From positions 34,843 through 98,842 of the IMG/VR virus record IMGVR_UViG_3300025096_003363: a stretch of DNA of 64,000 bases; one strand, written 5' to 3'. The translations under genes were made by a program, and so were the position numbers. Below the pieces are notes generated by a model that was given only the letters and a program-made list of their open reading frames with translations, did not search any database and had not been told where the DNA came from. The stretch is from a virus. The stretch's first letter is position 1, and each line of letters starts with the position of its first letter. Of the stretch, positions 1 to 64,000 are shown one piece after another.

Positions 1-1114
1 TATCAATTTCATCATCTTGTAACTTAACACTTTCATCTCTACCGGTAATCTTTACAATTGTTTCTGTATTAATCTTTAGCGCAGGTGCTAATGTAGCCGC
101 GGTAATAGGTGAATTTTTGTCTTTAAAAGTTTTTATAGTCACATCAAACGGAGACAGTTTAGGTTTACTTTCTTTCTTAGGTTGCTTTGCACCTCTTATA
201 ATAGCCGTTGGATCTCCCTCCCGGTATATATCACCAAGCTTTAAGCCATCTTTTGTTCGAAATATTTCTGCTACAAACATTCCCTCGTCGTAGTCTGATG
301 GTGTATCTTCTTTCTTTTCTTTTGTTTCTGTAAACTCTATCTCATACCCCGGTTGAGCTTCTTGTAAAGTCTTTAACAACTCTATAATAACCTCATCATC
401 TAAACTTTCTAAAAATTTTACTCGACCCATTTTCATGTAGTCAGAAAATTCCTCTTGCTCTTCATCAGGTAAATCAACAACCCCGAGTTCAGGCTTTCCT
501 TTATATGTAAACTCCGGAATATTTGGACGCGCCTCTGTTATATACTTGAGAAAACCTTTCATGTTTTTACTGATATACTCAGTTACGTCCCTTGCGGAAT
601 CCTCCTTAACACCAGACTTAACTAAAGAACCAATGATTTGTTTCTTCACCGACCCCTTCTTACTAACAGGGTTATATTTTCCCTCTTTACTTCTAGACCC
701 GGGACCATGCCCCATCGCCGCTCGAGCTTCCTTTATAGTACCGGCGTCAGCACCTTCATATTCTCTTGTACCTTTATCATATAAGACACCCTGAAACGGA
801 ATTAGGGTTACAGTTTTTGGGCCGACAATTCTACCGAGGTAACCCTTTTTACCACTAGCTTGCTGCTTTGTAATACCCTTCTTATTAATTTTAACTATTT
901 CTATGCTCGGGTCATTAGCTAGTTCCTTTTTAAGAACCGCGATCGGTTGTTCACCCTTATAAGATTTCGTCATTCCCTTTACAAGCTTACCGGTATCAAG
1001 ATTTATACCCTGTTGAGCGGCTTGCTTTACACCCGCTGCCGCGGCTTTCGCTATTCCACGTATCTTATCTGAAAATCCCTCTTCAAGCAGCTCCTTTTGT
1101 GACAGTTTTGCCAT
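1..1114 (-). CDS. Late-gene protein with capsid-targeting-like leader, partial at window edge
   Basis: Reading the minus strand from the ATG at 1114 gives an open frame that runs without a stop to the window edge (about 371 codons), so the C-terminus is missing. The N-terminus MAKLSQKELLEEGF is followed by an Ala/Lys-rich helix. The rest is charged, with a Lys/Gly-rich stretch (residues ~130-150) and an acidic middle. I recognise no enzyme motif. An ACTAAATA late box (1121-1128) ends 6 bases before the ATG. The short amphipathic leader and late promoter suggest a virion or head-interior protein; that is inference. The divergent neighbour is folE. Confidence 0.75.
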   Translation of the reverse strand, partial: MAKLSQKELLEEGFSDKIRGIAKAAAAGVKQAAQQGINLDTGKLVKGMTKSYKGEQPIAVLKKELANDPSIEIVKINKKGITKQQASGKKGYLGRIVGPKTVTLIPFQGVLYDKGTREYEGADAGTIKEARAAMGHGPGSRSKEGKYNPVSKKGSVKKQIIGSLVKSGVKEDSARDVTEYISKNMKGFLKYITEARPNIPEFTYKGKPELGVVDLPDEEQEEFSDYMKMGRVKFLESLDDEVIIELLKTLQEAQPGYEIEFTETKEKKEDTPSDYDEGMFVAEIFRTKDGLKLGDIYREGDPTAIIRGAKQPKKESKPKLSPFDVTIKTFKDKNSPITAATLAPALKINTETIVKITGRDESVKLQDDEID

Positions 1115-1120
1115 ATACAA

Positions 1121-1128
1121 TATTTAGT
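1121..1128 (-). promoter_or_regulatory. Late promoter box (ACTAAATA)
   Basis: Minus-strand ACTAAATA, ending 6 bases before the ATG at 1114; T4-type late promoter form. Confidence 0.6.
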
Positions 1129-1129
1129 C

Positions 1130-1156
1130 TTGAAAACAAAAATTAATATATATAAT
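1130..1156 (+). promoter_or_regulatory. Sigma-70 type promoter of folE
   Basis: TTGAAA (1130-1135), a 15-base spacer and TATAAT (1151-1156), followed by only 7 bases before the folE ATG at 1164. The expected transcription start falls at about the start codon, and no Shine-Dalgarno sequence fits between. Confidence 0.6.
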
Positions 1157-1163
1157 ATAAGAT

Positions 1164-1820
1164 ATGGATCGAACTAAAGTTACTAAATTACCGACGGCTA
1201 ATGGTAATATGCCTCTAACAGGTGTAGAAAAGGAAGAAATTATTGAAGATGCAGCAAAGGCTTATGAGAAGTACCTAGATGCGCTTAGAATTGACTGGCG
1301 AAACGATCCTAATAGCGATAATACACCTAAAAGAGTAGCAAAAGCTTTTGTAACTGACTTAGCTGCTGGTTGTTATAACGAACTTCCAAATGTTACAGCA
1401 TTTCCATCAGATGGATACGATGGAATGGTGTTTCAAGGTGGTATTCCTGTTAAGTCATTTTGTTCACACCACCATTTACCGTTTTCAGGTAGAGCTCATG
1501 TAGCTTATATACCGTCTCCGAGCGGAAAGGTCATTGGATTGAGTAAATTAAACAGAATTGTTGAGCATTATGCAAGAAGACCGCAGATTCAAGAAGGTTT
1601 AACCATGCAGATTCATAAAGCTATTGATGAAATTTGTGAAGGTAATAAAGGAGTTGCTGTTATGATTTCTGCTACTCATACATGTGCTTGTCTAAGGGGA
1701 ATTAAGCACGATGGGTGTGAAATGAAGACTAGTCGACTTAGTAGTGACTTTTTAGATGATATTGCTACTAGAAATGAGTTTTATCAGTTTGTGTCTGACT
1801 GGAGAGGTCAATGTATCTAA
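1164..1820 (+). CDS. folE: GTP cyclohydrolase I
   Basis: GTP cyclohydrolase I converts GTP to 7,8-dihydroneopterin triphosphate, the first step for folate and for 7-deazaguanines (preQ0, queuosine and related DNA bases). The family core is clear: [18 protein letters not shown] (zinc Cys and His residues), [17 protein letters not shown], and [14 protein letters not shown] near the C-terminus carrying the second zinc cysteine. Its 218 residues are normal for the family. It is a lone plus-strand gene inside a minus-strand late block and overlaps its convergent neighbour by 4 bases. With queC at 19.6 kb it suggests a phage-encoded 7-deazaguanine route; queD and queE are not in the window. Confidence 0.95.
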
Positions 1821-2257
1821 TAAGATGCCTCTATTTCTTCATCAGCGATGTTTTCTTGACTAACATCAATAAGAGCACCTAGCTCTTTTTCAATAAAATC
1901 CTTACTTACTAAGATTTTAAATAGGTTTGTAGATCTATCGCCTACTGAAAAGGGTATATCTTTAAATTCCTTGTTGCCGATTTTAAGATCGAAGTTAACT
2001 ACAGGTCTTTCTTCAGTATTACCAGCACCGACATTAATAACAATAGTATCTACCTTATCCTTTATAAGATGTTTGTTGTTAACTGTCTTAAAAAGCACTT
2101 TATTACCCTGCACTTGTATATCTTCCCCATGAATAACGTTAAATGCACCGTTACCAGAGTCGAGTTTTGATGGAATTTTACCAATACCATCTACATCAAA
2201 GAACTCGATGAGTCCTAAGACTTGTTTTTCTAAAAAGAACCGGTTAAAATTTTTCAT
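1817..2257 (-). CDS. Retropepsin-like aspartic protease with capsid-targeting-like leader
   Basis: The protein has 146 residues. After the leader [11 protein letters not shown] comes [19 protein letters not shown], in which LDSG (residues 32-35) matches the DTG/DSG active-site loop of retropepsin-like and RimB-type (putative ATP-dependent zinc protease) families. A C-terminal [13 protein letters not shown] resembles the family's GRxFL region. One catalytic Asp per chain implies a dimer, as in retropepsins. A CATAAATA late box (2267-2274) precedes the ATG by 9 bases. Together with the leader this suggests a protein packed in the head. Substrate and activity are unknown; the protease call rests on the one motif and the overall pattern. 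Confidence 0.65.
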
Positions 2258-2266
2258 AGCAACTGC

Positions 2267-2274
2267 TATTTATG
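2267..2274 (-). promoter_or_regulatory. Late promoter box (CATAAATA)
   Basis: Minus-strand CATAAATA, 9 bases before the ATG at 2257. Confidence 0.6.
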
Positions 2275-2281
2275 ATTATGG

Positions 2282-2629
2282 TCAAGTGTTTTCAATATCC
2301 TCGTACCCTACATTAAATTGATCCACTACTTCAACTTCATCAACTACCTCTTCACCTATATCTACCGCTACAGAGATAGTAGCACCAGCAGCTGTAGCTA
2401 ATTCAGCTATAGCACCAATTGCCTGAGCGGCTATAACCGCTATATCTGGTGTCACGTTACCACACTCTTCCGATTCAACCTCAGGGACCGGCATTTCATC
2501 ACCCGTAATAAGAGGTCCCACGGCTCCAATAGAAGCAGTTTGTGCACCATGACCTAGACCTATACTCTCCTGTACCTTATGGTAGGCGTGTTCTAGAAGT
2601 TGTTTCTCTTTACGCTTCTCATCTCTCAT
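2282..2629 (-). CDS. Small acidic late protein, unknown function
   Basis: The 115-residue protein begins MRDEKRKEKQLLEHAYHKVQESIG, a charged amphipathic helix, followed by a Gly-rich turn. It ends in an Ala-rich hydrophobic segment (residues ~65-90) and a very acidic C-terminus. I recognise no family. A CATAAATA box ends exactly 5 bases before the ATG. It lies between the protease-like and nucleotidyltransferase genes on the same strand, so a head-interior role is possible but unproven. Confidence 0.75.
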   Translation of the reverse strand: MRDEKRKEKQLLEHAYHKVQESIGLGHGAQTASIGAVGPLITGDEMPVPEVESEECGNVTPDIAVIAAQAIGAIAELATAAGATISVAVDIGEEVVDEVEVVDQFNVGYEDIENT

Positions 2630-2634
2630 ACTAT

Positions 2635-2642
2635 TATTTATG
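2635..2642 (-). promoter_or_regulatory. Late promoter box (CATAAATA), 5-base gap to ATG
   Basis: Minus-strand CATAAATA followed by 5 bases and the ATG at 2629. With T4 late-promoter geometry the A of ATG would be +1. Confidence 0.65.
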
Positions 2643-3177
2643 CTAGTATGGCCTTTATTTGATCTCTATCCTCAATGGATATTTCCTCGGGTACAAAATA
2701 ATCTAACGCTTCGTCAATATCTTGCTGTATTATTTGTCTTGTCTCACTACCAGATATACCTTCCTCCTGCATTGGTATCTTTACCACATTCACATAAGGG
2801 TACTTTTCAACATTATCCTGAAAATACTTGTATCGTTTAACATCCGCATCCTTTTCACCCGCACCAACTAACAATGTTTTATCTAAATTTGCATCAGCGA
2901 AGTCGTAAACAGCCTTTACAGGGTTAGGTACATACACAACCTCTACATTCTTATCAAAATATCTTGAGTATATCTTCCATATTTGTTCAGACTGCTCAGG
3001 TGTAATACCTTCACGCTCCTTACCACCAATAAATACGACACCTCTATCAGCATCATCAAGCAAATACCTTAAAGCATTAAAGTGACCCTTTGTAGGCGGT
3101 TTAAATCCACCGGGAAGCAGAGCGATTCGCTCAACTCTTGTCTCCATATCTTCAAAATATTCTATAAATGTCCTCAT
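2638..3177 (-). CDS. HxGH-type nucleotidyltransferase (adenylyl/cytidylyltransferase fold)
   Basis: The 179-residue protein has GGFKPPTKGH (residues 23-32), the (H/T)xGH nucleotide-binding loop of the cytidylyltransferase superfamily, and ISGSETR (141-147), matching the family ISSTxxR motif. Members include nicotinamide-nucleotide, pantetheine-phosphate and glycerol-phosphate nucleotidyltransferases; substrate cannot be read here. The leader MRTFIEYFEDMETR resembles a capsid-targeting sequence. Its start overlaps the stop of the ligase-like gene upstream (ATGA), implying coupled translation and a shared process, perhaps NAD or nucleotide-cofactor chemistry or RNA repair (inference). Confidence 0.85.
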   Translation of the reverse strand: MRTFIEYFEDMETRVERIALLPGGFKPPTKGHFNALRYLLDDADRGVVFIGGKEREGITPEQSEQIWKIYSRYFDKNVEVVYVPNPVKAVYDFADANLDKTLLVGAGEKDADVKRYKYFQDNVEKYPYVNVVKIPMQEEGISGSETRQIIQQDIDEALDYFVPEEISIEDRDQIKAILA

Positions 3178-4382
3178 GACCCGGGTTTATCTTTTTGAAA
3201 GTTAGCTGAACTAAAATCTAATCTGTTAACAAGCTTAACAGCATTACCATCTCTATCAACCGCTACATATCCCTCTGGAGAAGTAACTCTCAACTTACCT
3301 TCACCCTCGTCGATAAAGTGTTTAGTGTTATAAACAGCATTATTGTACTTGTTAATAAAGATTTGCTTAGCCTGTGATAATAAACTACTAACCTTAAACA
3401 GATTAACTATGTCATCCTTTTGAGCTTGGAACTGAGCTGTTTTTTGCTTAAGAGTTTCTTCTAATCTTTGCTTTCCACGCTTAGATTTTCTCTTATCAAC
3501 CTCTTTATTAATTCTAGTAGTATACCATTCAATAAAGTTTCTATAAGACTCTTCTGGATCATTTAAGAACTTACCTTCTCGAATCTCCGTATTAATATAA
3601 GGGTTGAGAAGATCAGAAGGTAAGTCCTTGTAATCTATTTTGATTGAATCAGCGGTTTTTATTAAGTCTCTAACCTGCTTTACTTCATCTTTTGTTAAAT
3701 TTACAACGCCTGTATCGTCTTTAAAGTAGGCATCATCAAACCAAACACCTGGAACCTGCTTCAACCGGTTAACTTTAGCACCAAACGCCGCCGGGCTGTC
3801 TAAATCGTTATATTCTGTATGGAATATGATACCAAACACGGAGTTAGCTATCTTTTTACCTAGATCTGAATTAGCCTCTACTGCATATTTGATCGTATTA
3901 GGTTGAAATGTGTAATGAACTACACCATCTATGTTCTCTTTCTTAACCGATGAAGAATCAAACATAAAATCACCCTGCATTATGTTCTTAATACCTAACT
4001 TAGGTAGATATTTTAAAGCCTTCTTAAGTTTATCCGCTAAACCAGGGGCATGCCCGTGATTAACTTCAACATCTTGGTCATTATAGTTAATTTTAGGCTC
4101 TTTATTAAAGACAGCCTTAGTACCAACAAAGAATTTACCGGTATCAGGGTGCTTTCCAGCAAAGATAGCAGGGGCTCCATCCCATTTTACCGTAGTACCG
4201 ATCTTTCTTTTACTCTTTCCTTGTAAATGGCCGAGTAAATTAGTTAAAAAGCCCCTAGCCTGGTCATAACCACCCTTACCTCTTGTAAGGATCAGTTCTT
4301 CTAAGTGTGTAAGGTGTGTATTAGCCTTAGCTTCCTCGATTAACTCTAAGTAATGTTCGAAATATAGTTTAAAGTTTTTCAT
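3174..4382 (-). CDS. KxDG ligase/nucleotidyltransferase-like protein with capsid-targeting-like leader
   Basis: The 402-residue protein resembles a conserved but uncharacterised protein of T4-like cyanophages. TVKWDGAPAIFAG contains KWDG (residues 66-69), which fits motif I (KxDG) of covalent nucleotidyltransferases such as DNA/RNA ligases. IMQGDFMFD (~134-142) sits where a motif III would be. EGYVAVDRDG (370-379) followed by VKLVNR (382-387) fits motifs IV and V. K66 would be the nucleotide-accepting lysine. The leader MKNFKLYFEHYLELIEEAK matches the capsid-targeting pattern seen in neighbours. The ligase reading is inferred from motif order and needs structure comparison. It overlaps the downstream nucleotidyltransferase by 4 bases. 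Confidence 0.8.
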   Translation of the reverse strand: MKNFKLYFEHYLELIEEAKANTHLTHLEELILTRGKGGYDQARGFLTNLLGHLQGKSKRKIGTTVKWDGAPAIFAGKHPDTGKFFVGTKAVFNKEPKINYNDQDVEVNHGHAPGLADKLKKALKYLPKLGIKNIMQGDFMFDSSSVKKENIDGVVHYTFQPNTIKYAVEANSDLGKKIANSVFGIIFHTEYNDLDSPAAFGAKVNRLKQVPGVWFDDAYFKDDTGVVNLTKDEVKQVRDLIKTADSIKIDYKDLPSDLLNPYINTEIREGKFLNDPEESYRNFIEWYTTRINKEVDKRKSKRGKQRLEETLKQKTAQFQAQKDDIVNLFKVSSLLSQAKQIFINKYNNAVYNTKHFIDEGEGKLRVTSPEGYVAVDRDGNAVKLVNRLDFSSANFQKDKPGS

Positions 4383-5750
4383 TTATTTTATTGTTAAGTT
4401 ATAACCTCCGCGTCCCCCACCTGTATTAGGTGAAATAGTAATACTGTCACCTAATTCGAATAATTTCTGTATAGAGCTGGTTGCATATTCCCTGTAACCC
4501 TTTCCCTTAAAGGGGCCTATTGTTACCATGTTAAAGTTATCCTTATTAAAGAATAAAAAGTAATTAAAGCCTTGACCCTTTTCTTCTTCTTCTTTAAAAT
4601 ATTCTGCTATTTGAAACCCAGCAGCTATTTTACGGCCCTTTAACTCCGGATCACCAGCCGCATCTAAAAAGGAATCAATAATACTAACTGCACTATCTGG
4701 TTCAGATGAAAATTCCGACAAACCAGCTACTAATTTTTCACGTGGTGCTTTAGCAAAAAAACTATTTGTAATTATAGCCTCACCAGCATCTCTCATTTTA
4801 AGTTCTTCTCTTTGATCAGCTAAATATTTTGTTACATCAATACCTTTACTATCTTTTATATTCTCAAAATAATCTCTACGCCGTACATCCTTTTCAACCA
4901 ACTTTAACTTAGTCTCTAAATCGTAACTACTATTATCAATAACACTAATTACCCGGTCAACAACGCGTTGTTGTGCTGGAGCTACATTAAATTCGTAATC
5001 TTTTATAGCACTAAACACAGTCTGAATTATATTTTCATCTATATTGGCTTCTTTTAATTGAAGTTTTGCAAATTTATTAAAGTTACGTATTAAACCTAAC
5101 GTTTTTCCCTTACCCGGTCTACCTGCACCTGACTTGACCTCAACCAACGATCCATCTGGTAGTGTTATATCACCCTCTTTTGGATTTTTACCCTCTGAAA
5201 ACAATGTTAAAACCGCCTCCCCGGGCCCAACTCCAACTGCCCCCTCTTCAAAAGTTATCTGTGACATTAATTCGACAGCCTTTCTATTTGTTACATGCTT
5301 AAGATCGTATTTAGCTCCTAGTTTTTCAATTACACGTAAAAAATTAGCTGTTCCCTTATTTAGCGCTTGTTGTAAATCTGATAATCTGTTTGAATTTTTT
5401 AAACGAGTTAATCTTTCTACTTCATCATAAAATTCTTCCCTAATACCCACGTTATCTAATTGTATAGACTTAGCATATATGTCATTTATTCGAACACTTA
5501 AATTATAGATAGCCGAAGGGCTATCCCAACCCCCTGATTCAACCCAGTCGTTAATTACACCAATTGATGTATTCTGTTTACCTAATCTTAATAACTTTCT
5601 AGCTTCGTCTTGATCTATTTCAACCTCTTTAATATTACCATCGTCAAACTCTATAGTTACTTTTGCTTCATCTAGTACATGAAGATGTTCACGAGGTGGA
5701 ATATTACCACGTACCCGCTTTTTATAAACGTCTTCTAATGACCATTGCAT
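4383..5750 (-). CDS. PD-(D/E)XK nuclease-like virion-type protein
   Basis: The protein has 455 residues. Residues ~175-212 read GPGEAVLTLF, then GDITLPDGSLVEVKSGAGR. E178, D194, E204 and K206 fit the E...D...ExK core of PD-(D/E)XK nucleases. Upstream and downstream regions are helical and charged, and the C-terminus is Gly-rich (GGGRGGYN). The N-terminus MQWSLEDVYKKRVRGNIPPR differs from the aromatic leaders of its neighbours but resembles N-termini I recall from cyanophage conserved proteins. Nuclease activity is inferred from one motif cluster. Stop and next start are adjacent, so it is co-transcribed with the ligase-like gene. Confidence 0.75.
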   Translation of the reverse strand: MQWSLEDVYKKRVRGNIPPREHLHVLDEAKVTIEFDDGNIKEVEIDQDEARKLLRLGKQNTSIGVINDWVESGGWDSPSAIYNLSVRINDIYAKSIQLDNVGIREEFYDEVERLTRLKNSNRLSDLQQALNKGTANFLRVIEKLGAKYDLKHVTNRKAVELMSQITFEEGAVGVGPGEAVLTLFSEGKNPKEGDITLPDGSLVEVKSGAGRPGKGKTLGLIRNFNKFAKLQLKEANIDENIIQTVFSAIKDYEFNVAPAQQRVVDRVISVIDNSSYDLETKLKLVEKDVRRRDYFENIKDSKGIDVTKYLADQREELKMRDAGEAIITNSFFAKAPREKLVAGLSEFSSEPDSAVSIIDSFLDAAGDPELKGRKIAAGFQIAEYFKEEEEKGQGFNYFLFFNKDNFNMVTIGPFKGKGYREYATSSIQKLFELGDSITISPNTGGGRGGYNLTIK

Positions 5751-5752
5751 GA

Positions 5753-6097
5753 TTAGTGTGCGTCTACAGTTTCAAGCTCTTGTTCAACGGTCTCGTCAGA
5801 AAATTCAACTAACCTTTCTATTGTTTCAATAACCTTTCTAGGCTGTGTCCTCCCAAACTCTTTGTTGACCTGTGCAGCAATGTTTATATCTTGCATATTA
5901 GGTGCATATATAAAGGCATTAGTCAACAGCTCAGCAACATATATTTCACCTTCTGGAGAAATGCCTGTTGGCGCTGGGGGAATATCTGCAACATCAGTAG
6001 CATCCGCTTCGACATCGACGTTAACGTCAACCTCCTCTACTTCATCCTGCTCAGAATAAAGCTCTTTATATTGTTCAAATAGTTTTAATGTTTTCAT
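5753..6097 (-). CDS. Small acidic protein with capsid-targeting-like leader
   Basis: The 114-residue protein begins MKTLKLFEQYKELYSEQ, a leader very like T4 internal-protein targeting peptides (MKTYQEFI...). An extremely acidic Val/Asp/Glu stretch follows (residues ~18-37), then a compact helical C-terminal part. I know no family. It is packed 2 bases from its neighbours on both sides, in one late operon. Likely a head-interior or scaffold-associated protein (inference). Confidence 0.75.
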   Translation of the reverse strand: MKTLKLFEQYKELYSEQDEVEEVDVNVDVEADATDVADIPPAPTGISPEGEIYVAELLTNAFIYAPNMQDINIAAQVNKEFGRTQPRKVIETIERLVEFSDETVEQELETVDAH

Positions 6098-6099
6098 AA

Positions 6100-6507
6100 T
6101 TATTGTTCTGTGGGTTCTGTGGCTTTATCTCTTATTGCTTGTTTTAACTCTTCTGTCTTCTTTTGAAAAACTGATACAGCGTCTTTTGCTACTCTCTGTC
6201 TTTCCTTTACAGCTTTTTTAGCGCCTCTAGCACCGGAAAACATACCACCTTGATTTGCTAATCTGTTAACCTCTCTATCAACATCATATTTCTCAGGCCC
6301 GGTTTGAATTTCTTGATCTTCCACAGGAATAAGCGGAACCTCTATACCACCAACACTATCCTCAAAAGCTAAAAAATTCTCAAAAGGCGATCCAACACCA
6401 GATATTGCAAAACGTCTCATTACTTTACCATTAACATCCTTCAACTCTACAGTATATTTGTCCTCACCTGGTCGATTCTCTTCTAACAGTTTAAGAAACT
6501 TATTCAT
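6100..6507 (-). CDS. Small late protein with capsid-targeting-like leader
   Basis: The 135-residue protein begins MNKFLKLLEENRPGED. A beta-rich middle (residues ~18-65) is followed by a long basic, coiled-coil-prone C-terminal half (~80-130, Lys/Arg/Glu/Gln-rich). No family is recognised. A CATAAATA box (6513-6520) ends 5 bases before the ATG, making this the first gene of the late operon running to about 2638. Confidence 0.75.
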   Translation of the reverse strand: MNKFLKLLEENRPGEDKYTVELKDVNGKVMRRFAISGVGSPFENFLAFEDSVGGIEVPLIPVEDQEIQTGPEKYDVDREVNRLANQGGMFSGARGAKKAVKERQRVAKDAVSVFQKKTEELKQAIRDKATEPTEQ

Positions 6508-6512
6508 GTATA

Positions 6513-6520
6513 TATTTATG
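6513..6520 (-). promoter_or_regulatory. Late promoter box (CATAAATA), 5-base gap to ATG
   Basis: Minus-strand CATAAATA, then 5 bases, then the ATG at 6507. Confidence 0.65.
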
Positions 6521-7028
6521 GAAGTAGTGAGAGTTTTATATTCACATTAGCAAGAAACTCTTTCTCTAAGTGCTTTAGATCATATCTTTTAAGAAAGTTC
6601 CGAAAGTTTCTAAAAGACAATTGAGCCTCAGTAGGGCTTTTCCATACTTCATAGTCCTGTCCTTCAATAAATTCCCTAAATCCTACCTCATCATACTTAA
6701 TTATACTCGGCAGCGTGTTAAAAATACGCCTTACAAGCTGATGTTCAATGACTTTTTTATCCACCTTGTAATAAAACAGCTTTTTATGCTCTTTATCTAT
6801 TTTAACAGCATGTATTATCTGCTTTAGTATAAAATGAATACCAAGCTTGTTTTTATCATGTCGATTTAACCTTAAATCGTTTTCAACGAGGTGATAATTA
6901 TACTCATTAAAGGATTTAGTTAAGAAATAATTAAGATTCATTATAGTCTTATGAATCTTCGGTACATAGAGATGGCTACTTTCGTCGTTTACCGATTCTA
7001 AGGTTGATGATTCCATTATAGTAGTCAT
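6516..7028 (-). CDS. Hypothetical protein
   Basis: The 170-residue, mostly helical protein is rich in Lys, Asn, His, Phe and Tyr. No motif or family is recognised. Its first 53 bases overlap the end of the GIY-YIG gene in another frame. A later ATG (codon 5) is possible, but a substantial overlap remains either way. Nothing else covers 6516-6975 on either strand, which supports it being real. The phage's own codon habits (AT-rich third positions) are kept. Confidence 0.65.
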   Translation of the reverse strand: MTTIMESSTLESVNDESSHLYVPKIHKTIMNLNYFLTKSFNEYNYHLVENDLRLNRHDKNKLGIHFILKQIIHAVKIDKEHKKLFYYKVDKKVIEHQLVRRIFNTLPSIIKYDEVGFREFIEGQDYEVWKSPTEAQLSFRNFRNFLKRYDLKHLEKEFLANVNIKLSLLP

Positions 7029-7386
7029 CTCTTAACAATACTTCTTCTTTAAATTGTAATCTAGCTTCGTAATAACTCAACTCCCACTTAGAATCACACC
7101 ATCTAAGGATTTCGAACTTAAAATTACCTTTACCGAGTACACTTATATGCTCATTAAGCTGATTTGACGAAGAAGTGTACCCCTTCCAGTCAGTTTCGAC
7201 TTCATACCGTCGTTTATTCTTCTTTCCCTTTAAAGGCGGTCGCTTTCTAATACACTTACACTGCTTTTTACCAATATACTTCTTATCATTAGTAAGATTT
7301 GTTATCTTATAAATGAAACCGTAAGGTAAGTCCGTCCCTTCCTCGAGGATCCCCTCCCAATGTCCTAAATCACTCACTCTATCCAA
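6976..7386 (-). CDS. GIY-YIG family nuclease
   Basis: The 136-residue protein carries YGFIYKITN (residues 22-30) and KKYIGKKQ (35-42), the two halves of the GIY-YIG catalytic motif. A basic RKRPPLKGKKNKRR stretch and a C-terminal EARLQFKEEVL...YYNGIINLR segment follow. The same arrangement occurs in short free-standing GIY-YIG proteins of marine T4-like phages. These cut DNA using a Tyr/Arg/Glu-centred single-metal site. There is no DNA-binding tail typical of homing endonucleases and no intron next to it, so a repair or host-DNA-degradation role is as likely as homing. Confidence 0.85.
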   Translation of the reverse strand: MDRVSDLGHWEGILEEGTDLPYGFIYKITNLTNDKKYIGKKQCKCIRKRPPLKGKKNKRRYEVETDWKGYTSSSNQLNEHISVLGKGNFKFEILRWCDSKWELSYYEARLQFKEEVLLRDDYYNGIINLRIGKRRK

Positions 7387-8047
7387 ATACGCTTAACCAC
7401 TCATCCGGTACTTTTGATAAATCTAATACCTTAGCCTGTATATTATCGTCTCCTAGTTCAACAGCTTTATGTAATCTATGATTACCATCTAATATCATAT
7501 CATATTTACCACTATTCTTTGTAATAATAATAGGATACTTCAAATCAGCTTTCATAGCCCTATCATATGTAGACTTTACTTGCTCCGGAGTCTTATTAGG
7601 CTTGTGTCGTGTATGTATGTCTAAATGAGCGACACCCTCTACTGGGATAGAGATAACAGGCGATTCTAATTCCGCTAGCTTACTCTCTACATCCTGCATC
7701 GTGATGGTAAGCTTACCATCAGACCATGTGGTATCTTCGTACCCCGGGTGAGTATCCTCTTCTCCCTCTTCGCCAGTTAAAAACACCCCATCTATACCAT
7801 CAGTTTCTTTCTTTTTCTTCTTTTTCTTACCAGTAGAACCTTTACGTGTTTGAACCTTACCCTTACCCAACACTTTAGGCACTCTTGCATCACCTGGTGC
7901 GTATGTATCGCCGGAGTCAATAGTATCAGGTGGACTATAGACTGCATGTCCAGATGGGCCGTCACCAAATACACCACCAGCACCAGCTGTCATCGACTCT
8001 TTTAACATCTTAAAAAATAACTGTTCAAATCTACCACTTGATTCCAT
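7379..8047 (-). CDS. ParB/sulfiredoxin-like domain protein with capsid-targeting-like leader
   Basis: The 222-residue protein has three parts. Leader: MESSGRFEQLFFKMLKES, then MTAGAGGVFG, a Gly-rich joint. Middle (residues ~30-120): disordered and charged, with a seven-lysine run. C-terminal domain (~130-222): SIPVEGVAHLDIHTR and YDMILDGNHRLHKAVELG, where DGNHR is the hallmark of ParB/Srx-fold nucleotide-binding domains. Some relatives are nucleases or CTP-binding, but the activity here is unknown. A TATAAATA late box (8056-8063) precedes the ATG by 8 bases. It is likely a head-interior protein delivered with DNA (inference). Confidence 0.75.
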   Translation of the reverse strand: MESSGRFEQLFFKMLKESMTAGAGGVFGDGPSGHAVYSPPDTIDSGDTYAPGDARVPKVLGKGKVQTRKGSTGKKKKKKKETDGIDGVFLTGEEGEEDTHPGYEDTTWSDGKLTITMQDVESKLAELESPVISIPVEGVAHLDIHTRHKPNKTPEQVKSTYDRAMKADLKYPIIITKNSGKYDMILDGNHRLHKAVELGDDNIQAKVLDLSKVPDEWLSVFG

Positions 8048-8065
8048 TGTAACTATATTTATAAT
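8038..8065 (+). promoter_or_regulatory. Sigma-70 type promoter of uvsY overlapping a divergent late promoter
   Basis: Plus strand: TTGATT (8038-8043), 16 bases, TATAAT (8060-8065), 6 bases, then the uvsY GTG at 8072. The minus-strand TATAAATA late box (8056-8063) for the ParB-like gene uses the same bases, so the two polymerase forms cannot occupy the site together. Only 24 bases separate the two start codons. Confidence 0.65.
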
Positions 8066-8071
8066 AGTATT

Positions 8072-8467
8072 GTGGAATTGCTAAAGAAGTATATGGAAGA
8101 CATTGGGCAAGATCTTGTACTAAATGATCTCAACCTTAAAGAACAACAGCAAAGACTACCTGCTCGTAAGCATTTTTGGGTAGGAAGACTAATAGAAGCT
8201 AAGATTAAACGCAATAAGTTTTTTGCGCAAAAGAGTAAGCTTAAAAAAGACCTAGTTAAAAAGGTAATTACCGATTCGCCTGTACGCATCAATCAAGCTT
8301 CCGCGGAATCCGCTGCTGAAAAGTATGAATCTGTGGTTAAGCTTAATAATAGCATAAAAGAACAAGATACTATTATAGAATATCTCGAAAAGGTGGAAAA
8401 GATTCTTGGTAACATGCATTGGGAAATTAAAAATGTTATCGATATGAATAAAATGGAGCAGTATTAA
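8072..8467 (+). CDS. uvsY: UvsY recombination mediator
   Basis: UvsY helps load the UvsX recombinase on gp32-coated single-stranded DNA. The 131-residue, highly helical and charged protein matches T4 UvsY (137 residues) in size and pattern: LKKYMEDIGQDLVLNDLNL at the N-terminus, LPARKHFWVGRLIEAK in the middle and a heptad-like C-terminal half. Its position directly before uvsW matches other T4-like genomes. Start is GTG, abutting a sigma-70 promoter. Its last base is the first base of the uvsW ATG (8467). Confidence 0.85.
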   Translation: MELLKKYMEDIGQDLVLNDLNLKEQQQRLPARKHFWVGRLIEAKIKRNKFFAQKSKLKKDLVKKVITDSPVRINQASAESAAEKYESVVKLNNSIKEQDTIIEYLEKVEKILGNMHWEIKNVIDMNKMEQY

Positions 8468-9888
8468 TGCTAACTTTTGACTATAACCCGGGGACGCGCA
8501 AGCTTTTACTAAAAACAGAAGATCTAGATCTGTTTAATCGTATAAGAAAACATTTTAGCATTATTAATGATGCAGCTCGATTCGGTAGACGGTATGGTCG
8601 TTACATACCTCAAAGAAAATACGCTATTACTACAGCAGGCGCGTGTGAAATAGGTTTGTATTGGGAGATTAAGAAGTTTTTAGGTAAAGAAGAAACAACA
8701 ATAACCGATAAATTACAAAAAGTATTAAAAGTCGGTAGAGATATAGATCTTTATAAGGATTTTGCGTTTGATTTAAGAGAGTATCAAGAGGATGTTGTTA
8801 AAAAGGCACTTAAGCTTGGTAGAGGTACATGTGTCTTAGGTACAGGAGCAGGTAAAACCTTTGCAACGGCCGCCTTAGTTGAAAACTACTTTAGAAGTAG
8901 TAAAGATAAAGACACATTTAAATGTATTGTGCTTGTACCTGACTTAGGCCTAGTGACACAAACATACGACGAGTTCTTAAATTGCGGTACAACCTTTAAA
9001 ATAACTAAATGGACAGGTAAAACTAAACCTGACCTTACTGCTAATGTTATTATTTGTAATATTGGCATTGTTCAGAGCCGGTTTGAGCAGAATGATTGGT
9101 TAAAACATATTGATCTACTTATTGTTGATGAGTGTCATAAGATAAAAGCATCAAATAAGATTAGCAAAATAGTATCTAGGATAAGAACACCTAACAAATA
9201 TGGGTTTACTGGTACATTACCGGAAAATAATTTAGATAAATGGTCGATTATAGGTAAATTAGGACCAGTTATATATGAAAAAACGAGTTATGAGTTAAGA
9301 TTGGAGGATTATCTCGCAAATGTTAACGTAAAGATACTAAACTTAGAGTATAATACACCTCCGAGATACCTTTCCGATAACGCCTATAGGGAAGAGTTAG
9401 ATTTTATATATGAAAACCACTTTAGAAGTGACCTTATTACTAAATTATGTGAAAAGCTCGAAAATAATACACTTATATTAGTAAATCACCTTAAACATGG
9501 CCATTACTTAACAGATTACCTCTGTACTATACCCGATAAGCGCATTTACTTTATTAGAGGTGAGGTAGATGTTGAAGAACGTGATGAAATTAAGAAAATA
9601 ATGGAAAACAACACAAATGTAATATGTGTTGCTATGAGCTCAATTTTTTCGACCGGAATTAACATTAAAAACCTGCATAACATTATTTTGGCATCCGGAG
9701 GCAAGTCTTTTGTACGGACCGTACAGTCGATTGGGAGAGGGTTACGAAAACATAGCCTAAAGTCAAAGCTAATTATATTTGATATTTGTGATAGATTGAG
9801 ATACGGTATAAGACACTGCGAAAAGCGTAAAGAAATTTATGATATTGAGAAGATAAAGTATAGTGAAACTAATATTGTTGAAAAATAG
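8467..9888 (+). CDS. uvsW: UvsW RNA-DNA and DNA helicase
   Basis: A superfamily II helicase that unwinds R-loops and branched DNA, switching replication from origin-dependent to recombination-dependent in T4. The 473 residues contain LGTGAGKTFATAALV (Walker A), IVDECHK (motif II, DECH), YGFTGTLPE (motif III) and VQSIGRGLRKH (motif VI). The N-terminal ~100 residues match the T4 UvsW nucleic-acid-binding domain. It is translationally coupled to uvsY. Confidence 0.93.
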   Translation: MLTFDYNPGTRKLLLKTEDLDLFNRIRKHFSIINDAARFGRRYGRYIPQRKYAITTAGACEIGLYWEIKKFLGKEETTITDKLQKVLKVGRDIDLYKDFAFDLREYQEDVVKKALKLGRGTCVLGTGAGKTFATAALVENYFRSSKDKDTFKCIVLVPDLGLVTQTYDEFLNCGTTFKITKWTGKTKPDLTANVIICNIGIVQSRFEQNDWLKHIDLLIVDECHKIKASNKISKIVSRIRTPNKYGFTGTLPENNLDKWSIIGKLGPVIYEKTSYELRLEDYLANVNVKILNLEYNTPPRYLSDNAYREELDFIYENHFRSDLITKLCEKLENNTLILVNHLKHGHYLTDYLCTIPDKRIYFIRGEVDVEERDEIKKIMENNTNVICVAMSSIFSTGINIKNLHNIILASGGKSFVRTVQSIGRGLRKHSLKSKLIIFDICDRLRYGIRHCEKRKEIYDIEKIKYSETNIVEK

Positions 9889-9905
9889 CAATATTATATT
9901 ATAAT
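9878..9905 (+). promoter_or_regulatory. Sigma-70 type promoter of gp55
   Basis: TTGAAA (9878-9883), a 16-base spacer and TATAAT (9900-9905), with 7 bases to the ATG at 9913. The -35 lies in the last codons of uvsW. Confidence 0.65.
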
Positions 9906-9912
9906 AAAACAA

Positions 9913-10359
9913 ATGGCCGCAAAAGAGAAAAAAGAGAAAAAACCATATTATATTGAACCTAAAGTCTTTAAAGCATCGTTACAAAAGTACTATGACACTG
10001 ATATTCTTACTGACGACTTAGCAGAAAACATTAAAAAAATTGCTTATGGTCTAAGTTACAACGCATCATTTATCAACTATACCTATAAAGACGATATGAT
10101 TGGTGATGCTCTTATTAAAATGTATTCTGCACTAAAATATAAAAAATTTGACTTTTCAAAAGCTACAAATCCCTTTTCCTACTTTACAACTATTGCATAT
10201 CATGCGTTTATTAACAGAATTAAGAAAGAGAAAAAGCATCATGAAGCCGTTACAAAGTATAGAGAGCGTGTATATGAAGATTATATGTCCAACCCGGATA
10301 ATACACATGGACATGTTTACGTAAAACCAGCAGACGAAGAAAATTCTTTTGAAGATTAG
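9913..10359 (+). CDS. gp55: Late-transcription sigma factor gp55
   Basis: gp55 is the T4 sigma-like factor that, with the gp45 clamp and gp33, directs host RNA polymerase to TATAAATA late promoters. The 148-residue protein has a sigma region 2-like core: DDMIGDALIKMYSALKYKKF and NPFSYFTTIAYHAFINRIKK. T4 gp55 is 185 residues, so this is a compact form. The N-terminus is Lys-rich. Many NATAAATA boxes in this window are its expected targets. Confidence 0.88.
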   Translation: MAAKEKKEKKPYYIEPKVFKASLQKYYDTDILTDDLAENIKKIAYGLSYNASFINYTYKDDMIGDALIKMYSALKYKKFDFSKATNPFSYFTTIAYHAFINRIKKEKKHHEAVTKYRERVYEDYMSNPDNTHGHVYVKPADEENSFED

Positions 10360-11398
10360 TAAACCCAGAGTTGCTATTTTTTCAGATCTTCACCTAGGAG
10401 TCCATACAAACAGTTCTAATTGGCATAATTATGCTGTAGAGTGGGCTCACTGGTTTAAAGAAGAGTGTAAACGGAAAAATATCAAAGATCTTATTTTTTG
10501 TGGTGATTGGCATCATAACAGAAGTGAGATATCAGTTAACACACTACAAATATCTGCAGATATATTAGATATTTTGTGTGATTTTAATATTATTGCTATT
10601 ACCGGTAATCATGATATTTACTATAAACATAGAACTGATGTTAATTCATTATCAATATTTAAGAAACGCAAAAATGTCACTATATTAGACACTTTTGACA
10701 CGATCGAAGCCTTTGATCGTACTATTACCTTCTGCCCCTGGAACACAAACATAAAAGAAGTACCTGAAAGCGATGTTATCTTTGGCCATTTTGAGATAGA
10801 AACTTTCAAAATGAACTCTTATAGGGTTTGTGAGGAGGGGTTTAAGGTTAAGGACCTACTTAAAAAGAGCCCACTAATAATATCTGGTCACTTTCATACA
10901 AGACACGAAAAAAAGTTTGGGAGAGGTACAATACTGTATGTAGGTAACCCGTTTCAGATGGATTTTGGTGATACAGACAATCAAAAAGGGTATTACATCT
11001 TAGATTTTGATACTCTAGAGTATAACTTTACACCCAACAACATCTCACCTTCATATAAAAAGATCTCGCTTGGTGAGTTAGTAAGGGAAGGCTCTATTAC
11101 TAAAAATATTATAGATAGTTTTGCTGGTAACATTACACGCTTAAAGGTTGATATGAATATTTCACAAGTAGATATGGACCTACTACTTAAAAAATTAACC
11201 TTACTTAAGCCTGAAGCCCTAACCATTGATTACGACATAAATTTTAATCGATTACTTGATGATACAGAAAATAAAGAAGACTTATCAGGTATAGATATAC
11301 CTCAAGCGATAGAAGAATTTGTAAATCTTCTTGAAATTAAGAATAAAAAAGAGATAATAAAATACACTCTTGGTTTATATGAAAAAAGTAAACTTTAA
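10349..11398 (+). CDS. gp47: Recombination nuclease subunit gp47 (SbcD/Mre11-like)
   Basis: The phosphoesterase subunit of the gp46-gp47 complex, which resects DNA ends and degrades host DNA. The 349 residues show the calcineurin-like motifs: AIFSDLHLG, FCGDWHHN, ITGNHDIYY, FGHFEIE and ISGHFHTRH. The start is TTG at 10349, overlapping gp55 by 11 bases; the conserved fold begins six residues later, so no better start exists. It overlaps gp46. Confidence 0.93.
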   Translation: MKISKPRVAIFSDLHLGVHTNSSNWHNYAVEWAHWFKEECKRKNIKDLIFCGDWHHNRSEISVNTLQISADILDILCDFNIIAITGNHDIYYKHRTDVNSLSIFKKRKNVTILDTFDTIEAFDRTITFCPWNTNIKEVPESDVIFGHFEIETFKMNSYRVCEEGFKVKDLLKKSPLIISGHFHTRHEKKFGRGTILYVGNPFQMDFGDTDNQKGYYILDFDTLEYNFTPNNISPSYKKISLGELVREGSITKNIIDSFAGNITRLKVDMNISQVDMDLLLKKLTLLKPEALTIDYDINFNRLLDDTENKEDLSGIDIPQAIEEFVNLLEIKNKKEIIKYTLGLYEKSKL

Positions 11399-13184
11399 GA
11401 AACTCAGCATAATAAATTTTTTATCTGTAGGTGAAGATCCTGTTACAATAGAGTTCAGTAAGGGTCTTCATGTTATTACGGGTAAAAATAAAGATAAACC
11501 TGACCGTAGAAACGCTATTGGTAAAAGTACCATAGCTGATGCTTTGTATTTTGCTATATTTGGTGAGACATTACGTGAGCTCAAAAAAGATCTTATACCT
11601 AATAATCTTACAAACGGTAAAACACATATTGAGTTAGATTTTGAGCTCGATTCCTCCAAAGGTAAGAACAACTATAAAATAATTCGCACACTGTCACCGT
11701 CAAAGGTTCTTATTTTTAAGGATGGTGTTGATAGAACAAGAGATAGTATTAAGAATACCACCGCGTATATTAATCGTGTATTAAGTGCCTCACCATCAAT
11801 TTTTCAAAACTGTGTTATTATGACAGTTAACAATGCTGTTCCTTTTATGGCTAAAAATAAAATCGAAAAACGAAAGTTTATTGAAGATATTTTTGGTATG
11901 GAAATCTTCAGTATAATGCTTACATCTTTACGTAATGAATATAATGAGATATCACGCGATCATGACACGCAGTTAACTAAATTGGAAGAAATAGAAAAGG
12001 CCTATAAGAACTATGAAGACCAAAAACAAAGGATCCTCCAAACAAGAAAAGAAAAGAAAGAAAAATATCTCACGCGTCAAGAAAATAATACCAAAGAAAA
12101 AGAAGATCTTAAAAAGGAACTTACATGCATACAAGAAGTAAATATCAATAAGGTTCAAACGCAGATAGTTGCTTTAGAAGAGGCTGCTCAAGATCAAGAT
12201 GTAAGGATTGAAACAAATTTAGAGGCAGTGGCTCGTAATAAAGCATTAGCATCTACAAGAAAAGAAAATTATAAGAAAATGGGTACGGATGAAGAGAAAT
12301 GCCCGGTATGTCTTCGTAGTGTGGAAGAGCATGACGCTGATCATATAGCTAAAGAAAAAGAAAAGCTTAAAGAAAGTATTCATGAAGCAATAGAAGATAT
12401 TAAGAATTATTCTGATGGTCTAAAGGAATTAAAAATAAGAAAGGAAAGATTTTTAAAAGCAATAAATGAATGTCAAAATAAATTATCTGAAGCTAGACTA
12501 CAAGAGCAAAATAAAAAGAATATTACACGACGTATAGCTCAACTAGATGAGTGGCAAAAGGAACTTAAAGACGATTTAGAGGTTATTGAATCTACTGAAA
12601 CTGATTTTGATTCGTTAATAATTGAGACAAAACAACGCGTTGATAACCTAGAAAAGAAAGTAAAGAAGTTTAGAGATGAATTAGCTAGGTTAGATATTGT
12701 AAAGTATGTTGTTTCAGAAGAAGGTGTAAAGTCTTATATTGTAAACAAGTTATTGGACCTTTTAAATAGTAAATTGCTACATTATCTTAAACGCTTAGAC
12801 TCTAACTCAATTTGTATCTTTAATGAATATTTTGAAGAAGAAATTTTAAACGAAAAAAATAAAGTTTGTTCCTATTTTAACTTTTCTGGAGCAGAGCGTA
12901 AATCGATCGATTTAGCATGCCTGTTTACGTTTTCTGACATAAGAAGACTACAAGGCGGGGTACAATATAATATCGCAATTTATGATGAGCTGTTTGATTC
13001 ATCTTTTGATGAAAAGGGAATTGAGCTTATTACGCGAATTTTACAAGACAGGGTTGAAGAGCTAGATGAGTGTTCAATTGTGATATCTCATAGAAAAGAA
13101 TCCGTTAAAGCCGTCACAGGAGATGTCATTTACCTAGAAAAAGAAAATGGTATAACACACCGGGTAGATTATAAGGAACTTTAA
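11379..13184 (+). CDS. gp46: Recombination nuclease ATPase subunit gp46 (SbcC/Rad50-like)
   Basis: An ABC-type ATPase that drives gp47. It has an N-terminal NFLSVGEDPVTIEF and a Walker A ending AIGKSTIADALYF, long coiled coils around a CPVC zinc hook at about residue 310, the signature FNFSGAERKSIDLA, and Walker B IAIYDELFDSSFDEKG followed by ISHRKE. I start it at the ATG at 11379; a TTG three codons upstream is also in frame. It overlaps gp47 by 20 bases. Confidence 0.93.
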   Translation: MKKVNFKKLSIINFLSVGEDPVTIEFSKGLHVITGKNKDKPDRRNAIGKSTIADALYFAIFGETLRELKKDLIPNNLTNGKTHIELDFELDSSKGKNNYKIIRTLSPSKVLIFKDGVDRTRDSIKNTTAYINRVLSASPSIFQNCVIMTVNNAVPFMAKNKIEKRKFIEDIFGMEIFSIMLTSLRNEYNEISRDHDTQLTKLEEIEKAYKNYEDQKQRILQTRKEKKEKYLTRQENNTKEKEDLKKELTCIQEVNINKVQTQIVALEEAAQDQDVRIETNLEAVARNKALASTRKENYKKMGTDEEKCPVCLRSVEEHDADHIAKEKEKLKESIHEAIEDIKNYSDGLKELKIRKERFLKAINECQNKLSEARLQEQNKKNITRRIAQLDEWQKELKDDLEVIESTETDFDSLIIETKQRVDNLEKKVKKFRDELARLDIVKYVVSEEGVKSYIVNKLLDLLNSKLLHYLKRLDSNSICIFNEYFEEEILNEKNKVCSYFNFSGAERKSIDLACLFTFSDIRRLQGGVQYNIAIYDELFDSSFDEKGIELITRILQDRVEELDECSIVISHRKESVKAVTGDVIYLEKENGITHRVDYKEL

Positions 13185-13188
13185 ACTA

Positions 13189-13196
13189 TATAAATA
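13189..13196 (+). promoter_or_regulatory. TATAAATA late-type box directly before a start codon
   Basis: A perfect T4 late box that ends 2 bases before the ATG at 13199, with AGGAAC at 13174-13179. By usual geometry transcription would start just inside the start codon, so either a downstream ATG is used or the box serves another purpose. Confidence 0.5.
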
Positions 13197-13198
13197 GC

Positions 13199-14440
13199 AT
13201 GATATCACCGTCACCGTACCCACAGCCACATGTCGCTCCATTAACTCCACCCGGTGGTAGCTCTAGTTCTATACCTGGTCAAATGCCAGGCGTTCCTTTA
13301 AACAAACAAGAGGAGACGCCTCATGAAGCAAACCTTCCACGGTATGTAAATTACCTAGCAGATTACTCAGGTTGTGGTCATTGGAGAATTCTTTGGCCGG
13401 AGGCAACTATTAACGCTAGAGGTGACGGCATGTCACAATCAACAACTGCTATGGTTGCTGATCCAAGATGGTATCAAAATGTAACGGCTGTAAAGTTACA
13501 GCGACAAGCGTCTTCAGCACAAGTAGAATTCGTTAAGTACTTAAAACAAATTCAACAGGAACATGGATTTAAACTAATGTATGAAGTTGATGATGTTGTG
13601 TTTAAGGAAGTAATTCCAGATTATAATAAGTTTAAATTTGCATTTGATACGGAAGAAATTCGAGAAAATTGTATCGAAATTATTAACTTAGTTGATGAAG
13701 TAACAGTCACATGTGACTTTATGAGAAGGCTTTATCAAGAAAAAACCGATCAGAAAAATATTACAGTTATTCCAAACTTTATTCCAAATGGTTGGATGGG
13801 TCAACTTTTCAATCCTAGAGATATAGAAAGAAATTACGAGGCAAATAAAAGAAAGCCACGTATTCTATATACAGGCTCCGGAGCACACTACGATGTAGAA
13901 AATAAAACAGGCGGTAAGGACGATATGTATGAAGTGCGCGATTTTATAAGAAAGACTGTCGATAAATATCAGTGGATTTTTGTTGGGGCCTTTCCTCCAC
14001 AACTTGCTGATTTAGTTGAGCAACAAAAGATTGAATTTTACCAGTGGCAAACATTATTAAAATATCCATACTTTGTTAGCAGCTTAAGAGCTCAATTAAT
14101 GGTTGCGCCACTTCAAGTTAACGATTTTAATAGAGCTAAATCTGATATCAAATATATTGAAGGATGTATACTCGGTATACCATGCCTGTGTCAGGATATG
14201 GATACGTATGCTGCAGCGCCTGATAACCTCAAATTTAGTTCTGTAGAAGAGTTTGAAGATAAAATTAATCGCATCCTAAACCCGAAAAAGAAGAACAAAT
14301 ATTTTCAAAATGTTCATAAGCTTAGAAGAATAGGTGAACAGCGAATTCTTGAACTAGATGAAAATATTGGCGCGCATCTTGAAGCGCTAAATACACCGTA
14401 CGGTAGTTCTGAAAGACGGTTCCTTAGAGAGTGGAATTAG
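13199..14440 (+). CDS. GT-B type glycosyltransferase
   Basis: The 413-residue protein has a Pro/Ser-rich N-terminal ~45 residues, then a glycosyltransferase body. It resembles proteins of marine T4-like phages in segments YLADYSGCGHWRILWPE, KLMYEVDDVVF, EVTVTCDFMRRLY, ITVIPNFIPNGWMG and RILYTGSGAHYDVENK, and ends with a sugar-nucleotide-binding-like IKYIEGCILGIPCLCQD. It probably transfers a sugar to DNA or a virion protein; acceptor and donor are unknown. It sits between gp46 and gp43 and may be transcribed late from the adjacent TATAAATA. Confidence 0.8.
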   Translation: MISPSPYPQPHVAPLTPPGGSSSSIPGQMPGVPLNKQEETPHEANLPRYVNYLADYSGCGHWRILWPEATINARGDGMSQSTTAMVADPRWYQNVTAVKLQRQASSAQVEFVKYLKQIQQEHGFKLMYEVDDVVFKEVIPDYNKFKFAFDTEEIRENCIEIINLVDEVTVTCDFMRRLYQEKTDQKNITVIPNFIPNGWMGQLFNPRDIERNYEANKRKPRILYTGSGAHYDVENKTGGKDDMYEVRDFIRKTVDKYQWIFVGAFPPQLADLVEQQKIEFYQWQTLLKYPYFVSSLRAQLMVAPLQVNDFNRAKSDIKYIEGCILGIPCLCQDMDTYAAAPDNLKFSSVEEFEDKINRILNPKKKNKYFQNVHKLRRIGEQRILELDENIGAHLEALNTPYGSSERRFLREWN

Positions 14441-14458
14441 GAACTATACTACTATAAT
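14439..14458 (+). promoter_or_regulatory. Candidate middle-type promoter of gp43 (AGGAAC + TATAAT)
   Basis: AGGAAC (14439-14444) and TATAAT (14453-14458), 8 bases before the gp43 ATG. No TTGACA-like -35 lies at the right place. The same AGGAAC box recurs before other plus-strand genes, suggesting an activator site (inference). Confidence 0.45.
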
Positions 14459-14466
14459 AGTAGTAG

Positions 14467-17040
14467 ATGTCATATCGTAATGTTGTTTACAACGGTAGAA
14501 ACCGTTGTGTTAATTTATTTACCTGGGATAAAGATGGTAAGCGTGTAATGAATGAGTGCTCGTTCGAACCTTATCTCTATATTGAAAGTGCTGTAGGTGA
14601 TAAGACATCTATTTACGGTACAAAAGTTAAGAAGCGTAAATTTAATACAAGCTTTGATCGATCTAGATTTGTTCGCGACTCAAACATAAAGCGAGTGTTT
14701 GAAAATATGCCTCCAGCGCAACAATTTTTACTCGATATGTATTGGCAGGAAAATGAGACTCCTGAATTTAGCACGCACCCATTAAAGACATGTTTGTTAG
14801 ATATTGAGACATACTCTCCGGACTCCTTTCCGGATACAGAAGACCCTACACATGTTGTAAACGTCATAACATGCTATGATAACTTTACAGAACAGTTTCA
14901 CACCTTCGGTATTAAGCCCTATAACGGTAAAGGTAGATCAGACCTGAATTATGTTTACTGTAAAGATGAGCGAGAGATGTTTATTAAATTTATTGAATAT
15001 CTTGAAAACGATTATCCTGACATTTTAAGTGGTTGGAATTCAGAGTTTTTTGATATACCTTACATTATTAATAGAATTGAGCGAATACTCGGTCAAGATT
15101 ATGTAGATAGACTATCACCGCTAGGTAGAGTACATTTTCGAGCTGTTAAAGGTAAGTTTGGTAGAGATCTCAAAAGGTATTATCTTGATGGTATTGCGTG
15201 TTTAGATTATCTAGATGTATACAGGAGGTTTTGTTTAAAGCTTCGTGAGTCATATAAACTTGATGCAATTGGTGAGGTTGAATTAGGCGAACGAAAGATT
15301 GATTACGGGGATACAAATCTTGCAACCCTATCTGATGAAGACTGGGACACATTTATTGACTACAACATTCAGGACGTTAATCTTCTTGTTAGGTTAGAAC
15401 AAAAGCTACAATATGTCCCGTTATTGAGAATGCTCTCATATGTTGGACTGACTACTCTAGAAGGGGCAATGGGTACCATTCAAGGGATTAATGGAGCTCT
15501 CTGTATTAAGGCTAGGCACCGAGGTGAGATTATTTCAACATTTGTACGAAATGCTGATACAGGTAAAAATCCTGGTGCTTATGTTGCAGAACCTAAACAA
15601 GGATTTAAAAATCATGTTGTTTCGTTTGACGCTAATTCACTATATCCAAATGTAATGATATCTCTTAACACTTCACCTGAAACAAAAGTAGGTAAAGTGG
15701 AAACAACTGATAATAAAATTATTATTCGACATGTCACTGGTAAAGTGTTTGAACTCGATAGACCGGCTTTTGCGAAGTTCCTTAAAGATGAGGAATGCGC
15801 CTTATCAAAAGCCGGGATTTTATTTACGCAAAAGAAAAAAGGTATTATACCGGAGTTCTTAGAGTACTACTACAATCAACGCGTAAAAATTAAGAAAGAT
15901 CTCTTTAAAGCTAAAACCAAGCTTAAAAAGCTTAAAAAAGATACTCCGGAGTATACAGATGCTAAGTACGAGGTCGAACGACTTAATACATCTCAGATGG
16001 TTATCAAGATTCTTATTAACTCGTGTTATGGTTATATGGGTAATAAAAACGCTCCTATTGGAGATGATGATATCGCATCATCGGTGACATTAACAGGTCA
16101 AGCAGTAATTAAGTTTTCGAATGAGCTTATTAAAGAGTTTATTAAAAAGGAAATACCCACAATTACCGACCATGAATTAGAACAATGCATTGTATACAAT
16201 GATACCGATTCATCATATGTTTCTATTACACCGCTTGTAGATAAAGGTCTAAAGTTTTTAGATGGTGATGATATACATCAAGATACACATGACAAAATTC
16301 AAGAGATTGAAAATTATCTAAATACCGGTGTTGAGAGCTGGGCTAAAAAATCTCTACTGTCAAAGGATAGCCGGTTTGTGTTTAAGCGAGAGTGTATTGC
16401 AGATGTAGGTGTATTTTTACAAAAGAAAAGATATGTAATGCATATTCTCGATGATGAAGGTATTAAGGAAAATAAATTTAAATATACAGGTGTTGAGGTG
16501 GTACGTACAACAATGCCTAATGCTATTAAGCCATATGCAAAAAAGATTATTGAAACAATGTTAAGTACACAGTCTTTAACTAAGACAAATAAAGTGCTTA
16601 ATAAAACATATGATATTTTTAAGGAACTAAGTCCAGAAGAACTTGCGTTTGTTATGGGTGTTAAAGGATATGAAAAATATGCGGTTGCTTGTAATGAATT
16701 TAATACAGTTAAAAGTATGCCTATTCATGTTAAGTCTGCATATTTTTATAACTTACTTTTAGATAAACTTAATACTGGCAACAAGTACGAATCATTAGGT
16801 TCTGGTGATAAGGTTCGTTATATGTACGTGGAGACACCAAATAAGTATGGGCTAAATAGTATTGGATTTAAATATAATTACCCTTCCGAGTTTAAAGATA
16901 CTTTTAAAATTGATTATGACAAAATGTTTGAAAAGATTTTATTTCAAGGCATTCAGAGATTTTATGATTGTGTGGGTTGGAATATTCGTAAGCCGGCTGA
17001 GAATGTTACAGTAGAACTTTTTGACTTGTTTAGTAAATAA
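14467..17040 (+). CDS. gp43: Family B DNA polymerase gp43
   Basis: The replicative polymerase with proofreading. The 857 residues (T4: 898) contain exonuclease motif LLDIETYSP, SGWNSEFFDIPYI (Exo II), IDYNIQDVNLL (Exo III), VSFDANSLYPNVMISLN (motif A), QMVIKILINSCYGYMGNKNA (motif B) and YNDTDSSYVS (motif C). The C-terminal VELFDLFSK fits the clamp-binding tail that docks on gp45. Continuous, with no intron or inserted endonuclease. Confidence 0.97.
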   Translation: MSYRNVVYNGRNRCVNLFTWDKDGKRVMNECSFEPYLYIESAVGDKTSIYGTKVKKRKFNTSFDRSRFVRDSNIKRVFENMPPAQQFLLDMYWQENETPEFSTHPLKTCLLDIETYSPDSFPDTEDPTHVVNVITCYDNFTEQFHTFGIKPYNGKGRSDLNYVYCKDEREMFIKFIEYLENDYPDILSGWNSEFFDIPYIINRIERILGQDYVDRLSPLGRVHFRAVKGKFGRDLKRYYLDGIACLDYLDVYRRFCLKLRESYKLDAIGEVELGERKIDYGDTNLATLSDEDWDTFIDYNIQDVNLLVRLEQKLQYVPLLRMLSYVGLTTLEGAMGTIQGINGALCIKARHRGEIISTFVRNADTGKNPGAYVAEPKQGFKNHVVSFDANSLYPNVMISLNTSPETKVGKVETTDNKIIIRHVTGKVFELDRPAFAKFLKDEECALSKAGILFTQKKKGIIPEFLEYYYNQRVKIKKDLFKAKTKLKKLKKDTPEYTDAKYEVERLNTSQMVIKILINSCYGYMGNKNAPIGDDDIASSVTLTGQAVIKFSNELIKEFIKKEIPTITDHELEQCIVYNDTDSSYVSITPLVDKGLKFLDGDDIHQDTHDKIQEIENYLNTGVESWAKKSLLSKDSRFVFKRECIADVGVFLQKKRYVMHILDDEGIKENKFKYTGVEVVRTTMPNAIKPYAKKIIETMLSTQSLTKTNKVLNKTYDIFKELSPEELAFVMGVKGYEKYAVACNEFNTVKSMPIHVKSAYFYNLLLDKLNTGNKYESLGSGDKVRYMYVETPNKYGLNSIGFKYNYPSEFKDTFKIDYDKMFEKILFQGIQRFYDCVGWNIRKPAENVTVELFDLFSK

Positions 17041-17047
17041 GATTACT

Positions 17048-17365
17048 ATGGCAGTACAACCCGGCGGATATTTAGATAGACCAGAAGACGATAATACTCA
17101 TAACGCACACCCGGCGTGGAAGAGAGGAAAGATCGCTGGTATTTTAGAAACTTTAGCTATTCTAAAGGAGATTATTACAGGAGCAGATAATGGCACCGGA
17201 ACTATTAACTCCACGGAGATTGAAAAAATTAGAAGATCAGTTTTTATAATGAGAGATGCTCTTACTCATGCATCTGATAAATCAACATATCTCTCGAAAC
17301 AAGCGAAAGAAGCGCTTGACGAGGCAATTAAGGTGGCAAGTACTTTAGTTTATCAAAAAAAATAG
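17048..17365 (+). CDS. Small conserved-type phage protein, unknown function
   Basis: About 105 residues from the ATG at 17048. The frame is open further upstream, but that would start inside gp43. The protein is helical: HPAWKRGKIAGILETLAILKEII, then IEKIRRSVFIMRDALTHASD and a C-terminal Ala/Lys helix. An AGTAAATA box (17032-17039) lies 8 bases before the ATG. No family is recognised. It follows gp43 by 7 bases. Confidence 0.7.
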   Translation: MAVQPGGYLDRPEDDNTHNAHPAWKRGKIAGILETLAILKEIITGADNGTGTINSTEIEKIRRSVFIMRDALTHASDKSTYLSKQAKEALDEAIKVASTLVYQKK

Positions 17366-17374
17366 TGGACTATT
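17361..17374. promoter_or_regulatory. Short palindrome upstream of 17400
   Basis: AATAGT, two bases, ACTATT: a perfect 6-base inverted repeat just after the preceding gene. It could bind a dimeric regulator. The evidence is symmetry only. Confidence 0.25.
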
Positions 17375-17399
17375 ACCAAATTTAATTTAATATATTATT

Positions 17400-17756
17400 A
17401 TGGCAGACAAAAAACCAATTAAGACAATTATTGATCACATCGGCCGGACTGTCGTAGGTTCAGTCACAAAAGAGGATACTAAGAACATTACTCTTTTTAA
17501 CCCTGTGATTATTCACGTACAACCAGACTCCCAATCCGGTCAATTACAAGTACAATCGTTTCCGTATATCTTTATGGAGTTCCTAAAGGATAAGGACAAG
17601 AACAACTGGACCTTTAATAAGGCAGCCATTAGTACGTCTGATGTTGAGCTAGACGAGAGAATCATTACTCAGTACGAAAATATCAATAATCCTCAGCCGC
17701 CTATTCAAGAAACTTCAGCAGAAGAGCCAGAAGTAATTAAGCTCTTTGATGATTAA
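17400..17756 (+). CDS. Small beta-rich phage protein, unknown function
   Basis: The 118-residue protein has an N-terminal beta-rich part (IDHIGRTVVGSV, ITLFNPVIIHVQP, QLQVQSFPYIFMEFL), broadly like an Sm-type barrel, and an acidic Pro-rich tail ending EVIKLFDD. That ending resembles the gp43 tail (ELFDLFSK), so clamp binding is conceivable but speculative. An AATAGT-GG-ACTATT palindrome (17361-17374) lies upstream and could be an operator. Confidence 0.7.
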   Translation: MADKKPIKTIIDHIGRTVVGSVTKEDTKNITLFNPVIIHVQPDSQSGQLQVQSFPYIFMEFLKDKDKNNWTFNKAAISTSDVELDERIITQYENINNPQPPIQETSAEEPEVIKLFDD

Positions 17757-17777
17757 TTGCTAAAATACGCATTGTGT

Positions 17778-17785
17778 AATAAATA
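17778..17785 (+). promoter_or_regulatory. Late promoter box (AATAAATA)
   Basis: AATAAATA, 8 bases before the hsp20 ATG at 17794. Confidence 0.5.
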
Positions 17786-17793
17786 ATTTTACT

Positions 17794-18204
17794 ATGAAAC
17801 TAACTAAGTACACACACAACCCAATCGCAGAAATCGAAAGAGCCTTTGATGGTTTTTTCAATCTGACACCAGTCTTCCACCAGTTGGAAGAAGTATATAA
17901 AACAGGAGATCAAGTTCGATTTGCATCGGATGAAGATGCACTAAGCGTGCAAATTGATCTGCCAGGAGTCACAAAAGAGAATTTAGATCTTTCTACTGAC
18001 ACCGATCAACGCGAGGTCTATATTAAGGCAAAGCGTCAAGTAAAAGCCCATGACGGGGAAAAGGAACAAACCTATAATAGGTCGTTCTCAGTTGGAAGAG
18101 AGTTTGATCTTAACAAGATTGATTTCACTTATGTCAATGGAGTCCTTGAGGTCGATGTACCTCGTAGGAAGAAAGAAGAATATATTAAAACATATAAAGT
18201 TTAA
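17794..18204 (+). CDS. Hsp20/alpha-crystallin family small heat-shock protein
   Basis: The 136-residue protein has a full alpha-crystallin domain: ALSVQIDLPGVTKENLDL, REVYIKAKRQ, YNRSFSVGREFDLNKIDF and YVNGVLEVDVPRRKKEE, where GVLxVxxP is the family signature. These holdases keep unfolding proteins soluble. Small heat-shock proteins are common in T4-like marine phages, probably aiding virion protein folding. The structured RNA begins within ~10 bases of its stop. Confidence 0.93.
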   Translation: MKLTKYTHNPIAEIERAFDGFFNLTPVFHQLEEVYKTGDQVRFASDEDALSVQIDLPGVTKENLDLSTDTDQREVYIKAKRQVKAHDGEKEQTYNRSFSVGREFDLNKIDFTYVNGVLEVDVPRRKKEEYIKTYKV

Positions 18205-18211
18205 CAATTAA

Positions 18212-18430
18212 ATGGGCTTAGCTAGCCCAACCCGGGTGTGCCTGAATAAACATTTTAAGCAAGAGTGTTAAGGGGGCTGCAACTTACATGGAGGGTCAAC
18301 TGACTATTATGTGTAAGGGAACGGAGTACAAGTAGGGAAAAAGATGAAACTGCATCTTGCCCACCCGAAAGTTGGAGGTAACCAGAAAATCCTCTCACCC
18401 ACCTTTTTTAAAAGCCCCGAAAGGGGCTTT
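18212..18430 (+). ncRNA. Structured non-coding RNA candidate with own terminator
   Basis: The only gene-free stretch of any size here (18205-18470) folds by eye into several stems. P0 is GGGCT (18214-18218)/AGCCC (18224-18228). A closing stem P1 is CGGGTG (18233-18238)/CACCCG (18362-18367). Inside it are P2 AACATT (18249-18254)/AGTGTT (18264-18269), P3 CTTACA (18283-18288)/TGTAAG (18312-18317) and P4 AAGATG (18341-18346)/CATCTT (18353-18358). P5 is GAGG (18375-18378)/CCTC (18391-18394). It is visibly richer in G+C than its surroundings, has no good ORF, and ends at a strong terminator. Class unknown: no tmRNA, hammerhead or group I core signature fits. It could be a trans-acting RNA or a riboswitch acting by termination ahead of uvsX. 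Confidence 0.7.
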
Positions 18431-18434
18431 TTTT
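18411..18434 (+). terminator. Rho-independent terminator
   Basis: AAAGCCCC (18411-18418), GAAA loop, GGGGCTTT (18423-18430) and a U-run. It ends the RNA and separates it from the uvsX promoter. A T-run also precedes the stem, so it may work in both directions. Confidence 0.9.
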
Positions 18435-18435
18435 A

Positions 18436-18463
18436 TTGAATTTAAGGACGTATATTATATAAT
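18436..18463 (+). promoter_or_regulatory. Sigma-70 type promoter of uvsX
   Basis: TTGAAT (18436-18441), a 16-base spacer and TATAAT (18458-18463), then 7 bases to the uvsX ATG at 18471. It lies immediately after the terminator, so uvsX has its own promoter. Confidence 0.65.
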
Positions 18464-18470
18464 ACTTTAT

Positions 18471-19607
18471 ATGGATAAAGATATTACTAGTGCATTGGAT
18501 GCTATTGATAAAGTAAACCCCTTCGCAACTTATTTAGATAACAATTCACTCAGTCACGTTGGATCATGGATTGATACAGGATCTTATGTGCTAAACGCAA
18601 TTATTTCCGGTTCAATTCACGGCGGAATACCTAAAGGTAGAGTAACAGTACTTGCCGGTGAGTCGATGACAGGTAAGTCGCTTTTTGTCCAAAAAATTCT
18701 AGCCAAGGCCCAGGAGGACGGGCTCGTCCCTGTTATCTTTGATACTGAAAATGCTATTGACCCGGAAGGAGCTGCAAGATTAGGGCTAGATATTAGCAAA
18801 GTTAAATATGTTCCTTGTACTAGTATTGAACAAACTCGTAATTCACTGTATAAGTTTCTTATGGTGGTAAAAGAAAAGGGACTAGAGGGTAAGTTTATTG
18901 TAGCTATTGACTCACTAGCTAATCTTCAATCAGAGCTTGAACTGTCGCGGATGAGTAAAGACAGTGTTAGTTCAGATATGGGTACAAAAGCGCGCGCAAT
19001 GAAGACATTAATGCAAACTTGTACAAATTTAGGGTCAGTTACACAAACCACTATCCTATGTACTAATCATGTCTATGATGACCCAACAGCTCTGTTTCCT
19101 TCTATTGAAAAAAATATGCCAGGTGGTAAATCATGCATTTATCTTCCATCAGTAACAGTTCAACTAGCACGCAAGCCAATGAAATCAGATGGCGGTAAGA
19201 CTGTTGATGGGGAATTGGCAGTTGGTCAGAAAAAATACGCTGGAATTATTATTAGAGCCCTTACGCGTAAAAATAGATTTATTAAACAGTACCTTGAAGG
19301 TGAAATATACCTTTCATTTGCTTCTGGACTTGATCGCTACTATGGATTAGTTGATCTGGCCGTTGGTGTTGGTGCAGTAGTTCAAACTGGAGCAACTTAT
19401 CAGCTTGAAGATGGTACTAAGCTAGGCTATTATAAGAATTGGAGGAAGGATGTTAAACTTTGGGAAGAGACTATTCTTCCAAAACTTGAAGAACGAATTA
19501 AAGATGAGTGGTCTTATAGTAATAAAGAAGAAGAGCCACCTGATGAATTAGGTTTAGATGGTTTAGATGATTTAATTAATGAAAAAGAAACTAGTACTGA
19601 CTCTTAG
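18471..19607 (+). CDS. uvsX: UvsX RecA-like recombinase
   Basis: UvsX forms filaments on single-stranded DNA and catalyses strand exchange, with UvsY and gp32. The 378 residues from the ATG at 18471 contain Walker A GESMTGKSLF, VIFDTENAIDPEGAARLG, Walker B FIVAIDSLANL and TTILCTNHVYDDP, with an acidic C-terminal tail. The frame is open upstream to 18357, but that would run through the RNA and terminator, so the ATG next to the promoter is chosen. It overlaps queC by 29 bases. Confidence 0.95.
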   Translation: MDKDITSALDAIDKVNPFATYLDNNSLSHVGSWIDTGSYVLNAIISGSIHGGIPKGRVTVLAGESMTGKSLFVQKILAKAQEDGLVPVIFDTENAIDPEGAARLGLDISKVKYVPCTSIEQTRNSLYKFLMVVKEKGLEGKFIVAIDSLANLQSELELSRMSKDSVSSDMGTKARAMKTLMQTCTNLGSVTQTTILCTNHVYDDPTALFPSIEKNMPGGKSCIYLPSVTVQLARKPMKSDGGKTVDGELAVGQKKYAGIIIRALTRKNRFIKQYLEGEIYLSFASGLDRYYGLVDLAVGVGAVVQTGATYQLEDGTKLGYYKNWRKDVKLWEETILPKLEERIKDEWSYSNKEEEPPDELGLDGLDDLINEKETSTDS

Positions 19608-20337
19608 TGGGGGAATGGACTCATCTGTGCTGTTGTATATGGCACAAGATAGAGGCTATGATCATATACATACCATAACCTTTGACTATGGTCAAAGGCA
19701 TAAACAAGAACTCGCTTGTGTTAAAAAACAAATTAATAATTTTAATAACATGTTTAGCGGGTGGTTTAATTTAAAGATTACTAATAAGGTCTTAGATGTA
19801 AAGTATATTAAAGACATTGCGCCTACCTCATCTTTAACTAATAAAGATATTGATAATCCTAATATTAGCGAGATGGCAGGTGATGCACAGCCTGTCTCAT
19901 ACGTACCGTTTCGGAATTTAATGTTTCTATCTATTTGCTCGTCATATGCTGAAAGTGTAGGTGCAGATACAGTATGGTATGGTGCTGCACAGGTTGATTC
20001 ACTAGCTGGGTATTGGGACGGTAGTGAAGAGTTTGTTAATGTAGTTAATGAAGTAACAGATCTTAATAGAGAGAACAGAATTAACATTGAAGCACCGCTT
20101 CTTGACATGTCGAAGGCTGCAATTGTTAAAGAAGGAATTAGACTAGGAGTTACATATGGTGATACATGGACATGCTATTCGAATAGAGAAGATGGGCTAG
20201 CTGATGCCACAACTCCGTCAAGTAGTATGCGAATAACGGGGTTTATTGATGCTGGGTATGAAGACCCTATTCAATATGTCCAACAGGAAAAGTTGGATGA
20301 CCTATACAAAGAAAATAACTGCAAGGAGTGTGCTTAG
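19579..20337 (+). CDS. queC: QueC-like 7-cyano-7-deazaguanine synthase with altered zinc cluster
   Basis: QueC converts 7-carboxy-7-deazaguanine to preQ0 using ammonia and ATP. The 252 residues have the PP-loop SGGMDSS (10-16), FDYGQRHKQEL, VPFRNLMFLSICSSYAE and WYGAAQVDSLAGYWDG, all family hallmarks. The usual C-terminal zinc cluster, TWSCY...CGxCxxCxxR, is changed: TWTCY is kept, but the CGxCxxC part reads ADATTPSSSMR. A CKEC motif instead lies at the extreme C-terminus (C248, C251), which may rebuild the site. It may take part with folE and the amidotransferase at 22.2 kb in making modified guanines. Confidence 0.9.
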   Translation: MKKKLVLTLSGGMDSSVLLYMAQDRGYDHIHTITFDYGQRHKQELACVKKQINNFNNMFSGWFNLKITNKVLDVKYIKDIAPTSSLTNKDIDNPNISEMAGDAQPVSYVPFRNLMFLSICSSYAESVGADTVWYGAAQVDSLAGYWDGSEEFVNVVNEVTDLNRENRINIEAPLLDMSKAAIVKEGIRLGVTYGDTWTCYSNREDGLADATTPSSSMRITGFIDAGYEDPIQYVQQEKLDDLYKENNCKECA

Positions 20338-21749
20338 AGACCGTAGCGTCTAAGCTCTTCTAGCTGCCAGTGTGTCTTAGGCTTGTATTTTTCCTTAAAT
20401 GACTGACTTTTAACTTCAGTCAGTTTATTACGTTTGTCAGAAGCTACTTGCTCGTTAATATAACGGGAAGTATCGGTTTGATGTGAGTCGAGCATTGGAC
20501 TGTAACTAAAGTCCTCTTCTAGTGTCTCTTCATTCTCTCCATTTAATTTCTTTTTTGCATGCTCTCTTTTATCATCATCGACAAGAGCATCTAAAACATC
20601 TTCGTAATCGGTTGAAGGGATATAATCCTCCGGCTGCTCTTTAGTTAAGAAATGATCAAGCTCTAAGCCACCAAATTCATCATCCTCTTCATCACTGACA
20701 TTTGCTCTAAACTGACATCTTTTTTTAGCTAACTTTGATGGAGGCGATGCACAATACTGACTCATTGACTCACCAGCTGCTTTTGCGGCTCTAGTTAAAG
20801 CGCCTTCTGTCCCCTTCTTCTTCATACCCTTAACTGCACCCTGAATCCAATCTTCATTATCTTCTGGTGTAGTAAGACCACCTCCCTCTTCACCCATTGA
20901 ATACTCATCAGGCATACCCTCCGGTTCGTCTATTCCATAACCCACTTGCTCATCTTCGTCTGGAGCCATAACAACAACTACACTATCACTAATTTTATCA
21001 ACGTCTCTCTTTAGCGCTGCTTCAATCTTATCAATACCGTGTGCTATAACTGCTTTAGCAAGCGGCGTTCCAGGGTCAACTGAAAACTGTACAGTATCAT
21101 TACTAATATCTAAACCATCCTCATTAGCATACTTAGAAACGATATTACCGACATCTTCAACACGCTCAGCATCTCTAATTTTAATCTCAATAAAGGTAGT
21201 TGGATCTGCTTTTGAATCTTCTAAGCTTTGCGCTAATTCTTGTTCTGCGTCATCCAACTGACCAACTGTATCTTCAACCGCGTCCCCTACATCTGCACCT
21301 GCTTTAATATCCTTTGCGAGCTCTATAGCAGCTTTTTGCGCCGCGTATTTTTCTTCTCTTCCTCTATTAGTAGTAGCTCTATTAATATACGTCGCGAGAC
21401 CGTCTTTTATTGCATCAGCAATCTCATCTTTACTTTTTTCAATTTCTCTTTCCTTAGAATCTAATAAAGCTAATAAGTTATTCTTTTTAGCAGAAAACCC
21501 TGTACCCCTTTTCGCAGCATTCAATTCTTCATCACTAATTACCTCGAGATCATATAATACCGTTCTAATAAAGTTAATTGTATCTAATGGTGCAGAACTA
21601 AACCCCGCAGATCTTAGCTCTCTTGTAACAGGACCGAAAGAAGGGTGATATTTTTCATAAGGAGATTTTTTAGCTTCCTCGAGAAACTCTGACCTGTTGA
21701 ATAAATCATTAAAGCCACTAAAATTGTCGGTGTAGTTAAAGGAACTCAT
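20334..21749 (-). CDS. Acidic virion-type protein, capsid-interior candidate
   Basis: The 471-residue protein begins MSSFNYTDNFSGFNDLFNRS, then EFLEEAKKSPYEKYHP, an aromatic leader followed by a conserved-looking segment. The rest is strongly charged: helical repeats (~85-190), an acidic middle (~260-310), a short Cys/Lys region (SQYCASPPSKLAKKRCQFR) and a C-terminal KPKTHWQLEELRRYG. No enzyme fold is recognised. A TATAAATA box ends 6 bases before the ATG. It is a solitary late gene inside the plus-strand replication cluster, convergent with queC. Confidence 0.75.
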   Translation of the reverse strand: MSSFNYTDNFSGFNDLFNRSEFLEEAKKSPYEKYHPSFGPVTRELRSAGFSSAPLDTINFIRTVLYDLEVISDEELNAAKRGTGFSAKKNNLLALLDSKEREIEKSKDEIADAIKDGLATYINRATTNRGREEKYAAQKAAIELAKDIKAGADVGDAVEDTVGQLDDAEQELAQSLEDSKADPTTFIEIKIRDAERVEDVGNIVSKYANEDGLDISNDTVQFSVDPGTPLAKAVIAHGIDKIEAALKRDVDKISDSVVVVMAPDEDEQVGYGIDEPEGMPDEYSMGEEGGGLTTPEDNEDWIQGAVKGMKKKGTEGALTRAAKAAGESMSQYCASPPSKLAKKRCQFRANVSDEEDDEFGGLELDHFLTKEQPEDYIPSTDYEDVLDALVDDDKREHAKKKLNGENEETLEEDFSYSPMLDSHQTDTSRYINEQVASDKRNKLTEVKSQSFKEKYKPKTHWQLEELRRYGL

Positions 21750-21755
21750 TTAATA

Positions 21756-21763
21756 TATTTATA
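21756..21763 (-). promoter_or_regulatory. Late promoter box (TATAAATA) in a 17-base divergent gap
   Basis: Minus-strand TATAAATA, 6 bases before the ATG at 21749. The plus-strand ATG at 21767 is only 17 bases from that ATG. Confidence 0.65.
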
Positions 21764-21766
21764 TCT

Positions 21767-22219
21767 ATGAAGCTGAATTATAAGGATTTTAACAAAATGA
21801 CTGAAAAAGAGCTGTGTAAACTACCAGGAGTAGGAAGAACCACAGCTAGACGTATTGTTGGATTTAGACCTTTTCGTCATAATGACGATTTATTTAAAGT
21901 AAAGGGACTAGGGAAAAAGACACTTAAAAATTTGGGAATTCAAAAAACCAAAAAGAAAAAGAAAAAATGGTATACCATCGATGGTGTCGATTACCCAGAT
22001 TGTGCACTGGCTAGAGATACGAGATACGGTCACATTGATCTGTTTTGGAGAGTACCTAAAGAACACCGGGAAAGTATAGGTCCCCCATCCCCGTGGATAC
22101 TCAGAAATCGTCGTATAGATGAAAAGACAAGGGCAGAAGGGCCTGATGGGCTTATGAGTAGGTACGTCGACAACTCTTTTATGTGGGAACCAGGGTTTAA
22201 ATTTCCATGGGAAGATTGA
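21767..22219 (+). CDS. Tandem helix-hairpin-helix protein
   Basis: The 150-residue protein has two HhH elements in the N-terminal 55 residues (ELCKLPGVGRTTARRIVGF and DLFKVKGLGKKTLKNLGI), as in ComEA-type non-specific DNA-binding domains. A run of seven lysines and an unknown C-terminal region follow (YTIDGVDYPDCALARDTRYG, then a Trp/Pro/Arg-rich end). Probably a small DNA-binding protein; the C-terminal part may be a separate domain of unknown role. Confidence 0.8.
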   Translation: MKLNYKDFNKMTEKELCKLPGVGRTTARRIVGFRPFRHNDDLFKVKGLGKKTLKNLGIQKTKKKKKKWYTIDGVDYPDCALARDTRYGHIDLFWRVPKEHRESIGPPSPWILRNRRIDEKTRAEGPDGLMSRYVDNSFMWEPGFKFPWED

Positions 22220-22248
22220 TTACCTCGTAAAATATATTAACATATGTT

Positions 22249-22911
22249 ATGTGCGCTATTTTTGGATCGTTCGACAAAACAATGTTAGAGATTTTATACC
22301 AAGCTAATAAGGAGCGTGGTAATTTTGCTAGCAGCGTTGTATGCATATCAGATGATGATCAATATATCTCTAAACATGAAGGTGATATAAATTTTGATAA
22401 GTTTAATTATGCTGGTAGGGAAAATATAGAATATCTTCTTGGGCATGTACAGGCACCTACTTCCGCTAAAAGAACCTGGAACTACAACACATCTCACCCA
22501 TTCGAATCTCTGACATGGCTGGTTAGTCATAATGGTGTTTTAACAAATGAGAAAAAACTAAGAAGAAAACATACAAGATTTTTAGAAAATCCCGTTGATA
22601 CAGCGGTAATAGTTGAACTATTAGAAAAATTTACTCAGGTAAATAAAAACCCAGTTAATACCATAAAGCAAGTATTATCAATGTTAGAGGGGTCGTATGC
22701 TTTAAGTATGGTGCATTCTAATACTAACGATATCTATATAGCGAGAGTAGGGTCACTTCTTCACTATAATAATAAGGGCAACTACTCTACAATGATGGGA
22801 TCCGGTTATAAAATATTACCTGAAGGAATTATAATGAAGTTAAATAAAAAAACAAAACGATGGAATAAAGTAGGCACTTTTGAATCCAAGTCACCGTTTA
22901 CATTTGTATGA
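22249..22911 (+). CDS. Class II glutamine amidotransferase
   Basis: The 220-residue protein begins MCAIFGSF. Cys2 becomes the N-terminal nucleophile of an Ntn-hydrolase once Met is removed. LGHVQAPTSAKR, NTSHPFESLTWLVSHNGVLTN and LLEKFTQVN...MLEGSYALSMV are typical of GATase family proteins, which release ammonia from glutamine for a partner synthetase. No synthetase domain is attached. The nearest ammonia-using enzyme is QueC 2 kb upstream, as in the Gat-QueC fusions of some archaea and phages; that pairing is inference. Confidence 0.9.
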   Translation: MCAIFGSFDKTMLEILYQANKERGNFASSVVCISDDDQYISKHEGDINFDKFNYAGRENIEYLLGHVQAPTSAKRTWNYNTSHPFESLTWLVSHNGVLTNEKKLRRKHTRFLENPVDTAVIVELLEKFTQVNKNPVNTIKQVLSMLEGSYALSMVHSNTNDIYIARVGSLLHYNNKGNYSTMMGSGYKILPEGIIMKLNKKTKRWNKVGTFESKSPFTFV

Positions 22912-23567
22912 GTAAAACATTTATATTTTCTGCTACAGCAGGTAAAAAAGAAGACTCAATGCTTTACAATACGTGTAAAGATGAAAATATCGACATCTTT
23001 ATAAAAGAGTATAATAAAGAGTCTATACAAAAAACCTACAACAAGGCGATTGATTTTTCAATTAGGGAAGGAGTTAAAAACTTAGTATTAGTTCATGACG
23101 ATGTAATACTCGAAGCTTTTTCTGAAAGAAGAATTGAAAGAAATTTTAAAAATTTTGATCTAATTGGTGTAGCTGGCTGCAATCAGGTCAAGCTCGAAAA
23201 GCCAGTTCTCTGGCATTTAATGGGCGGTGGCTTCGACTCCGGTAATTTAGTAGGCGCAGTTGCCCACGGTACTGAAAATCAAAAAAATATGGGAGGGTTT
23301 GGATTTTATCCAAATAGAGCTATTTTAGTAGACGGAGTTTTTCTCGTAATTAAAAGAAAAGTATTTAAAAAAATTAGATTTGATGAAACCTGTCCTTCTA
23401 AATGGCATTTTTATGATCTTGATTACTCTATGCAGTGTCATAAAGCCGGCTTTAAAGTTGGAGTCGGCGACTTTATTGTAACTCATAAATCCCCCGGTCT
23501 TACTTCTTTTACTGAAGAATTTCAGAAGGGCGAAGATTGGTTTTTAGATAAGTGGAAAACCGAATAA
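22908..23567 (+). CDS. Family 2-like glycosyltransferase (GT-A)
   Basis: The 219-residue protein contains KNLVLVHDDVIL (a DxD-like metal site), LVDGVFLVIKRKVFKKIRFDE and WHFYDLDYSMQCHKAGFKVGV, the pattern of short GT-A glycosyltransferases that recognise a nucleotide sugar. The acceptor is unknown. It overlaps the amidotransferase by 4 bases (ATGA), so the two are translated together. Confidence 0.85.
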   Translation: MSKTFIFSATAGKKEDSMLYNTCKDENIDIFIKEYNKESIQKTYNKAIDFSIREGVKNLVLVHDDVILEAFSERRIERNFKNFDLIGVAGCNQVKLEKPVLWHLMGGGFDSGNLVGAVAHGTENQKNMGGFGFYPNRAILVDGVFLVIKRKVFKKIRFDETCPSKWHFYDLDYSMQCHKAGFKVGVGDFIVTHKSPGLTSFTEEFQKGEDWFLDKWKTE

Positions 23568-23569
23568 CA

Positions 23570-23575
23570 TATAAT
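23570..23575 (+). promoter_or_regulatory. -10 element before gp41
   Basis: TATAAT, 10 bases before the GTG start of gp41. An AAGG just before the GTG is the nearest thing to a ribosome binding site, though at very short spacing. Confidence 0.4.
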
Positions 23576-23585
23576 ACCATAAGGC

Positions 23586-24893
23586 GTGAGTAAGTTAGAC
23601 TTAGACTATTTTGAAAATGTTCTTATATATAAGTCCCTTACAGATAGTGGGTATTTGGCTTCTATTGCTGATTTTGTAAAGCCTGAATATTTTAAAGATA
23701 AAGCGATCGCTAGTATCTTTAATATTATTAAAGACTTTACAGAAAAAAGAAATAAGCTTCCAACAACGACAGAGATTAAGTCTTACTTAGTATCAGATGA
23801 ACAAAAGAACTCTTTTAAAGAGCTCGTTAAGACGTTTAGTGATATTGATAAGACTCTAGATAAAGAAGAACTATATGATAATACGGAACAGTTTCTTAAA
23901 GAGAAGGCCGTATATCATACAATGCTTAATGTAGCAGAAGATGTATCAAAAGGTAAAGTTGATACATCAGTCGTTTTAGATAAATTTGAAAAATCATGCA
24001 ACATTAATTTAGTAACTGATTTAGGACTAGAACTGTATGGTGATGTTGATAAGCTTATTGATGATCTTAACTGTGTTGAAAGATATGTTCCAAGTAAATG
24101 GGAGTGGTTAGACAATTGTCTCGGAGGCGGTTTTTTAGAAGCTGGAAAAGCTTTATATGTGTTTGCTGGTGAGACAAATATTGGTAAGTCAATATTTTTG
24201 GGTAATATTGCCAGTAATATGGCTGAAGATGGTAAAAACGTTTTGTTAGTTACTTTAGAAATGTCTGAGCTGTTATATGCTAGACGAATTTGTAGTAACG
24301 TTACAAAAATTCCAATGAAGCAGTTAGCTGAAAATGCACCTAGTATTAAACAGGCTATGAATGATCAAGGTGGTAAAATTTTTATTAAAGAGTTTCCACC
24401 TGCCACTATTACGGCTAATCAATTAAAAGCGTTTGTTAAGAAGTTTCAAGAACAAGGCATTAAGCTAGATGCTATTGTATTAGATTACCTAAACTTGATG
24501 CACTCACCTGTAGGTAATAACTCTTATGAGCGCATTAAACATGTAACTGAACAGGTACGTGCAATGAGCTATTTGTTTAACTGTCCTATTATTTCAGCCA
24601 CACAGTTAAACCGAGCTGGGTTTGATACAGATAACCCTGATCTAGCAACAATTTCTGAATCTATCGGGTTGGCGGCCACTGCTGATGCTATTATATCTAT
24701 CTTTCAAAATGAAGAAGATAGAGGAATTGGAGTCATACGCTTAGGTATGATGAAAAACCGGTATGGTCCGCGTGGTATTACACAAGCTATGAGAATCGAT
24801 TATAATACGCTAACAATCGAACAAGCTGATGATATCGAAATAGATGAAGATATGGATAATACTCTTAATGTATTAGCTGGGCTTGCATCATAA
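23586..24893 (+). CDS. gp41: Replicative DNA helicase gp41 (DnaB-like)
   Basis: The hexameric 5'-3' helicase of the T4 primosome, partner of gp61. The 435 residues have an N-terminal helical domain and a RecA-like C-terminal domain with Walker A GETNIGKSIFLGN, LLVTLEMSELLYARR, Walker B DAIVLDYLNLM and ISATQLNR. The C-terminus is acidic. It uses a GTG start. Confidence 0.95.
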   Translation: MSKLDLDYFENVLIYKSLTDSGYLASIADFVKPEYFKDKAIASIFNIIKDFTEKRNKLPTTTEIKSYLVSDEQKNSFKELVKTFSDIDKTLDKEELYDNTEQFLKEKAVYHTMLNVAEDVSKGKVDTSVVLDKFEKSCNINLVTDLGLELYGDVDKLIDDLNCVERYVPSKWEWLDNCLGGGFLEAGKALYVFAGETNIGKSIFLGNIASNMAEDGKNVLLVTLEMSELLYARRICSNVTKIPMKQLAENAPSIKQAMNDQGGKIFIKEFPPATITANQLKAFVKKFQEQGIKLDAIVLDYLNLMHSPVGNNSYERIKHVTEQVRAMSYLFNCPIISATQLNRAGFDTDNPDLATISESIGLAATADAIISIFQNEEDRGIGVIRLGMMKNRYGPRGITQAMRIDYNTLTIEQADDIEIDEDMDNTLNVLAGLAS

Positions 24894-24917
24894 GGAACCT
24901 TTAGTAAATAATCAAAA

Positions 24918-25793
24918 GTGAATATCCAAATATGGACAGATACTGATTTACATGGAGCTGGTTCTGCTCTTGTTTTAAAGTGGTTATATAAAGATGCTAA
25001 AACATTTAGTATTAATGATGTTTCAGAATATACTTTTTCTGGTAGATTTAAGGGATCGCTACAAGCATTAGATCATTATGATAGAGTCTACATTGTTGAT
25101 TTGGATTTATCACCAGAACAAATTCAATTAGCTGATAGAGATAATGTTGTTGTTATTGATACACATAAAGGACATGTCAGCCATAAGCATTTATACAAAA
25201 AAGCTAAAACCATATTAGACAGCAGTCAGTATGCTTGTTTAGATCTAATTTTTAATAAATTTAAAAGTCACCTAACACATTTAACTGACAAGCAACTACA
25301 ATTAATCAAATACATCAGCAAGTACGATTGGTATAATACACAGCACAAAGAGTCCTTAAAATTAAACGCTATATATTACAATTTAAATTCTCCAAAAACA
25401 GAAAAGTTTATTTCGGCATTTTCAGACGGGTTTAGAGATTTTACAATTCATGAAAAAAATGCTATTAAGCTGTATTTTAAAAAATTTAAAGATCAGATAG
25501 ATAGTGGGCAGGTATTTACAGGGATGATAAAAAACTATAGTGTTGTAGCGACGTTCGCGAACTATGCTGTAAATGAGCTAACTCATTTTTTAATTAAAAA
25601 ATATAATACTGATATTGGTATGGTTATTAATACTGGAGCTAAGACTGTATCATTTAGACGATCTAGACAAAGTGATGTTGACTTAAGCATATTAGCTACA
25701 AAACTTTGTGATGGTGGCGGTCACGCAGCATCCGCCGGCGGTAAATTAACTGAACAATTCGCGAATTTAACCAAAACATTTGTACCGTGTTAA
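24918..25793 (+). CDS. DHH/DHHA1-family phosphoesterase
   Basis: The 291-residue protein has IWTDTDLHGAGSALVLKWL (a DxDxxG-type metal motif), VYIVDLDLS, VVVIDTHKGH (DTH in place of DHH) and a C-terminal GGGHAASAGGK, the DHHA1 signature. The family includes RecJ, the NrnA nanoRNase and cyclic-dinucleotide phosphodiesterases. At this size it resembles NrnA-type enzymes, which clear short RNAs or pGpG-like dinucleotides. A GTG start follows an AGTAAATA box (24903-24910) and AGGAAC (24893-24898). It is an unusual gene between gp41 and gp32. Confidence 0.85.
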   Translation: MNIQIWTDTDLHGAGSALVLKWLYKDAKTFSINDVSEYTFSGRFKGSLQALDHYDRVYIVDLDLSPEQIQLADRDNVVVIDTHKGHVSHKHLYKKAKTILDSSQYACLDLIFNKFKSHLTHLTDKQLQLIKYISKYDWYNTQHKESLKLNAIYYNLNSPKTEKFISAFSDGFRDFTIHEKNAIKLYFKKFKDQIDSGQVFTGMIKNYSVVATFANYAVNELTHFLIKKYNTDIGMVINTGAKTVSFRRSRQSDVDLSILATKLCDGGGHAASAGGKLTEQFANLTKTFVPC

Positions 25794-26086
25794 CAACCAG
25801 TAATATATCTCCAAACCCCTCAAAGACTTTAATACATGATGAAACAGAACATCTGTTACTTTGCTTTTGTACGTTCTGCTCCCTACTAAAAGGTAAAAAA
25901 CTTTCACTACAAAATATTTTTATATTAGTTTTACAGGAGGAGAGATTGAGAAATATATTAAAGGACCTTCTAACAATCGAAACTAATTTTGATATAGTAA
26001 AGCTATTCATAGATTTTGAGCCGGCAATAACAAAGTCAAAATATATCACCAAGTTCCTTAATTCGAACTCTAAAATACAGTTATAA
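25787..26086 (+). CDS. Small hypothetical protein
   Basis: 99 residues from a GTG that overlaps the end of the DHH gene by 7 bases. Helical and hydrophobic in the middle (HLLLCFCTFCSLLKGKKLSLQNIFILVLQEERLRNIL). A minus-strand ORF also covers the region, but the plus frame fits strand, spacing and coupling with its neighbours. No family is recognised. Confidence 0.6.
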   Translation: MLTTSNISPNPSKTLIHDETEHLLLCFCTFCSLLKGKKLSLQNIFILVLQEERLRNILKDLLTIETNFDIVKLFIDFEPAITKSKYITKFLNSNSKIQL

Positions 26087-26093
26087 AAACCGG

Positions 26094-26121
26094 TTGAAGT
26101 TTTCCTTTTTGTGGTTATAAT
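26094..26121 (+). promoter_or_regulatory. Sigma-70 type promoter of gp32
   Basis: TTGAAG (26094-26099), a 16-base spacer and TATAAT (26116-26121), then exactly 6 bases to the ATG at 26128. Standard geometry puts +1 on the A of ATG. Confidence 0.7.
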
Positions 26122-26127
26122 TATGGC

Positions 26128-26958
26128 ATGAGTACTTTTAATACTTCAATGTTCCAATCAATTAAAGACGCGTTAGCAAGCTCCGAAAGTAAGGGGTCCG
26201 CTACATTTAACGAAATTATGCCTACTAAAGTAGGTAATACGTATACGGTAAGACTTTTACCTTATGCTAAAGATCCTAGTAAAACATTTTTCCATTATTA
26301 TAACCATGGATGGAATTCTTTTGCTACCGGCCAGTATGTTCAGACATTAAGTCCGCAAACATTTGGTGAGCGAGATCCTATTGCAGAAGAACGCTTTAAG
26401 GTCCTTAGAACTGGCAGTGAGGAAGAAAAAGAAAAGATGCTAGCAGTCCGCCGTCTCGAAAAGTGGCTGGTTAATATTTACGTTGTTGATGATCCTGCAA
26501 ATCCGGATAATAACGGCAAAGTAAAAATTCTTCGATATGGTAAACAACTTCAAAAAATTATTACTGAAGCTATTGAAGGTGAAGATGCAGAAGAGTTCGG
26601 ACCTCGTATTTTTGATCTTGGTGATGGTGGTGTAAACTTTAAGATTAAGGTTGAACAGCAAGGTGATTATCCAACATATGTCTCTTCGAGATTTACAACT
26701 GCTGGTAAAATTAATCTTTCCGAAGATAAACAAAAAGATGTTTATGAAGGGTGTTTTGATCTTGGTGAAGTGTTTACACAAAAGACATATGATGAACTTA
26801 AGGATATGTTAAGAGAGCATTATTATTGCAGGGCTGATGAGCCTGAGGCTCCAACATCAGCACCAGAACCGGATACTACTCCAGCCGAGCCGGAACCAGT
26901 CGCTGCTGGAAAAGATACGGTTGAAGAGGACATTGATGATTTGTTAAAAGATCTCTAA
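26128..26958 (+). CDS. gp32: Single-stranded DNA-binding protein gp32, zinc site missing
   Basis: gp32 coats single-stranded DNA and coordinates replication, recombination and repair. The 276 residues show the core FNEIMPTKVGNTYTVRLLPYAKDP, LVNIYVVDDPANPDNNGKVKILRYGKQL and VNFKIKVEQQGDYPTY, and the acidic tail EEDIDDLLKDL. The His/Cys zinc ribbon of T4 gp32 (HGDYDSCPVC region) is replaced by TLSPQTFGERDPIAEERF, with no cysteines, so the subdomain must fold without zinc. Its promoter abuts the start codon. Confidence 0.92.
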   Translation: MSTFNTSMFQSIKDALASSESKGSATFNEIMPTKVGNTYTVRLLPYAKDPSKTFFHYYNHGWNSFATGQYVQTLSPQTFGERDPIAEERFKVLRTGSEEEKEKMLAVRRLEKWLVNIYVVDDPANPDNNGKVKILRYGKQLQKIITEAIEGEDAEEFGPRIFDLGDGGVNFKIKVEQQGDYPTYVSSRFTTAGKINLSEDKQKDVYEGCFDLGEVFTQKTYDELKDMLREHYYCRADEPEAPTSAPEPDTTPAEPEPVAAGKDTVEEDIDDLLKDL

Positions 26959-26962
26959 TAAA

Positions 26963-27454
26963 ATGAGCCAAGGAATCACTCCAGAAGAAAAGGCGGCAGT
27001 TATGCAGTTGATGGGGCAGACCTACGGCCAGGTAAACCAACAAGATCAAATGATTGTTGGTCAATCTGGTAATCTCCGCCCGGATGCCCATAAAATGAAA
27101 CAGGCATTTGAACAAACTGCACATATGCCGACTGTCGATGCTAATCCACAGCATGCACAACAACCACCGCCACCAGAGCGACCTCAGCAAGTTGCACCAG
27201 TAACTCCGGAGCAAGCTGCACAGGAGCTAGCTGAATCAGCTTCACCACCAACACCGGTCCCAGTACCAGTTTTTGATGATGAGGACCGTGTGCAAGAAGA
27301 TAAAAATACTAACCAAATGGAGTTAGATTTATCCGAGCCTAAGTTTGCTGATAAGTTGCTTGATTTAATGAAAGAGCAAAATTTGATATTAAAAGAAATT
27401 AGCTTAAAATTAGATAATGGAAAAAAGACAACTAGAGGTCGCAAACAAGGGTGA
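26963..27454 (+). CDS. Hypothetical protein between gp32 and gp45
   Basis: The 163-residue protein has a helical N-terminus, a Pro/Gln/Ala-rich disordered middle (residues ~50-100), and a C-terminal segment EPKFADKLLDLMKEQNLILKEISLK followed by a basic tail. In T4 the genes after gp32 are 59, 33 and dsbA, so a replication or late-transcription accessory role is plausible by position only. It overlaps gp45 by 38 bases. Confidence 0.65.
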   Translation: MSQGITPEEKAAVMQLMGQTYGQVNQQDQMIVGQSGNLRPDAHKMKQAFEQTAHMPTVDANPQHAQQPPPPERPQQVAPVTPEQAAQELAESASPPTPVPVPVFDDEDRVQEDKNTNQMELDLSEPKFADKLLDLMKEQNLILKEISLKLDNGKKTTRGRKQG

Positions 27455-28142
27455 ATTTTTAAGATTATTAGACGCTATATCAAAAATAAATGACAGTGGC
27501 GTTATTCTTGATCTTAAAAAAGATAAAGTATCAAGCTTAGTTTCTAGTATAGATAGCACCTTAATACTACATTCAGAGTATAAAACTAACTCAGAGTTTG
27601 AGAATACATTAAACATCCCGGATGTAAAAAAATTAAGGAATGTATTAGACACAATTGAAGATAAAAATATATCTTTAGAAATAAATTCTAACAATATTCA
27701 ATATAACGGTAATGGTGTTAAATTTAAGTACCATCTCTTTGAAGAAGGCTTTATAACTAGACCAAATATTAATTTAGATAAAATTAATAAATTTACCTTT
27801 GATGTTGAATTTACTCTCGACAAGCCCACTTTGCAAAGATTGTTTAAAGGAAGTACCTTTGCGTCAGAAACAAATAAAATTTATTTTTATACTGAAAATA
27901 ATAATTTAATGGCTGAGCTTACAGATAGGTCTCGTCATAATACTGATAACTTTACTTTAAATTTAGGAAAAGCTGACTTTAGTCTTAATCCAATTCCAGT
28001 GAATTTAGATAATATTAGATTACTCTCTATTATTAATAACGAATTTAATGTAAAAGTAAATACTGAGTATGGTGTTGTTGTATTTGATATTGAAGATAAA
28101 GATATTAAATTAAAGTATATAATTTCAGCTTTAACTCAATGA
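27417..28142 (+). CDS. gp45: Sliding clamp gp45
   Basis: A PCNA-like clamp that tethers gp43 and activates late transcription with gp55. The 241 residues (T4: 228) show the two-domain clamp pattern: an N-terminal EVANKGEFLRLLDAISKINDSG, beta-rich KVSSLVSSIDSTLILHSEY and a C-terminal VVVFDIEDKDIKLKYIISAL. The start lies inside the preceding gene. Confidence 0.88.
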   Translation: MEKRQLEVANKGEFLRLLDAISKINDSGVILDLKKDKVSSLVSSIDSTLILHSEYKTNSEFENTLNIPDVKKLRNVLDTIEDKNISLEINSNNIQYNGNGVKFKYHLFEEGFITRPNINLDKINKFTFDVEFTLDKPTLQRLFKGSTFASETNKIYFYTENNNLMAELTDRSRHNTDNFTLNLGKADFSLNPIPVNLDNIRLLSIINNEFNVKVNTEYGVVVFDIEDKDIKLKYIISALTQ

Positions 28143-28477
28143 CATCACAACATAAAAAGAACAAATTAAGAACCCCGGGATACTTTATAAAGAGATTAAA
28201 AGATAATAATTTTGTAACATTGCGAATGTTTCATAAGTATAGTCCAACTGATCCTCGGAGATGGACAGTGTTAGTCGATCCGGGTGGATCCTCTGTATTT
28301 GTTACATGCTTCGAGAATACGCCGTTTGTAGGGGAATATTTGTTTAGTTTTAATGACGGTAATCAAAATTTTAATAATAACTTTAGCTTAAAAACTGACT
28401 CGATCGAGGTTGTTGTTAGTAAACTGCTAAAAACCGGAGTGCGACAAAATGATAAGAGCGATTTTTTAGATAAATAA
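28139..28477 (+). CDS. Small conserved-type phage protein
   Basis: The 112-residue protein begins MTSQHKKNKLRTPGYFIKRL. RMFHKYSPTDPRRWTVLVDPG, VFVTCFENTPFVGEYLFSF and IEVVVSKLLKTGV resemble a small conserved protein of marine T4-like phages. Function is unknown. It overlaps gp45 by 4 bases. Confidence 0.75.
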   Translation: MTSQHKKNKLRTPGYFIKRLKDNNFVTLRMFHKYSPTDPRRWTVLVDPGGSSVFVTCFENTPFVGEYLFSFNDGNQNFNNNFSLKTDSIEVVVSKLLKTGVRQNDKSDFLDK

Positions 28478-28481
28478 TAAT

Positions 28482-28817
28482 ATGAGCGACGAAGTTAACC
28501 AAAACTCTGAAAATTTCGATAATGATGAAGAGTTAAGAGAAATGGTTGAAAAGGCTCTAAAGCAAAGTCTTGTTGAGAGGAAGACATTTAAAAGAAGACA
28601 AGACTTAGCGCTAAGATTGAGTAATATTATTAGTGAATATTTAGATTGTTATATTTTATTGGGTTATGACTTTCAAGGAAGACATCTAGATATAAAATCG
28701 TCCAAAACACCACAACAAACTGAAGCGCTACATTCATTCCTATTAAAATATTTTGCCTCTGAAATGCATCATATAAAAGGGTTAGATCATGGCATGGGTC
28801 CAGATGAAATACTGTAA
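28482..28817 (+). CDS. Small hypothetical protein
   Basis: The 111-residue protein has an acidic N-terminus, then a helical core RRQDLALRLSNIISEYLDCY and a C-terminal ALHSFLLKYFASEMHHIKG. A GATAAATA box (28469-28476) ends 5 bases before the ATG. Its place before rnh is where T4 carries gp33 and dsbA, but I see no sequence match. Confidence 0.65.
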   Translation: MSDEVNQNSENFDNDEELREMVEKALKQSLVERKTFKRRQDLALRLSNIISEYLDCYILLGYDFQGRHLDIKSSKTPQQTEALHSFLLKYFASEMHHIKGLDHGMGPDEIL

Positions 28818-29118
28818 AAGAGATATATATGCTGTTGAAACAGGCGACTACGTAGGGCAGATGTTTGCTATAGTCGACCTTAAAGATGATACTATCGGCT
28901 GTCTTTCGCTTCCACGAATGGAAAATATTGATGTTCCAAAAGAATCATTTGATACCGGAAGGAACGGTGATATAATTAAATTTGTAGAGAAGCTTCCAGA
29001 AGACGTTTTTTCGGTTGTAGAGGCACAATATATAAAGAATGAAAACTCTAATAATAGACGGGAACAACTTAATACACCGAACGTTTTATACGGCGAAAGC
29101 ACAGTCAAAAAAGACTGA
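28789..29118 (+). CDS. Small conserved-type phage protein
   Basis: The 109-residue protein, with YAVETGDYVGQMFAIVDL, LSLPRMENIDVPKESFDTG and FVEKLPEDVFSVVEAQY, resembles a conserved protein of cyanophages. Function is unknown. It overlaps the preceding gene by 29 bases, and its last 80 bases lie inside rnh, an unusually long overlap. Codon 6 is an alternative ATG. Confidence 0.7.
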   Translation: MAWVQMKYCKRDIYAVETGDYVGQMFAIVDLKDDTIGCLSLPRMENIDVPKESFDTGRNGDIIKFVEKLPEDVFSVVEAQYIKNENSNNRREQLNTPNVLYGESTVKKD

Positions 29119-29923
29119 AGCACACACAGATTATCAAGTAAGCAACTTTCATATATACTTTACGCTTAACGCTGTGAGCTCCTACGTGAAGCAATTTGTT
29201 CCAGATACCACTATATTTGTGTGGGATGAAAAAAAAGACCATAAACCTAATATACGTAAGAGTATTTTAAAGGAATATAAGGGTAATAGGAGTAACGATC
29301 CATCACCACATGAAAATAACGAAGTAATTAAGTCTATACTGTATTCAATGGGGATTAACTCTATTTTCCCAAGTCAGTTAGAAGCAGATGATATTGTAGC
29401 GTATATTTGTAGAGAGCATGAAGGTAGCAAGGTTATTGTTTCAGTAGATCAAGATTTTTTGCAGTTGGTTAGCTCTGAATGTACCTTATATGATCCGATC
29501 CGTAAAAAGTTTTTTGAAAAGGGTAACTTTGAAGAGCAAACCGGTTATGAGAATGTTGAACAATGGTATACAGCAAAATGCTTAACAGGTGACGCATCAG
29601 ATAATGTACCCGGCATACCGCGATTTGGTAAAGCTTCAGTTAGAAAATATTTAGATGACCCAGGTTATCTATTAGATGAAAAACAACAAAAAATATTTAG
29701 GCGTAACGCTGACATATTTTGTTTAGATAAGTATATACAATTACCGGAAGAAAGACAATACTATAAGGACCAATTAGCAGTTAAACTGGATCCTTGTTAT
29801 AAGACGTTTCTTGAGTATTGTAGAGAATACAACTTTAACCGTATTCTTGATAAAAAAGAAGATTGGCATAATTTGTTTTTTATGAAAAGTCTTTATAATA
29901 AATTAAATGATATCGCTTCCTGA
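29039..29923 (+). CDS. rnh: RNase H / 5' flap nuclease
   Basis: A T4 Rnh-type FEN/5'-3' exonuclease that removes RNA primers. The 294 residues (T4: 305) carry LIIDGNNLIHRTFYT, SQLEADDIVAYI, IVSVDQDFLQLV and LTGDASDNVPGIP, the acidic metal-binding residues of the family. The ATG at 29039 is required to include the first Asp. It overlaps primase by 17 bases. Confidence 0.93.
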   Translation: MKTLIIDGNNLIHRTFYTAKAQSKKTEAHTDYQVSNFHIYFTLNAVSSYVKQFVPDTTIFVWDEKKDHKPNIRKSILKEYKGNRSNDPSPHENNEVIKSILYSMGINSIFPSQLEADDIVAYICREHEGSKVIVSVDQDFLQLVSSECTLYDPIRKKFFEKGNFEEQTGYENVEQWYTAKCLTGDASDNVPGIPRFGKASVRKYLDDPGYLLDEKQQKIFRRNADIFCLDKYIQLPEERQYYKDQLAVKLDPCYKTFLEYCREYNFNRILDKKEDWHNLFFMKSLYNKLNDIAS

Positions 29924-30968
29924 AGACTTTGTCATACTTAAGTTTTTTGAGCTAGGGTTCTATCCAAAGTATAATAAATTTAACAATGTATATCAATGCA
30001 GCTGTCCTATTTGTAGAGAAGGTAAGTCATTAGGTAAAAAACGTCGTTGTTATTATATACCAAAAAACGAAAACATATTTTGTCACAATTGTGGTTGGTC
30101 TGGAAAACCGTTAAGATGGATTAAGGAAGTTGCCGGCAATACTGATGAGGAAATTATTAAGGAATTAAAGGAATACATTCCTAATGCTGAAGACATAACT
30201 GAAAGAGATGAAAAACCTAAGTCAGATTTTAAAGTCGAGACCTTGCCTAAGGATAGTATTAATTTGTCTGATAAGTTTCAACTTGACTATTATAGTAGCA
30301 ACAATATTGTTACGGCTGTTAGATATCTTATTACTAAACGGAGATTAGATACTGCAGTTAATCGACCTGATAATTTATATGTTTCTTTAGTAGATAGAGT
30401 TCATAAGAATAGACTTGTTATACCTTTTATAAATGAAAATAAAGAGATTGAGTTTTATCAAACTCGTACAGTTTTAAATAAAGACGGTAGGACTAAACCT
30501 AAGTATCTTGGTAAAGTTCAAGCTGAAAAAACGCTATTTAATATAGATAGAGTTAGTAATGATCATGATAAAGTTTATATTTTTGAAGGACCATTAAATG
30601 CTTTCTTTACTAAAAATTCTATAGCAGTAGCTGGTATTACTGAAAGAGGTAGATCATTTACTCAAAGACAAGAACAACAGCTTAATAATACTCTAAAATG
30701 GTATGATAAGGTGTGGATACTTGATTCTCAGTGGGTTGATCAAGCTTCATTAGTAAAATCAGAAGCATTACTAAAGCAAAAGGAGAAAGTTTTTATATGG
30801 CCAGAAAAATTTGGTAAAAGATTTAAAGATTTTAATGATATTGCAATAGCATGCAAAGTAGATGAGATTAAATGGGATTTTATAGAAAAAAATACCTTCG
30901 AAAGACTCGAAGGTATTGTGAGGTTATCTGAAATTAAAAAATATCGAAATCAGACGTATTTAAATTGA
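29907..30968 (+). CDS. gp61: DNA primase gp61
   Basis: The primosome primase. The 353 residues have an N-terminal zinc ribbon (CSCPICREG ... CHNCGWSGKPLRW), then a TOPRIM-like region with VYIFEGPLNAFF and VWILDSQWVD. A minus-strand terminator hairpin (30891-30917) is embedded in its last codons. Confidence 0.9.
   Translation: MISLPEDFVILKFFELGFYPKYNKFNNVYQCSCPICREGKSLGKKRRCYYIPKNENIFCHNCGWSGKPLRWIKEVAGNTDEEIIKELKEYIPNAEDITERDEKPKSDFKVETLPKDSINLSDKFQLDYYSSNNIVTAVRYLITKRRLDTAVNRPDNLYVSLVDRVHKNRLVIPFINENKEIEFYQTRTVLNKDGRTKPKYLGKVQAEKTLFNIDRVSNDHDKVYIFEGPLNAFFTKNSIAVAGITERGRSFTQRQEQQLNNTLKWYDKVWILDSQWVDQASLVKSEALLKQKEKVFIWPEKFGKRFKDFNDIAIACKVDEIKWDFIEKNTFERLEGIVRLSEIKKYRNQTYLN
30884..30917 (-). 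terminator. Rho-independent terminator embedded in the gp61 coding sequence
   Basis: A perfect 10-base inverted repeat, AATACCTTCG (30891-30900) and CGAAGGTATT (30908-30917), with a 7-base loop. Read on the minus strand it ends in a T-run, giving a classic terminator 33 bases past the stop of the convergent 30950-31387 gene, while the plus strand encodes primase. Confidence 0.8.
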
Positions 30969-31387
30969 GCATTACCAGTCTGTGCAATATAACCTTTAAA
31001 CGACTCATTTAGAGCAGCAAGCTCTGTAGCGACTCTAGCAATTTTACGCTGTTCTGAAGCTTTCATTCGATCAAAGATTGTATCAGGCTCAGCACTAGCT
31101 AAAAGGGTTTGAATAGAATCAGCATCTTCACCATTTAGATAATGCAGAAACCCATCAATTTCATCAATCCACCCTTTTAAAGTAGCTCTCATAGCTGCAT
31201 TACGCTCTTCTACTGCTACAGCGGCCCTTACGTTAGGGTCATCTTCTACAACAGTCTCATCAACTTCAACATCTACATCAAAATCCCCTGCACTAGTATC
31301 ATCCTCTAATTCTGCCTCAAATGCTACTCTATCCTCGTCTGCTTGTTCATTGAGAGATTTAAAAAAACGTCTTTCGAATTTGGTCAT
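30950..31387 (-). CDS. Small acidic late protein with capsid-targeting-like leader
   Basis: The 145-residue protein begins MTKFERRFFKSLNEQADEDR, the same aromatic leader type as the 1-8 kb island. A very acidic segment (residues ~26-52) is followed by a helical Ala-rich C-terminal half. An ACTAAATA box ends 5 bases before the ATG, and the gene has its own embedded terminator, so it is a single-gene late unit. Probable head-interior protein (inference). Confidence 0.75.
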   Translation of the reverse strand: MTKFERRFFKSLNEQADEDRVAFEAELEDDTSAGDFDVDVEVDETVVEDDPNVRAAVAVEERNAAMRATLKGWIDEIDGFLHYLNGEDADSIQTLLASAEPDTIFDRMKASEQRKIARVATELAALNESFKGYIAQTGNAQFKYV

Positions 31388-31392
31388 AAAAT

Positions 31393-31400
31393 TATTTAGT
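31393..31400 (-). promoter_or_regulatory. Late promoter box (ACTAAATA), 5-base gap to ATG
   Basis: Minus-strand ACTAAATA, then 5 bases, then the ATG at 31387. Confidence 0.65.
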
Positions 31401-31406
31401 CTCTAG

Positions 31407-31414
31407 CATAAATA
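31407..31414 (+). promoter_or_regulatory. Late promoter box (CATAAATA), 5-base gap to ATG
   Basis: Plus-strand CATAAATA, then 5 bases, then the ATG at 31420. It lies back to back with the divergent box at 31393-31400; 32 bases separate the two ATGs. Confidence 0.65.
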
Positions 31415-31419
31415 ATTAC

Positions 31420-31746
31420 ATGGACGGACCGGAATTTCCTTATAGCGTAGGCCCAGAAGATAATCCTATTAATTTTCATATGAATGTACAAGATCAAATA
31501 GATATGTACAAGGATAACGAAAAACATCAAAAAGCCCCGCCAATTTTACCTTTTGAACTAGAACAAATGAATGAACTCCTTGGTAATACGTTTGTCTCTT
31601 TAGCTGAACTAAGAAATATGCTTTCGAAAGCAAAAGCTAATGAAAATATTTCATCCGGAGCAATTAATCAAATAAATGATAAAATTGATAAAATTAACGA
31701 ACTTATCCTTGATATTCCGGAAGATCTATCTAAAATAGCTATATGA
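31420..31746 (+). CDS. Small hypothetical protein
   Basis: The 108-residue protein has an acidic Pro-containing N-terminus, then FELEQMNELLGNTFVSLAEL and a heptad-like C-terminal helix (INQINDKIDKINELILDI), so a coiled coil is likely. It is late-promoted and overlaps the membrane-protein gene by 4 bases. Function is unknown. Confidence 0.7.
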   Translation: MDGPEFPYSVGPEDNPINFHMNVQDQIDMYKDNEKHQKAPPILPFELEQMNELLGNTFVSLAELRNMLSKAKANENISSGAINQINDKIDKINELILDIPEDLSKIAI

Positions 31747-32204
31747 CTATTTTTAGATCGATACTAATTACATGTATCGTATCAGCTCTATTCGGTTTTG
31801 CACTTCGTAATGCATTTGGCTTTTGGGAAGCCGCTACTTTAGCATTTGTGCTTCAATTTATTACGGCTTTTGTTGTTTCCTCCTTTAAGTTAAATAAGGT
31901 AAGTAATCTTACCATGGAGTTTGAAGCCGAATTGCAGCAGTTATTAGATCTTAATGAAGCTCAAATTATATGCCCATGTAATAATAATACCTTTATGGAA
32001 AATATATTTATTAATATGGATAACACATATACATGTGAAAAATGTAACAACACATATAGGGTTGATGTTAATTTAGTTCCAACACTACTTACAGAGACAG
32101 TAAATGTAAACAAAACGTTTGCTGACCTAACAAAAGGAGTAAAAGAAATAGAAGATAATAATATCAAAATAACATCAGAGTATACTCAAGGAACGGAACT
32201 ATAA
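31743..32204 (+). CDS. Membrane protein with zinc-ribbon-like domain
   Basis: The 153-residue protein has two predicted membrane helices (residues ~5-22 and ~28-47), then a soluble part with CPC (C77, C79) and CEKC (C98, C101), a four-cysteine zinc-ribbon arrangement. A helical tail follows. Neither the fold nor the pairing with the coiled-coil protein before it matches a phage gene I know. It would sit in the host inner membrane with the ribbon on one face. Confidence 0.75.
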   Translation: MTIFRSILITCIVSALFGFALRNAFGFWEAATLAFVLQFITAFVVSSFKLNKVSNLTMEFEAELQQLLDLNEAQIICPCNNNTFMENIFINMDNTYTCEKCNNTYRVDVNLVPTLLTETVNVNKTFADLTKGVKEIEDNNIKITSEYTQGTEL

Positions 32205-32205
32205 T
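32200..32205 (+). promoter_or_regulatory. -10 element with AGGAAC box
   Basis: TATAAT preceded by AGGAACGGAAC (32189-32199); the ATG at 32216 is 10 bases on. Confidence 0.45.
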
Positions 32206-32215
32206 ACAATAAAGT

Positions 32216-32449
32216 ATGGAAAAACATAAATTTAAATTAAAAGATGGTTCAACGAAAACTATGGAATTTGATGAATTGGTTCGTTGGGCTTGCTTGGTAG
32301 AAGCACTGGAAGTAGTCGGGGGGAAGGAAGATATAGATATTGAAAGTAATAAATGGATTAAACCATTAGCATTTCAAAAATATATTGATGAGCGATTCCA
32401 CTCAATGAAGCACGATCTTAAAGTTGAAGCTACTCTAGGTAATTTATAA
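32216..32449 (+). CDS. Small hypothetical protein
   Basis: The 77-residue protein MEKHKFKLKDGSTKTMEFDELVRWA... has a short beta start and a helical remainder. No family is recognised. It has its own AGGAAC/TATAAT promoter-like region and overlaps the convergent glycosyltransferase by 6 bases. Confidence 0.65.
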   Translation: MEKHKFKLKDGSTKTMEFDELVRWACLVEALEVVGGKEDIDIESNKWIKPLAFQKYIDERFHSMKHDLKVEATLGNL

Positions 32450-33271
32450 TCCTAGCTCTTCTTTCACAGTTTGGATATACTCACTTGACACTTTATCTTT
32501 AAACTTGTCAATAACTTCGGTGGTATCTTTTCCAATTTCTTGGAAACCAATCATATAATTTCGGAACCGATCCTCTCTTGTTGGCTTAAACGGAGCTCCT
32601 AGTGGTCTTCCAAATCTATGTACCCATCTAAGAAACGGTAGGCATACTGATCGCCGACCCGCGTTGCGGTATTTTTCATGAATATACCCTTCTTCACCCC
32701 CAAACCCTCTAAACTTTTTGTTAAAGCCTAACCAGCTATCTTTTCTACATGTAAAGAGTCCAAGACCTTGAGCTTGGATTTCAAATGGCTTCCCGTTAGG
32801 GTCATCACCCCTTTTATCTGATCCCCAGACGCCCCACATATCACTACCCCATTTATCTAGATCAAAATGAGTAGCTGTATTTTTCATATCGTCATATAGT
32901 AGAGGGCCTTGCAATAAATTACCTTTATCCTTTCCAGCATCATAATAATCTAAAAGCTTTTTTAAGCTCCCCGGGTCAATTAATACATGACAGTCCATTA
33001 CTAATACGTATTCAGTATTCGCTAATCCAAATATTTTGTGTCTTAAAGAAGTTGCGGAAAATGCATCAAATTCAACATAAGTTAAAGGCTCTTTAATCCA
33101 TTCAGCAAATTTACGTATCTCTCTTCCTTGTGGTGATTTTGGATTGTTATTAATAATAACAAATTCTAGTCGATCTAAAATTTCTTTATGATACAATCTT
33201 AAAGACTGTATTGTAAAATAAAGTCCTTCATAGTCGTCATAAACACAGGTTCCAATAGTAAGTTTTCCCAC
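32444..33271 (-). CDS. Family 2 glycosyltransferase
   Basis: The 275-residue GT-A enzyme: LTIGTCVYDDYEGLYFTIQSL, LEFVIINNNPKS, YVLVMDCHVLIDPGSL (a DxH-type metal site), FEIQAQGLGLFTCRKDSW and FRGFGGEEGYIHEKYRNAG. It probably moves a sugar from a nucleotide donor. Starts with GTG. It lies 11 bases after the stop of a mucin-like Thr/Pro-rich virion protein on the same strand, an attractive acceptor (inference). Confidence 0.88.
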   Translation of the reverse strand: MGKLTIGTCVYDDYEGLYFTIQSLRLYHKEILDRLEFVIINNNPKSPQGREIRKFAEWIKEPLTYVEFDAFSATSLRHKIFGLANTEYVLVMDCHVLIDPGSLKKLLDYYDAGKDKGNLLQGPLLYDDMKNTATHFDLDKWGSDMWGVWGSDKRGDDPNGKPFEIQAQGLGLFTCRKDSWLGFNKKFRGFGGEEGYIHEKYRNAGRRSVCLPFLRWVHRFGRPLGAPFKPTREDRFRNYMIGFQEIGKDTTEVIDKFKDKVSSEYIQTVKEELGL

Positions 33272-33282
33272 ATTATTAATTA

Positions 33283-36200
33283 CTAAAATTGCAAATTATT
33301 GCAATCCGGATCTTCGGGACATATCGTTGTAGTTGTAGTCGTTGGAGCCGGGGTAGTAGTCGTCGTGGTAGTAGTCGTCGTCGTGGTCGTAGTTATTATT
33401 TGTTCTTCTATTAAGAAAGGTACCTGCAGCGGTAGGATCGGCGCCGGGTATATAAACACCGGGTCCTCCGGTTCCGGTTCCGGTTGCGGCGGATCCGGCG
33501 GATCCGGCGGATCCGGCGGCTGCGGCAGTGGCGGTTCAACAATTATAGTCGGTGGCACCCTGGTTGGAGGAACAGTACATGGGGGCGGTGGAGTTGTGTA
33601 GGGCGGCGTCGTATAAGGCGGCGTCGTATAAGGCGGCGTCGTATAAGGCGGAGTTGTGTACGGTGGTGGAGTTGTGTAAGGTGGTGGAGTTGTGTACGGT
33701 GGTGTTGTAGGATCATCGTATATTTTAAAATCACCAGACGGTCCACCGTTCGTATAACCACCCGGCCAATTAGACCCGGGTAAATCATTAGTATTCTCTA
33801 GACCGCTGGGTGTATCAATGACCTCTTCACGCGTGCTGGGATCTGTGACATCATCGTCCTCCTCCTCTAAATACGGATCAACAAAGACGTCTTTTTTAAG
33901 AAGAGGGTCGAGTCCACCGGAGTCAATGTCAATGATGGGACCTTCTTTGGTTTGGGTTGTATCATCCGTTTCCTCGATCTTTGTGCGAGGATCAGTAGGA
34001 TCGAGGCCACCAGGGTCAATGATGGGACCTTCACTTCCTTCCCCGGCATTTGGATCCCATGGACCGGCCGCCGACATCCGCCAGCCAGATGGCAGCTCAA
34101 ACGGGTCACTTCCTTCCCCGGCATTTGGATCATATGGGCCAGCCGCTGACATCACCCAACCGGGTGGCAGAATAGGATCAGCAACCTGATCAGGTTGGTA
34201 CGTTATTGGTTTTGAAGCTGATATTGCTTTATCAATATCAACTGTCTGCAAAACATAACTAGGCGACCCGGCATTATGGCTAAGGCGCTCCATTGCCGCA
34301 TTAATCTCATTTTGAGTATCGGGGTTCCCATAAAAAGGTCCACCGCCGGTGGTTGTATGAGTCTCAACTAAAATAGGTGTGTTATTAGTGTATATAAATG
34401 ACGGAGCACTACTATCACCCCTTTCCAATAATTCTTGGAAACTACTCTCTGGTATAGGTAGAGCAATGCTTACAGTTTCAGGATTTGCTCCGCGCTCTGA
34501 CCGGCCACGGTCGAATGTCATTACTCTTGGAATTGATTTTCTTTCCGCATCAACTGTAACAACATATGAATCCTGTAAAATATAATTATAATCCGTACGT
34601 GGTTCAGGAACGGGGTAAATAGCAGTGTTTTCAACCGGTGAATCAAAAATTCCGACACTTATATCCAGACTGCGGTCGCCAATCTTGATTCTTTCAACAA
34701 TATTTCTAGTTACTCTATTTCCATCTTTATCTATAAAATTTACAACGCCATCGGCACTATCACCCGGATACCGTACGTCCCAATGCTTGGACATTACGAA
34801 GTGAATTGGAGACACCATGGTTATTGATTTTTCTGTCGCGGCTCTCCAATTATTCGGATTAAAACCAACTCCACGTTCACTTATACCTGATATATCCAAT
34901 TTACCGGCAATTGGTAAGTTAGATACTAATAACCTGTTTATGAGTTTTTTAGTTTCAGACTCTGGTTCTGGACTTTCTCTTTGCTGTTGTACAGTTAAAG
35001 TGAATATCCGTGTTAGATATACTTGTATATCTTCCAATAACCACTCTGACAACATTCCGCTGGGGTCGTCCTCCACTCCACTGTTAATATCTGTAAGTCT
35101 TTGCTGATCAGCTTGTAGTCTTTGAGTGAGTTCCTCCAAACTTAAAGTTGGTAATATACTGTCTCTGAAACTCCTCCTCGCCTCCAACCGTCTTTGGTTT
35201 GCAGCATTTAAAAGCTCTTGCCGAGTCGTTTCATTTTGCTCACTTTCAGCTTCCTGTCGTTCTCTTTCTATTCTAGCTTCTTCAGCTATAGCTGCCTTAC
35301 TCGCGGCGACCGCAGCCGCCTCTTCCTGTAACTGCCTTAATCTAGCCTGTTCTAGCGATTTTTGTTCAGCTTCATAAGCAGCCGCCTTCCTAGCTGCCAC
35401 TTCAGCGTCACGTATTGCATCGGAAGTCGCTTCACCGGCTTTTGATAATCTACCGGCAGTGGTTGGCTTATCCGGTGTAGCCGCTGTATATAGCCTCCTA
35501 CCTTGGGTGATCTGCTCCTCTGCTTTAGTTGCTTGCGCTGCTTGTGCAGTTGCTTCTGCATCTGCCTGCGAGCGTGCCGCTTCTGCTTCCGCTTTTGCTG
35601 CCTCAGCAGCCGCGAGCGCCTCTGCCGCGACCTCTGCCGCGGCCTGAGCTATGCTTTCCGCTTTTGCCTGTGCTGCTGCATTTGCTGCGGCTCGAGCCGC
35701 GGTCTGAGCCGCAGATTCCGCTGCTGTACGTTCCGCTTGCGCAGCCGCGGCATCTACCGCGGCCTGAGCTGCTAATTCTGCCGCTTCTGCTTCTGCCTGC
35801 GCAGATGCTTCCGCTTTTGCTGCAGCATCTGCTGCCCTCACCGCTTCCTCCTCCTGTTGTCGAAGTTGATCAACCTGTTCTTGCGAGATTCTAAATTCGT
35901 CTTGAGGGTTAGGTATATTTTGTGTTATCCTTTGTGATACAGGCTTACCTTCAACAAATTGCTGTAACGAAATGGTAACATCCATACTACCGTCTTCAGC
36001 AACTTGATCTGCAATAAGTGTTAACCCATCAGCATTTATATTTACCCATGGGGTGGGTAACCCCCATACAGAAGCAGGTGTAGTACCACTAGCACCGTCC
36101 CAAAGCTCTTCTTTAGTTTGATAATCCTCAATAAAGATCTCAACCTCACCATCAAGCTCTCTAGATACTTGTACATAATCTACATTAACAGTACCTGTTG

Positions 36201-36660
36201 TGTTTTTAAAAGAGTTTGGAGCTCCACCACCGCCCAGTTGAGGGTAAGCGACAACAGTCACACCAACATCTATTAGTCCAACGTCCGGGCTGCCTAAATT
36301 TGAAGCCGCAGGCTCTACCGCGGTAGTTGGCTGATTAGGATCCGTATCCTCTGTGTCCGCGGTTGATGGTCCCGTAACGACCGGAACGACCGGATCAATT
36401 GGAGACACCGCACCTGGAGACACCGCACCTGGATTACAAAGCGCTGGGTCAGGTGGCACCTCATATGGGCCAGCCGCTGACATCCGGATCTCAGGCTGCA
36501 CCTTATATGGCCCGGCTGCTGACATCCGCCAGCCGGGTGGCAGCTCCGGTTCACTTCCTTCCCCGGCATATGGATCATATGGCCCGGCCGCTGACATCAG
36601 CCAGCCAGGTGGCAGCTCCGGGTCACCGCCATTCACGGAATATGGATCATCTATTGGCAT
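33283..36660 (-). CDS. Large mosaic repeat protein: SAAGPY repeats, Ala-rich coiled coil, Thr/Pro mucin-like tail
   Basis: The 1125-residue protein has several regions. Residues ~15-75 and ~830-890 carry repeats of PPGWxMSAAGPYDP with AGEGS linkers. Residues ~255-500 form a long Ala/Glu/Arg coiled coil. About 510-830 look globular with beta-rich segments. From ~984 come tandem YTTPP repeats, a Pro/Asp/Glu stretch, a run of 14 Thr, PAP and 6 Thr. It has no signal peptide. It overlaps the next virion gene by one base and looks like a virion surface or fibre protein, possibly O-glycosylated. I know no full-length homologue. Confidence 0.8.
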   Translation of the reverse strand: MPIDDPYSVNGGDPELPPGWLMSAAGPYDPYAGEGSEPELPPGWRMSAAGPYKVQPEIRMSAAGPYEVPPDPALCNPGAVSPGAVSPIDPVVPVVTGPSTADTEDTDPNQPTTAVEPAASNLGSPDVGLIDVGVTVVAYPQLGGGGAPNSFKNTTGTVNVDYVQVSRELDGEVEIFIEDYQTKEELWDGASGTTPASVWGLPTPWVNINADGLTLIADQVAEDGSMDVTISLQQFVEGKPVSQRITQNIPNPQDEFRISQEQVDQLRQQEEEAVRAADAAAKAEASAQAEAEAAELAAQAAVDAAAAQAERTAAESAAQTAARAAANAAAQAKAESIAQAAAEVAAEALAAAEAAKAEAEAARSQADAEATAQAAQATKAEEQITQGRRLYTAATPDKPTTAGRLSKAGEATSDAIRDAEVAARKAAAYEAEQKSLEQARLRQLQEEAAAVAASKAAIAEEARIERERQEAESEQNETTRQELLNAANQRRLEARRSFRDSILPTLSLEELTQRLQADQQRLTDINSGVEDDPSGMLSEWLLEDIQVYLTRIFTLTVQQQRESPEPESETKKLINRLLVSNLPIAGKLDISGISERGVGFNPNNWRAATEKSITMVSPIHFVMSKHWDVRYPGDSADGVVNFIDKDGNRVTRNIVERIKIGDRSLDISVGIFDSPVENTAIYPVPEPRTDYNYILQDSYVVTVDAERKSIPRVMTFDRGRSERGANPETVSIALPIPESSFQELLERGDSSAPSFIYTNNTPILVETHTTTGGGPFYGNPDTQNEINAAMERLSHNAGSPSYVLQTVDIDKAISASKPITYQPDQVADPILPPGWVMSAAGPYDPNAGEGSDPFELPSGWRMSAAGPWDPNAGEGSEGPIIDPGGLDPTDPRTKIEETDDTTQTKEGPIIDIDSGGLDPLLKKDVFVDPYLEEEDDDVTDPSTREEVIDTPSGLENTNDLPGSNWPGGYTNGGPSGDFKIYDDPTTPPYTTPPPYTTPPPYTTPPYTTPPYTTPPYTTPPYTTPPPPCTVPPTRVPPTIIVEPPLPQPPDPPDPPDPPQPEPEPEDPVFIYPAPILPLQVPFLIEEQIITTTTTTTTTTTTTTPAPTTTTTTICPEDPDCNNLQF
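33322..33400. repeat. Low-complexity ACN codon run (poly-Thr)
   Basis: On the minus strand this is a run of ACN codons encoding 14 Thr, PAP and 6 Thr, with varied third bases. That suggests selection on protein rather than simple slippage. Confidence 0.8.
33598..33712. repeat. Tandem 15-18 bp repeats encoding YTTPP(P)
   Basis: Seven in-frame repeats encode Tyr-Thr-Thr-Pro-Pro(-Pro). The central copies are nearly identical in DNA (GGCGTCGTATAAGGC on the plus strand), consistent with recent repeat expansion. Confidence 0.8.
34030..34170. repeat. SAAGPY-encoding direct repeats, C-terminal copies
   Basis: Two copies of a ~75 bp unit sharing CTTCCTTCCCCGGCATTTGG followed by the SAAGPY/SAAGPW codons. 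Similar copies recur at 36440-36650 in the same gene, 2.4 kb away, and could recombine. Confidence 0.75.
36440..36650. repeat. SAAGPY-encoding direct repeats, N-terminal copies
   Basis: Four MSAAGPY units, three preceded by a GW/GR-type or linker segment, share stretches with 34030-34170. Confidence 0.75.
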
Positions 36661-37559
36661 TATGCTGTTATACTAGATACGGTAGTATATGGTTTATCTG
36701 GCAATGTGCATAAACTTGGAGTTAATACGGTTTCTGTGAGTACTTCACTTCCTTCATAACCTTCAACGTGAAAATCTCTCAGAAAGAAGTCTTTCGCGCT
36801 TAGTGAATATCCACCTGCAGCTGCAGGTGTAGTTGAAGAAATTGGAGTGCTAAATGCAAATCCACAATAGATATTATCTAAATTAGATAACGTACTATAT
36901 CTAGACCCCATGTCAATTGCTGTTAGCAGAGTATACGTAGTGGTATTACTATCTCTTGAATCAATATATAGTGTTCTGCCCAAATTAACATATCTAAATC
37001 GTAATGTTCTATATGTATCAGTAGATATAGTACTAAAACTAGTAGATATAGAAGATAAATGATTATAAGCCAATACATTATGTAAATAGTCACGAACTAC
37101 AATTGACTCTCTTAATAGCTGATTCGGCTTTACACCTGGACGATCGTCTCTCCCAGTTAATGCATAACGCCCGGTTGAATCAAAACCAACCTTTACTAAC
37201 ATACCGCTTAATACAGCACCTTCTAGAAGAACTGTAGAATCGCCTTCAGTCTTTAATACTTCTGGTGTTTCCGTTAATAACGCATGCGCAGATAATACAA
37301 ATTCAGGGTCCTGATCACCGAGATATTGCCCAGGTAGAGTAGATATTGGTTGTACGAGATTTGTTAAAAAGGTTGAAAATCCTAGTTCATAGTTATGAAA
37401 TTGAGCTGTTGAGCCAAAACTTGTACTAGGTAATTTATACTGAAAGGACCACGTAATATCATAATTCGAATTAAACGCTTTTTTAGACTCAACAAACGTA
37501 TAATACCTTGCTAAAGAAGGTAATGATATATCAGACGGAAATCCTGCTAATGCTGCCAT
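36660..37559 (-). CDS. Virion protein of unknown type
   Basis: The 299-residue beta-rich, Ser/Thr-rich protein begins MAALAGFPSDISLPSLARYYTF. It contains NYDITWSFQYKLPST, YRTLRFRYVNLGRTLYID and a C-terminal DFFLRDFHVEGYEG. A lectin- or jelly-roll-like fold is conceivable, but I recognise no family. An ATTAAATA box ends 5 bases before the ATG. It heads the unit that reads into the mosaic repeat protein. Confidence 0.75.
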   Translation of the reverse strand: MAALAGFPSDISLPSLARYYTFVESKKAFNSNYDITWSFQYKLPSTSFGSTAQFHNYELGFSTFLTNLVQPISTLPGQYLGDQDPEFVLSAHALLTETPEVLKTEGDSTVLLEGAVLSGMLVKVGFDSTGRYALTGRDDRPGVKPNQLLRESIVVRDYLHNVLAYNHLSSISTSFSTISTDTYRTLRFRYVNLGRTLYIDSRDSNTTTYTLLTAIDMGSRYSTLSNLDNIYCGFAFSTPISSTTPAAAGGYSLSAKDFFLRDFHVEGYEGSEVLTETVLTPSLCTLPDKPYTTVSSITA

Positions 37560-37564
37560 ATATA

Positions 37565-37572
37565 TATTTAAT
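37565..37572 (-). promoter_or_regulatory. Late promoter box (ATTAAATA), 5-base gap to ATG
   Basis: Minus-strand ATTAAATA, then 5 bases, then the ATG at 37559. Confidence 0.55.
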
Positions 37573-37575
37573 TAC

Positions 37576-37788
37576 TCATTCCTTTATAAAAAGACAGGTT
37601 AGAGAATTTGTTTTCTTAATCTGCGTCTTGAATGCTAAATCATATCCAAGTTTCCCTAATTCTATGTATAAAGTCTTAAAATGTTTAAAAGGGACATTAA
37701 GAAGAACACTATCCAACTCGCTATCATATATAACGTAGTCGGAAAACTCTTCACAGAGTGCACCAGCTCTGCAAAAACTTGCATTCAT
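37576..37788 (-). CDS. Small hypothetical late protein
   Basis: The 70-residue protein (MNASFCRAGALCEEFSDYVI...) has no family or motif. It has its own AATAAATA box 5 bases before the ATG, which supports it being expressed. Confidence 0.6.
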   Translation of the reverse strand: MNASFCRAGALCEEFSDYVIYDSELDSVLLNVPFKHFKTLYIELGKLGYDLAFKTQIKKTNSLTCLFIKE

Positions 37789-37793
37789 ACAAG

Positions 37794-37801
37794 TATTTAT
37801 T
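37794..37801 (-). promoter_or_regulatory. Late promoter box (AATAAATA), 5-base gap to ATG
   Basis: Minus-strand AATAAATA, overlapping the stop of the upstream 55-codon gene, then 5 bases and the ATG at 37788. Confidence 0.55.
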
Positions 37802-37964
37802 CATTATCGAATACTTGTATAATTTTATTAATTTTTTGAATTAAAATAGAATTATCTGCCAGTAGTTGTTCTTGTTGTGCTGTAAAAGACGTGCAGTTAG
37901 TTAATATCTGTTTTAATGAAACAAAATCTTCAAAATCTAGACCTTCAACTATAACCTCTTCCAT
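37797..37964 (-). CDS. Very small acidic protein (55 residues)
   Basis: A 55-residue ORF, MEEVIVEGLDFEDFVSLKQI..., ends at the stop at 37797-37799. It has an acidic N-terminus, then a helix with heptad spacing (QLLADNSILIQKINKIIQVF), so it may form a coiled coil. It fills the only gap between the tail-fibre gene and the 70-residue gene, on the same strand. No family is recognised. Confidence 0.55.
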   Translation of the reverse strand: MEEVIVEGLDFEDFVSLKQILTNCTSFTAQQEQLLADNSILIQKINKIIQVFDNE

Positions 37965-37996
37965 ACTGTAGTTATATTATTAGTACTATAAAGCAA

Positions 37997-39655
37997 CTAG
38001 TTCCATTCAAACACTACAATTCCAGTGGTAGGTACAGGCCCGGATGGTTTTTTACTATGTGATCCTTGACCACCGCCATATGCTGGACTGTTACCGTAAA
38101 AACCTGAACCACCCACTCCTTCTTCTTCGCCACTATCGTCTGTATCTACATAACCGACGCCACCTACTAACGATATTGTTTCTGTTGGTAAATAAAGACT
38201 GTCAGCAATAACCGGTGTAGGTGCAGTAGTTGAATTGTACAAACCACCTTTAGCTCTAACTAATGGCGCTGTCGGATATCCGCCGGGTTCGTATATATAA
38301 CTAGACTTTCCACTAGTAAACCCTACCGGTGGAGCACCTACAACAACTGGGAATTGTGTACCTGGAGGTGCAGAGAGATAGCCAATTGCTGTTGATCCAG
38401 CATTACCACTTCTGCCTTTTCCAGGAGAGCCAGATCCAGTTACATAAAACTTAACGTACGAAATGCCATTTGGCATTGTAAATGTATGTGTTACACCTTC
38501 TGCATTAAAAATTCGAATTCCGGGCTGAGGTCTTGTTATTTGTATTGTACCGCTAAGTGGGTTAAAAGAAGCATCAGTTTTATTTTCCGTTACACCTGAT
38601 CCTGATGTAATAGTCGCAGATAGGTTTTTCCCGACAGTTAATGTAGGGCTAGTTACACCTCCAAAGGCTTTAATAATAAACGACATTCCTATAGCAGAAA
38701 CACCAGGGCTGCTTGAATGAGCTGTTGTTACCCCTACTAATGTACTGTTAGCAGGCGATGATCCCTCCATCCATCCATATAATGCAGTACTACTCAGATT
38801 TGGAAGAGTAAATGTATTGGCAGAAAAATCTCTTCCATATTTGCCGCCTGTTGCAGTAAGAAGTTCTGAATACGTTACAGCATCAACAGCCTGCCCATTA
38901 CAATTTAACCAACCATACGGCGCAGCTGATATCGGACACGCATACGGCATAATAGTTCCAATTGGAACCAAAGCCGCTGTAGTTGGAGCTACCGGTGAAT
39001 ATACTATTTGAGGTACTTGCCAAGCAAGTTGAGCCTGCCCTGCGCCATCCGTTGAACTGTAACCTAGGAATGTTTTAGCTTGCGGTGATGTTGCTGGAAA
39101 AGTATAATCGATTGAGTTAACTTTTAACTTTGATGGTAACGAAAGATAACTGGTAAGACCTGAGTCCCTTTGAATTATACCGTCTATGCTAATTCTAGAA
39201 CTTAATGCTACCTTATTAGACCCATCAAGAGTTAATGAGCTTCCTAATGCATTAGTAGATATATTTCCTGCGGATAATGTACCAACAGTAATTTGATTAG
39301 CCGCGTTAATACTAATTGTTGTATCTCCGGCGCTTATTAAATTCGATACTGTTACCCAGTCTGAAGCTGCAGCTCCTGTACCGGTAACACATACTTTTAT
39401 TTCATGGTTATCTGAATCATAACCATAGTCTCCAGTTAATACAGGTGCTAAAGTAGTTAAATTAGCTGCTCGCCCGGCCCACTTGTTTCCAACAATTACC
39501 CCACCTTTTGTTGTACCATCACCGACAAATAATCTCACCGTATCAGTCGTCATCCCAAGCTCACCAGTCTCGAGGGTAATTTGTTGTCGATCATAATTAG
39601 TCCCTCTCCTAACAAGGAGCTTTAACAAGGTATTTTCTAAAATTTCTATGGCCAT
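37997..39655 (-). CDS. Tail collar fibre protein
   Basis: The 552-residue protein has an N-terminal domain, LLVRRGTNYDRQQITLETGELGM... with RLFVGDGTTKGG, matching the attachment domain seen in Mtd-type and other fibre proteins. A repetitive beta-rich shaft follows, then a phage tail-collar domain (VPIGTIMPYACP...GWLNCNGQAVD...FTLPNL). The C-terminal ~150 residues are Gly/Ser-rich and likely bind receptor. It is paralogous in layout to the next gene. Confidence 0.9.
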   Translation of the reverse strand: MAIEILENTLLKLLVRRGTNYDRQQITLETGELGMTTDTVRLFVGDGTTKGGVIVGNKWAGRAANLTTLAPVLTGDYGYDSDNHEIKVCVTGTGAAASDWVTVSNLISAGDTTISINAANQITVGTLSAGNISTNALGSSLTLDGSNKVALSSRISIDGIIQRDSGLTSYLSLPSKLKVNSIDYTFPATSPQAKTFLGYSSTDGAGQAQLAWQVPQIVYSPVAPTTAALVPIGTIMPYACPISAAPYGWLNCNGQAVDAVTYSELLTATGGKYGRDFSANTFTLPNLSSTALYGWMEGSSPANSTLVGVTTAHSSSPGVSAIGMSFIIKAFGGVTSPTLTVGKNLSATITSGSGVTENKTDASFNPLSGTIQITRPQPGIRIFNAEGVTHTFTMPNGISYVKFYVTGSGSPGKGRSGNAGSTAIGYLSAPPGTQFPVVVGAPPVGFTSGKSSYIYEPGGYPTAPLVRAKGGLYNSTTAPTPVIADSLYLPTETISLVGGVGYVDTDDSGEEEGVGGSGFYGNSPAYGGGQGSHSKKPSGPVPTTGIVVFEWN

Positions 39656-39664
39656 ATGTTTTAA

Positions 39665-39672
39665 TATTTAGT
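39665..39672 (-). promoter_or_regulatory. Late promoter box (ACTAAATA)
   Basis: Minus-strand ACTAAATA, 9 bases before the ATG at 39655. Confidence 0.5.
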
Positions 39673-41215
39673 AGCTAAAAACAGGTATTGCAAATCTATC
39701 AAACGTTTCAGTACTCTCTTCACTTCGTACGTCGCCGGATAACGCCATTGTAATAAATCCTGCAGAACTTAATTTAATATTATTTCCGGCTGAAGTTAGT
39801 CCTTCACATATTTGCTGTGAATATTTACCACCGAAATTATTTTCAACCTGGTTAGGAGCTCCATTAAAGATATTTAAAACAGGATCTTCAGCGTATTTTA
39901 TAATAAAGTTAACACCTGAAGCACTTAAAGTTGTGCCTGGTGTTGGACCAGATAGACTACCATCAGTAGCACTTAAATATAAGGTTTGTGTACCGGTTGT
40001 AATAGCGCCGTTAGCACCATATAATAAAACATCACCACCGGTGAGGTTTGGTACTTTAAAGTCGGTCATATTTGCACCGCCGTAAGTAGTTCCGATCTTA
40101 TCAAATAATTGTCTATATTCCGGTCGAGCTGTTGCGTTAAGACTGTGTCCGTTGCATAATAAATACCCAGCTGGGGGGAGTGTAAACGCTTGTGCATGTG
40201 GTAGTATCGAACCGATCGGAACACCGTCACCCGCTCCACTACCTGAAAGACCGGTAGCAGTAATGACATCAAATACAGAGCTTTTAATTTCAGTAATTAA
40301 TCCTTTGTTCGTGTCTAAGAAAGGCATCTCCATAAAGGCAGATGTAGCTCCATTTAATGTTACTGTACCGTTGTCATTTGTAATAAGTGCACCATCAACT
40401 GACTGTAATACAGCTTCTAATTTATTTGTTGCTGTGTTTACTTGTAATCCGCCGCCTAACCTACCATCTGTTGTTGAGGTACCATCTCCAGGTCCGGCCC
40501 ATGATGAAATACTAACATTCATCGCCCCAACATCTTTGAGCTCTAATTTATTATTAGTATCAAATTTAAATTGCTGCTCATTAATACTTAAAGCTAATTC
40601 TTCACCATCCCCACCCTTTAATCCGCTAGATGCTGGAAATAAGGCCTTTATCTCTCTTTTAGTTATAGAGTTTTGCTTTGGTGTTAATCTCCCGTCTTTA
40701 CCAGGCGCGCTAGATAACTGTAAATAATCAGTGTTAAATGCAACATTTACATTACCATTAACAGCAGATAATAGAGCATCCCCAAAAAACGTTCCACCTA
40801 AATATTCTGCATCAATTGCGTTTTTTGATAGCGTAAGCTTATTATTGGTATCAAATTCGAGGAATGCACCATCTGGAACTGATCCTATATAACTCCACCC
40901 TGATAAAGTGTTTGTATATGCCCTCCCGGTTGCCGATGCGCCGGAGAGTATATATAGCTTGTTTTTCGCGTAACCAATATCACCAACCTGTAAATATGGT
41001 GACTCACTAACCGCTGGGCCTAAACTAGCATCAGCAGCAAAAGGACCCACATTTACGTTACCAGCTACCTTACCACCGTAAGTAGCCCCATCACCGACAA
41101 ATAGTCTTTTTGAATCTAGGGTATAACCTACTTCACCTTGATCCAATACGATCTCCTTTCGTTGGTCATCAGTACCTCTCCTAACTTTTAATTTTACTAT
41201 AGTAATATTTGCCAT
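39668..41215 (-). CDS. Tail collar fibre protein (paralogue)
   Basis: The 515-residue protein has the same plan as its neighbour: N-terminal KLKVRRGTDDQRKEIVLDQG with RLFVGDGATYGG, a beta shaft, then a collar domain VPIGSILPHAQ...GYLLCNGHSL...DFKVPNLTGGD. The C-terminal tip differs. Two tandem fibre genes sharing base and collar but with different tips fit a host-range module. Confidence 0.9.
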   Translation of the reverse strand: MANITIVKLKVRRGTDDQRKEIVLDQGEVGYTLDSKRLFVGDGATYGGKVAGNVNVGPFAADASLGPAVSESPYLQVGDIGYAKNKLYILSGASATGRAYTNTLSGWSYIGSVPDGAFLEFDTNNKLTLSKNAIDAEYLGGTFFGDALLSAVNGNVNVAFNTDYLQLSSAPGKDGRLTPKQNSITKREIKALFPASSGLKGGDGEELALSINEQQFKFDTNNKLELKDVGAMNVSISSWAGPGDGTSTTDGRLGGGLQVNTATNKLEAVLQSVDGALITNDNGTVTLNGATSAFMEMPFLDTNKGLITEIKSSVFDVITATGLSGSGAGDGVPIGSILPHAQAFTLPPAGYLLCNGHSLNATARPEYRQLFDKIGTTYGGANMTDFKVPNLTGGDVLLYGANGAITTGTQTLYLSATDGSLSGPTPGTTLSASGVNFIIKYAEDPVLNIFNGAPNQVENNFGGKYSQQICEGLTSAGNNIKLSSAGFITMALSGDVRSEESTETFDRFAIPVFSY

Positions 41216-41219
41216 AATT

Positions 41220-42302
41220 TTATGCTATTCGTCGCCATACGTACGCACCATACGACGGCGGAATGTTATTGTGTTTTGTTCCATCACCTACAGCTGTAGA
41301 CGGCTTAATATTAGATGCTCCTTCATTTACAACTACTTGTTCATCTCCTTTTGTTACCACTGTTGCTGAACTTTCATTAGTAGCTAATTCCCCAGCTGTA
41401 GCCTGGCCTAAATCAACAGCACCTAACTCCCTACAAAATGTATATGCATCAAAATCCCATTGCGCTCCAGCCCCTCCAGGAAATTCACTTGCCACAAACC
41501 GTGTTTCACCGTTCCATAATCCAATCATTTCCTTATAACCATAATCCGGATTTTCTAGGTACGCGGCCCTTTGAATTGCAGAATAAGTAGCAGCAGATCC
41601 TAGTAAGAAATTAAGATCTAATGTTCTTCTTATAACATCCTGTGGGTCGCTAGGGTTATTTGTTCTGTTTCCAAAATCGTTATTCCAATTCCATCCACTA
41701 GCAGCTCCAAGTTGATTTCTTCGCCTCTGCTGCTGTGCCCATGCTTGTGTTGAATTTGTTGTACCAGCGCCAGTAGCAACAAAAACTTGCCCGTTACCTA
41801 CATTAGAACCGGTCGCGACAAAAACATCATCAGCTCCAACATTAGTGTCGTGCCTATGCGGCGGTAAGTTTGCAATAGTAAGTTCTGTCATATACTCACC
41901 AGCTAGATTTCCAGATTCTTCTGTGTTTTCGTAATCAGTACAAAATTTTCTAAAATCGTTATTTTTATCCGTAAAATCTCCAACACCTACTAAAAATCTA
42001 CCCTGTGCAATTTGCTCCCAAGTAGTCCCTGCTATTCTTGTTTGTGGGTTAACGTTATCTAGAGTTAATTGTATACACCCGACAGGAAAAAATGCTGTTA
42101 ACCATTCTGTAGGGTTTTCAGCAAACCCTTCCGGGTATATGTAATTATTAATTACTACTCTATTACCACTTAATTGTAACCCGGTAGAATTACCAGCTCC
42201 ATCAAACACTTGATTTAACGAGTCTCCTAGCTCTGACCCACTTAAATGGAGCAAAGAAGTATAAAAATCAGATATAAATTGATTTGTTAAACTCTCCGGC
42301 AT
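41220..42302 (-). CDS. Baseplate/receptor-binding protein with gp10-C-like domain
   Basis: The 360-residue protein begins MPESLTNQFISDFYTSLLHL, then VINNYIYPEGF. A domain with FFPVGCIQLTLDNVNPQ, AGTTWEQIAQGRFLVGVG and LPPHRHDTN matches the pattern of the T4 gp10 C-terminal/collar-like fold. The end, NNIPPSYGAYVWRRIA, is typical of this group. The first 110 residues are shared with the 945-residue protein upstream. A CATAAATA box is 8 bases before the ATG. Confidence 0.85.
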   Translation of the reverse strand: MPESLTNQFISDFYTSLLHLSGSELGDSLNQVFDGAGNSTGLQLSGNRVVINNYIYPEGFAENPTEWLTAFFPVGCIQLTLDNVNPQTRIAGTTWEQIAQGRFLVGVGDFTDKNNDFRKFCTDYENTEESGNLAGEYMTELTIANLPPHRHDTNVGADDVFVATGSNVGNGQVFVATGAGTTNSTQAWAQQQRRRNQLGAASGWNWNNDFGNRTNNPSDPQDVIRRTLDLNFLLGSAATYSAIQRAAYLENPDYGYKEMIGLWNGETRFVASEFPGGAGAQWDFDAYTFCRELGAVDLGQATAGELATNESSATVVTKGDEQVVVNEGASNIKPSTAVGDGTKHNNIPPSYGAYVWRRIA

Positions 42303-42310
42303 ATTACTAT

Positions 42311-42318
42311 TATTTATG
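42311..42318 (-). promoter_or_regulatory. Late promoter box (CATAAATA)
   Basis: Minus-strand CATAAATA, 8 bases before the ATG at 42302. Confidence 0.55.
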
Positions 42319-42334
42319 TCACAATTTGAAAATA

Positions 42335-45172
42335 CTATCCAATGTTGACATTTCCTTCCGTTTGACCGTATATTATACCACCAACAATTCTAACACCACT
42401 ACCGCCTCTAACTCTTATTGAATAACCGCCTTTGCCGCCTTTATAAGTATCCCCGGATTGCGTTGTAGACCCGCCTGGCGCGCCCCAACCGCCGCCACCT
42501 GCACTAAATCTATTATACCAGCGACGGTTTGCGATTGAAGGGTAGCCCGATCCAGACCTATTTGTTGTTTGTACAGGGTATTTTTGAAAAACACCAGGTA
42601 GGCTTCCAGATCCACCTCTAACGAGTCCAGATCTATGATTATAGCCATCCCATCCCGTGGGTGATACATATGAAATGCCGTTATATATTAAATCGCTTCC
42701 ACCACCCGGTTTATTAATTCGAGCGGCGACATAAGGTAAACCTGGCGCGCCACCTACTATGCCGTTTGCTCTCCAGTGAGGCCCTACATGAAACCGCGGC
42801 CCGCGGCCGAAGAAATTGCCATATTTTCTATTTGACGTTAGCGTATACCCAGAGAGCCACCCGTAGTATGGCTCACTACGATTATAAGCTGTAATATATG
42901 TTTCAATACAACGTCTACTCAGGCGTCTTCCAGTACATGCTATATCTACCGATCCATTTTCACCTGGAGGTATATTACTCCACGCCGGCCCGCTTTCACG
43001 ACCTTCTTTTAAATTACCACTTAAATCTAGTGCACCAAATTCAGCACCAAAAATACCGCCTGTCCCTCCACCATATGCTGTAGGTGTTAGTATGCGACCC
43101 CCACCGCCTCCAGTGCCTTGAGGATTTACCCCTCTCCACTCCCTACCACCAGCTCCGGAGCCACCAGCTTCACCACCAATTCCAGGTAATAGTACGTAAA
43201 GTGGTCCCCACCCAACAGTAACAATATCACCAGCTCGTTTAAATTGTTGTAAAGAATGCGCACTAACAACTGGGCTAAAGAAACGACCAGCGCCGCCGGG
43301 TTCACCCGGAGCGCCGCCTGCGCCACCGCCGGCCGTAGTTGGTGCATTGACCTCTTTCCATCTATCAACAACACCTAAATGCCCATCACCATCGTTAGTA
43401 TAAAGAGATCGACCTATACCGTGGATTGGGCTAGTACCGCCCCAGCCTCCACCGGCCCCTCCTCCTCCACCAGACTTATCTCCATCATATGCGCTTGCTC
43501 CGCCTCCTCCACCACCACTTATACCACCTTGTGTGTTGTCAATTATAATTTCAGAATTACCAGTAACCAGTATAGCATCTCCACCATCTTGTCCAGATCG
43601 ATTAATACTCCAATAGCTACCTCCATTACCACCTCTACCCATAATGAACCCTTTATTTATTAACTCTAAACCACCAGGAAAATGATCTACGATCATTGCT
43701 GGTACCTTATCGTCACTTGGGTCGTCTGAATATATATAAACACCATTATCGATAATTACTCTACATTTAGACTGCCCATCCCACCCGTTATCTGTAGCCC
43801 ACTTATTTAAATTAAATACCTTATTTTTAGTAGATATTTTGTTACTAGAAATAGTTAACTGATATGGTAGATTATCACCCGGTCTTTGGTCTGGTGATAA
43901 ATTATCATGATAATTAAGAGGTACACGTTTCCAAAAGTAAACCGGGAAATTAGGTGGTATATTATTATGTCTTACAGATTGACCAGTAGTTGTCGATTGT
44001 ACAACTTTTGAACTAGGTACTAAACCGTAATATAAATTCTCACCGGCTACTGCTTGCCCTACCGTGGCGTTTAACTCTTTTAATCGGTTAACCCCATCAA
44101 GAGCTTTAGCTGCCTCATCCAGTCCTAATATATCGATAATAAAATCACGCGCTTTAATTAATTCTCTATCCGGAAACCTACCTGGATGGACTCTATCTGA
44201 GGATCTTGGGTCATAAAAAGACCGGTCTATGTAGTATTCTACGCCATTGTATTCCCATTTTACACCAACCGGTCTAGGACTAGATCCAATAAATTTACCA
44301 GACACATTTAAAATACCACCCCACCCTGGGCCTCCAGCGGCCGGTGGAGCCCATCCTGCTAAAGTTTGATTTCCAAACCTAGGATTAAAATCAGCATCAG
44401 TATATACTTTACCGGTTTTATGATTTTCTCTAATTATAAAATCTCTGTAGTGTTCAGTATCACCGTATGCAGTATTGTATTGAAACGCTTCAATTACATT
44501 ACTATCTAAGTACCGCTGGTCATCTGTTACTAGCTGCTGCGGGTTTAAAGTGTCACCAAAATAAAATATAAATGCTACATTCGTTCCTTCGCCCTGACTT
44601 TGCTCTGGTACTGCCTCTGTTTTAATATCAGTTGTGTGAGTATGCGTAGGTAGGTCTTCAGCATCAACACCAGCTCTAAATTCACCAGCTAGATCTCCGT
44701 TTTCTAATCCTGCACCTGTTCTTTCTTTATTACCAGCAGTAAAAGTAAAACTATTATTATTTTTATCAGTACCGGTTCCTACACCAACAGGAAATAACCC
44801 TTGTGACTCTAAAACCCACTTTGTTCCTGCTATTTTAATTCCAGGGTTTTTAAAATCAGTAGTTAGGATTATACTATTAATTGGAAAAAAAGCATCTAAC
44901 CACTCTTTTTGATATGACCAACCTTCAGGTTTGATATAGTTATTCACTACAACCCTATCACCGAGAGAGCTTAAAGATAGACCAGTTGTGCCCCCGGCGC
45001 CATCATATATTTGAGCTACACCAGGCTCTGGTGTAAACACATTATAAGGACCTGCTGTGGACCATAGCTCTGTTACAGTATTAGTTAACCAAGAAGCAAT
45101 ACTACCACCACTTACATGTAAAAGTGATGTGTATTGATCTGCTATACGTTGTTGTGAAAGACTGTCCGACAT
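42335..45172 (-). CDS. Large receptor-binding protein with gp10-C-like domain and glycine-rich adhesin region
   Basis: The 945-residue protein has N-terminal SLSQQRIADQYTSLLHVSGG, a YIKPEGW...FFPINSIILTTDFKNPGIKIAGTKW domain paralogous to the 360-residue gene, and HNNIPPNFPVYFWKRVP near residue 410. Another ~500 residues follow, dominated by Gly-rich blocks (GGGGGGAS, GGGGGAGGGWGG, GGAGGAPGEPGG, SAGGGGWGAPGG). Such blocks resemble the polyglycine II-type layers of T-even gp38 adhesins. It likely contacts the host surface. Confidence 0.85.
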   Translation of the reverse strand: MSDSLSQQRIADQYTSLLHVSGGSIASWLTNTVTELWSTAGPYNVFTPEPGVAQIYDGAGGTTGLSLSSLGDRVVVNNYIKPEGWSYQKEWLDAFFPINSIILTTDFKNPGIKIAGTKWVLESQGLFPVGVGTGTDKNNNSFTFTAGNKERTGAGLENGDLAGEFRAGVDAEDLPTHTHTTDIKTEAVPEQSQGEGTNVAFIFYFGDTLNPQQLVTDDQRYLDSNVIEAFQYNTAYGDTEHYRDFIIRENHKTGKVYTDADFNPRFGNQTLAGWAPPAAGGPGWGGILNVSGKFIGSSPRPVGVKWEYNGVEYYIDRSFYDPRSSDRVHPGRFPDRELIKARDFIIDILGLDEAAKALDGVNRLKELNATVGQAVAGENLYYGLVPSSKVVQSTTTGQSVRHNNIPPNFPVYFWKRVPLNYHDNLSPDQRPGDNLPYQLTISSNKISTKNKVFNLNKWATDNGWDGQSKCRVIIDNGVYIYSDDPSDDKVPAMIVDHFPGGLELINKGFIMGRGGNGGSYWSINRSGQDGGDAILVTGNSEIIIDNTQGGISGGGGGGASAYDGDKSGGGGGAGGGWGGTSPIHGIGRSLYTNDGDGHLGVVDRWKEVNAPTTAGGGAGGAPGEPGGAGRFFSPVVSAHSLQQFKRAGDIVTVGWGPLYVLLPGIGGEAGGSGAGGREWRGVNPQGTGGGGGRILTPTAYGGGTGGIFGAEFGALDLSGNLKEGRESGPAWSNIPPGENGSVDIACTGRRLSRRCIETYITAYNRSEPYYGWLSGYTLTSNRKYGNFFGRGPRFHVGPHWRANGIVGGAPGLPYVAARINKPGGGSDLIYNGISYVSPTGWDGYNHRSGLVRGGSGSLPGVFQKYPVQTTNRSGSGYPSIANRRWYNRFSAGGGGWGAPGGSTTQSGDTYKGGKGGYSIRVRGGSGVRIVGGIIYGQTEGNVNIG

Positions 45173-45179
45173 ACTTATA

Positions 45180-45187
45180 TATTTATT
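45180..45187 (-). promoter_or_regulatory. Late promoter box (AATAAATA)
   Basis: Minus-strand AATAAATA, 7 bases before the ATG at 45172. Confidence 0.55.
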
Positions 45188-47314
45188 TTAGTAATCCAGA
45201 CCTCCACCGTCTGGGTTTAGTTCTTCAAATTCAGCGTCTCCTAAGACAATATTACCGAAAAAATCATCATCTGGTGAAGCTTCTAACTCATGTGATGTGT
45301 CTGTTATACTGTTTAAAACTTCTTGTTGTAAGTTAAATAACTGATCTATTACACGTGCTACAACGCTATAATCCACTGCTTCATTTTCATGAAACTCCAT
45401 GTCTCTAAAATTAATATCTGTACCTTTATAAGTGGTGTAATCTCTTAATACAGGTATACCATCAGAGACGGTTTCAGCAGGTATAACACTAAGATTTAAA
45501 AATATTTTTACTGTATCTTTAATAATATTTTGAATTTCACTATTTAAAGAGCTTCCTAAACTAGATTCACAACTAGTTATTTTTTCATATAAATTCTCAA
45601 GATCTAAGGGCACGAAGTTTTGATACAGTAAGTTACTTTCTTTAAACAAGTATATACGACCAATAGTATGCAGTAAGAAAAATAAGTCTGTTTCATTCTT
45701 AGCAACGAGGTAATTTATATAATTAAAATAGTTAGATCTTAATGTATTTGAATTAAACTTTTTCTGTATCAAATTAAATCTCTCACCTGTATTATCAAAA
45801 TACATATCAGGTAAATAAAGCAAATTTTCAGGTGAAGCAAACCCAGCAACCTGCGTTGGATTTGATATAAATCTAGTCGAAATAAACCCCTTATCGTTTA
45901 ATATAAACATATTAGAGTCGTTTTGCGAAAAATATACATCTATATCTTCTTCCCTCGCCGCAAAACCGTAGTTAGGCCTATACCGGCGGACGATTTTTGG
46001 CTTTAATTTAGGTCCTAAGTTAGTTATATTTTCTGCATTAATATGGTATAATAAAAATACATTAGAATTCCCATCCGAAACACTGTTAATCTTTTCTGGG
46101 TCATTATTAGCCAATCCACCGGCATTTGGATCTATATCTTGAACAGCCATCTCACCGGCTCCTGGTTCTGTTAAGATCAATATAGAATCATCCGTATCTC
46201 TTATATCAAATGCAATTATTTCCTCGTCAGCGTCTATCGTTGTTATAGTTTTAATTAATTTATTCGAATATTTGTTTCTAATAGCAATATAAGATATGGT
46301 TTCAGTTTTATCTGATAAACTGTTAATTTCTTCTTCACTTAAAATATCTTCATCAAAAGTTCGAACACCACGAACAGGGGGCAGCTCTTCTATTTCAACA
46401 CCAGGTCTTGGAGCCCCGAGAGGTATTATTTCATTATATCGATACCCTAATAAATCCTTACCTATCTTTACTACCTCGTCTATAATTTGCTCTTGTATTT
46501 CAATCCTGTCAACCAGTTTTAATTTTTTACAAGGATTAACAAAACTATTATCATATAAATTAAGCTGTATTTCATTCGTACCAGCAGACAAGCTATAAAG
46601 TATATCGGTTGAATTATCGTATGTGAATCTAGTAGAACCTTTAAATAAACTTTCCCCGGTATCCTCATCCGGTGTAATAGGTATAAAATTACTATTTTTT
46701 ACAAAACTTCCAGAGAACGTGTGAGCAGCTGTTGGTGTGGTAGTAAAATAAAAATATGTCTCATCATCGTACACAAATAAAGTGCTATCAATTGTGTCAT
46801 CCAATACATTAATACCGGGTACCTTATCGATAAAGCTAAAAGGATCTATTTGAATGGGAAATAGATTATCTTTAGCCATTTTTGTGTCATCATTTCGTAT
46901 ATCAAACTGACCACTAGATAGCCCTAAAAAATATGCATTTCCATCTGATGCAGAATTTTTGAAATTTAATAAATCCGTATTTGAGGTAATATTTAATGCA
47001 TATAAATTTAAATTGTTTTGATTTAGTATGCCTAAGTTGGTTTCAATAAAAGACTGATCGACAACACTTCTAGGTGAAACAACAGGCTTTGTTAGTATAT
47101 TAGACTCAACAATTGGTGTTGCTGTTCTATCAAATTCTAACTTCTCTAGTACACAGTTAGCATAAAAAGTATCTGATGATTTTAAAATCTTTGAAGATGT
47201 TGAGAAAGTTTTACCGGTGTAAGCAACACCGTCTCTTACATTGACAAACCCAGAGTAGGGAATCCCGCTTAAAGTAAACGAACCAGTAGTGGTGTATTTA
47301 AAGTATTCAATCAT
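45188..47314 (-). CDS. Large virion protein, unknown
   Basis: The 708-residue Asn/Asp/Phe-rich protein has beta-rich alternating segments, e.g. TLFVYDDETYFYFTTTPTAA and ILYSLSAGTNEIQLNLYD, and an acidic C-terminus ending LNPDGGGLDY. No family is recognised. It overlaps the preceding gene by 4 bases in the baseplate/fibre operon. A baseplate or long-fibre role is inferred from context. Confidence 0.75.
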   Translation of the reverse strand: MIEYFKYTTTGSFTLSGIPYSGFVNVRDGVAYTGKTFSTSSKILKSSDTFYANCVLEKLEFDRTATPIVESNILTKPVVSPRSVVDQSFIETNLGILNQNNLNLYALNITSNTDLLNFKNSASDGNAYFLGLSSGQFDIRNDDTKMAKDNLFPIQIDPFSFIDKVPGINVLDDTIDSTLFVYDDETYFYFTTTPTAAHTFSGSFVKNSNFIPITPDEDTGESLFKGSTRFTYDNSTDILYSLSAGTNEIQLNLYDNSFVNPCKKLKLVDRIEIQEQIIDEVVKIGKDLLGYRYNEIIPLGAPRPGVEIEELPPVRGVRTFDEDILSEEEINSLSDKTETISYIAIRNKYSNKLIKTITTIDADEEIIAFDIRDTDDSILILTEPGAGEMAVQDIDPNAGGLANNDPEKINSVSDGNSNVFLLYHINAENITNLGPKLKPKIVRRYRPNYGFAAREEDIDVYFSQNDSNMFILNDKGFISTRFISNPTQVAGFASPENLLYLPDMYFDNTGERFNLIQKKFNSNTLRSNYFNYINYLVAKNETDLFFLLHTIGRIYLFKESNLLYQNFVPLDLENLYEKITSCESSLGSSLNSEIQNIIKDTVKIFLNLSVIPAETVSDGIPVLRDYTTYKGTDINFRDMEFHENEAVDYSVVARVIDQLFNLQQEVLNSITDTSHELEASPDDDFFGNIVLGDAEFEELNPDGGGLDY

Positions 47315-49683
47315 TTCTTGTAATCTATAAAATTGATATCGCTAATGTTTGCTGTCTTAGGTATTGAATTAGGTATATTAGATAAAATAATATTTCTAAC
47401 CTCATCTCGGATACTTTCATTAGTTATATTTAAATTCTTAACGTTAATATCAACAACATTACTCTTATGCTTTAGATTTGTGTTAATAGAGTTAACTAAC
47501 GTTATAGTATCTGTTAAGTTTCTCATACCACATGGTAATGATATTGTAATGTCTTGCACATTATTTAAATTAGAACTAAACAAAAATGCTAATTGTTCAT
47601 TTTCACTTAAAGGCTCTAGAGCTAAATATAAATTATCAATAGCAACCGTATCCTCTTGATCAAGAGCCGCATTTCGTAGTACTTCTATTTTTTGCTGCAC
47701 ATTGTCAGCGTCGATGTAATATACAAATATATCACCGAAAAGAAGTCTTTTAGTGTACATCTGATATGCGTTAATTTCAAATTCATAGAATTTAATTGAA
47801 TTTAAATATACCTTACCAATTCCTTGGACAGCATCAAAAGATAAAAATACATTATTCTTTTCAAATAAATCGATTTCAAAATTGTACTCAAATGTTGTTT
47901 TAGCTATTCTTGCTGATAAGCTGAGACCCTCTGTGCTGCTATCAAAAAATCTATATATAAATTTACATTTTTTTCCATTTTTTTCAAATCTAATGCCGCC
48001 ATGAACAGCGTTATATTCTGACTCTATATGAAAATCATCAGTATCATTTTGTATAGTAAATCCTAATCCAAACCCACCATTTTTATTAATGGTTGAAAAG
48101 TAATTATTTATTTTCCTATTTATTGATGACGTATCACAAAAGTTTGTAGGTGATTTTGCCACAAAATCATCTTTTGATATTCTAACATACTTATACCTCT
48201 TTGAAGGTTCAAAAACTAAGTCACTCTTTTTATCAAAATAAAACTTTTTAGTTACAGAAGTCTTTAAACTCGAGTTAGTCATTATTAAATTCTCCACCGT
48301 ACCATCATAGGTAACATTAAACGCTGGAACCCCGTTAAGAGCATTTTCCTTTGTAGTAACATCCGGGTAAAAATATCTATCAACCCATGTTCCACGCTCA
48401 CCTATGCCACCGGACAACCAAGTACAGAGATAAGTTACATTTTCACTCTTAACAGTGTTATCATCTAAGTTATATACCCTGTCCGCTAAATCCGGTGTTT
48501 TAAATGCAAATGACCCGCAATCTGCAAACTTAGTATCGTTAATGTTTATTTTATCAAAAGGTTGAAGTGATGAAGGTGTCGTAAAGTATGTAGTACCTGG
48601 TGTTATAACCAAATCGTAGTTATTGTATACATAGTTTAATGCTAGCGTTTCATTCTCTTCACTATCCACATCGGTAAAGATACTTGTATATGTTCTTAAA
48701 TCTTGTGAAAAAATAGTTGTTTCAGATGTGGATAATAAATTATTTGAAGAGGTAAACGAATCTTGTGTATTAACTATATTCTTTAGATTGAGAAAATTAA
48801 ACACTAGTGAATCACTATTACTTGAGCTGTAAAGCAGGTAATTTGATGGGAGGTTAAAATCACTATTACTATCTTTTACTTTACCGGTATCATCATATGT
48901 AATATATGAAGCATTATATGGTGATGGTACAGATAAATTTAACTCTTGATCAATTTTTATATTATATGAATTAATAAAAAATGCGTTGTATCTATTAGCT
49001 GGATCGAGATATGTTGCTACTACTTCTACACCGTTACTATTAATAGCATACTGATTTTTTGTAGCATCGACCTGTTTTGTGGAATACAGGTTGATGTAAC
49101 TGGTATTCAGGTACTTTGATAAATTATAATTTAAATTAAACCCGGATAGGGGTAATTGACTCTCAGCAACAAATAGTACGTTACGTGTCTCTGTAAACTC
49201 AGTACCGTCCTCTACTACAAGGTAATATTTAAAGTTATTTTTGCGAGTAGCTACCCTACATGTAAAACTATCTATCAGTTCAATCTCGAAAACATCACCA
49301 CTTATTGGACTAATGTCAGCTGTTCCATAATTTACAGCTTCATAAATTTTATTTTCAAGTTTAAAGGTACTTAAAGAAGCAGCTTTAAATTTACAAAATG
49401 CAGTGCCACTAAACCCAAAATTTAATGAAGTTGAATATTTACCTGGTTTTATGTTTGGTGAATTGTATGTAGTTACATCATCTAGAAGAAAACTATCCGT
49501 AAGATAAAAATTAGTATAGTTTAGATTTTTAAAACTTTGTGAACCAGATAGTGCTTGAACAAAATTTATTTTAAACCCCCCGTTAAAAGTCCTAGGAAAT
49601 TGATCTAATTCAATATTCATCGGGCAAAAGCTAGCCTCTGCTGAGCTAAGTGCACTTAGACTAGATTTTACTAAAGATCCCAT
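47311..49683 (-). CDS. Large virion protein, unknown
   Basis: About 790 residues from the ATG at 49683 (a TTG two codons earlier is also in frame); the CATAAATA box 6 bases upstream supports the ATG. Strongly beta-rich with many Tyr/Asn/Ser, e.g. NLNYTNFYLTDSFLLDDVTTYN. Residues ~530-650 (GGFGLGFTIQNDTDDFHIES through GKVYLNSIKFYEFEIN) have the rhythm of a concanavalin/laminin-G-like sandwich, which would fit carbohydrate binding; this is a weak reading. Confidence 0.75.
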   Translation of the reverse strand: MGSLVKSSLSALSSAEASFCPMNIELDQFPRTFNGGFKINFVQALSGSQSFKNLNYTNFYLTDSFLLDDVTTYNSPNIKPGKYSTSLNFGFSGTAFCKFKAASLSTFKLENKIYEAVNYGTADISPISGDVFEIELIDSFTCRVATRKNNFKYYLVVEDGTEFTETRNVLFVAESQLPLSGFNLNYNLSKYLNTSYINLYSTKQVDATKNQYAINSNGVEVVATYLDPANRYNAFFINSYNIKIDQELNLSVPSPYNASYITYDDTGKVKDSNSDFNLPSNYLLYSSSNSDSLVFNFLNLKNIVNTQDSFTSSNNLLSTSETTIFSQDLRTYTSIFTDVDSEENETLALNYVYNNYDLVITPGTTYFTTPSSLQPFDKININDTKFADCGSFAFKTPDLADRVYNLDDNTVKSENVTYLCTWLSGGIGERGTWVDRYFYPDVTTKENALNGVPAFNVTYDGTVENLIMTNSSLKTSVTKKFYFDKKSDLVFEPSKRYKYVRISKDDFVAKSPTNFCDTSSINRKINNYFSTINKNGGFGLGFTIQNDTDDFHIESEYNAVHGGIRFEKNGKKCKFIYRFFDSSTEGLSLSARIAKTTFEYNFEIDLFEKNNVFLSFDAVQGIGKVYLNSIKFYEFEINAYQMYTKRLLFGDIFVYYIDADNVQQKIEVLRNAALDQEDTVAIDNLYLALEPLSENEQLAFLFSSNLNNVQDITISLPCGMRNLTDTITLVNSINTNLKHKSNVVDINVKNLNITNESIRDEVRNIILSNIPNSIPKTANISDINFIDYKK

Positions 49684-49689
49684 TAACAA

Positions 49690-49697
49690 TATTTATG
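49690..49697 (-). promoter_or_regulatory. Late promoter box (CATAAATA)
   Basis: Minus-strand CATAAATA, 6 bases before the ATG at 49683. Confidence 0.6.
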
Positions 49698-49720
49698 CTG
49701 TGTCTTCTTTATAAGATTTG

Positions 49721-50299
49721 TTATTGACCACCTCCGCTGTCCGAAGCTGCACCAGCCCCGCCACTTGCCGGGTCTTCTTTATATATTTTATTATCTAATT
49801 GTACGAGGAAGTCATCTTTTTTAGTAAGTAAGGTAAATCGCGAAGTATTATATTTATCATTCAAAAGATCCACACCAACTAACTCCATATCCTCTACAGC
49901 TTGGTAATATCCTTCAGTTCGTATGTTCATCGGAGCGCTTAATGTTGTCGTTTCACCGGTAACATACCCAATGTTTATTTTTAACACAACATATTTTTTT
50001 AATGCATAACTAGAAGGTTCATATATATGATGGTAATTATCAGTTAGATATTTTGGTGCCACGCCTTTATTAATTTCAGGGTAAATAGAATCTTTTGTGT
50101 AATCACGAAAAACCGAAACATCTGGTTCTAACACTGCAGTACCATCACCCCAGTCGATTGCTAGATAGTTAGGAAAGGTACCGGTATAGACATCTACCAA
50201 ATTTAATGCAAACTTTGTTACATCAAAGAGATCAATCGCTTCATAAACCTTTGATGCTCCGGTAGTGGTAGTGGATATAGAAAAAGTATGAGTGTTCAT
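49721..50299 (-). CDS. Small virion protein with PKD-like segment
   Basis: The 192-residue protein contains YLAIDWGDGTAVLEPD followed by NYHHIYEPSSY, the WGDGT...HxY pattern of PKD/Ig-like domains. The C-terminus is a Gly/Ala/Ser tail (PASGGAGAASDSGGGQ). It overlaps the 992-residue gene by 4 bases. Probably a baseplate-associated decoration (inference). Confidence 0.75.
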   Translation of the reverse strand: MNTHTFSISTTTTGASKVYEAIDLFDVTKFALNLVDVYTGTFPNYLAIDWGDGTAVLEPDVSVFRDYTKDSIYPEINKGVAPKYLTDNYHHIYEPSSYALKKYVVLKINIGYVTGETTTLSAPMNIRTEGYYQAVEDMELVGVDLLNDKYNTSRFTLLTKKDDFLVQLDNKIYKEDPASGGAGAASDSGGGQ

Positions 50300-53274
50300 A
50301 GTATTAAAGCCGCAGCAGATAGAGGTGATGGTGATACATACGTCGCCGTTAATGATGGTATGGCTGAAGATAAAACAAAGTTCAAATTATTCAGATTGCG
50401 TGTGTTAGAGGCAGATTCCGCAAAAGTAAATGTAAACCTACTGTTGTTACAGACATAAACTTCAGAATTTAAAAATTTAATATCATCTACGTATTCAAAT
50501 AGATAATTAAACAGCACCGGCCCTTTGTTTTGATCTTTTAGTATAACCCCCAAGTTAAATTGCTCGTTATCGCTACTATACGTTAACAAGGGCTTGCTAC
50601 ACTCTATATAAGCAGCATCGCCCCCTGTTAGATTTAAAAATGCAGCAGAAGACACTGCTGGGTTACCTGTTGTAGGAAATATTTGTACACTCTTATCATC
50701 GATGTAACTATACTTGTAAATTTCTGGGTAAAATCTATCTCCCTTATATCCTAGCTGGTCTCTCGCCATCCTACAGTAAAACACATCATCCTCTACCTTT
50801 AACCTATTACTTACTTTATCAAAAAAGTTTGTATTTATAGTGAGAGAATTAGTAAACGTTCCTGGGCTAACAAACCTTTCGTCTTTATATGAAGTTCGCT
50901 CAACAACTAAATAACCACTGGTTTCAATAAACAACGTGCTATAAAAAATATCAAAATTAGTTACCGCGGAAGAAAGTTCGTTACAAACTGCGGTGTTGTA
51001 TTTTGTAGAGAGATATGATAACCACTCTGTAAGCTCTTTTACAGCAGGGGTATTCCACGCTGTATTTGTATTCTTTAAATAAATTTTGCCTAGGTGGTCT
51101 TGCTTATTAAAGAAGCTTTCTTTTGCTGATGTTACATTAGATATTGTAGTTTTAGAATCTACATTTGCGTTATACTCAAAACTCTCTTCATTAGGCGTGT
51201 AGTTAAATACTATATTATCTGTGAACCGCATTCCGTCATAGTTTTTAACATCATTTCCGGAATTACCAGAGCCACCAGATAATCGTACATCATAAGTAAA
51301 ATTACCTGTTAAATCATCTGTCCATGTATCTGTAGGATCACATAATGCTGTGAATAAAGTTTTGCCGGAGTCGGCATCAACATTAAAGAGACCTATTCCG
51401 GCTTCTACTAAATCTGAAAAATAAAACTGGTCACTACTAGTTGCGTAGGCACTTAACTGAGAAATGTTTAAGTCTCCAACTCGAGTGGCACTTACAGGGT
51501 CTGTAAGAAACTCCGAATCAGAAAATTTAAAATACGCCCCTTCTTTAATATCTGCATCTAGAGTCATAGACTCAGGCCGCCCATAATCTACTTCTAGGTA
51601 GTTTGAAGGTTTTTGTAAAGTTTGATAGGGGTTAAAATACCTAGCGAATATATTATATGCAGAGGTGGGAAAGCTTAACCAAGTGCTTGGAGTATCAGGT
51701 AGTAAACCGGACGGGCCTCTACCGGTAAAACCATTAGTAAATGTTGATAGGCCCGATCTTATAGTTTCGGAATACGTTGTCGTATCAGTTGTTTTATAAA
51801 CAAAATTATAGCCCTCGCCATACAGGTCATCAAAAAATTGATAACCGTTTAATAACAAGCTTTTTATTGTTTTCGGATTTTCTTGTACAATGTTACTTCT
51901 GTAATAATTGTAATCTTTTACTAAACCAAAGATATTTCCAAATAAATCCTTTTTACTATCATTTATATATCCTTGATCAAAAAGATAAGATAAGTCGGTG
52001 TTTAAATTCCTATCTTGTCCAATTTCAGAATTATAACCTATAAAAGCAGTACTATCTCTATCAGTATTAGGTTGATTAACTGCAATTCCTTTACTAGCAT
52101 TATTAATTGATCTAGAGGTATCAATAATAAAAGTTAATACGTTTTCTGTATTTGTAAATAAATTTGGATCCGGAAATATATATAATTGGTTAGGCGGGTA
52201 GGTCTTTTTAGTAAAGAATTTTAACCGCCGGCCTTCAATAGTTACGATTGAAGAATTTTGTGGTCTAAAGAACCCTAAATCTCTCTCACTTACAACTTCA
52301 CCAGAAAACACTGAAGCTGTAGAAGGGAAGTCTTGATTTAAAAAATTAGCATATGGTTTTTCTGCTTTAAATAAAATAGGAGGTAAATTATTTTCATCCA
52401 ATTCTGGCTTTCCATTTTCATCTGTGGCTAGATAATAAAAATCAGCCCCCATAAATTTTTCTGTTAGCTTCCGCTTATTATTAAACAGAGAATCGTCTGT
52501 AACATTAAAATCTAAAGTCTTACGACCTTCTTTAAGTGTAATTAAATCCTCACCAACATTAGCAAAAACCTGAGTAATTAATGACTCATCATCAGTTAAA
52601 AATATATTATCTTTTGGTAACCCAGCCGGATCATAGCTTTTAAAGGTTTTACCGTAGTCGCCTGCTTTTGGAGACCTGTTAAAGTACTGTGAAAAATTAT
52701 CAAAATACTCTGTTAGTGAGATTGATAAATCTCTTTTAATCTTTCCTATATCATAGTCTTTTGCAGCTGTGCTACGATTTTCGAGAAAGTTAATAACAAG
52801 ATCTATAGCAGCGCGCTCTGCACCTAATGAACTACCCTTTACTTTAGCTTTTGTAGTAGCATAATGAAGAGTTTGGCGCTTTTTCTTATAGTATGAAATA
52901 ATGTCTCTTATTTTACTACTATAAAAGGACATTGCGATCTCCATATCATATGGATCGGTAAAATCTAACTGTGTAAGAAACGTTCTTTCTGCATTAGTAG
53001 AAAAATTTAAAGTAATGTCTTTTAAAAAATCACGATACCGTTCGATAATTATATCCTTATTATCCTTAGCTTGATTATTCGTCTGAATATTCCACCTATT
53101 AAGATAGGTGTTATAAAAGTCTGTTAAAGTTTCTGGTTGGTAAGATTCACTTACCGTTTCAATAAACTGAACAAACGAAAATGGTGTAAATTTATCTAAC
53201 GCATCATCATGTTTTACATTAGGATTAGTTATAGATAAATCTACTTCAGGAAAGCCTGTAACAATAGTATCCAT
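50296..53274 (-). CDS. Large baseplate protein candidate
   Basis: The 992-residue protein begins MDTIVTGFPEVDLSITNPNV. A helical N-terminal third (LTDFYNTYLNRWNIQTN, RYRDFLKDITLNFSTNAERTFL) is followed by a beta-rich remainder. Its length and position two genes after gp6 are like T4 gp7 (1032 residues), but I see no clear sequence match. A GATAAATA box is 6 bases before the ATG. Confidence 0.75.
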   Translation of the reverse strand: MDTIVTGFPEVDLSITNPNVKHDDALDKFTPFSFVQFIETVSESYQPETLTDFYNTYLNRWNIQTNNQAKDNKDIIIERYRDFLKDITLNFSTNAERTFLTQLDFTDPYDMEIAMSFYSSKIRDIISYYKKKRQTLHYATTKAKVKGSSLGAERAAIDLVINFLENRSTAAKDYDIGKIKRDLSISLTEYFDNFSQYFNRSPKAGDYGKTFKSYDPAGLPKDNIFLTDDESLITQVFANVGEDLITLKEGRKTLDFNVTDDSLFNNKRKLTEKFMGADFYYLATDENGKPELDENNLPPILFKAEKPYANFLNQDFPSTASVFSGEVVSERDLGFFRPQNSSIVTIEGRRLKFFTKKTYPPNQLYIFPDPNLFTNTENVLTFIIDTSRSINNASKGIAVNQPNTDRDSTAFIGYNSEIGQDRNLNTDLSYLFDQGYINDSKKDLFGNIFGLVKDYNYYRSNIVQENPKTIKSLLLNGYQFFDDLYGEGYNFVYKTTDTTTYSETIRSGLSTFTNGFTGRGPSGLLPDTPSTWLSFPTSAYNIFARYFNPYQTLQKPSNYLEVDYGRPESMTLDADIKEGAYFKFSDSEFLTDPVSATRVGDLNISQLSAYATSSDQFYFSDLVEAGIGLFNVDADSGKTLFTALCDPTDTWTDDLTGNFTYDVRLSGGSGNSGNDVKNYDGMRFTDNIVFNYTPNEESFEYNANVDSKTTISNVTSAKESFFNKQDHLGKIYLKNTNTAWNTPAVKELTEWLSYLSTKYNTAVCNELSSAVTNFDIFYSTLFIETSGYLVVERTSYKDERFVSPGTFTNSLTINTNFFDKVSNRLKVEDDVFYCRMARDQLGYKGDRFYPEIYKYSYIDDKSVQIFPTTGNPAVSSAAFLNLTGGDAAYIECSKPLLTYSSDNEQFNLGVILKDQNKGPVLFNYLFEYVDDIKFLNSEVYVCNNSRFTFTFAESASNTRNLNNLNFVLSSAIPSLTATYVSPSPLSAAALIL

Positions 53275-53280
53275 TAAACA

Positions 53281-53288
53281 TATTTATC
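53281..53288 (-). promoter_or_regulatory. Late promoter box (GATAAATA)
   Basis: Minus-strand GATAAATA, 6 bases before the ATG at 53274. Confidence 0.6.
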
Positions 53289-53289
53289 T

Positions 53290-55539
53290 CTAGAACAGAG
53301 ATAGACTACTAAATAAGGAGTTTCGAATCATAACATCAAATACGTTATTAGCTCCTTCGAGGGCGCTAAGCGGGGTATTATAATCTAATGTTGTTAATCC
53401 ATTGGAATAGTCGATTAAACCACCCTCGATGGTGTTATCGTACGTTGCAGATAGACTATAAAATTTGTAAAACTTATCTACATCTGTAATACTAGCATAA
53501 GTTGCTGGTAATACTAAAGGCCACCCCCAATATGGGCCACCGCTAGTTGCAGGTGTCGCTGTAGTATTAAAATTACTAAGCATATAAGTCTGGAAATTAC
53601 CAGATTTAGAATATGAAGCTCCACTTAATGCAGATATTGGCTGATAAGTATTCAGTCTTGTATATGTGTCACTAAACTTTTCATACGCTACAATGTCTGT
53701 GCCGGCAGACACTTCGTAAGTTGATGTATCAAGTAATGCACTTAGATTTTTTCCATAAGTTGTTTTTGTTGTATGTCCTTTGGGGTTGTAGTTTTCATCA
53801 AATTTATTTTGTGTACCTCTAAATTTGTTATAATTCATACTGAGCACACTCATTAACCTATCCACTAATTCAGGTTGTTGAGCTAAAGATCGATCAAACA
53901 CGATCCCTTCGTCATCGGTTAGATCAGCTAAATTAATAAGAGAATTAATATCACAATAATCTATATCGCTAGTGTTTGATGTAAAGTTTTGAATTCTTTC
54001 CCAAATCTTCTTTCCTAAAACAGTATAACTACTACTAACGTTACCAAATATAGTTCCAATAAAATCAGTAAATAAGATATCCTTATCTAATAAAATTTCC
54101 TGGAACCGTAAATCCTTTATTGTTTGTTCAAAATCAAATTCTTCATTTTGCTTATATGCTTCGTAATAGTTTTTTGGATAACAAGTAAAAGCTGTATAGC
54201 CGGTTACTGTATTAGTTGTAGAGGTCGCAGTATTTTCATACGGACATTTTGCACTAAGTGTTAAGTACGCAGGCTCAGCAGAAAGTGAAGCAAGAGTATT
54301 ATCATTAAATGTTAAGAGACCTCTATACCAAAATGTTGTATCAAAAGAAGATAACGTAGCGCTTAAGCTTTGAATTGTATAATGTGATGCAGATACTTTA
54401 ACACCACTTACACCCGGAATTATTTGTGGTGTTTTACCTGATAACAACGAAAAGGTTGGTGTTAAGTGACTAGACAAGGACTTCATTGTATAGTAATCCT
54501 GATTCTTTGGTGAAAGAATAAATGGTATACCCAATCCTTTGTACTGAACTGGAGATACAGCAAAGGTAGCTACACTGTCACCTTCTCCTGGAATACCATT
54601 TGAGGTGATTGCTATACTACTAAGAGTTTGAGCAGAAGTTGCGCCAACTAAAGATGATAGTGTAATAGTAAAGTTGTTGTTGTAGTTATTATTTTTATAA
54701 CCAGTAGTGCTATTAGAGAATATATTATCTCTATCCTTAAAGAAAGATACGTTAATAGTGTTGTAAGGTGCTTTTTGTCCGTCAGTCTTAAAATATACTA
54801 CTTGATCTCCCGAGCTTCCTACATTAATACTTGATATATGCGTGCTTAATGAGTTTACTATTGCAAACGCACTCGGGCCTTTACCACTAGTGTAATTATT
54901 ACCACTTAACCGCACATATATGTTTGCAGAAGAAAGAGAAATCTTGTCTATATCCTCATACTCAAATCCAGATAGTGAAGGTATGTATTCTTTCTTATAA
55001 AATGAATTAAACTTTTTAAGATTATTAAACCTATTAGCATTTAAATTATAATAATTAGGTACATCACACCCAGACACCGAAAAATAAATATCTTGAAAAT
55101 CTTGATAGAAGGGCGACTGTGAATTAATTGTTATAGCATTAGAAAATTCACCTGCTGATAAATTTAATATATTTGTCTTTACAGGGCCAGCGGTAACTGT
55201 AAAGGTGTTAGTTATGTAATCAAATATTTCAACATCTGTGCTATACGACGCTAATATTGAATTATTATTACAATCACGTAACACCATTCTGACATTGTAT
55301 ACCCCGGGGTATTCGTAAACGTGGTTACTGGTTAATGTATTACCATAAGTACCGTCGCCAAAGTCGAAAGTAGCCTTTAAGGTATTATATTGGGTTGTTA
55401 CCGCCACACCGCCGAGAGAGCTAGGTATACGAGCCTTAAAAGTTAGCGGGGTAAAGGGTAGATTATAAGAAGATAACTTAGCTTCTCGCTTATAATCTTC
55501 TACGTCAAATGTCGCATAGTCTACTTTTATATTACTCAT
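53290..55539 (-). CDS. Large baseplate-associated protein with PKD-like domain
   Basis: The 749-residue protein has, near the N-terminus, KATFDFGDGTYGNT and HVYEYPGVYNVRMVLRD, a textbook PKD pattern (FDFGDGT ... HxYxxPGxYxVxL). A long Ser/Thr/Asn-rich beta region and a helical segment (~490-600) follow. It overlaps gp6 by 8 bases, so it belongs to the wedge operon. It has no T4 counterpart that I recognise. Confidence 0.78.
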   Translation of the reverse strand: MSNIKVDYATFDVEDYKREAKLSSYNLPFTPLTFKARIPSSLGGVAVTTQYNTLKATFDFGDGTYGNTLTSNHVYEYPGVYNVRMVLRDCNNNSILASYSTDVEIFDYITNTFTVTAGPVKTNILNLSAGEFSNAITINSQSPFYQDFQDIYFSVSGCDVPNYYNLNANRFNNLKKFNSFYKKEYIPSLSGFEYEDIDKISLSSANIYVRLSGNNYTSGKGPSAFAIVNSLSTHISSINVGSSGDQVVYFKTDGQKAPYNTINVSFFKDRDNIFSNSTTGYKNNNYNNNFTITLSSLVGATSAQTLSSIAITSNGIPGEGDSVATFAVSPVQYKGLGIPFILSPKNQDYYTMKSLSSHLTPTFSLLSGKTPQIIPGVSGVKVSASHYTIQSLSATLSSFDTTFWYRGLLTFNDNTLASLSAEPAYLTLSAKCPYENTATSTTNTVTGYTAFTCYPKNYYEAYKQNEEFDFEQTIKDLRFQEILLDKDILFTDFIGTIFGNVSSSYTVLGKKIWERIQNFTSNTSDIDYCDINSLINLADLTDDEGIVFDRSLAQQPELVDRLMSVLSMNYNKFRGTQNKFDENYNPKGHTTKTTYGKNLSALLDTSTYEVSAGTDIVAYEKFSDTYTRLNTYQPISALSGASYSKSGNFQTYMLSNFNTTATPATSGGPYWGWPLVLPATYASITDVDKFYKFYSLSATYDNTIEGGLIDYSNGLTTLDYNTPLSALEGANNVFDVMIRNSLFSSLSLF

Positions 55540-57379
55540 CTGTTATAACAATACGCTTAGCTACGGATAAGGGAGAGTATAGGTACGGAAATTTAAAAAA
55601 CGGTAACGTTTTATCTTGATTTACTAACTCTATATCACTTTCAGGGTATTGAGGGTTAAATGATAAAAATGATACACCACCTGTGAATATTTCCCCAGTT
55701 AGCTCATTTCTAGTTTCTATTCGCTTTATACCTTCCAGTGAAAGAATATCATTAGCTAAATCTATTAATTTTAAATTCTCACCTAGATTGTTATTTTCCG
55801 GAATGAAAAAGTTTTTAATTATACTGGCAATTCGCGACTTTAACGTGTTTTTATTAATTTTGTTGTTTGTTTCTCTAACAGCGTATAACTTACTTTGATC
55901 TAGTATATCTAATGTTAAGTTAGAAGCATTACCTATACCTAACCCAAACGCCATATAGATAGGATCTCTAGGTACAACAGTATTAGATAACATCTTACGG
56001 TCCTGCGTTTGCGTTACAATATAATTTTTAAATGAATTACTCAAAAACGGAGGATAGGACTTATCTTCTGTGATTTTAAATTTAGGTACAACAAATACAT
56101 TAATGTTATTAAAGTCACACGAATCTGCAAAATTCACTTGATTGATTATTACTCTATTTACCTTATTAGGGTCAACACATATATCATAAAAATATTGTAT
56201 ATATTCATTAATATAAGACGTGTTGCTAGCAACGCGCGTACTAGTGATCACGTTAGCTAAGTTTCTTTCTAGGAATGATTGATAGTCTTTTTCAGTAACC
56301 AGCCTCAATTGCGATGAAAACATTTTTGGAGCATTTTGTCTAATTTGGTCGACTGTTTCTTCTGTTGAAAGAGTAGAAGAATTGAGAGGGTTATTAAATG
56401 TAATCTTTGGACTGTTGGTAATATTTAGGAATGTTGTTTCGTCTTTATTCGGATATATGTCCTTAAATAATGCACGTTGCCTAGCCGAATCATAAACAAA
56501 TAATTTATTACCATTAATTATGTTTTTACTAATAATGCCGGCAGTATTATCTGACAATATATAATCGATTGATACAATATCACTCTGCTCTAGCTTTTTA
56601 CCAAATACACCATTTCCAAACTTTACTTCATAATGACCGTATTCATTTAATCTAATCTCACATACTCTATCAACCGCGCTTGATAGATACAAGCTTTCAA
56701 CAATCTGGTATTCATAGTATGTTGAATTACTAGCCTCTTTGACATACACGCTTACAGTACCATCAGCAATAAATTTATCATCATTACTATCAACAATGTT
56801 ATCTACAACAATTGGTAATATTTCAAATTCCTCGCCCTGGGCAGTATAATCTGGATACTCTTTAATGGTCCCTTGATACAAGATAGCTTCATCATTTACA
56901 GTTTGTAAAGTTTCTGTTTTGCCGGCAACATTTTTATTAAAGGATAAATCTTCATTAAAGTTATATTGAACACCGTCTGCTAAAAAATAAGAATATTTAC
57001 GAATAGTATAATTACCGGTAGGTAAAGATGCTGATGCAACTGCGTTTATTGGAACAATAGAAGTTTGCTTACCAGCCGGCTTATAACCGATTAACTTTAC
57101 AATTTTGTTCATGTTCTCATATAGAGTAGCTTGATCAAAATTTACTTCTGCAGCTGTATTGTTTAAATAGAACAAGAGAACATGATAAGAGTATGCAATT
57201 ATATCAATTACGGCGGCTAAATTACTACCTTCATAATTTTGATCGGTGAACTTTTGATTTTCATCTAATCGATTAATAATATAATCTTTTAAACTTACTG
57301 CATCAAACGCGACATATGCGTCTTGTGGCAGATTAAAATCTAAAAACTTATTCGATGTTTCGTTTGTGTTTGTTGGCAT
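55532..57379 (-). CDS. gp6: Baseplate wedge protein gp6
   Basis: gp6 forms the inner wedge ring of T4-type baseplates. The 615 residues (T4: 660) include NYEGSNLAAVIDIIAYSYHV, LYENMNKIVKLIGYKPAGKQ, YGHYEVKFGNGVFGKKLEQ (typical of the gpJ/gp6 group) and VTEKDYQSFLERN. It follows gp25 by 4 bases, the usual gp25-gp6 order in T4-like marine phages. Confidence 0.9.
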   Translation of the reverse strand: MPTNTNETSNKFLDFNLPQDAYVAFDAVSLKDYIINRLDENQKFTDQNYEGSNLAAVIDIIAYSYHVLLFYLNNTAAEVNFDQATLYENMNKIVKLIGYKPAGKQTSIVPINAVASASLPTGNYTIRKYSYFLADGVQYNFNEDLSFNKNVAGKTETLQTVNDEAILYQGTIKEYPDYTAQGEEFEILPIVVDNIVDSNDDKFIADGTVSVYVKEASNSTYYEYQIVESLYLSSAVDRVCEIRLNEYGHYEVKFGNGVFGKKLEQSDIVSIDYILSDNTAGIISKNIINGNKLFVYDSARQRALFKDIYPNKDETTFLNITNSPKITFNNPLNSSTLSTEETVDQIRQNAPKMFSSQLRLVTEKDYQSFLERNLANVITSTRVASNTSYINEYIQYFYDICVDPNKVNRVIINQVNFADSCDFNNINVFVVPKFKITEDKSYPPFLSNSFKNYIVTQTQDRKMLSNTVVPRDPIYMAFGLGIGNASNLTLDILDQSKLYAVRETNNKINKNTLKSRIASIIKNFFIPENNNLGENLKLIDLANDILSLEGIKRIETRNELTGEIFTGGVSFLSFNPQYPESDIELVNQDKTLPFFKFPYLYSPLSVAKRIVITDE

Positions 57380-57383
57380 GATA

Positions 57384-57872
57384 TTATAATACGTAGTATC
57401 CGTTACTATTTAATAATGACTTAAGTGTTATCCCATATGCATTTAATGATGGTATGTTTATTTGTAAAGCTATGTAATATTCCTGCGCATCTGTAATAGC
57501 ATCTACGTTAACCTTTTCAAGCTGTATACGTGGCTCTTGTTCAGGTAATTTAGTATCAATATCATACCTAATTTTATACGCAGTCGAGCTGTTGACAGGG
57601 TCAAACAGATATCTTCTTAAATCAATACCAAATTCAGGGTTTAATATTTTCTGTCCCGGTGACGTTAAAAACGCATTTATAATGCTATTTTTAATAGCTT
57701 GTAAATCATATGACCCTTGAATATCTTTTAAAACTACGTCTTTGTTTAGTTGTTTGTTATAATATACCTCGGGTACTAGATCTAAAAATAAATCCTTATA
57801 CAGATAACCACCTTTAAGGGCCGCGTTATCTTTTTTATCTACCGAGACATCTGATATCTTTATAAGAGCCAT
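57384..57872 (-). CDS. gp25: Baseplate wedge protein gp25
   Basis: A gpW/gp25-family protein that nucleates sheath assembly. The 162 residues include DVVLKDIQGSYDLQAIKNSI, SPGQKILNPEFGIDLRRYLF (the family core, NPxFGxxL) and a C-terminal YYIALQINIPSLN. An ATTAAATA box (57879-57886) precedes the ATG by 6 bases. First gene of the large minus-strand virion operon. Confidence 0.92.
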   Translation of the reverse strand: MALIKISDVSVDKKDNAALKGGYLYKDLFLDLVPEVYYNKQLNKDVVLKDIQGSYDLQAIKNSIINAFLTSPGQKILNPEFGIDLRRYLFDPVNSSTAYKIRYDIDTKLPEQEPRIQLEKVNVDAITDAQEYYIALQINIPSLNAYGITLKSLLNSNGYYVL

Positions 57873-57878
57873 TTATAA

Positions 57879-57886
57879 TATTTAAT
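57879..57886 (-). promoter_or_regulatory. Late promoter box (ATTAAATA)
   Basis: Minus-strand ATTAAATA, 6 bases before the gp25 ATG. Confidence 0.55.
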
Positions 57887-57909
57887 ACCCGAGTGGTAAA
57901 TCGAGTTTA

Positions 57910-57921
57910 AGGAACTATAAT
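57910..57921 (+). promoter_or_regulatory. AGGAAC box fused to TATAAT
   Basis: AGGAAC (57910-57915) directly followed by TATAAT (57916-57921), 12 bases before the ATG at 57934. No -35 is visible. Confidence 0.45.
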
Positions 57922-57933
57922 ATACTTATAGGT

Positions 57934-58212
57934 ATGCGTGTTAAAGGTAAAGCAGATGTTGATGTGGAGATATCCACTAACGAACTAGTAACAGCTCTCA
58001 AAAATGAAGTTTATGCAACATTGGAGCTCCCAAATCCAGTAGAAGGACGAGTATTCGTTAAAGATGATTCCGGAACGACTGGATGGGCGATCCAAAGAAC
58101 TGTACATACAACGCATTCTTTTGAACTCGAAGAGAATTTAGGACCTGCTGTAGAAGAGGATATTGAAGTGTTTACAGCATTTCATACAATAGCTGAGTTT
58201 CTTAAAGATTAA
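57934..58212 (+). CDS. Small hypothetical protein
   Basis: The 92-residue protein has an N-terminal VKGKADVDVEISTNELVTAL strand/helix and the segment GTTGWAIQRTVHTTHSFELE, then an acidic helix. No family is recognised. It appears to have its own AGGAAC/TATAAT promoter, so it is probably expressed before the flanking structural genes. Confidence 0.7.
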   Translation: MRVKGKADVDVEISTNELVTALKNEVYATLELPNPVEGRVFVKDDSGTTGWAIQRTVHTTHSFELEENLGPAVEEDIEVFTAFHTIAEFLKD

Positions 58213-58246
58213 GTTACGCGATACTGTGTGATTATTTGCAAGCTTG

Positions 58247-58254
58247 CATAAATA
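58247..58254 (+). promoter_or_regulatory. Late promoter box (CATAAATA), 5-base gap to ATG
   Basis: CATAAATA, then 5 bases, then the ATG at 58260. This decides the start over an upstream in-frame TTG. Confidence 0.65.
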
Positions 58255-58259
58255 ATATT

Positions 58260-58856
58260 ATGGCAGGTAAAAAGTTTGTTAATTTGCACGAGTCTTATAT
58301 GAGAAGATACCAACGCGGAGGTTTTCTTGTAGGTGACGTTTTTAAATTTAATGACGATTATCAATCAACTGATTGTTATAAATCATTACCGAAAAATACA
58401 AAAGAGTTACTCACAAAAATGATCGATTCAGGGCTCCATATTAGAGTCGTTGGAATAAAAGATACAGAACCTACGCGGTACCCTGCTAGTTCGCAGCAAT
58501 CATCTCTCGATGTAAATTTAGATATTGCACTCGATGAAGGAGGTGGGAGATATTCACATTATGTTACAGTTCCTGGTTTGTTAGGACAGTCTGTTGAATA
58601 TTACCCTAACCTTCTGCCTATACCAGATGCTCTAAAGAGACCTAGTAATGTAAACATCAAACCGGAAGAGGTTGTAGAGGATGAGGAAATGCTTTCCAAT
58701 AGATCTGATAGAGGTGGGACAGAGCCACATGAGCTCACACCAACAGAGAGATCTTTACCAAAGCAGAATACAGTAATTCCTAGTGATCCTGCTACCCCGT
58801 CGCCGGCGGTTACATCATACACAAACGAATATATGGCTGATCTTAAAAAAGCCTAA
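58260..58856 (+). CDS. Conserved-type marine T4-like phage protein
   Basis: 198 residues from the ATG at 58260. KFVNLHESYMRRYQRGGFLVGDVFKF, GLHIRVVGIKD and GGGRYSHYVTVPGLLGQSVEYYPNLLPIPDALKR resemble a conserved protein of cyanophages. The C-terminal ~60 residues are disordered and acidic/Pro-rich. Function is unknown. Its late promoter suggests a virion or assembly role. Confidence 0.8.
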   Translation: MAGKKFVNLHESYMRRYQRGGFLVGDVFKFNDDYQSTDCYKSLPKNTKELLTKMIDSGLHIRVVGIKDTEPTRYPASSQQSSLDVNLDIALDEGGGRYSHYVTVPGLLGQSVEYYPNLLPIPDALKRPSNVNIKPEEVVEDEEMLSNRSDRGGTEPHELTPTERSLPKQNTVIPSDPATPSPAVTSYTNEYMADLKKA

Positions 58857-59113
58857 ACGTCTCCGTTCTCGTCAATTTTTTGATCTTCGTAAAGACCTAC
58901 TACCGTTCTGTAGTATTCCTGTTTGCAACACTCTAGCGCGCCAATCATTTCATTATAATTTGCGTAATTTTCTCCCTGTGATCTAATATAATTATCTATA
59001 AAAACAGTAATTACGTAATTTAACTCACCTGCGTTTTTAGGGACAAAATTCAATCCGTATACTTCAAGAGCACCATCCACTAGTTGTCTTTGTTCTGGTT
59101 TAATGTAGGGCAT
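58853..59113 (-). CDS. Small conserved-type phage protein
   Basis: The 86-residue protein begins MPYIKPEQRQLVDGALEVYG and ends ECCKQEYYRTVVGLYEDQKIDENGDV, matching a small protein widespread in T4-like marine phages. Function is unknown. It overlaps gp44 by 14 bases. It occupies the place of the clamp-loader small subunit gp62 but is too short and unlike it. Confidence 0.8.
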   Translation of the reverse strand: MPYIKPEQRQLVDGALEVYGLNFVPKNAGELNYVITVFIDNYIRSQGENYANYNEMIGALECCKQEYYRTVVGLYEDQKIDENGDV

Positions 59114-60026
59114 TTTCTAAATTTACTAAACATGCAAATGCATTAATTTCTTTATCTACAACAAACGCGCTCTTATAGAGATGGTCTGCGATAATAGCAA
59201 TCGTTTCTTTCTTTTTAAGATCTTCGATATTTGAAGTATAGATAAAATCTAGATAATTAGCTAATAACGTGTCATAATCTCCTTGGAACCTATCTTCGTT
59301 TTCAATCAAATATCTCCTAGCTTCTAAACACTGCTTAGAGGCTATTTTTTTGTAAATCGTTTCGAGCAACTCGTTATCACTAACAACGCTAGTAATACAC
59401 AGCTCTGAATCAATGACGTTTTTTTGGAGCTCGTTAATGGTTTTCCGTAAATCGGGGAAGTGACGCTTGACAAGCTGTACGAACTTTTTCTTTTGCTCTT
59501 CCGGTACTTTAATATTTTCATTTTTTAGAATGGTGTAACATCTTTTAACTGCTAATTCGATAACAGGTTTAAAAGTTAATGACTGACATCTGGACTGTAC
59601 GGCTGGAATAATCTTATGCTTATAGTTCGCAGTAATAATAAACCTACAATACTTAGCATACGACTCCATTGTATTACGAAGCGCTGCTTGAGCTTGAGAT
59701 GTTAGACCATCTCCCTCATCTAAAATTACGACCTTAACCTTACCATCGAAAGATTTAGTTTGTGCAAAATTAGTAATACTGTGTCGAATAGTATCGATAC
59801 CAGACTCATCAGAAGCATTAATATAAAGGTAATTACACTTAAGAATGTCGTTAACAATAACTCTAGCAAGGGTGGTTTTACCAGTACCAGGATTACCAAC
59901 AAAAAGAAGATTAGGTATTTCATTTTTAAACTCTTTAACTACGCGTAATGTCTCTTGATCTAAGATAACATCATCTAGCGTTTGCGGGCGATATTTTTCG
60001 ACCCAAATTTTATCAAAATCAATCAT
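59100..60026 (-). CDS. gp44: Clamp-loader ATPase subunit gp44
   Basis: The AAA+ subunit that opens and loads the gp45 clamp. The 308 residues contain WVEKYRPQTLDDVI, Walker A VGNPGTGKTTLAR, Walker B VVILDEGDGL (DEGD, where DEAD/DEID-like boxes are usual), sensor FIITANYKHKI and the arginine-finger SRCQSLTF. It lies apart from gp45 and gp43, unlike T4. No gp62 is found in the window. Confidence 0.93.
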   Translation of the reverse strand: MIDFDKIWVEKYRPQTLDDVILDQETLRVVKEFKNEIPNLLFVGNPGTGKTTLARVIVNDILKCNYLYINASDESGIDTIRHSITNFAQTKSFDGKVKVVILDEGDGLTSQAQAALRNTMESYAKYCRFIITANYKHKIIPAVQSRCQSLTFKPVIELAVKRCYTILKNENIKVPEEQKKKFVQLVKRHFPDLRKTINELQKNVIDSELCITSVVSDNELLETIYKKIASKQCLEARRYLIENEDRFQGDYDTLLANYLDFIYTSNIEDLKKKETIAIIADHLYKSAFVVDKEINAFACLVNLENALH

Positions 60027-60028
60027 AA

Positions 60029-60451
60029 TTATTTACCAGATGAACCAAACCCCTTTTCCCCGCGTTTTGATTCCATAATATTACCTTCACTTACCTCGAC
60101 ATTATAATTTTTATACACAACAAATTGAGCAATGCGATCTCCGGATTTAACCTTATAATCCTTATCAGTATTATTATATAACTTAATCCCAGCATCTCCA
60201 CGGTATCCTTGATCGATAATTCCAGGGTGCGGAATAATGCCATGTTTAAATCCAAGGCCTGAACGACCTTCCACCTTTATCCAAAACCCGTGATCAATGT
60301 ATGCAAATTTTAACCCTACATCAACGACAGCAGAGCCGCGCGCTGGTATTAACCTATCTTCAACGGAAGTTACATCTAAACCAGTATCTGAATCATGATT
60401 TTTAGACGGAATAACTGCATTTTCATTAGTTTTCTTAAACCTTACAATCAT
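60029..60451 (-). CDS. dut: dUTP diphosphatase
   Basis: A trimeric dUTPase that hydrolyses dUTP to dUMP, keeping uracil out of DNA. The five family motifs are present in 140 residues: HDSDTGLDVTS, EGRSGLGFKHG, PGIIDQGYRGDAG, GDRIAQFVV and RGEKGFGSSGK. It sits 2 bases upstream of gp44 on the same strand. Confidence 0.95.
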   Translation of the reverse strand: MIVRFKKTNENAVIPSKNHDSDTGLDVTSVEDRLIPARGSAVVDVGLKFAYIDHGFWIKVEGRSGLGFKHGIIPHPGIIDQGYRGDAGIKLYNNTDKDYKVKSGDRIAQFVVYKNYNVEVSEGNIMESKRGEKGFGSSGK

Positions 60452-60507
60452 ATAACTATAATAAGGTATGTTGTAAAAAATTCAAGTGTAGATTAAATAT
60501 AGATGTA

Positions 60508-60951
60508 ATGGCTGATGAAGAGTTAGATGGAGCGGTGAATGATATTATTGCACAGATAAAAGGTAATAATAGTACCGTACGCGAAAAGCGCGAAGATATA
60601 ACTATAGATAAAGACAATTTAGAAGAGTTTATTATGAACTCTTCTGGAAAGCTTGTTAAAAAGTCTTTAGAACTTGTTGATAATGTTAATGATTACATTT
60701 CAACAGCTCCGGAGAATAGAGATGTTGCAGCATTGGCAGAAGTAATTAAAGCAACTGCAGGGTCTATTGATACATTACAAAAGCTTCACAGTTCTAACGA
60801 GAGAAACGAAACACAAAAGGAAGTTAAGAAAATGGATGTTGAATCTAAAGAGAGGATAAACATTACAGATAATCAGACTAGAGTGCTTCTCTCTCGTGAA
60901 GATATTATGCAAGCATTGGTTGATAGGGACGATGACGTTATTGATGTTTAA
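60508..60951 (+). CDS. Possible small terminase subunit (gp16-like)
   Basis: The 147-residue, acidic, helical protein has a central helical part (LVKKSLELVDNVNDYISTAP, DVAALAEVIKATAGSIDTLQKLH) and a C-terminal NITDNQTRVLLSREDIMQAL, reminiscent of T4-like small terminases, which have a central helical hairpin and short flanking regions. The match is by pattern only, and gp17 is not adjacent, so this is uncertain. An ATTAAATA box is 8 bases before the ATG. Confidence 0.5.
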   Translation: MADEELDGAVNDIIAQIKGNNSTVREKREDITIDKDNLEEFIMNSSGKLVKKSLELVDNVNDYISTAPENRDVAALAEVIKATAGSIDTLQKLHSSNERNETQKEVKKMDVESKERINITDNQTRVLLSREDIMQALVDRDDDVIDV

Positions 60952-62264
60952 AAATCAAGCGCGTCGTCGCAAGTGTCTTTATCGTCGCAGATATCTTTTC
61001 CTCTATCTAAATATTCTTGAAACTCTTCCATAGTACCGAACGGCATCCATACTGTTTCGCCAGTACTTGTAAGATGTGTATGTGCACCAGATAAAGATCC
61101 GTTCGTTAGATCTAAAGTCTTTTGCGCGGCACTTAAAGGGTTGGTAAACGTAGTAACATTCAACACACCCGGGAAAGTACCGAGACCTTCAATTACCGGA
61201 TCAACTTGTGGCGACATTTGTGTACCTCCAATATTTGGATTCTCTCTCGGTTTCGACCCCGTTCCGCCCCGACCTGCAACTGTGTATAAATCAAACGAGC
61301 CTTCCCCGGTAGATATTGTAAGACCAAAATTTGGTATTGATGGACCGCAGCAACAACTACAACAAACCTCAACACATTCTTCTTCTAACTTTTCATTCCC
61401 TTGTTCGTCAAAGGCTTTTCTTAAGAGAAGGACAGATTTACAAACTGCTTCATTTTTTGTTTTTGATATATTTTGATTCGGGTCGAAAAAGTTTATATCT
61501 CTCTTGTAAGTAAATAATCTAAACGCATCCGGACCGAGGTAGCCCGCAACTAGTTGAATAATACTATTTGCAATGCCTTTTAATATGTTACCAAATTTAA
61601 CATCCTTAATCATTAGATTACCACACGCAACTGGCCCTGAACAGTAATCCCCGTTATATTCATTATTGACACGCTCTATAGAACGCCTGTCTATATACGG
61701 GTATGCACCATCGCTATATATTGCGCTTTCAGAGTTATAGTTAAAAACATCAGCGCATGTTGTCTGACAGATATTAAGATTCCTTCGTAAAAAAGCCGGC
61801 GTCTTTTTATATAAATTTATCGATATGTCTTCAGATGCACCGACATACACCGGTACATTGGCGTTTTGTTGAGTTGTATTAGCTAAGCATGCTAAAGTGT
61901 CCGGGGAGGGAAAAAAGCAATTTTCTTTACGACCTTGACCTCTATAAGGATTTTGCGCATACTGTACAACATAGTTTGTAAACGGTCCGTTATAAAGCTG
62001 CCTTATATAGTATAAAGCTGACTGTTCATCAATTTCTGGATTACCACGTATAAGATCATCAACAAATATTTGCAGCTGTCTTAGCCCTAATTGATATACT
62101 CTTTTAAATGATTGACACAGCTGTTTATCCTTATTTGTAAACTTATACCCTAATATTGGCCCTCTATTTTGTCCCCTGCAATCCCGTTCTACAAGGGAAT
62201 CAAATTGATCTTTAGTTAATTCTAAAGCTCTTAATGTTTCGATACTTTTGTTACATATAGCCAT
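60948..62264 (-). CDS. Cys-rich baseplate/tail-tip region protein, unknown
   Basis: The 438-residue protein has a helical N-terminal ~110 residues, a middle with scattered cysteines, then CVEVCCSCCCG (C297-C306), a dense cluster that could bind metal or form disulfides. The C-terminal part ends SGAHTHLTSTGETVWMPFGT, a His-rich turn typical of tail-tip proteins. It is adjacent to the hub-like gene, so a role at the baseplate centre or spike is likely (inference). I recognise no family. Confidence 0.75.
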   Translation of the reverse strand: MAICNKSIETLRALELTKDQFDSLVERDCRGQNRGPILGYKFTNKDKQLCQSFKRVYQLGLRQLQIFVDDLIRGNPEIDEQSALYYIRQLYNGPFTNYVVQYAQNPYRGQGRKENCFFPSPDTLACLANTTQQNANVPVYVGASEDISINLYKKTPAFLRRNLNICQTTCADVFNYNSESAIYSDGAYPYIDRRSIERVNNEYNGDYCSGPVACGNLMIKDVKFGNILKGIANSIIQLVAGYLGPDAFRLFTYKRDINFFDPNQNISKTKNEAVCKSVLLLRKAFDEQGNEKLEEECVEVCCSCCCGPSIPNFGLTISTGEGSFDLYTVAGRGGTGSKPRENPNIGGTQMSPQVDPVIEGLGTFPGVLNVTTFTNPLSAAQKTLDLTNGSLSGAHTHLTSTGETVWMPFGTMEEFQEYLDRGKDICDDKDTCDDALDF

Positions 62265-62265
62265 T

Positions 62266-63645
62266 TTAAGTGTCTTCTATTTTAGAGTCGGGCCCCACAA
62301 ATGTTTTAACACATGAGATTACGTTAAAATACTTATCTTTTGTAAACAGGTGTCTTACCTTAGTTACAAACCACCTACCTAATAATTTTTTGTCTGCAAT
62401 TTCTTCTTTTTTGTTTCTCTTAAATACATCTATAAACTTACCAGCCTTTCTAGCTGTATCGCCAATATTATCAATAGCTAGCTGGAGGTTAAAAAAGGTT
62501 AAGTTAGAAACCATTTGAGCTTTTGCTATATTTCTTACATGCTCTTTTTTATATGGTAGAATAAAGGGCTTAAAAATATTACTCTTTGCTTCATTTAATG
62601 GTAGGAAGGGCTTCGGCACCCCACCAACACATTTAAAGACTTCGACAAACGACTTTGCCCATGCATCCTTAATAGTTTTAATTGTCATTAATTCTTTAAC
62701 TTCTATCCCCAGGTATTGGTTAGTTGTAGCTACTGAATAATTTGTAAAGAACTCGTTACTCCATGTTACCATCGGGGTGGTAAAGTTTGTATTCTTTAAC
62801 GCGTTAGTGTATTTATTAACCAGAACGCCCTCATCTATAGGGTTACTTTTAACTGTGCCGACATTCTCGACATTAGTCAAATCTCCAACACCAAATGCCT
62901 CTTGCGTCAACTCTGAGTTTTCACCAAATATTTTACTTATGGGCCGTAGTTGATATTTTTTATTTACCCTGTTAAAAGTAAGCATTCCTTGACAAGCTAG
63001 ATCACCATCGAGAAAATAATACAACCTAAGCAAATACTTGATTAGATCTGAATACCTAAATGATATTGGTGGGATAATATATTCCGGAAAGTTATCTATC
63101 ACCATGTCACCTGGCTCCCAGTTCTCATAGTCAATGCAATCAGGTCCAATAACTTCTTCTAATATTTCTTGAATGATAGTACCGATAGCAACATGCAGGC
63201 CACCGCGCCCGCCGCCGCCATATCTTTTACCATATGGAATTTGTTCATTTAACTTAAAATAGTTTTCTTCAATTAAAGTATACGTTTTAAAGTTATTAGT
63301 TCTATCTGTTTTAGATACACTATTACTCTCATTAGCAATTACAAAATCATATTCTAACTGAATTTCTTCTTTTGGTCTCTTATCTTCTGTATTGTATAAC
63401 GTTATACTAAACTTGTCCCTACCGTCTCCCCTTGTAAACACTGTGTTTTCAACAAAATCTAGAGGGTTATTAACTGTTACAGATGCACTAACAAATGGTT
63501 CAAAAAAGTTTTCTTCTAACTCAAAATGAACAACAGCAGATTTTGTAAATTGAATCTTACCTGGGCCTTCTGTACTCGGGCCTGTAAGATTGAATTTACA
63601 GTAAAAATCAGTCCCGTTAATAGGGAATATTGGTTCCGTTGCCAT
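62266..63645 (-). CDS. Baseplate hub protein, gp27-like
   Basis: The 459-residue protein has beta-rich IQFTKSAVVHFELEENFFEPF...ASVTVNNPLDFVENT at the N-terminus and LLGRWFVTKVRHLFTKDKYFNVISCVKTF near the C-terminus, the pattern of gp27/gpD-type hub proteins (a final beta-barrel that closes the hub). T4 gp27 is 391 residues. It lies directly after gp53 with a one-base overlap. The assignment rests on pattern and context. Confidence 0.7.
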   Translation of the reverse strand: MATEPIFPINGTDFYCKFNLTGPSTEGPGKIQFTKSAVVHFELEENFFEPFVSASVTVNNPLDFVENTVFTRGDGRDKFSITLYNTEDKRPKEEIQLEYDFVIANESNSVSKTDRTNNFKTYTLIEENYFKLNEQIPYGKRYGGGGRGGLHVAIGTIIQEILEEVIGPDCIDYENWEPGDMVIDNFPEYIIPPISFRYSDLIKYLLRLYYFLDGDLACQGMLTFNRVNKKYQLRPISKIFGENSELTQEAFGVGDLTNVENVGTVKSNPIDEGVLVNKYTNALKNTNFTTPMVTWSNEFFTNYSVATTNQYLGIEVKELMTIKTIKDAWAKSFVEVFKCVGGVPKPFLPLNEAKSNIFKPFILPYKKEHVRNIAKAQMVSNLTFFNLQLAIDNIGDTARKAGKFIDVFKRNKKEEIADKKLLGRWFVTKVRHLFTKDKYFNVISCVKTFVGPDSKIEDT

Positions 63646-63989
63646 TAGAAGTGTCTATTGCTGAAAGCAGTTGTATCAGTAATTTGCTGATAAATCAAAG
63701 CTCTATCAGTTTTCTTAATATACTTTAACTGCATACCACCTTCAGCATAAAATTTGTTTTTAAGAAGAGGTTTATTTAATAAGTATATCATCCACCAGCT
63801 TTCAATATCACCATATAGATTATAAGATGTTGTTGTCAATGGCTCTCTTGACTTTACAGTATACAAGTCAAGTAACATGGGATCTATATTATCTGGAAAT
63901 TCAATCTTATTAAGAATGTTATAAAAGTAAAACTGCTTACCATTTTTACCTTCTGTGTATATTCTAAATATTCTCTCATACCGCGTCAA
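63645..63989 (-). CDS. gp53: Baseplate wedge protein gp53, start possibly outside window
   Basis: gp53 binds gp6/gp25 at the inner wedge. SYNLYGDIESWWMIYLLNKP is the family hallmark, and the 114 residues end with a charged region. The only start codon seen is a TTG at 63989, but the frame stays open to the window edge, so the true start may lie beyond base 64000. It overlaps the hub-like gene by one base. Confidence 0.8.
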   Translation of the reverse strand: MTRYERIFRIYTEGKNGKQFYFYNILNKIEFPDNIDPMLLDLYTVKSREPLTTTSYNLYGDIESWWMIYLLNKPLLKNKFYAEGGMQLKYIKKTDRALIYQQITDTTAFSNRHF

Positions 63990-64000
63990 TGGAAGCGGTT

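Follow-up and report, generated by a model that had tools for sequence, protein, structure and literature searches.

We analysed a stretch of 64,000 nucleotides (the window; positions 34,843 to 98,842 of the IMG/VR record IMGVR_UViG_3300025096_003363) from an uncultured T4-like virus of bacteria. The gene under study, P0001, encodes a cysteine-rich protein and lies beside a baseplate hub gene. The features referred to below are as follows.

60948-62264, minus strand: P0001, hub-adjacent protein of 438 aa with an ATG start; Cys-rich variant
61347-61376, minus strand: cysteine cluster CVEVCCSCCC, residues 297-306 of P0001 (read from 61376 down to 61347)
61356-61448, minus strand: beta-hairpin predicted by AlphaFold2, residues 273-303 (strands 273-285 and 291-303)
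61950-62252, minus strand: N-terminal helical domain, residues 5-105, predicted by AlphaFold2; the best-predicted part (block pLDDT 66-80 for residues 11-100)
61002-61148, minus strand: DUF3721-type module that lacks its two cysteines (residues 373-421) and includes SGAHTHLTSTGETVWMPF; found with an HMM of Cys-bearing members
62266-63645, minus strand: baseplate hub gene (P0002; 459 aa), phrog_350-type, in a gp27-like position (phrog_350 "tail protein", E = 2.9e-11)
63645-63998, minus strand: gp53-like baseplate wedge gene, running off the window; weak PHROG matches to wedge/tail families and synteny with phage C48C1
57384-57872, minus strand: gp25-like gene, placed by position only
55532-57379, minus strand: gp6-like baseplate wedge gene; matches annotated baseplate wedge proteins by tblastn (E = 2e-11, 25% identity across 65% of the query)

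P0001 and the hub gene are on the same strand, and the hub gene stops 1 nt before the P0001 start codon. In the annotation of phage C48C1 (Kyanoviridae), a tube cap gene is followed by genes for a wedge protein, the phrog_350 tail protein, a gp5-like protein, two hypothetical proteins and two wedge proteins; in the comparison with this phage, P0006 matches phrog_350 at 2.4e-43. Among 70 loci examined, 65 (60 out of 65 contigs) have a P0001 homologue directly after the phrog_350-type hub on the same strand, starting -4 to +13 nt relative to the hub stop, and in the remaining five the sequence stops either at the hub or no more than about 200 nt away. The 70 loci comprise 65 from a hub-based search (alignment A6) and five further ones (L181-L184 and L187) that are second reads of contigs already among the 65, and many of the contigs behind them are near copies. 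Because of this synteny with the hub, the wedge genes and the C48C1 order, the hub-region placement of P0001 that had been proposed in a sequence-only reading of the window is right. We infer that P0001 would be co-translated with the hub and located in the baseplate, its presence in the virion being taken from synteny only. A scan of genome contigs with the hub alignment gave 69 candidates, none of them a relative, and therefore no hint of the host; tblastn of P0002 found nothing in 50,697 phage records.

Using an HMM search, we identified 46 unique homologues of P0001, and direct searches gave identical copies as well as relatives at 68-74% identity. Alignment A7 contains 43 of the 46; we left out two pieces of L233, where the ORF is split over two frames (2064-2351 and 2320-3252; the split is either genuine or an error in sequencing), and a 109-aa contig-end piece common to L209 and L218 (one cysteine count used 44 sequences, with one L233 piece included). 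We found no Pfam or PHROG model for the family of P0001: over the 43 members, the best PHROG match (E = 0.0099) is not convincing, and the Pfam matches are DUF3721 in seven members (E of 0.1 or below, best 4.6e-6) and otherwise weak ones, the next by number being mTERF (5 members, E = 0.011). P0001 defines a hub-adjacent family that is not in the Pfam and PHROG libraries searched. Tblastn queries with P0001, with the members from L184 and L181, and with a 43-residue L181 module had no match in the 50,697 phage records. The family profile gave no clear counterpart in C48C1 (150 of 156 kb, ORFs of at least 60 aa), where the best ORF (E = 0.066) sits at the place of an annotated NifU-like gene. 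Besides the copies and relatives of P0001, the in-frame matches listed in a scan for the cysteine pattern are Cys-rich frames of 50-220 aa, none of which reached E = 0.1 with the family HMM. Our literature search found no paper on a cysteine cluster in a phage tail baseplate, which does not mean that none exists. Four members of the family reach 688-809 aa (L181 5548-7611, L195 4353-6416, L196 6502-8904 and L197 5930-8356); the L181 member owes its extra length to a large insertion that separates conserved parts of the core, and the L196 and L197 members have Thr-rich stretches near the C-terminus.

Residues 297-306 of P0001 contain exactly six cysteines in ten residues, and by composition count P0001 is the Cys-richest (18 Cys, 4.11%) of 62 ORFs in the window. 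These are the largely non-overlapping ORFs of at least 100 aa (20,018 residues, 179 Cys, 0.89%); across the whole set about 2e-6 ten-residue windows at this six-Cys density are expected by chance, and 18 Cys in 438 residues has P of about 4e-8 against the other 61 ORFs (binomial). The dN/dS of P0001 is 0.05-0.11 in the seven unsaturated pairs of eight computed (dS is above 1 in six of the seven), and the gene reads as one under purifying selection. A chance cluster or a non-coding ORF is ruled out by the cysteine statistics, by dN/dS and by the invariance of the cysteines with synonymous codon variation described below.

The cluster is restricted to one clade of the family. In alignment A7, C301, C302, C304, C305 and C306 are found in 9/9 members of a clade (68-74% identical to P0001) and in 0/34 of the other members (25-36% identical). 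At these columns the 34 others mostly have E (19), T (30), L/I/M (32), F/L/I (33) and G (34), and at column 303, where the clade has Ser, 23 of them have D. As read from the alignment, the clade has overwritten a strongly conserved (E)TD(L/I/M)(F/L)G motif with five cysteines. Seven more cysteines (C4, C50, C116, C126, C166, C170 and C275) are each present in all nine clade members; outside the clade, the only Cys at any of these seven columns is a single one at column 116 (44 sequences). The lineage has, by this comparison, gained twelve cysteines, five replacing the motif and seven elsewhere in the chain. Older cysteines that are also seen among the 34 outside members include C297 (15), C29 (15), C426 (10) and C432 (19). 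C208 and C214 are found together in P0001 and its identical copies only, and both are absent in the other eight. The dense cluster in a late hub-region protein that the sequence-only reading had pointed out is thus confirmed as non-random and present throughout the clade. That reading had also made its proposal depend on conservation in homologues, and here the outcome is against it: all 34 distant members, at the same hub-adjacent position, are missing the cluster, which is therefore a trait of one lineage rather than a general hub switch.

In the tree, the nine clade rows make up a single fork (support 100/100, no other row inside) on a long branch of 1.07 changes per column. Within the clade, 16 of the 18 P0001 cysteines are invariant (C432 was seen in 8/9, one contig ending early), as compared to 260 invariant columns out of 436 overall (hypergeometric P = 0.007); Phe is nearly as conserved (19/22). 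None of the 16 invariant cysteines is replaced by another residue, and 13 of them show synonymous TGT/TGC variation. The eight complete clade members have 18, 16 (six times) and 17 cysteines, and the ninth, cut by a contig end, has 15. At eight of the twelve gained positions the residues of the relatives are mostly hydrophobic or small, counting Thr as small (column 4 F/I, 50 M/L/I, 116 F/L/I/V, 126 T/V/A, 166 G/A, 170 T/A, 304 L/I/M and 305 F/L/I), which suggests buried contacts.

The cysteine enrichment is confined to P0001 among the neighbours tested. Mean cysteines per 100 residues in the P0001 family are 3.7 in the clade (n = 9) versus 1.0 in the others (n = 34), as compared to 1.11 (n = 9) versus 0.91 (n = 34) for the hub, 0 (n = 9) versus 0 (n = 31) for gp53, 0.23 (n = 8) versus 0.42 (n = 31) for the tube cap, and 0 (n = 8) versus 0 (n = 7) for the tape measure. 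The other virion-side ORFs of the window (from 33 kb on) have 0-1.1% Cys with one exception, a clamp-loader-type ORF (59103-60026; 2.27%), and 0-1.36% is the range for six ORFs from the record that we named by eye as capsid- or neck-side. Since the neighbours tested are not enriched, any bonds or metal would lie within P0001 or between its copies. We rejected a general cysteine enrichment of the virion, as in Agrobacterium phage Milano, on the low cysteine content of the proteins tested.

The predicted structure of P0001 is a weak model (AlphaFold2 with 43 sequences: mean pLDDT 54, pTM 0.33; pLDDT 31.6 from the nine close sequences). The second strand of the predicted hairpin leads into the cluster, with ten-residue blocks at pLDDT 62-67 for residues 271-300 and 43 for 301-310; if the hairpin strands pair in register, C275 would lie opposite C301. 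The C-terminal module (residues 376-421) is predicted as helix-strand-strand-helix with pLDDT of about 70. With this weak input, the best Foldseek match has E = 1.5 and the best VIA match, over the helical N-domain, Z = 4.3. Among the 50 BFVD matches listed by Foldseek, four have probabilities of 0.97-1.00 over 51-96 columns and none has E of 0.001 or below. The second AlphaFold2 model gave no confident fold match (Foldseek on PDB and BFVD; VIA), and a profile search of PDB sequences returned no matches at E of 1 or below.

The gained cysteines are probably built-in cross-links or a metal site. The reading we favour, with a probability of roughly 40%, is that of structural thiol cross-links in P0001, probably disulfides outside the cell, whose oxidation state and pairing we infer. 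P0001 would be produced along with the hub and serve as a structural protein of the baseplate; its thiols would form cross-links, either within one P0001 chain or among the P0001 copies that surround the tail axis, and would be oxidised to disulfides once the virion leaves the cell, and CVEVCCSCCC, at the end of the predicted hairpin, would be a knot joining several chain segments. This is consistent with the 16 cysteines invariant in the clade (13 with synonymous TGT/TGC variation), the single fork (support 100/100), the buried-type residues of relatives at 8/12 gained positions, C208 and C214 being present or absent together, the count of 16 in six of the eight complete members, the enrichment of P0001 alone among the proteins tested, and the disulfide-stapled phage tails and capsids described in the available excerpts of two reports (PMC10811340, PMC12796354). 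The weak model (mean pLDDT 54, pTM 0.33, block value 43 at the cluster), an odd count (17) in one of the eight complete members, and a virion presence taken from synteny only argue against it. Phage assembly takes place in the reducing cytoplasm, a further difficulty, and five cysteines in six residues are awkward for ordinary disulfides, such density and CC or CCC strings being typical rather of metal-thiolate proteins. The close rival, a tentative one, is a metal-thiolate site, in which CX3CCXCCC and other cysteines would bind zinc, copper or an iron-sulfur cluster and stiffen a hub-proximal collar; besides the very dense thiols, the partly acidic nature of the replaced motif (E301 in 19/34, D303 in 23/34) speaks for it. 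So do the Fe-S precedents beside hubs, since lambda gpL and the RcGTA hub protein each hold an Fe-S cluster with four cysteines according to the available excerpts (PMC10721106, PMC7296036). Like theirs, the site in P0001 would be Cys-rich and in or beside a tail hub; those proteins, as described there, have four spaced cysteines and one Fe-S cluster in a non-contractile tail, whereas the spacing in P0001 is unlike that of gpL (Cys 173, 182, 205 and 212). We also found no sequence relation of P0001 to gpL (no Pfam or PHROG tail-tip match, and none in the PDB profile search at E of 1 or below). The metal-thiolate site is further weakened by the lack of any Pfam match over the 43 members but DUF3721 (seven) and weak ones, by the absence of an Fe-S carrier (PF01521) in the eight phage records searched, which are possibly fragments, and by the many gained cysteines that are far from the cluster in sequence and at buried-type positions. 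Glutaredoxin (PF00462) was likewise absent in the eight records, possibly fragments. A polynuclear metal-thiolate centre, possibly formed by several copies around the tail axis and overwriting the ETD-L-F-G motif, is rather unlikely; if true, it would give T4-like phages a virion metal site of a new kind.

We also consider it unlikely that the cysteines are small hydrophobic fillers in a core repacked without special chemistry and fixed on one long branch. The replacement of hydrophobic or small residues at 8 of the 12 gained positions and the 1.07 changes per column on the branch to the clade fit such a filler, against which stand the invariance of 16/18 cysteines (versus 260/436 columns, P = 0.007, with Phe nearly equal at 19/22) and the drift to Ala, Ser or Val that filler cysteines would be expected to show. 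A redox switch, in which disulfides of the cluster would lock the baseplate outside and be reduced at the host to release the hub, is possible but unsupported, and we give it very little credence. Milano speaks for it: by the available excerpts, a disulfide network there blocks contraction, structural proteins average 2.1% Cys and are bonded to each other, tails could be made to contract with guanidine plus a reducing agent and not with chaotropes alone, and baseplate disulfides must break (PMC10811340). As far as these excerpts go, Milano and phage 7-7-1 resemble the virus studied here in having contractile tails and an unusual cysteine enrichment in virion proteins (a putative one in the case of P0001), which in Milano include the baseplate. 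They differ in that their cysteines occur in sheath, baseplate and receptor-binding proteins alike (in 7-7-1, the capsid) and bond different proteins, whereas here P0001 alone is enriched among the proteins tested, and the cluster is absent in 34/34 members outside the clade. The sensing of a change from outside to the cell interior, which the sequence-only reading had proposed for the cluster, is not supported, as the neighbouring hub-region proteins are not Cys-enriched, unlike those of Milano; that interpretation as a whole is partly supported. The family offers a clean natural comparison, since phages that are otherwise similar have this hub-coupled protein either with the gain of twelve cysteines or without it, which lets thiol chemistry (disulfide or metal) be tested for baseplate stability or triggering.

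P0001 is in the post-hub slot that holds a gp5-like gene in C48C1. Unlike the T4 gp5-type spike, neither P0001 nor any of the 43 members has an OB (Phage_base_V) or lysozyme domain at E of 0.1 or below. Two larger records with the family beside the hub have gp5-like genes far from it: a 196.9 kb record encodes a distant OB and M15 peptidase protein (Phage_base_V 2.2e-7, Peptidase_M15_4 2e-11), and a 170.9 kb record a distant OB and lysozyme protein (Phage_lysozyme 7e-24; Phage_base_V 23.0 bits, just below the cut-off of 23.8). Because gp5-like spikes are elsewhere in these relatives, P0001 is probably not the spike, and we rejected it as a gp5 candidate. The phrog_430 matches are weak (E = 6.0e-5 and 2.9e-5), and 9/14 control genomes are positive in this search as well, so the gp5-like calls rest on the Pfam domains of the two ORFs. 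No gp5-like gene was found in the other four of the six records searched (the 98.8 kb record of the window and three of 85-92 kb), which are possibly fragments. In two related viruses, L188 (994-2145) and L189 (408-1505), we observed gp5-like OB proteins with different catalytic domains (phage lysozyme versus M15 peptidase). A further gene comes after each of them, and the one in L188 has a translation that resembles a beta-helix spike.

The C-terminal side of P0001 contains SGAHTHLTSTGE (residues 392-403), as the sequence-only reading had seen, at a distance of about 86 residues from the cluster, so that the two are not neighbours. With an HMM of the seven Cys-bearing family members, run on 10,404 ORFs, P0001 is a match at E = 1.5e-5, and the clade members range from 1.6e-6 to 0.023 (0.023 for L038). 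Residues 373-421 are related to DUF3721 (PF12518) through members that match the Pfam model; the copy in P0001 differs in having neither cysteine and is itself short of that model (0 families at E of 5 or below for the module piece, PF12518 cut-off not reached). A 66-aa piece of L181 passes PF12518 with 30.3 bits (cut-off 27), whereas the whole L181 protein, at 25.3, is below. By motif, the module is found in 16/43 members, and members such as L181 carry GCSGYHIHLEDGNTYYMPC. Both module cysteines (GC...MPC) are present in 7/34 members outside the clade and in 0/9 within it (GC to SL and MPC to MPF; P0001 reads SLSG...WMPF). Both histidines are kept in 8/9 clade members, and L038 has lost the second (HSQ). 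The SGAHTH...WMPF stretch reads as a degenerate DUF3721-type module, the decaying form of a common module rather than a special iron spike. A His-held iron site in this stretch is weakened by the loss of both cysteines and, in 1/9 members, of the second His; an HxH-held iron in P0001 is possible but unsupported. The available excerpt on the T4 long tail fibre gp37 describes seven irons at repeated HxH sites (PMC11705849). P0001 shares with gp37 one G-x-H-x-H string; it is the only HxH in P0001, not one of a repeated series, has Gln at the second His in 1/9 members, and lies inside a DUF3721-type module.

Scanning viral contigs with C.G.H.H...G...YMPC, we found at least 120 loci, those listed all being in frame. 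These environmental phage loci (e.g. L258, L260, L268, L282, L313 and L324) have the module (Y/F).T.EEAE..AE..GC.G.H.H...G..YMPC..H. The two Cys of this module, with its two or three His, point to a small metal site. Ten module-bearing translations read by eye are mostly portal- or head-protease-like. No mention of DUF3721 was found in the literature searched.

Other genes were noted in the window and its relatives. FolE-, QueC-, QueE- and QueD-like genes, recognized by eye from translations, are found at 1164-1820 and 19579-20337 of the window and at 12425-13216 and 13959-14663 of L171, and this set could make a preQ0-type 7-deazaguanine DNA modification. An ORF of 1125 aa at 33283-36660 of the window carries, besides repeats of MSAAGPY/PELPPGW units and a YTTPP repeat, a stretch rich in Ala and Glu and, close to the C-terminus, a long run of Thr.
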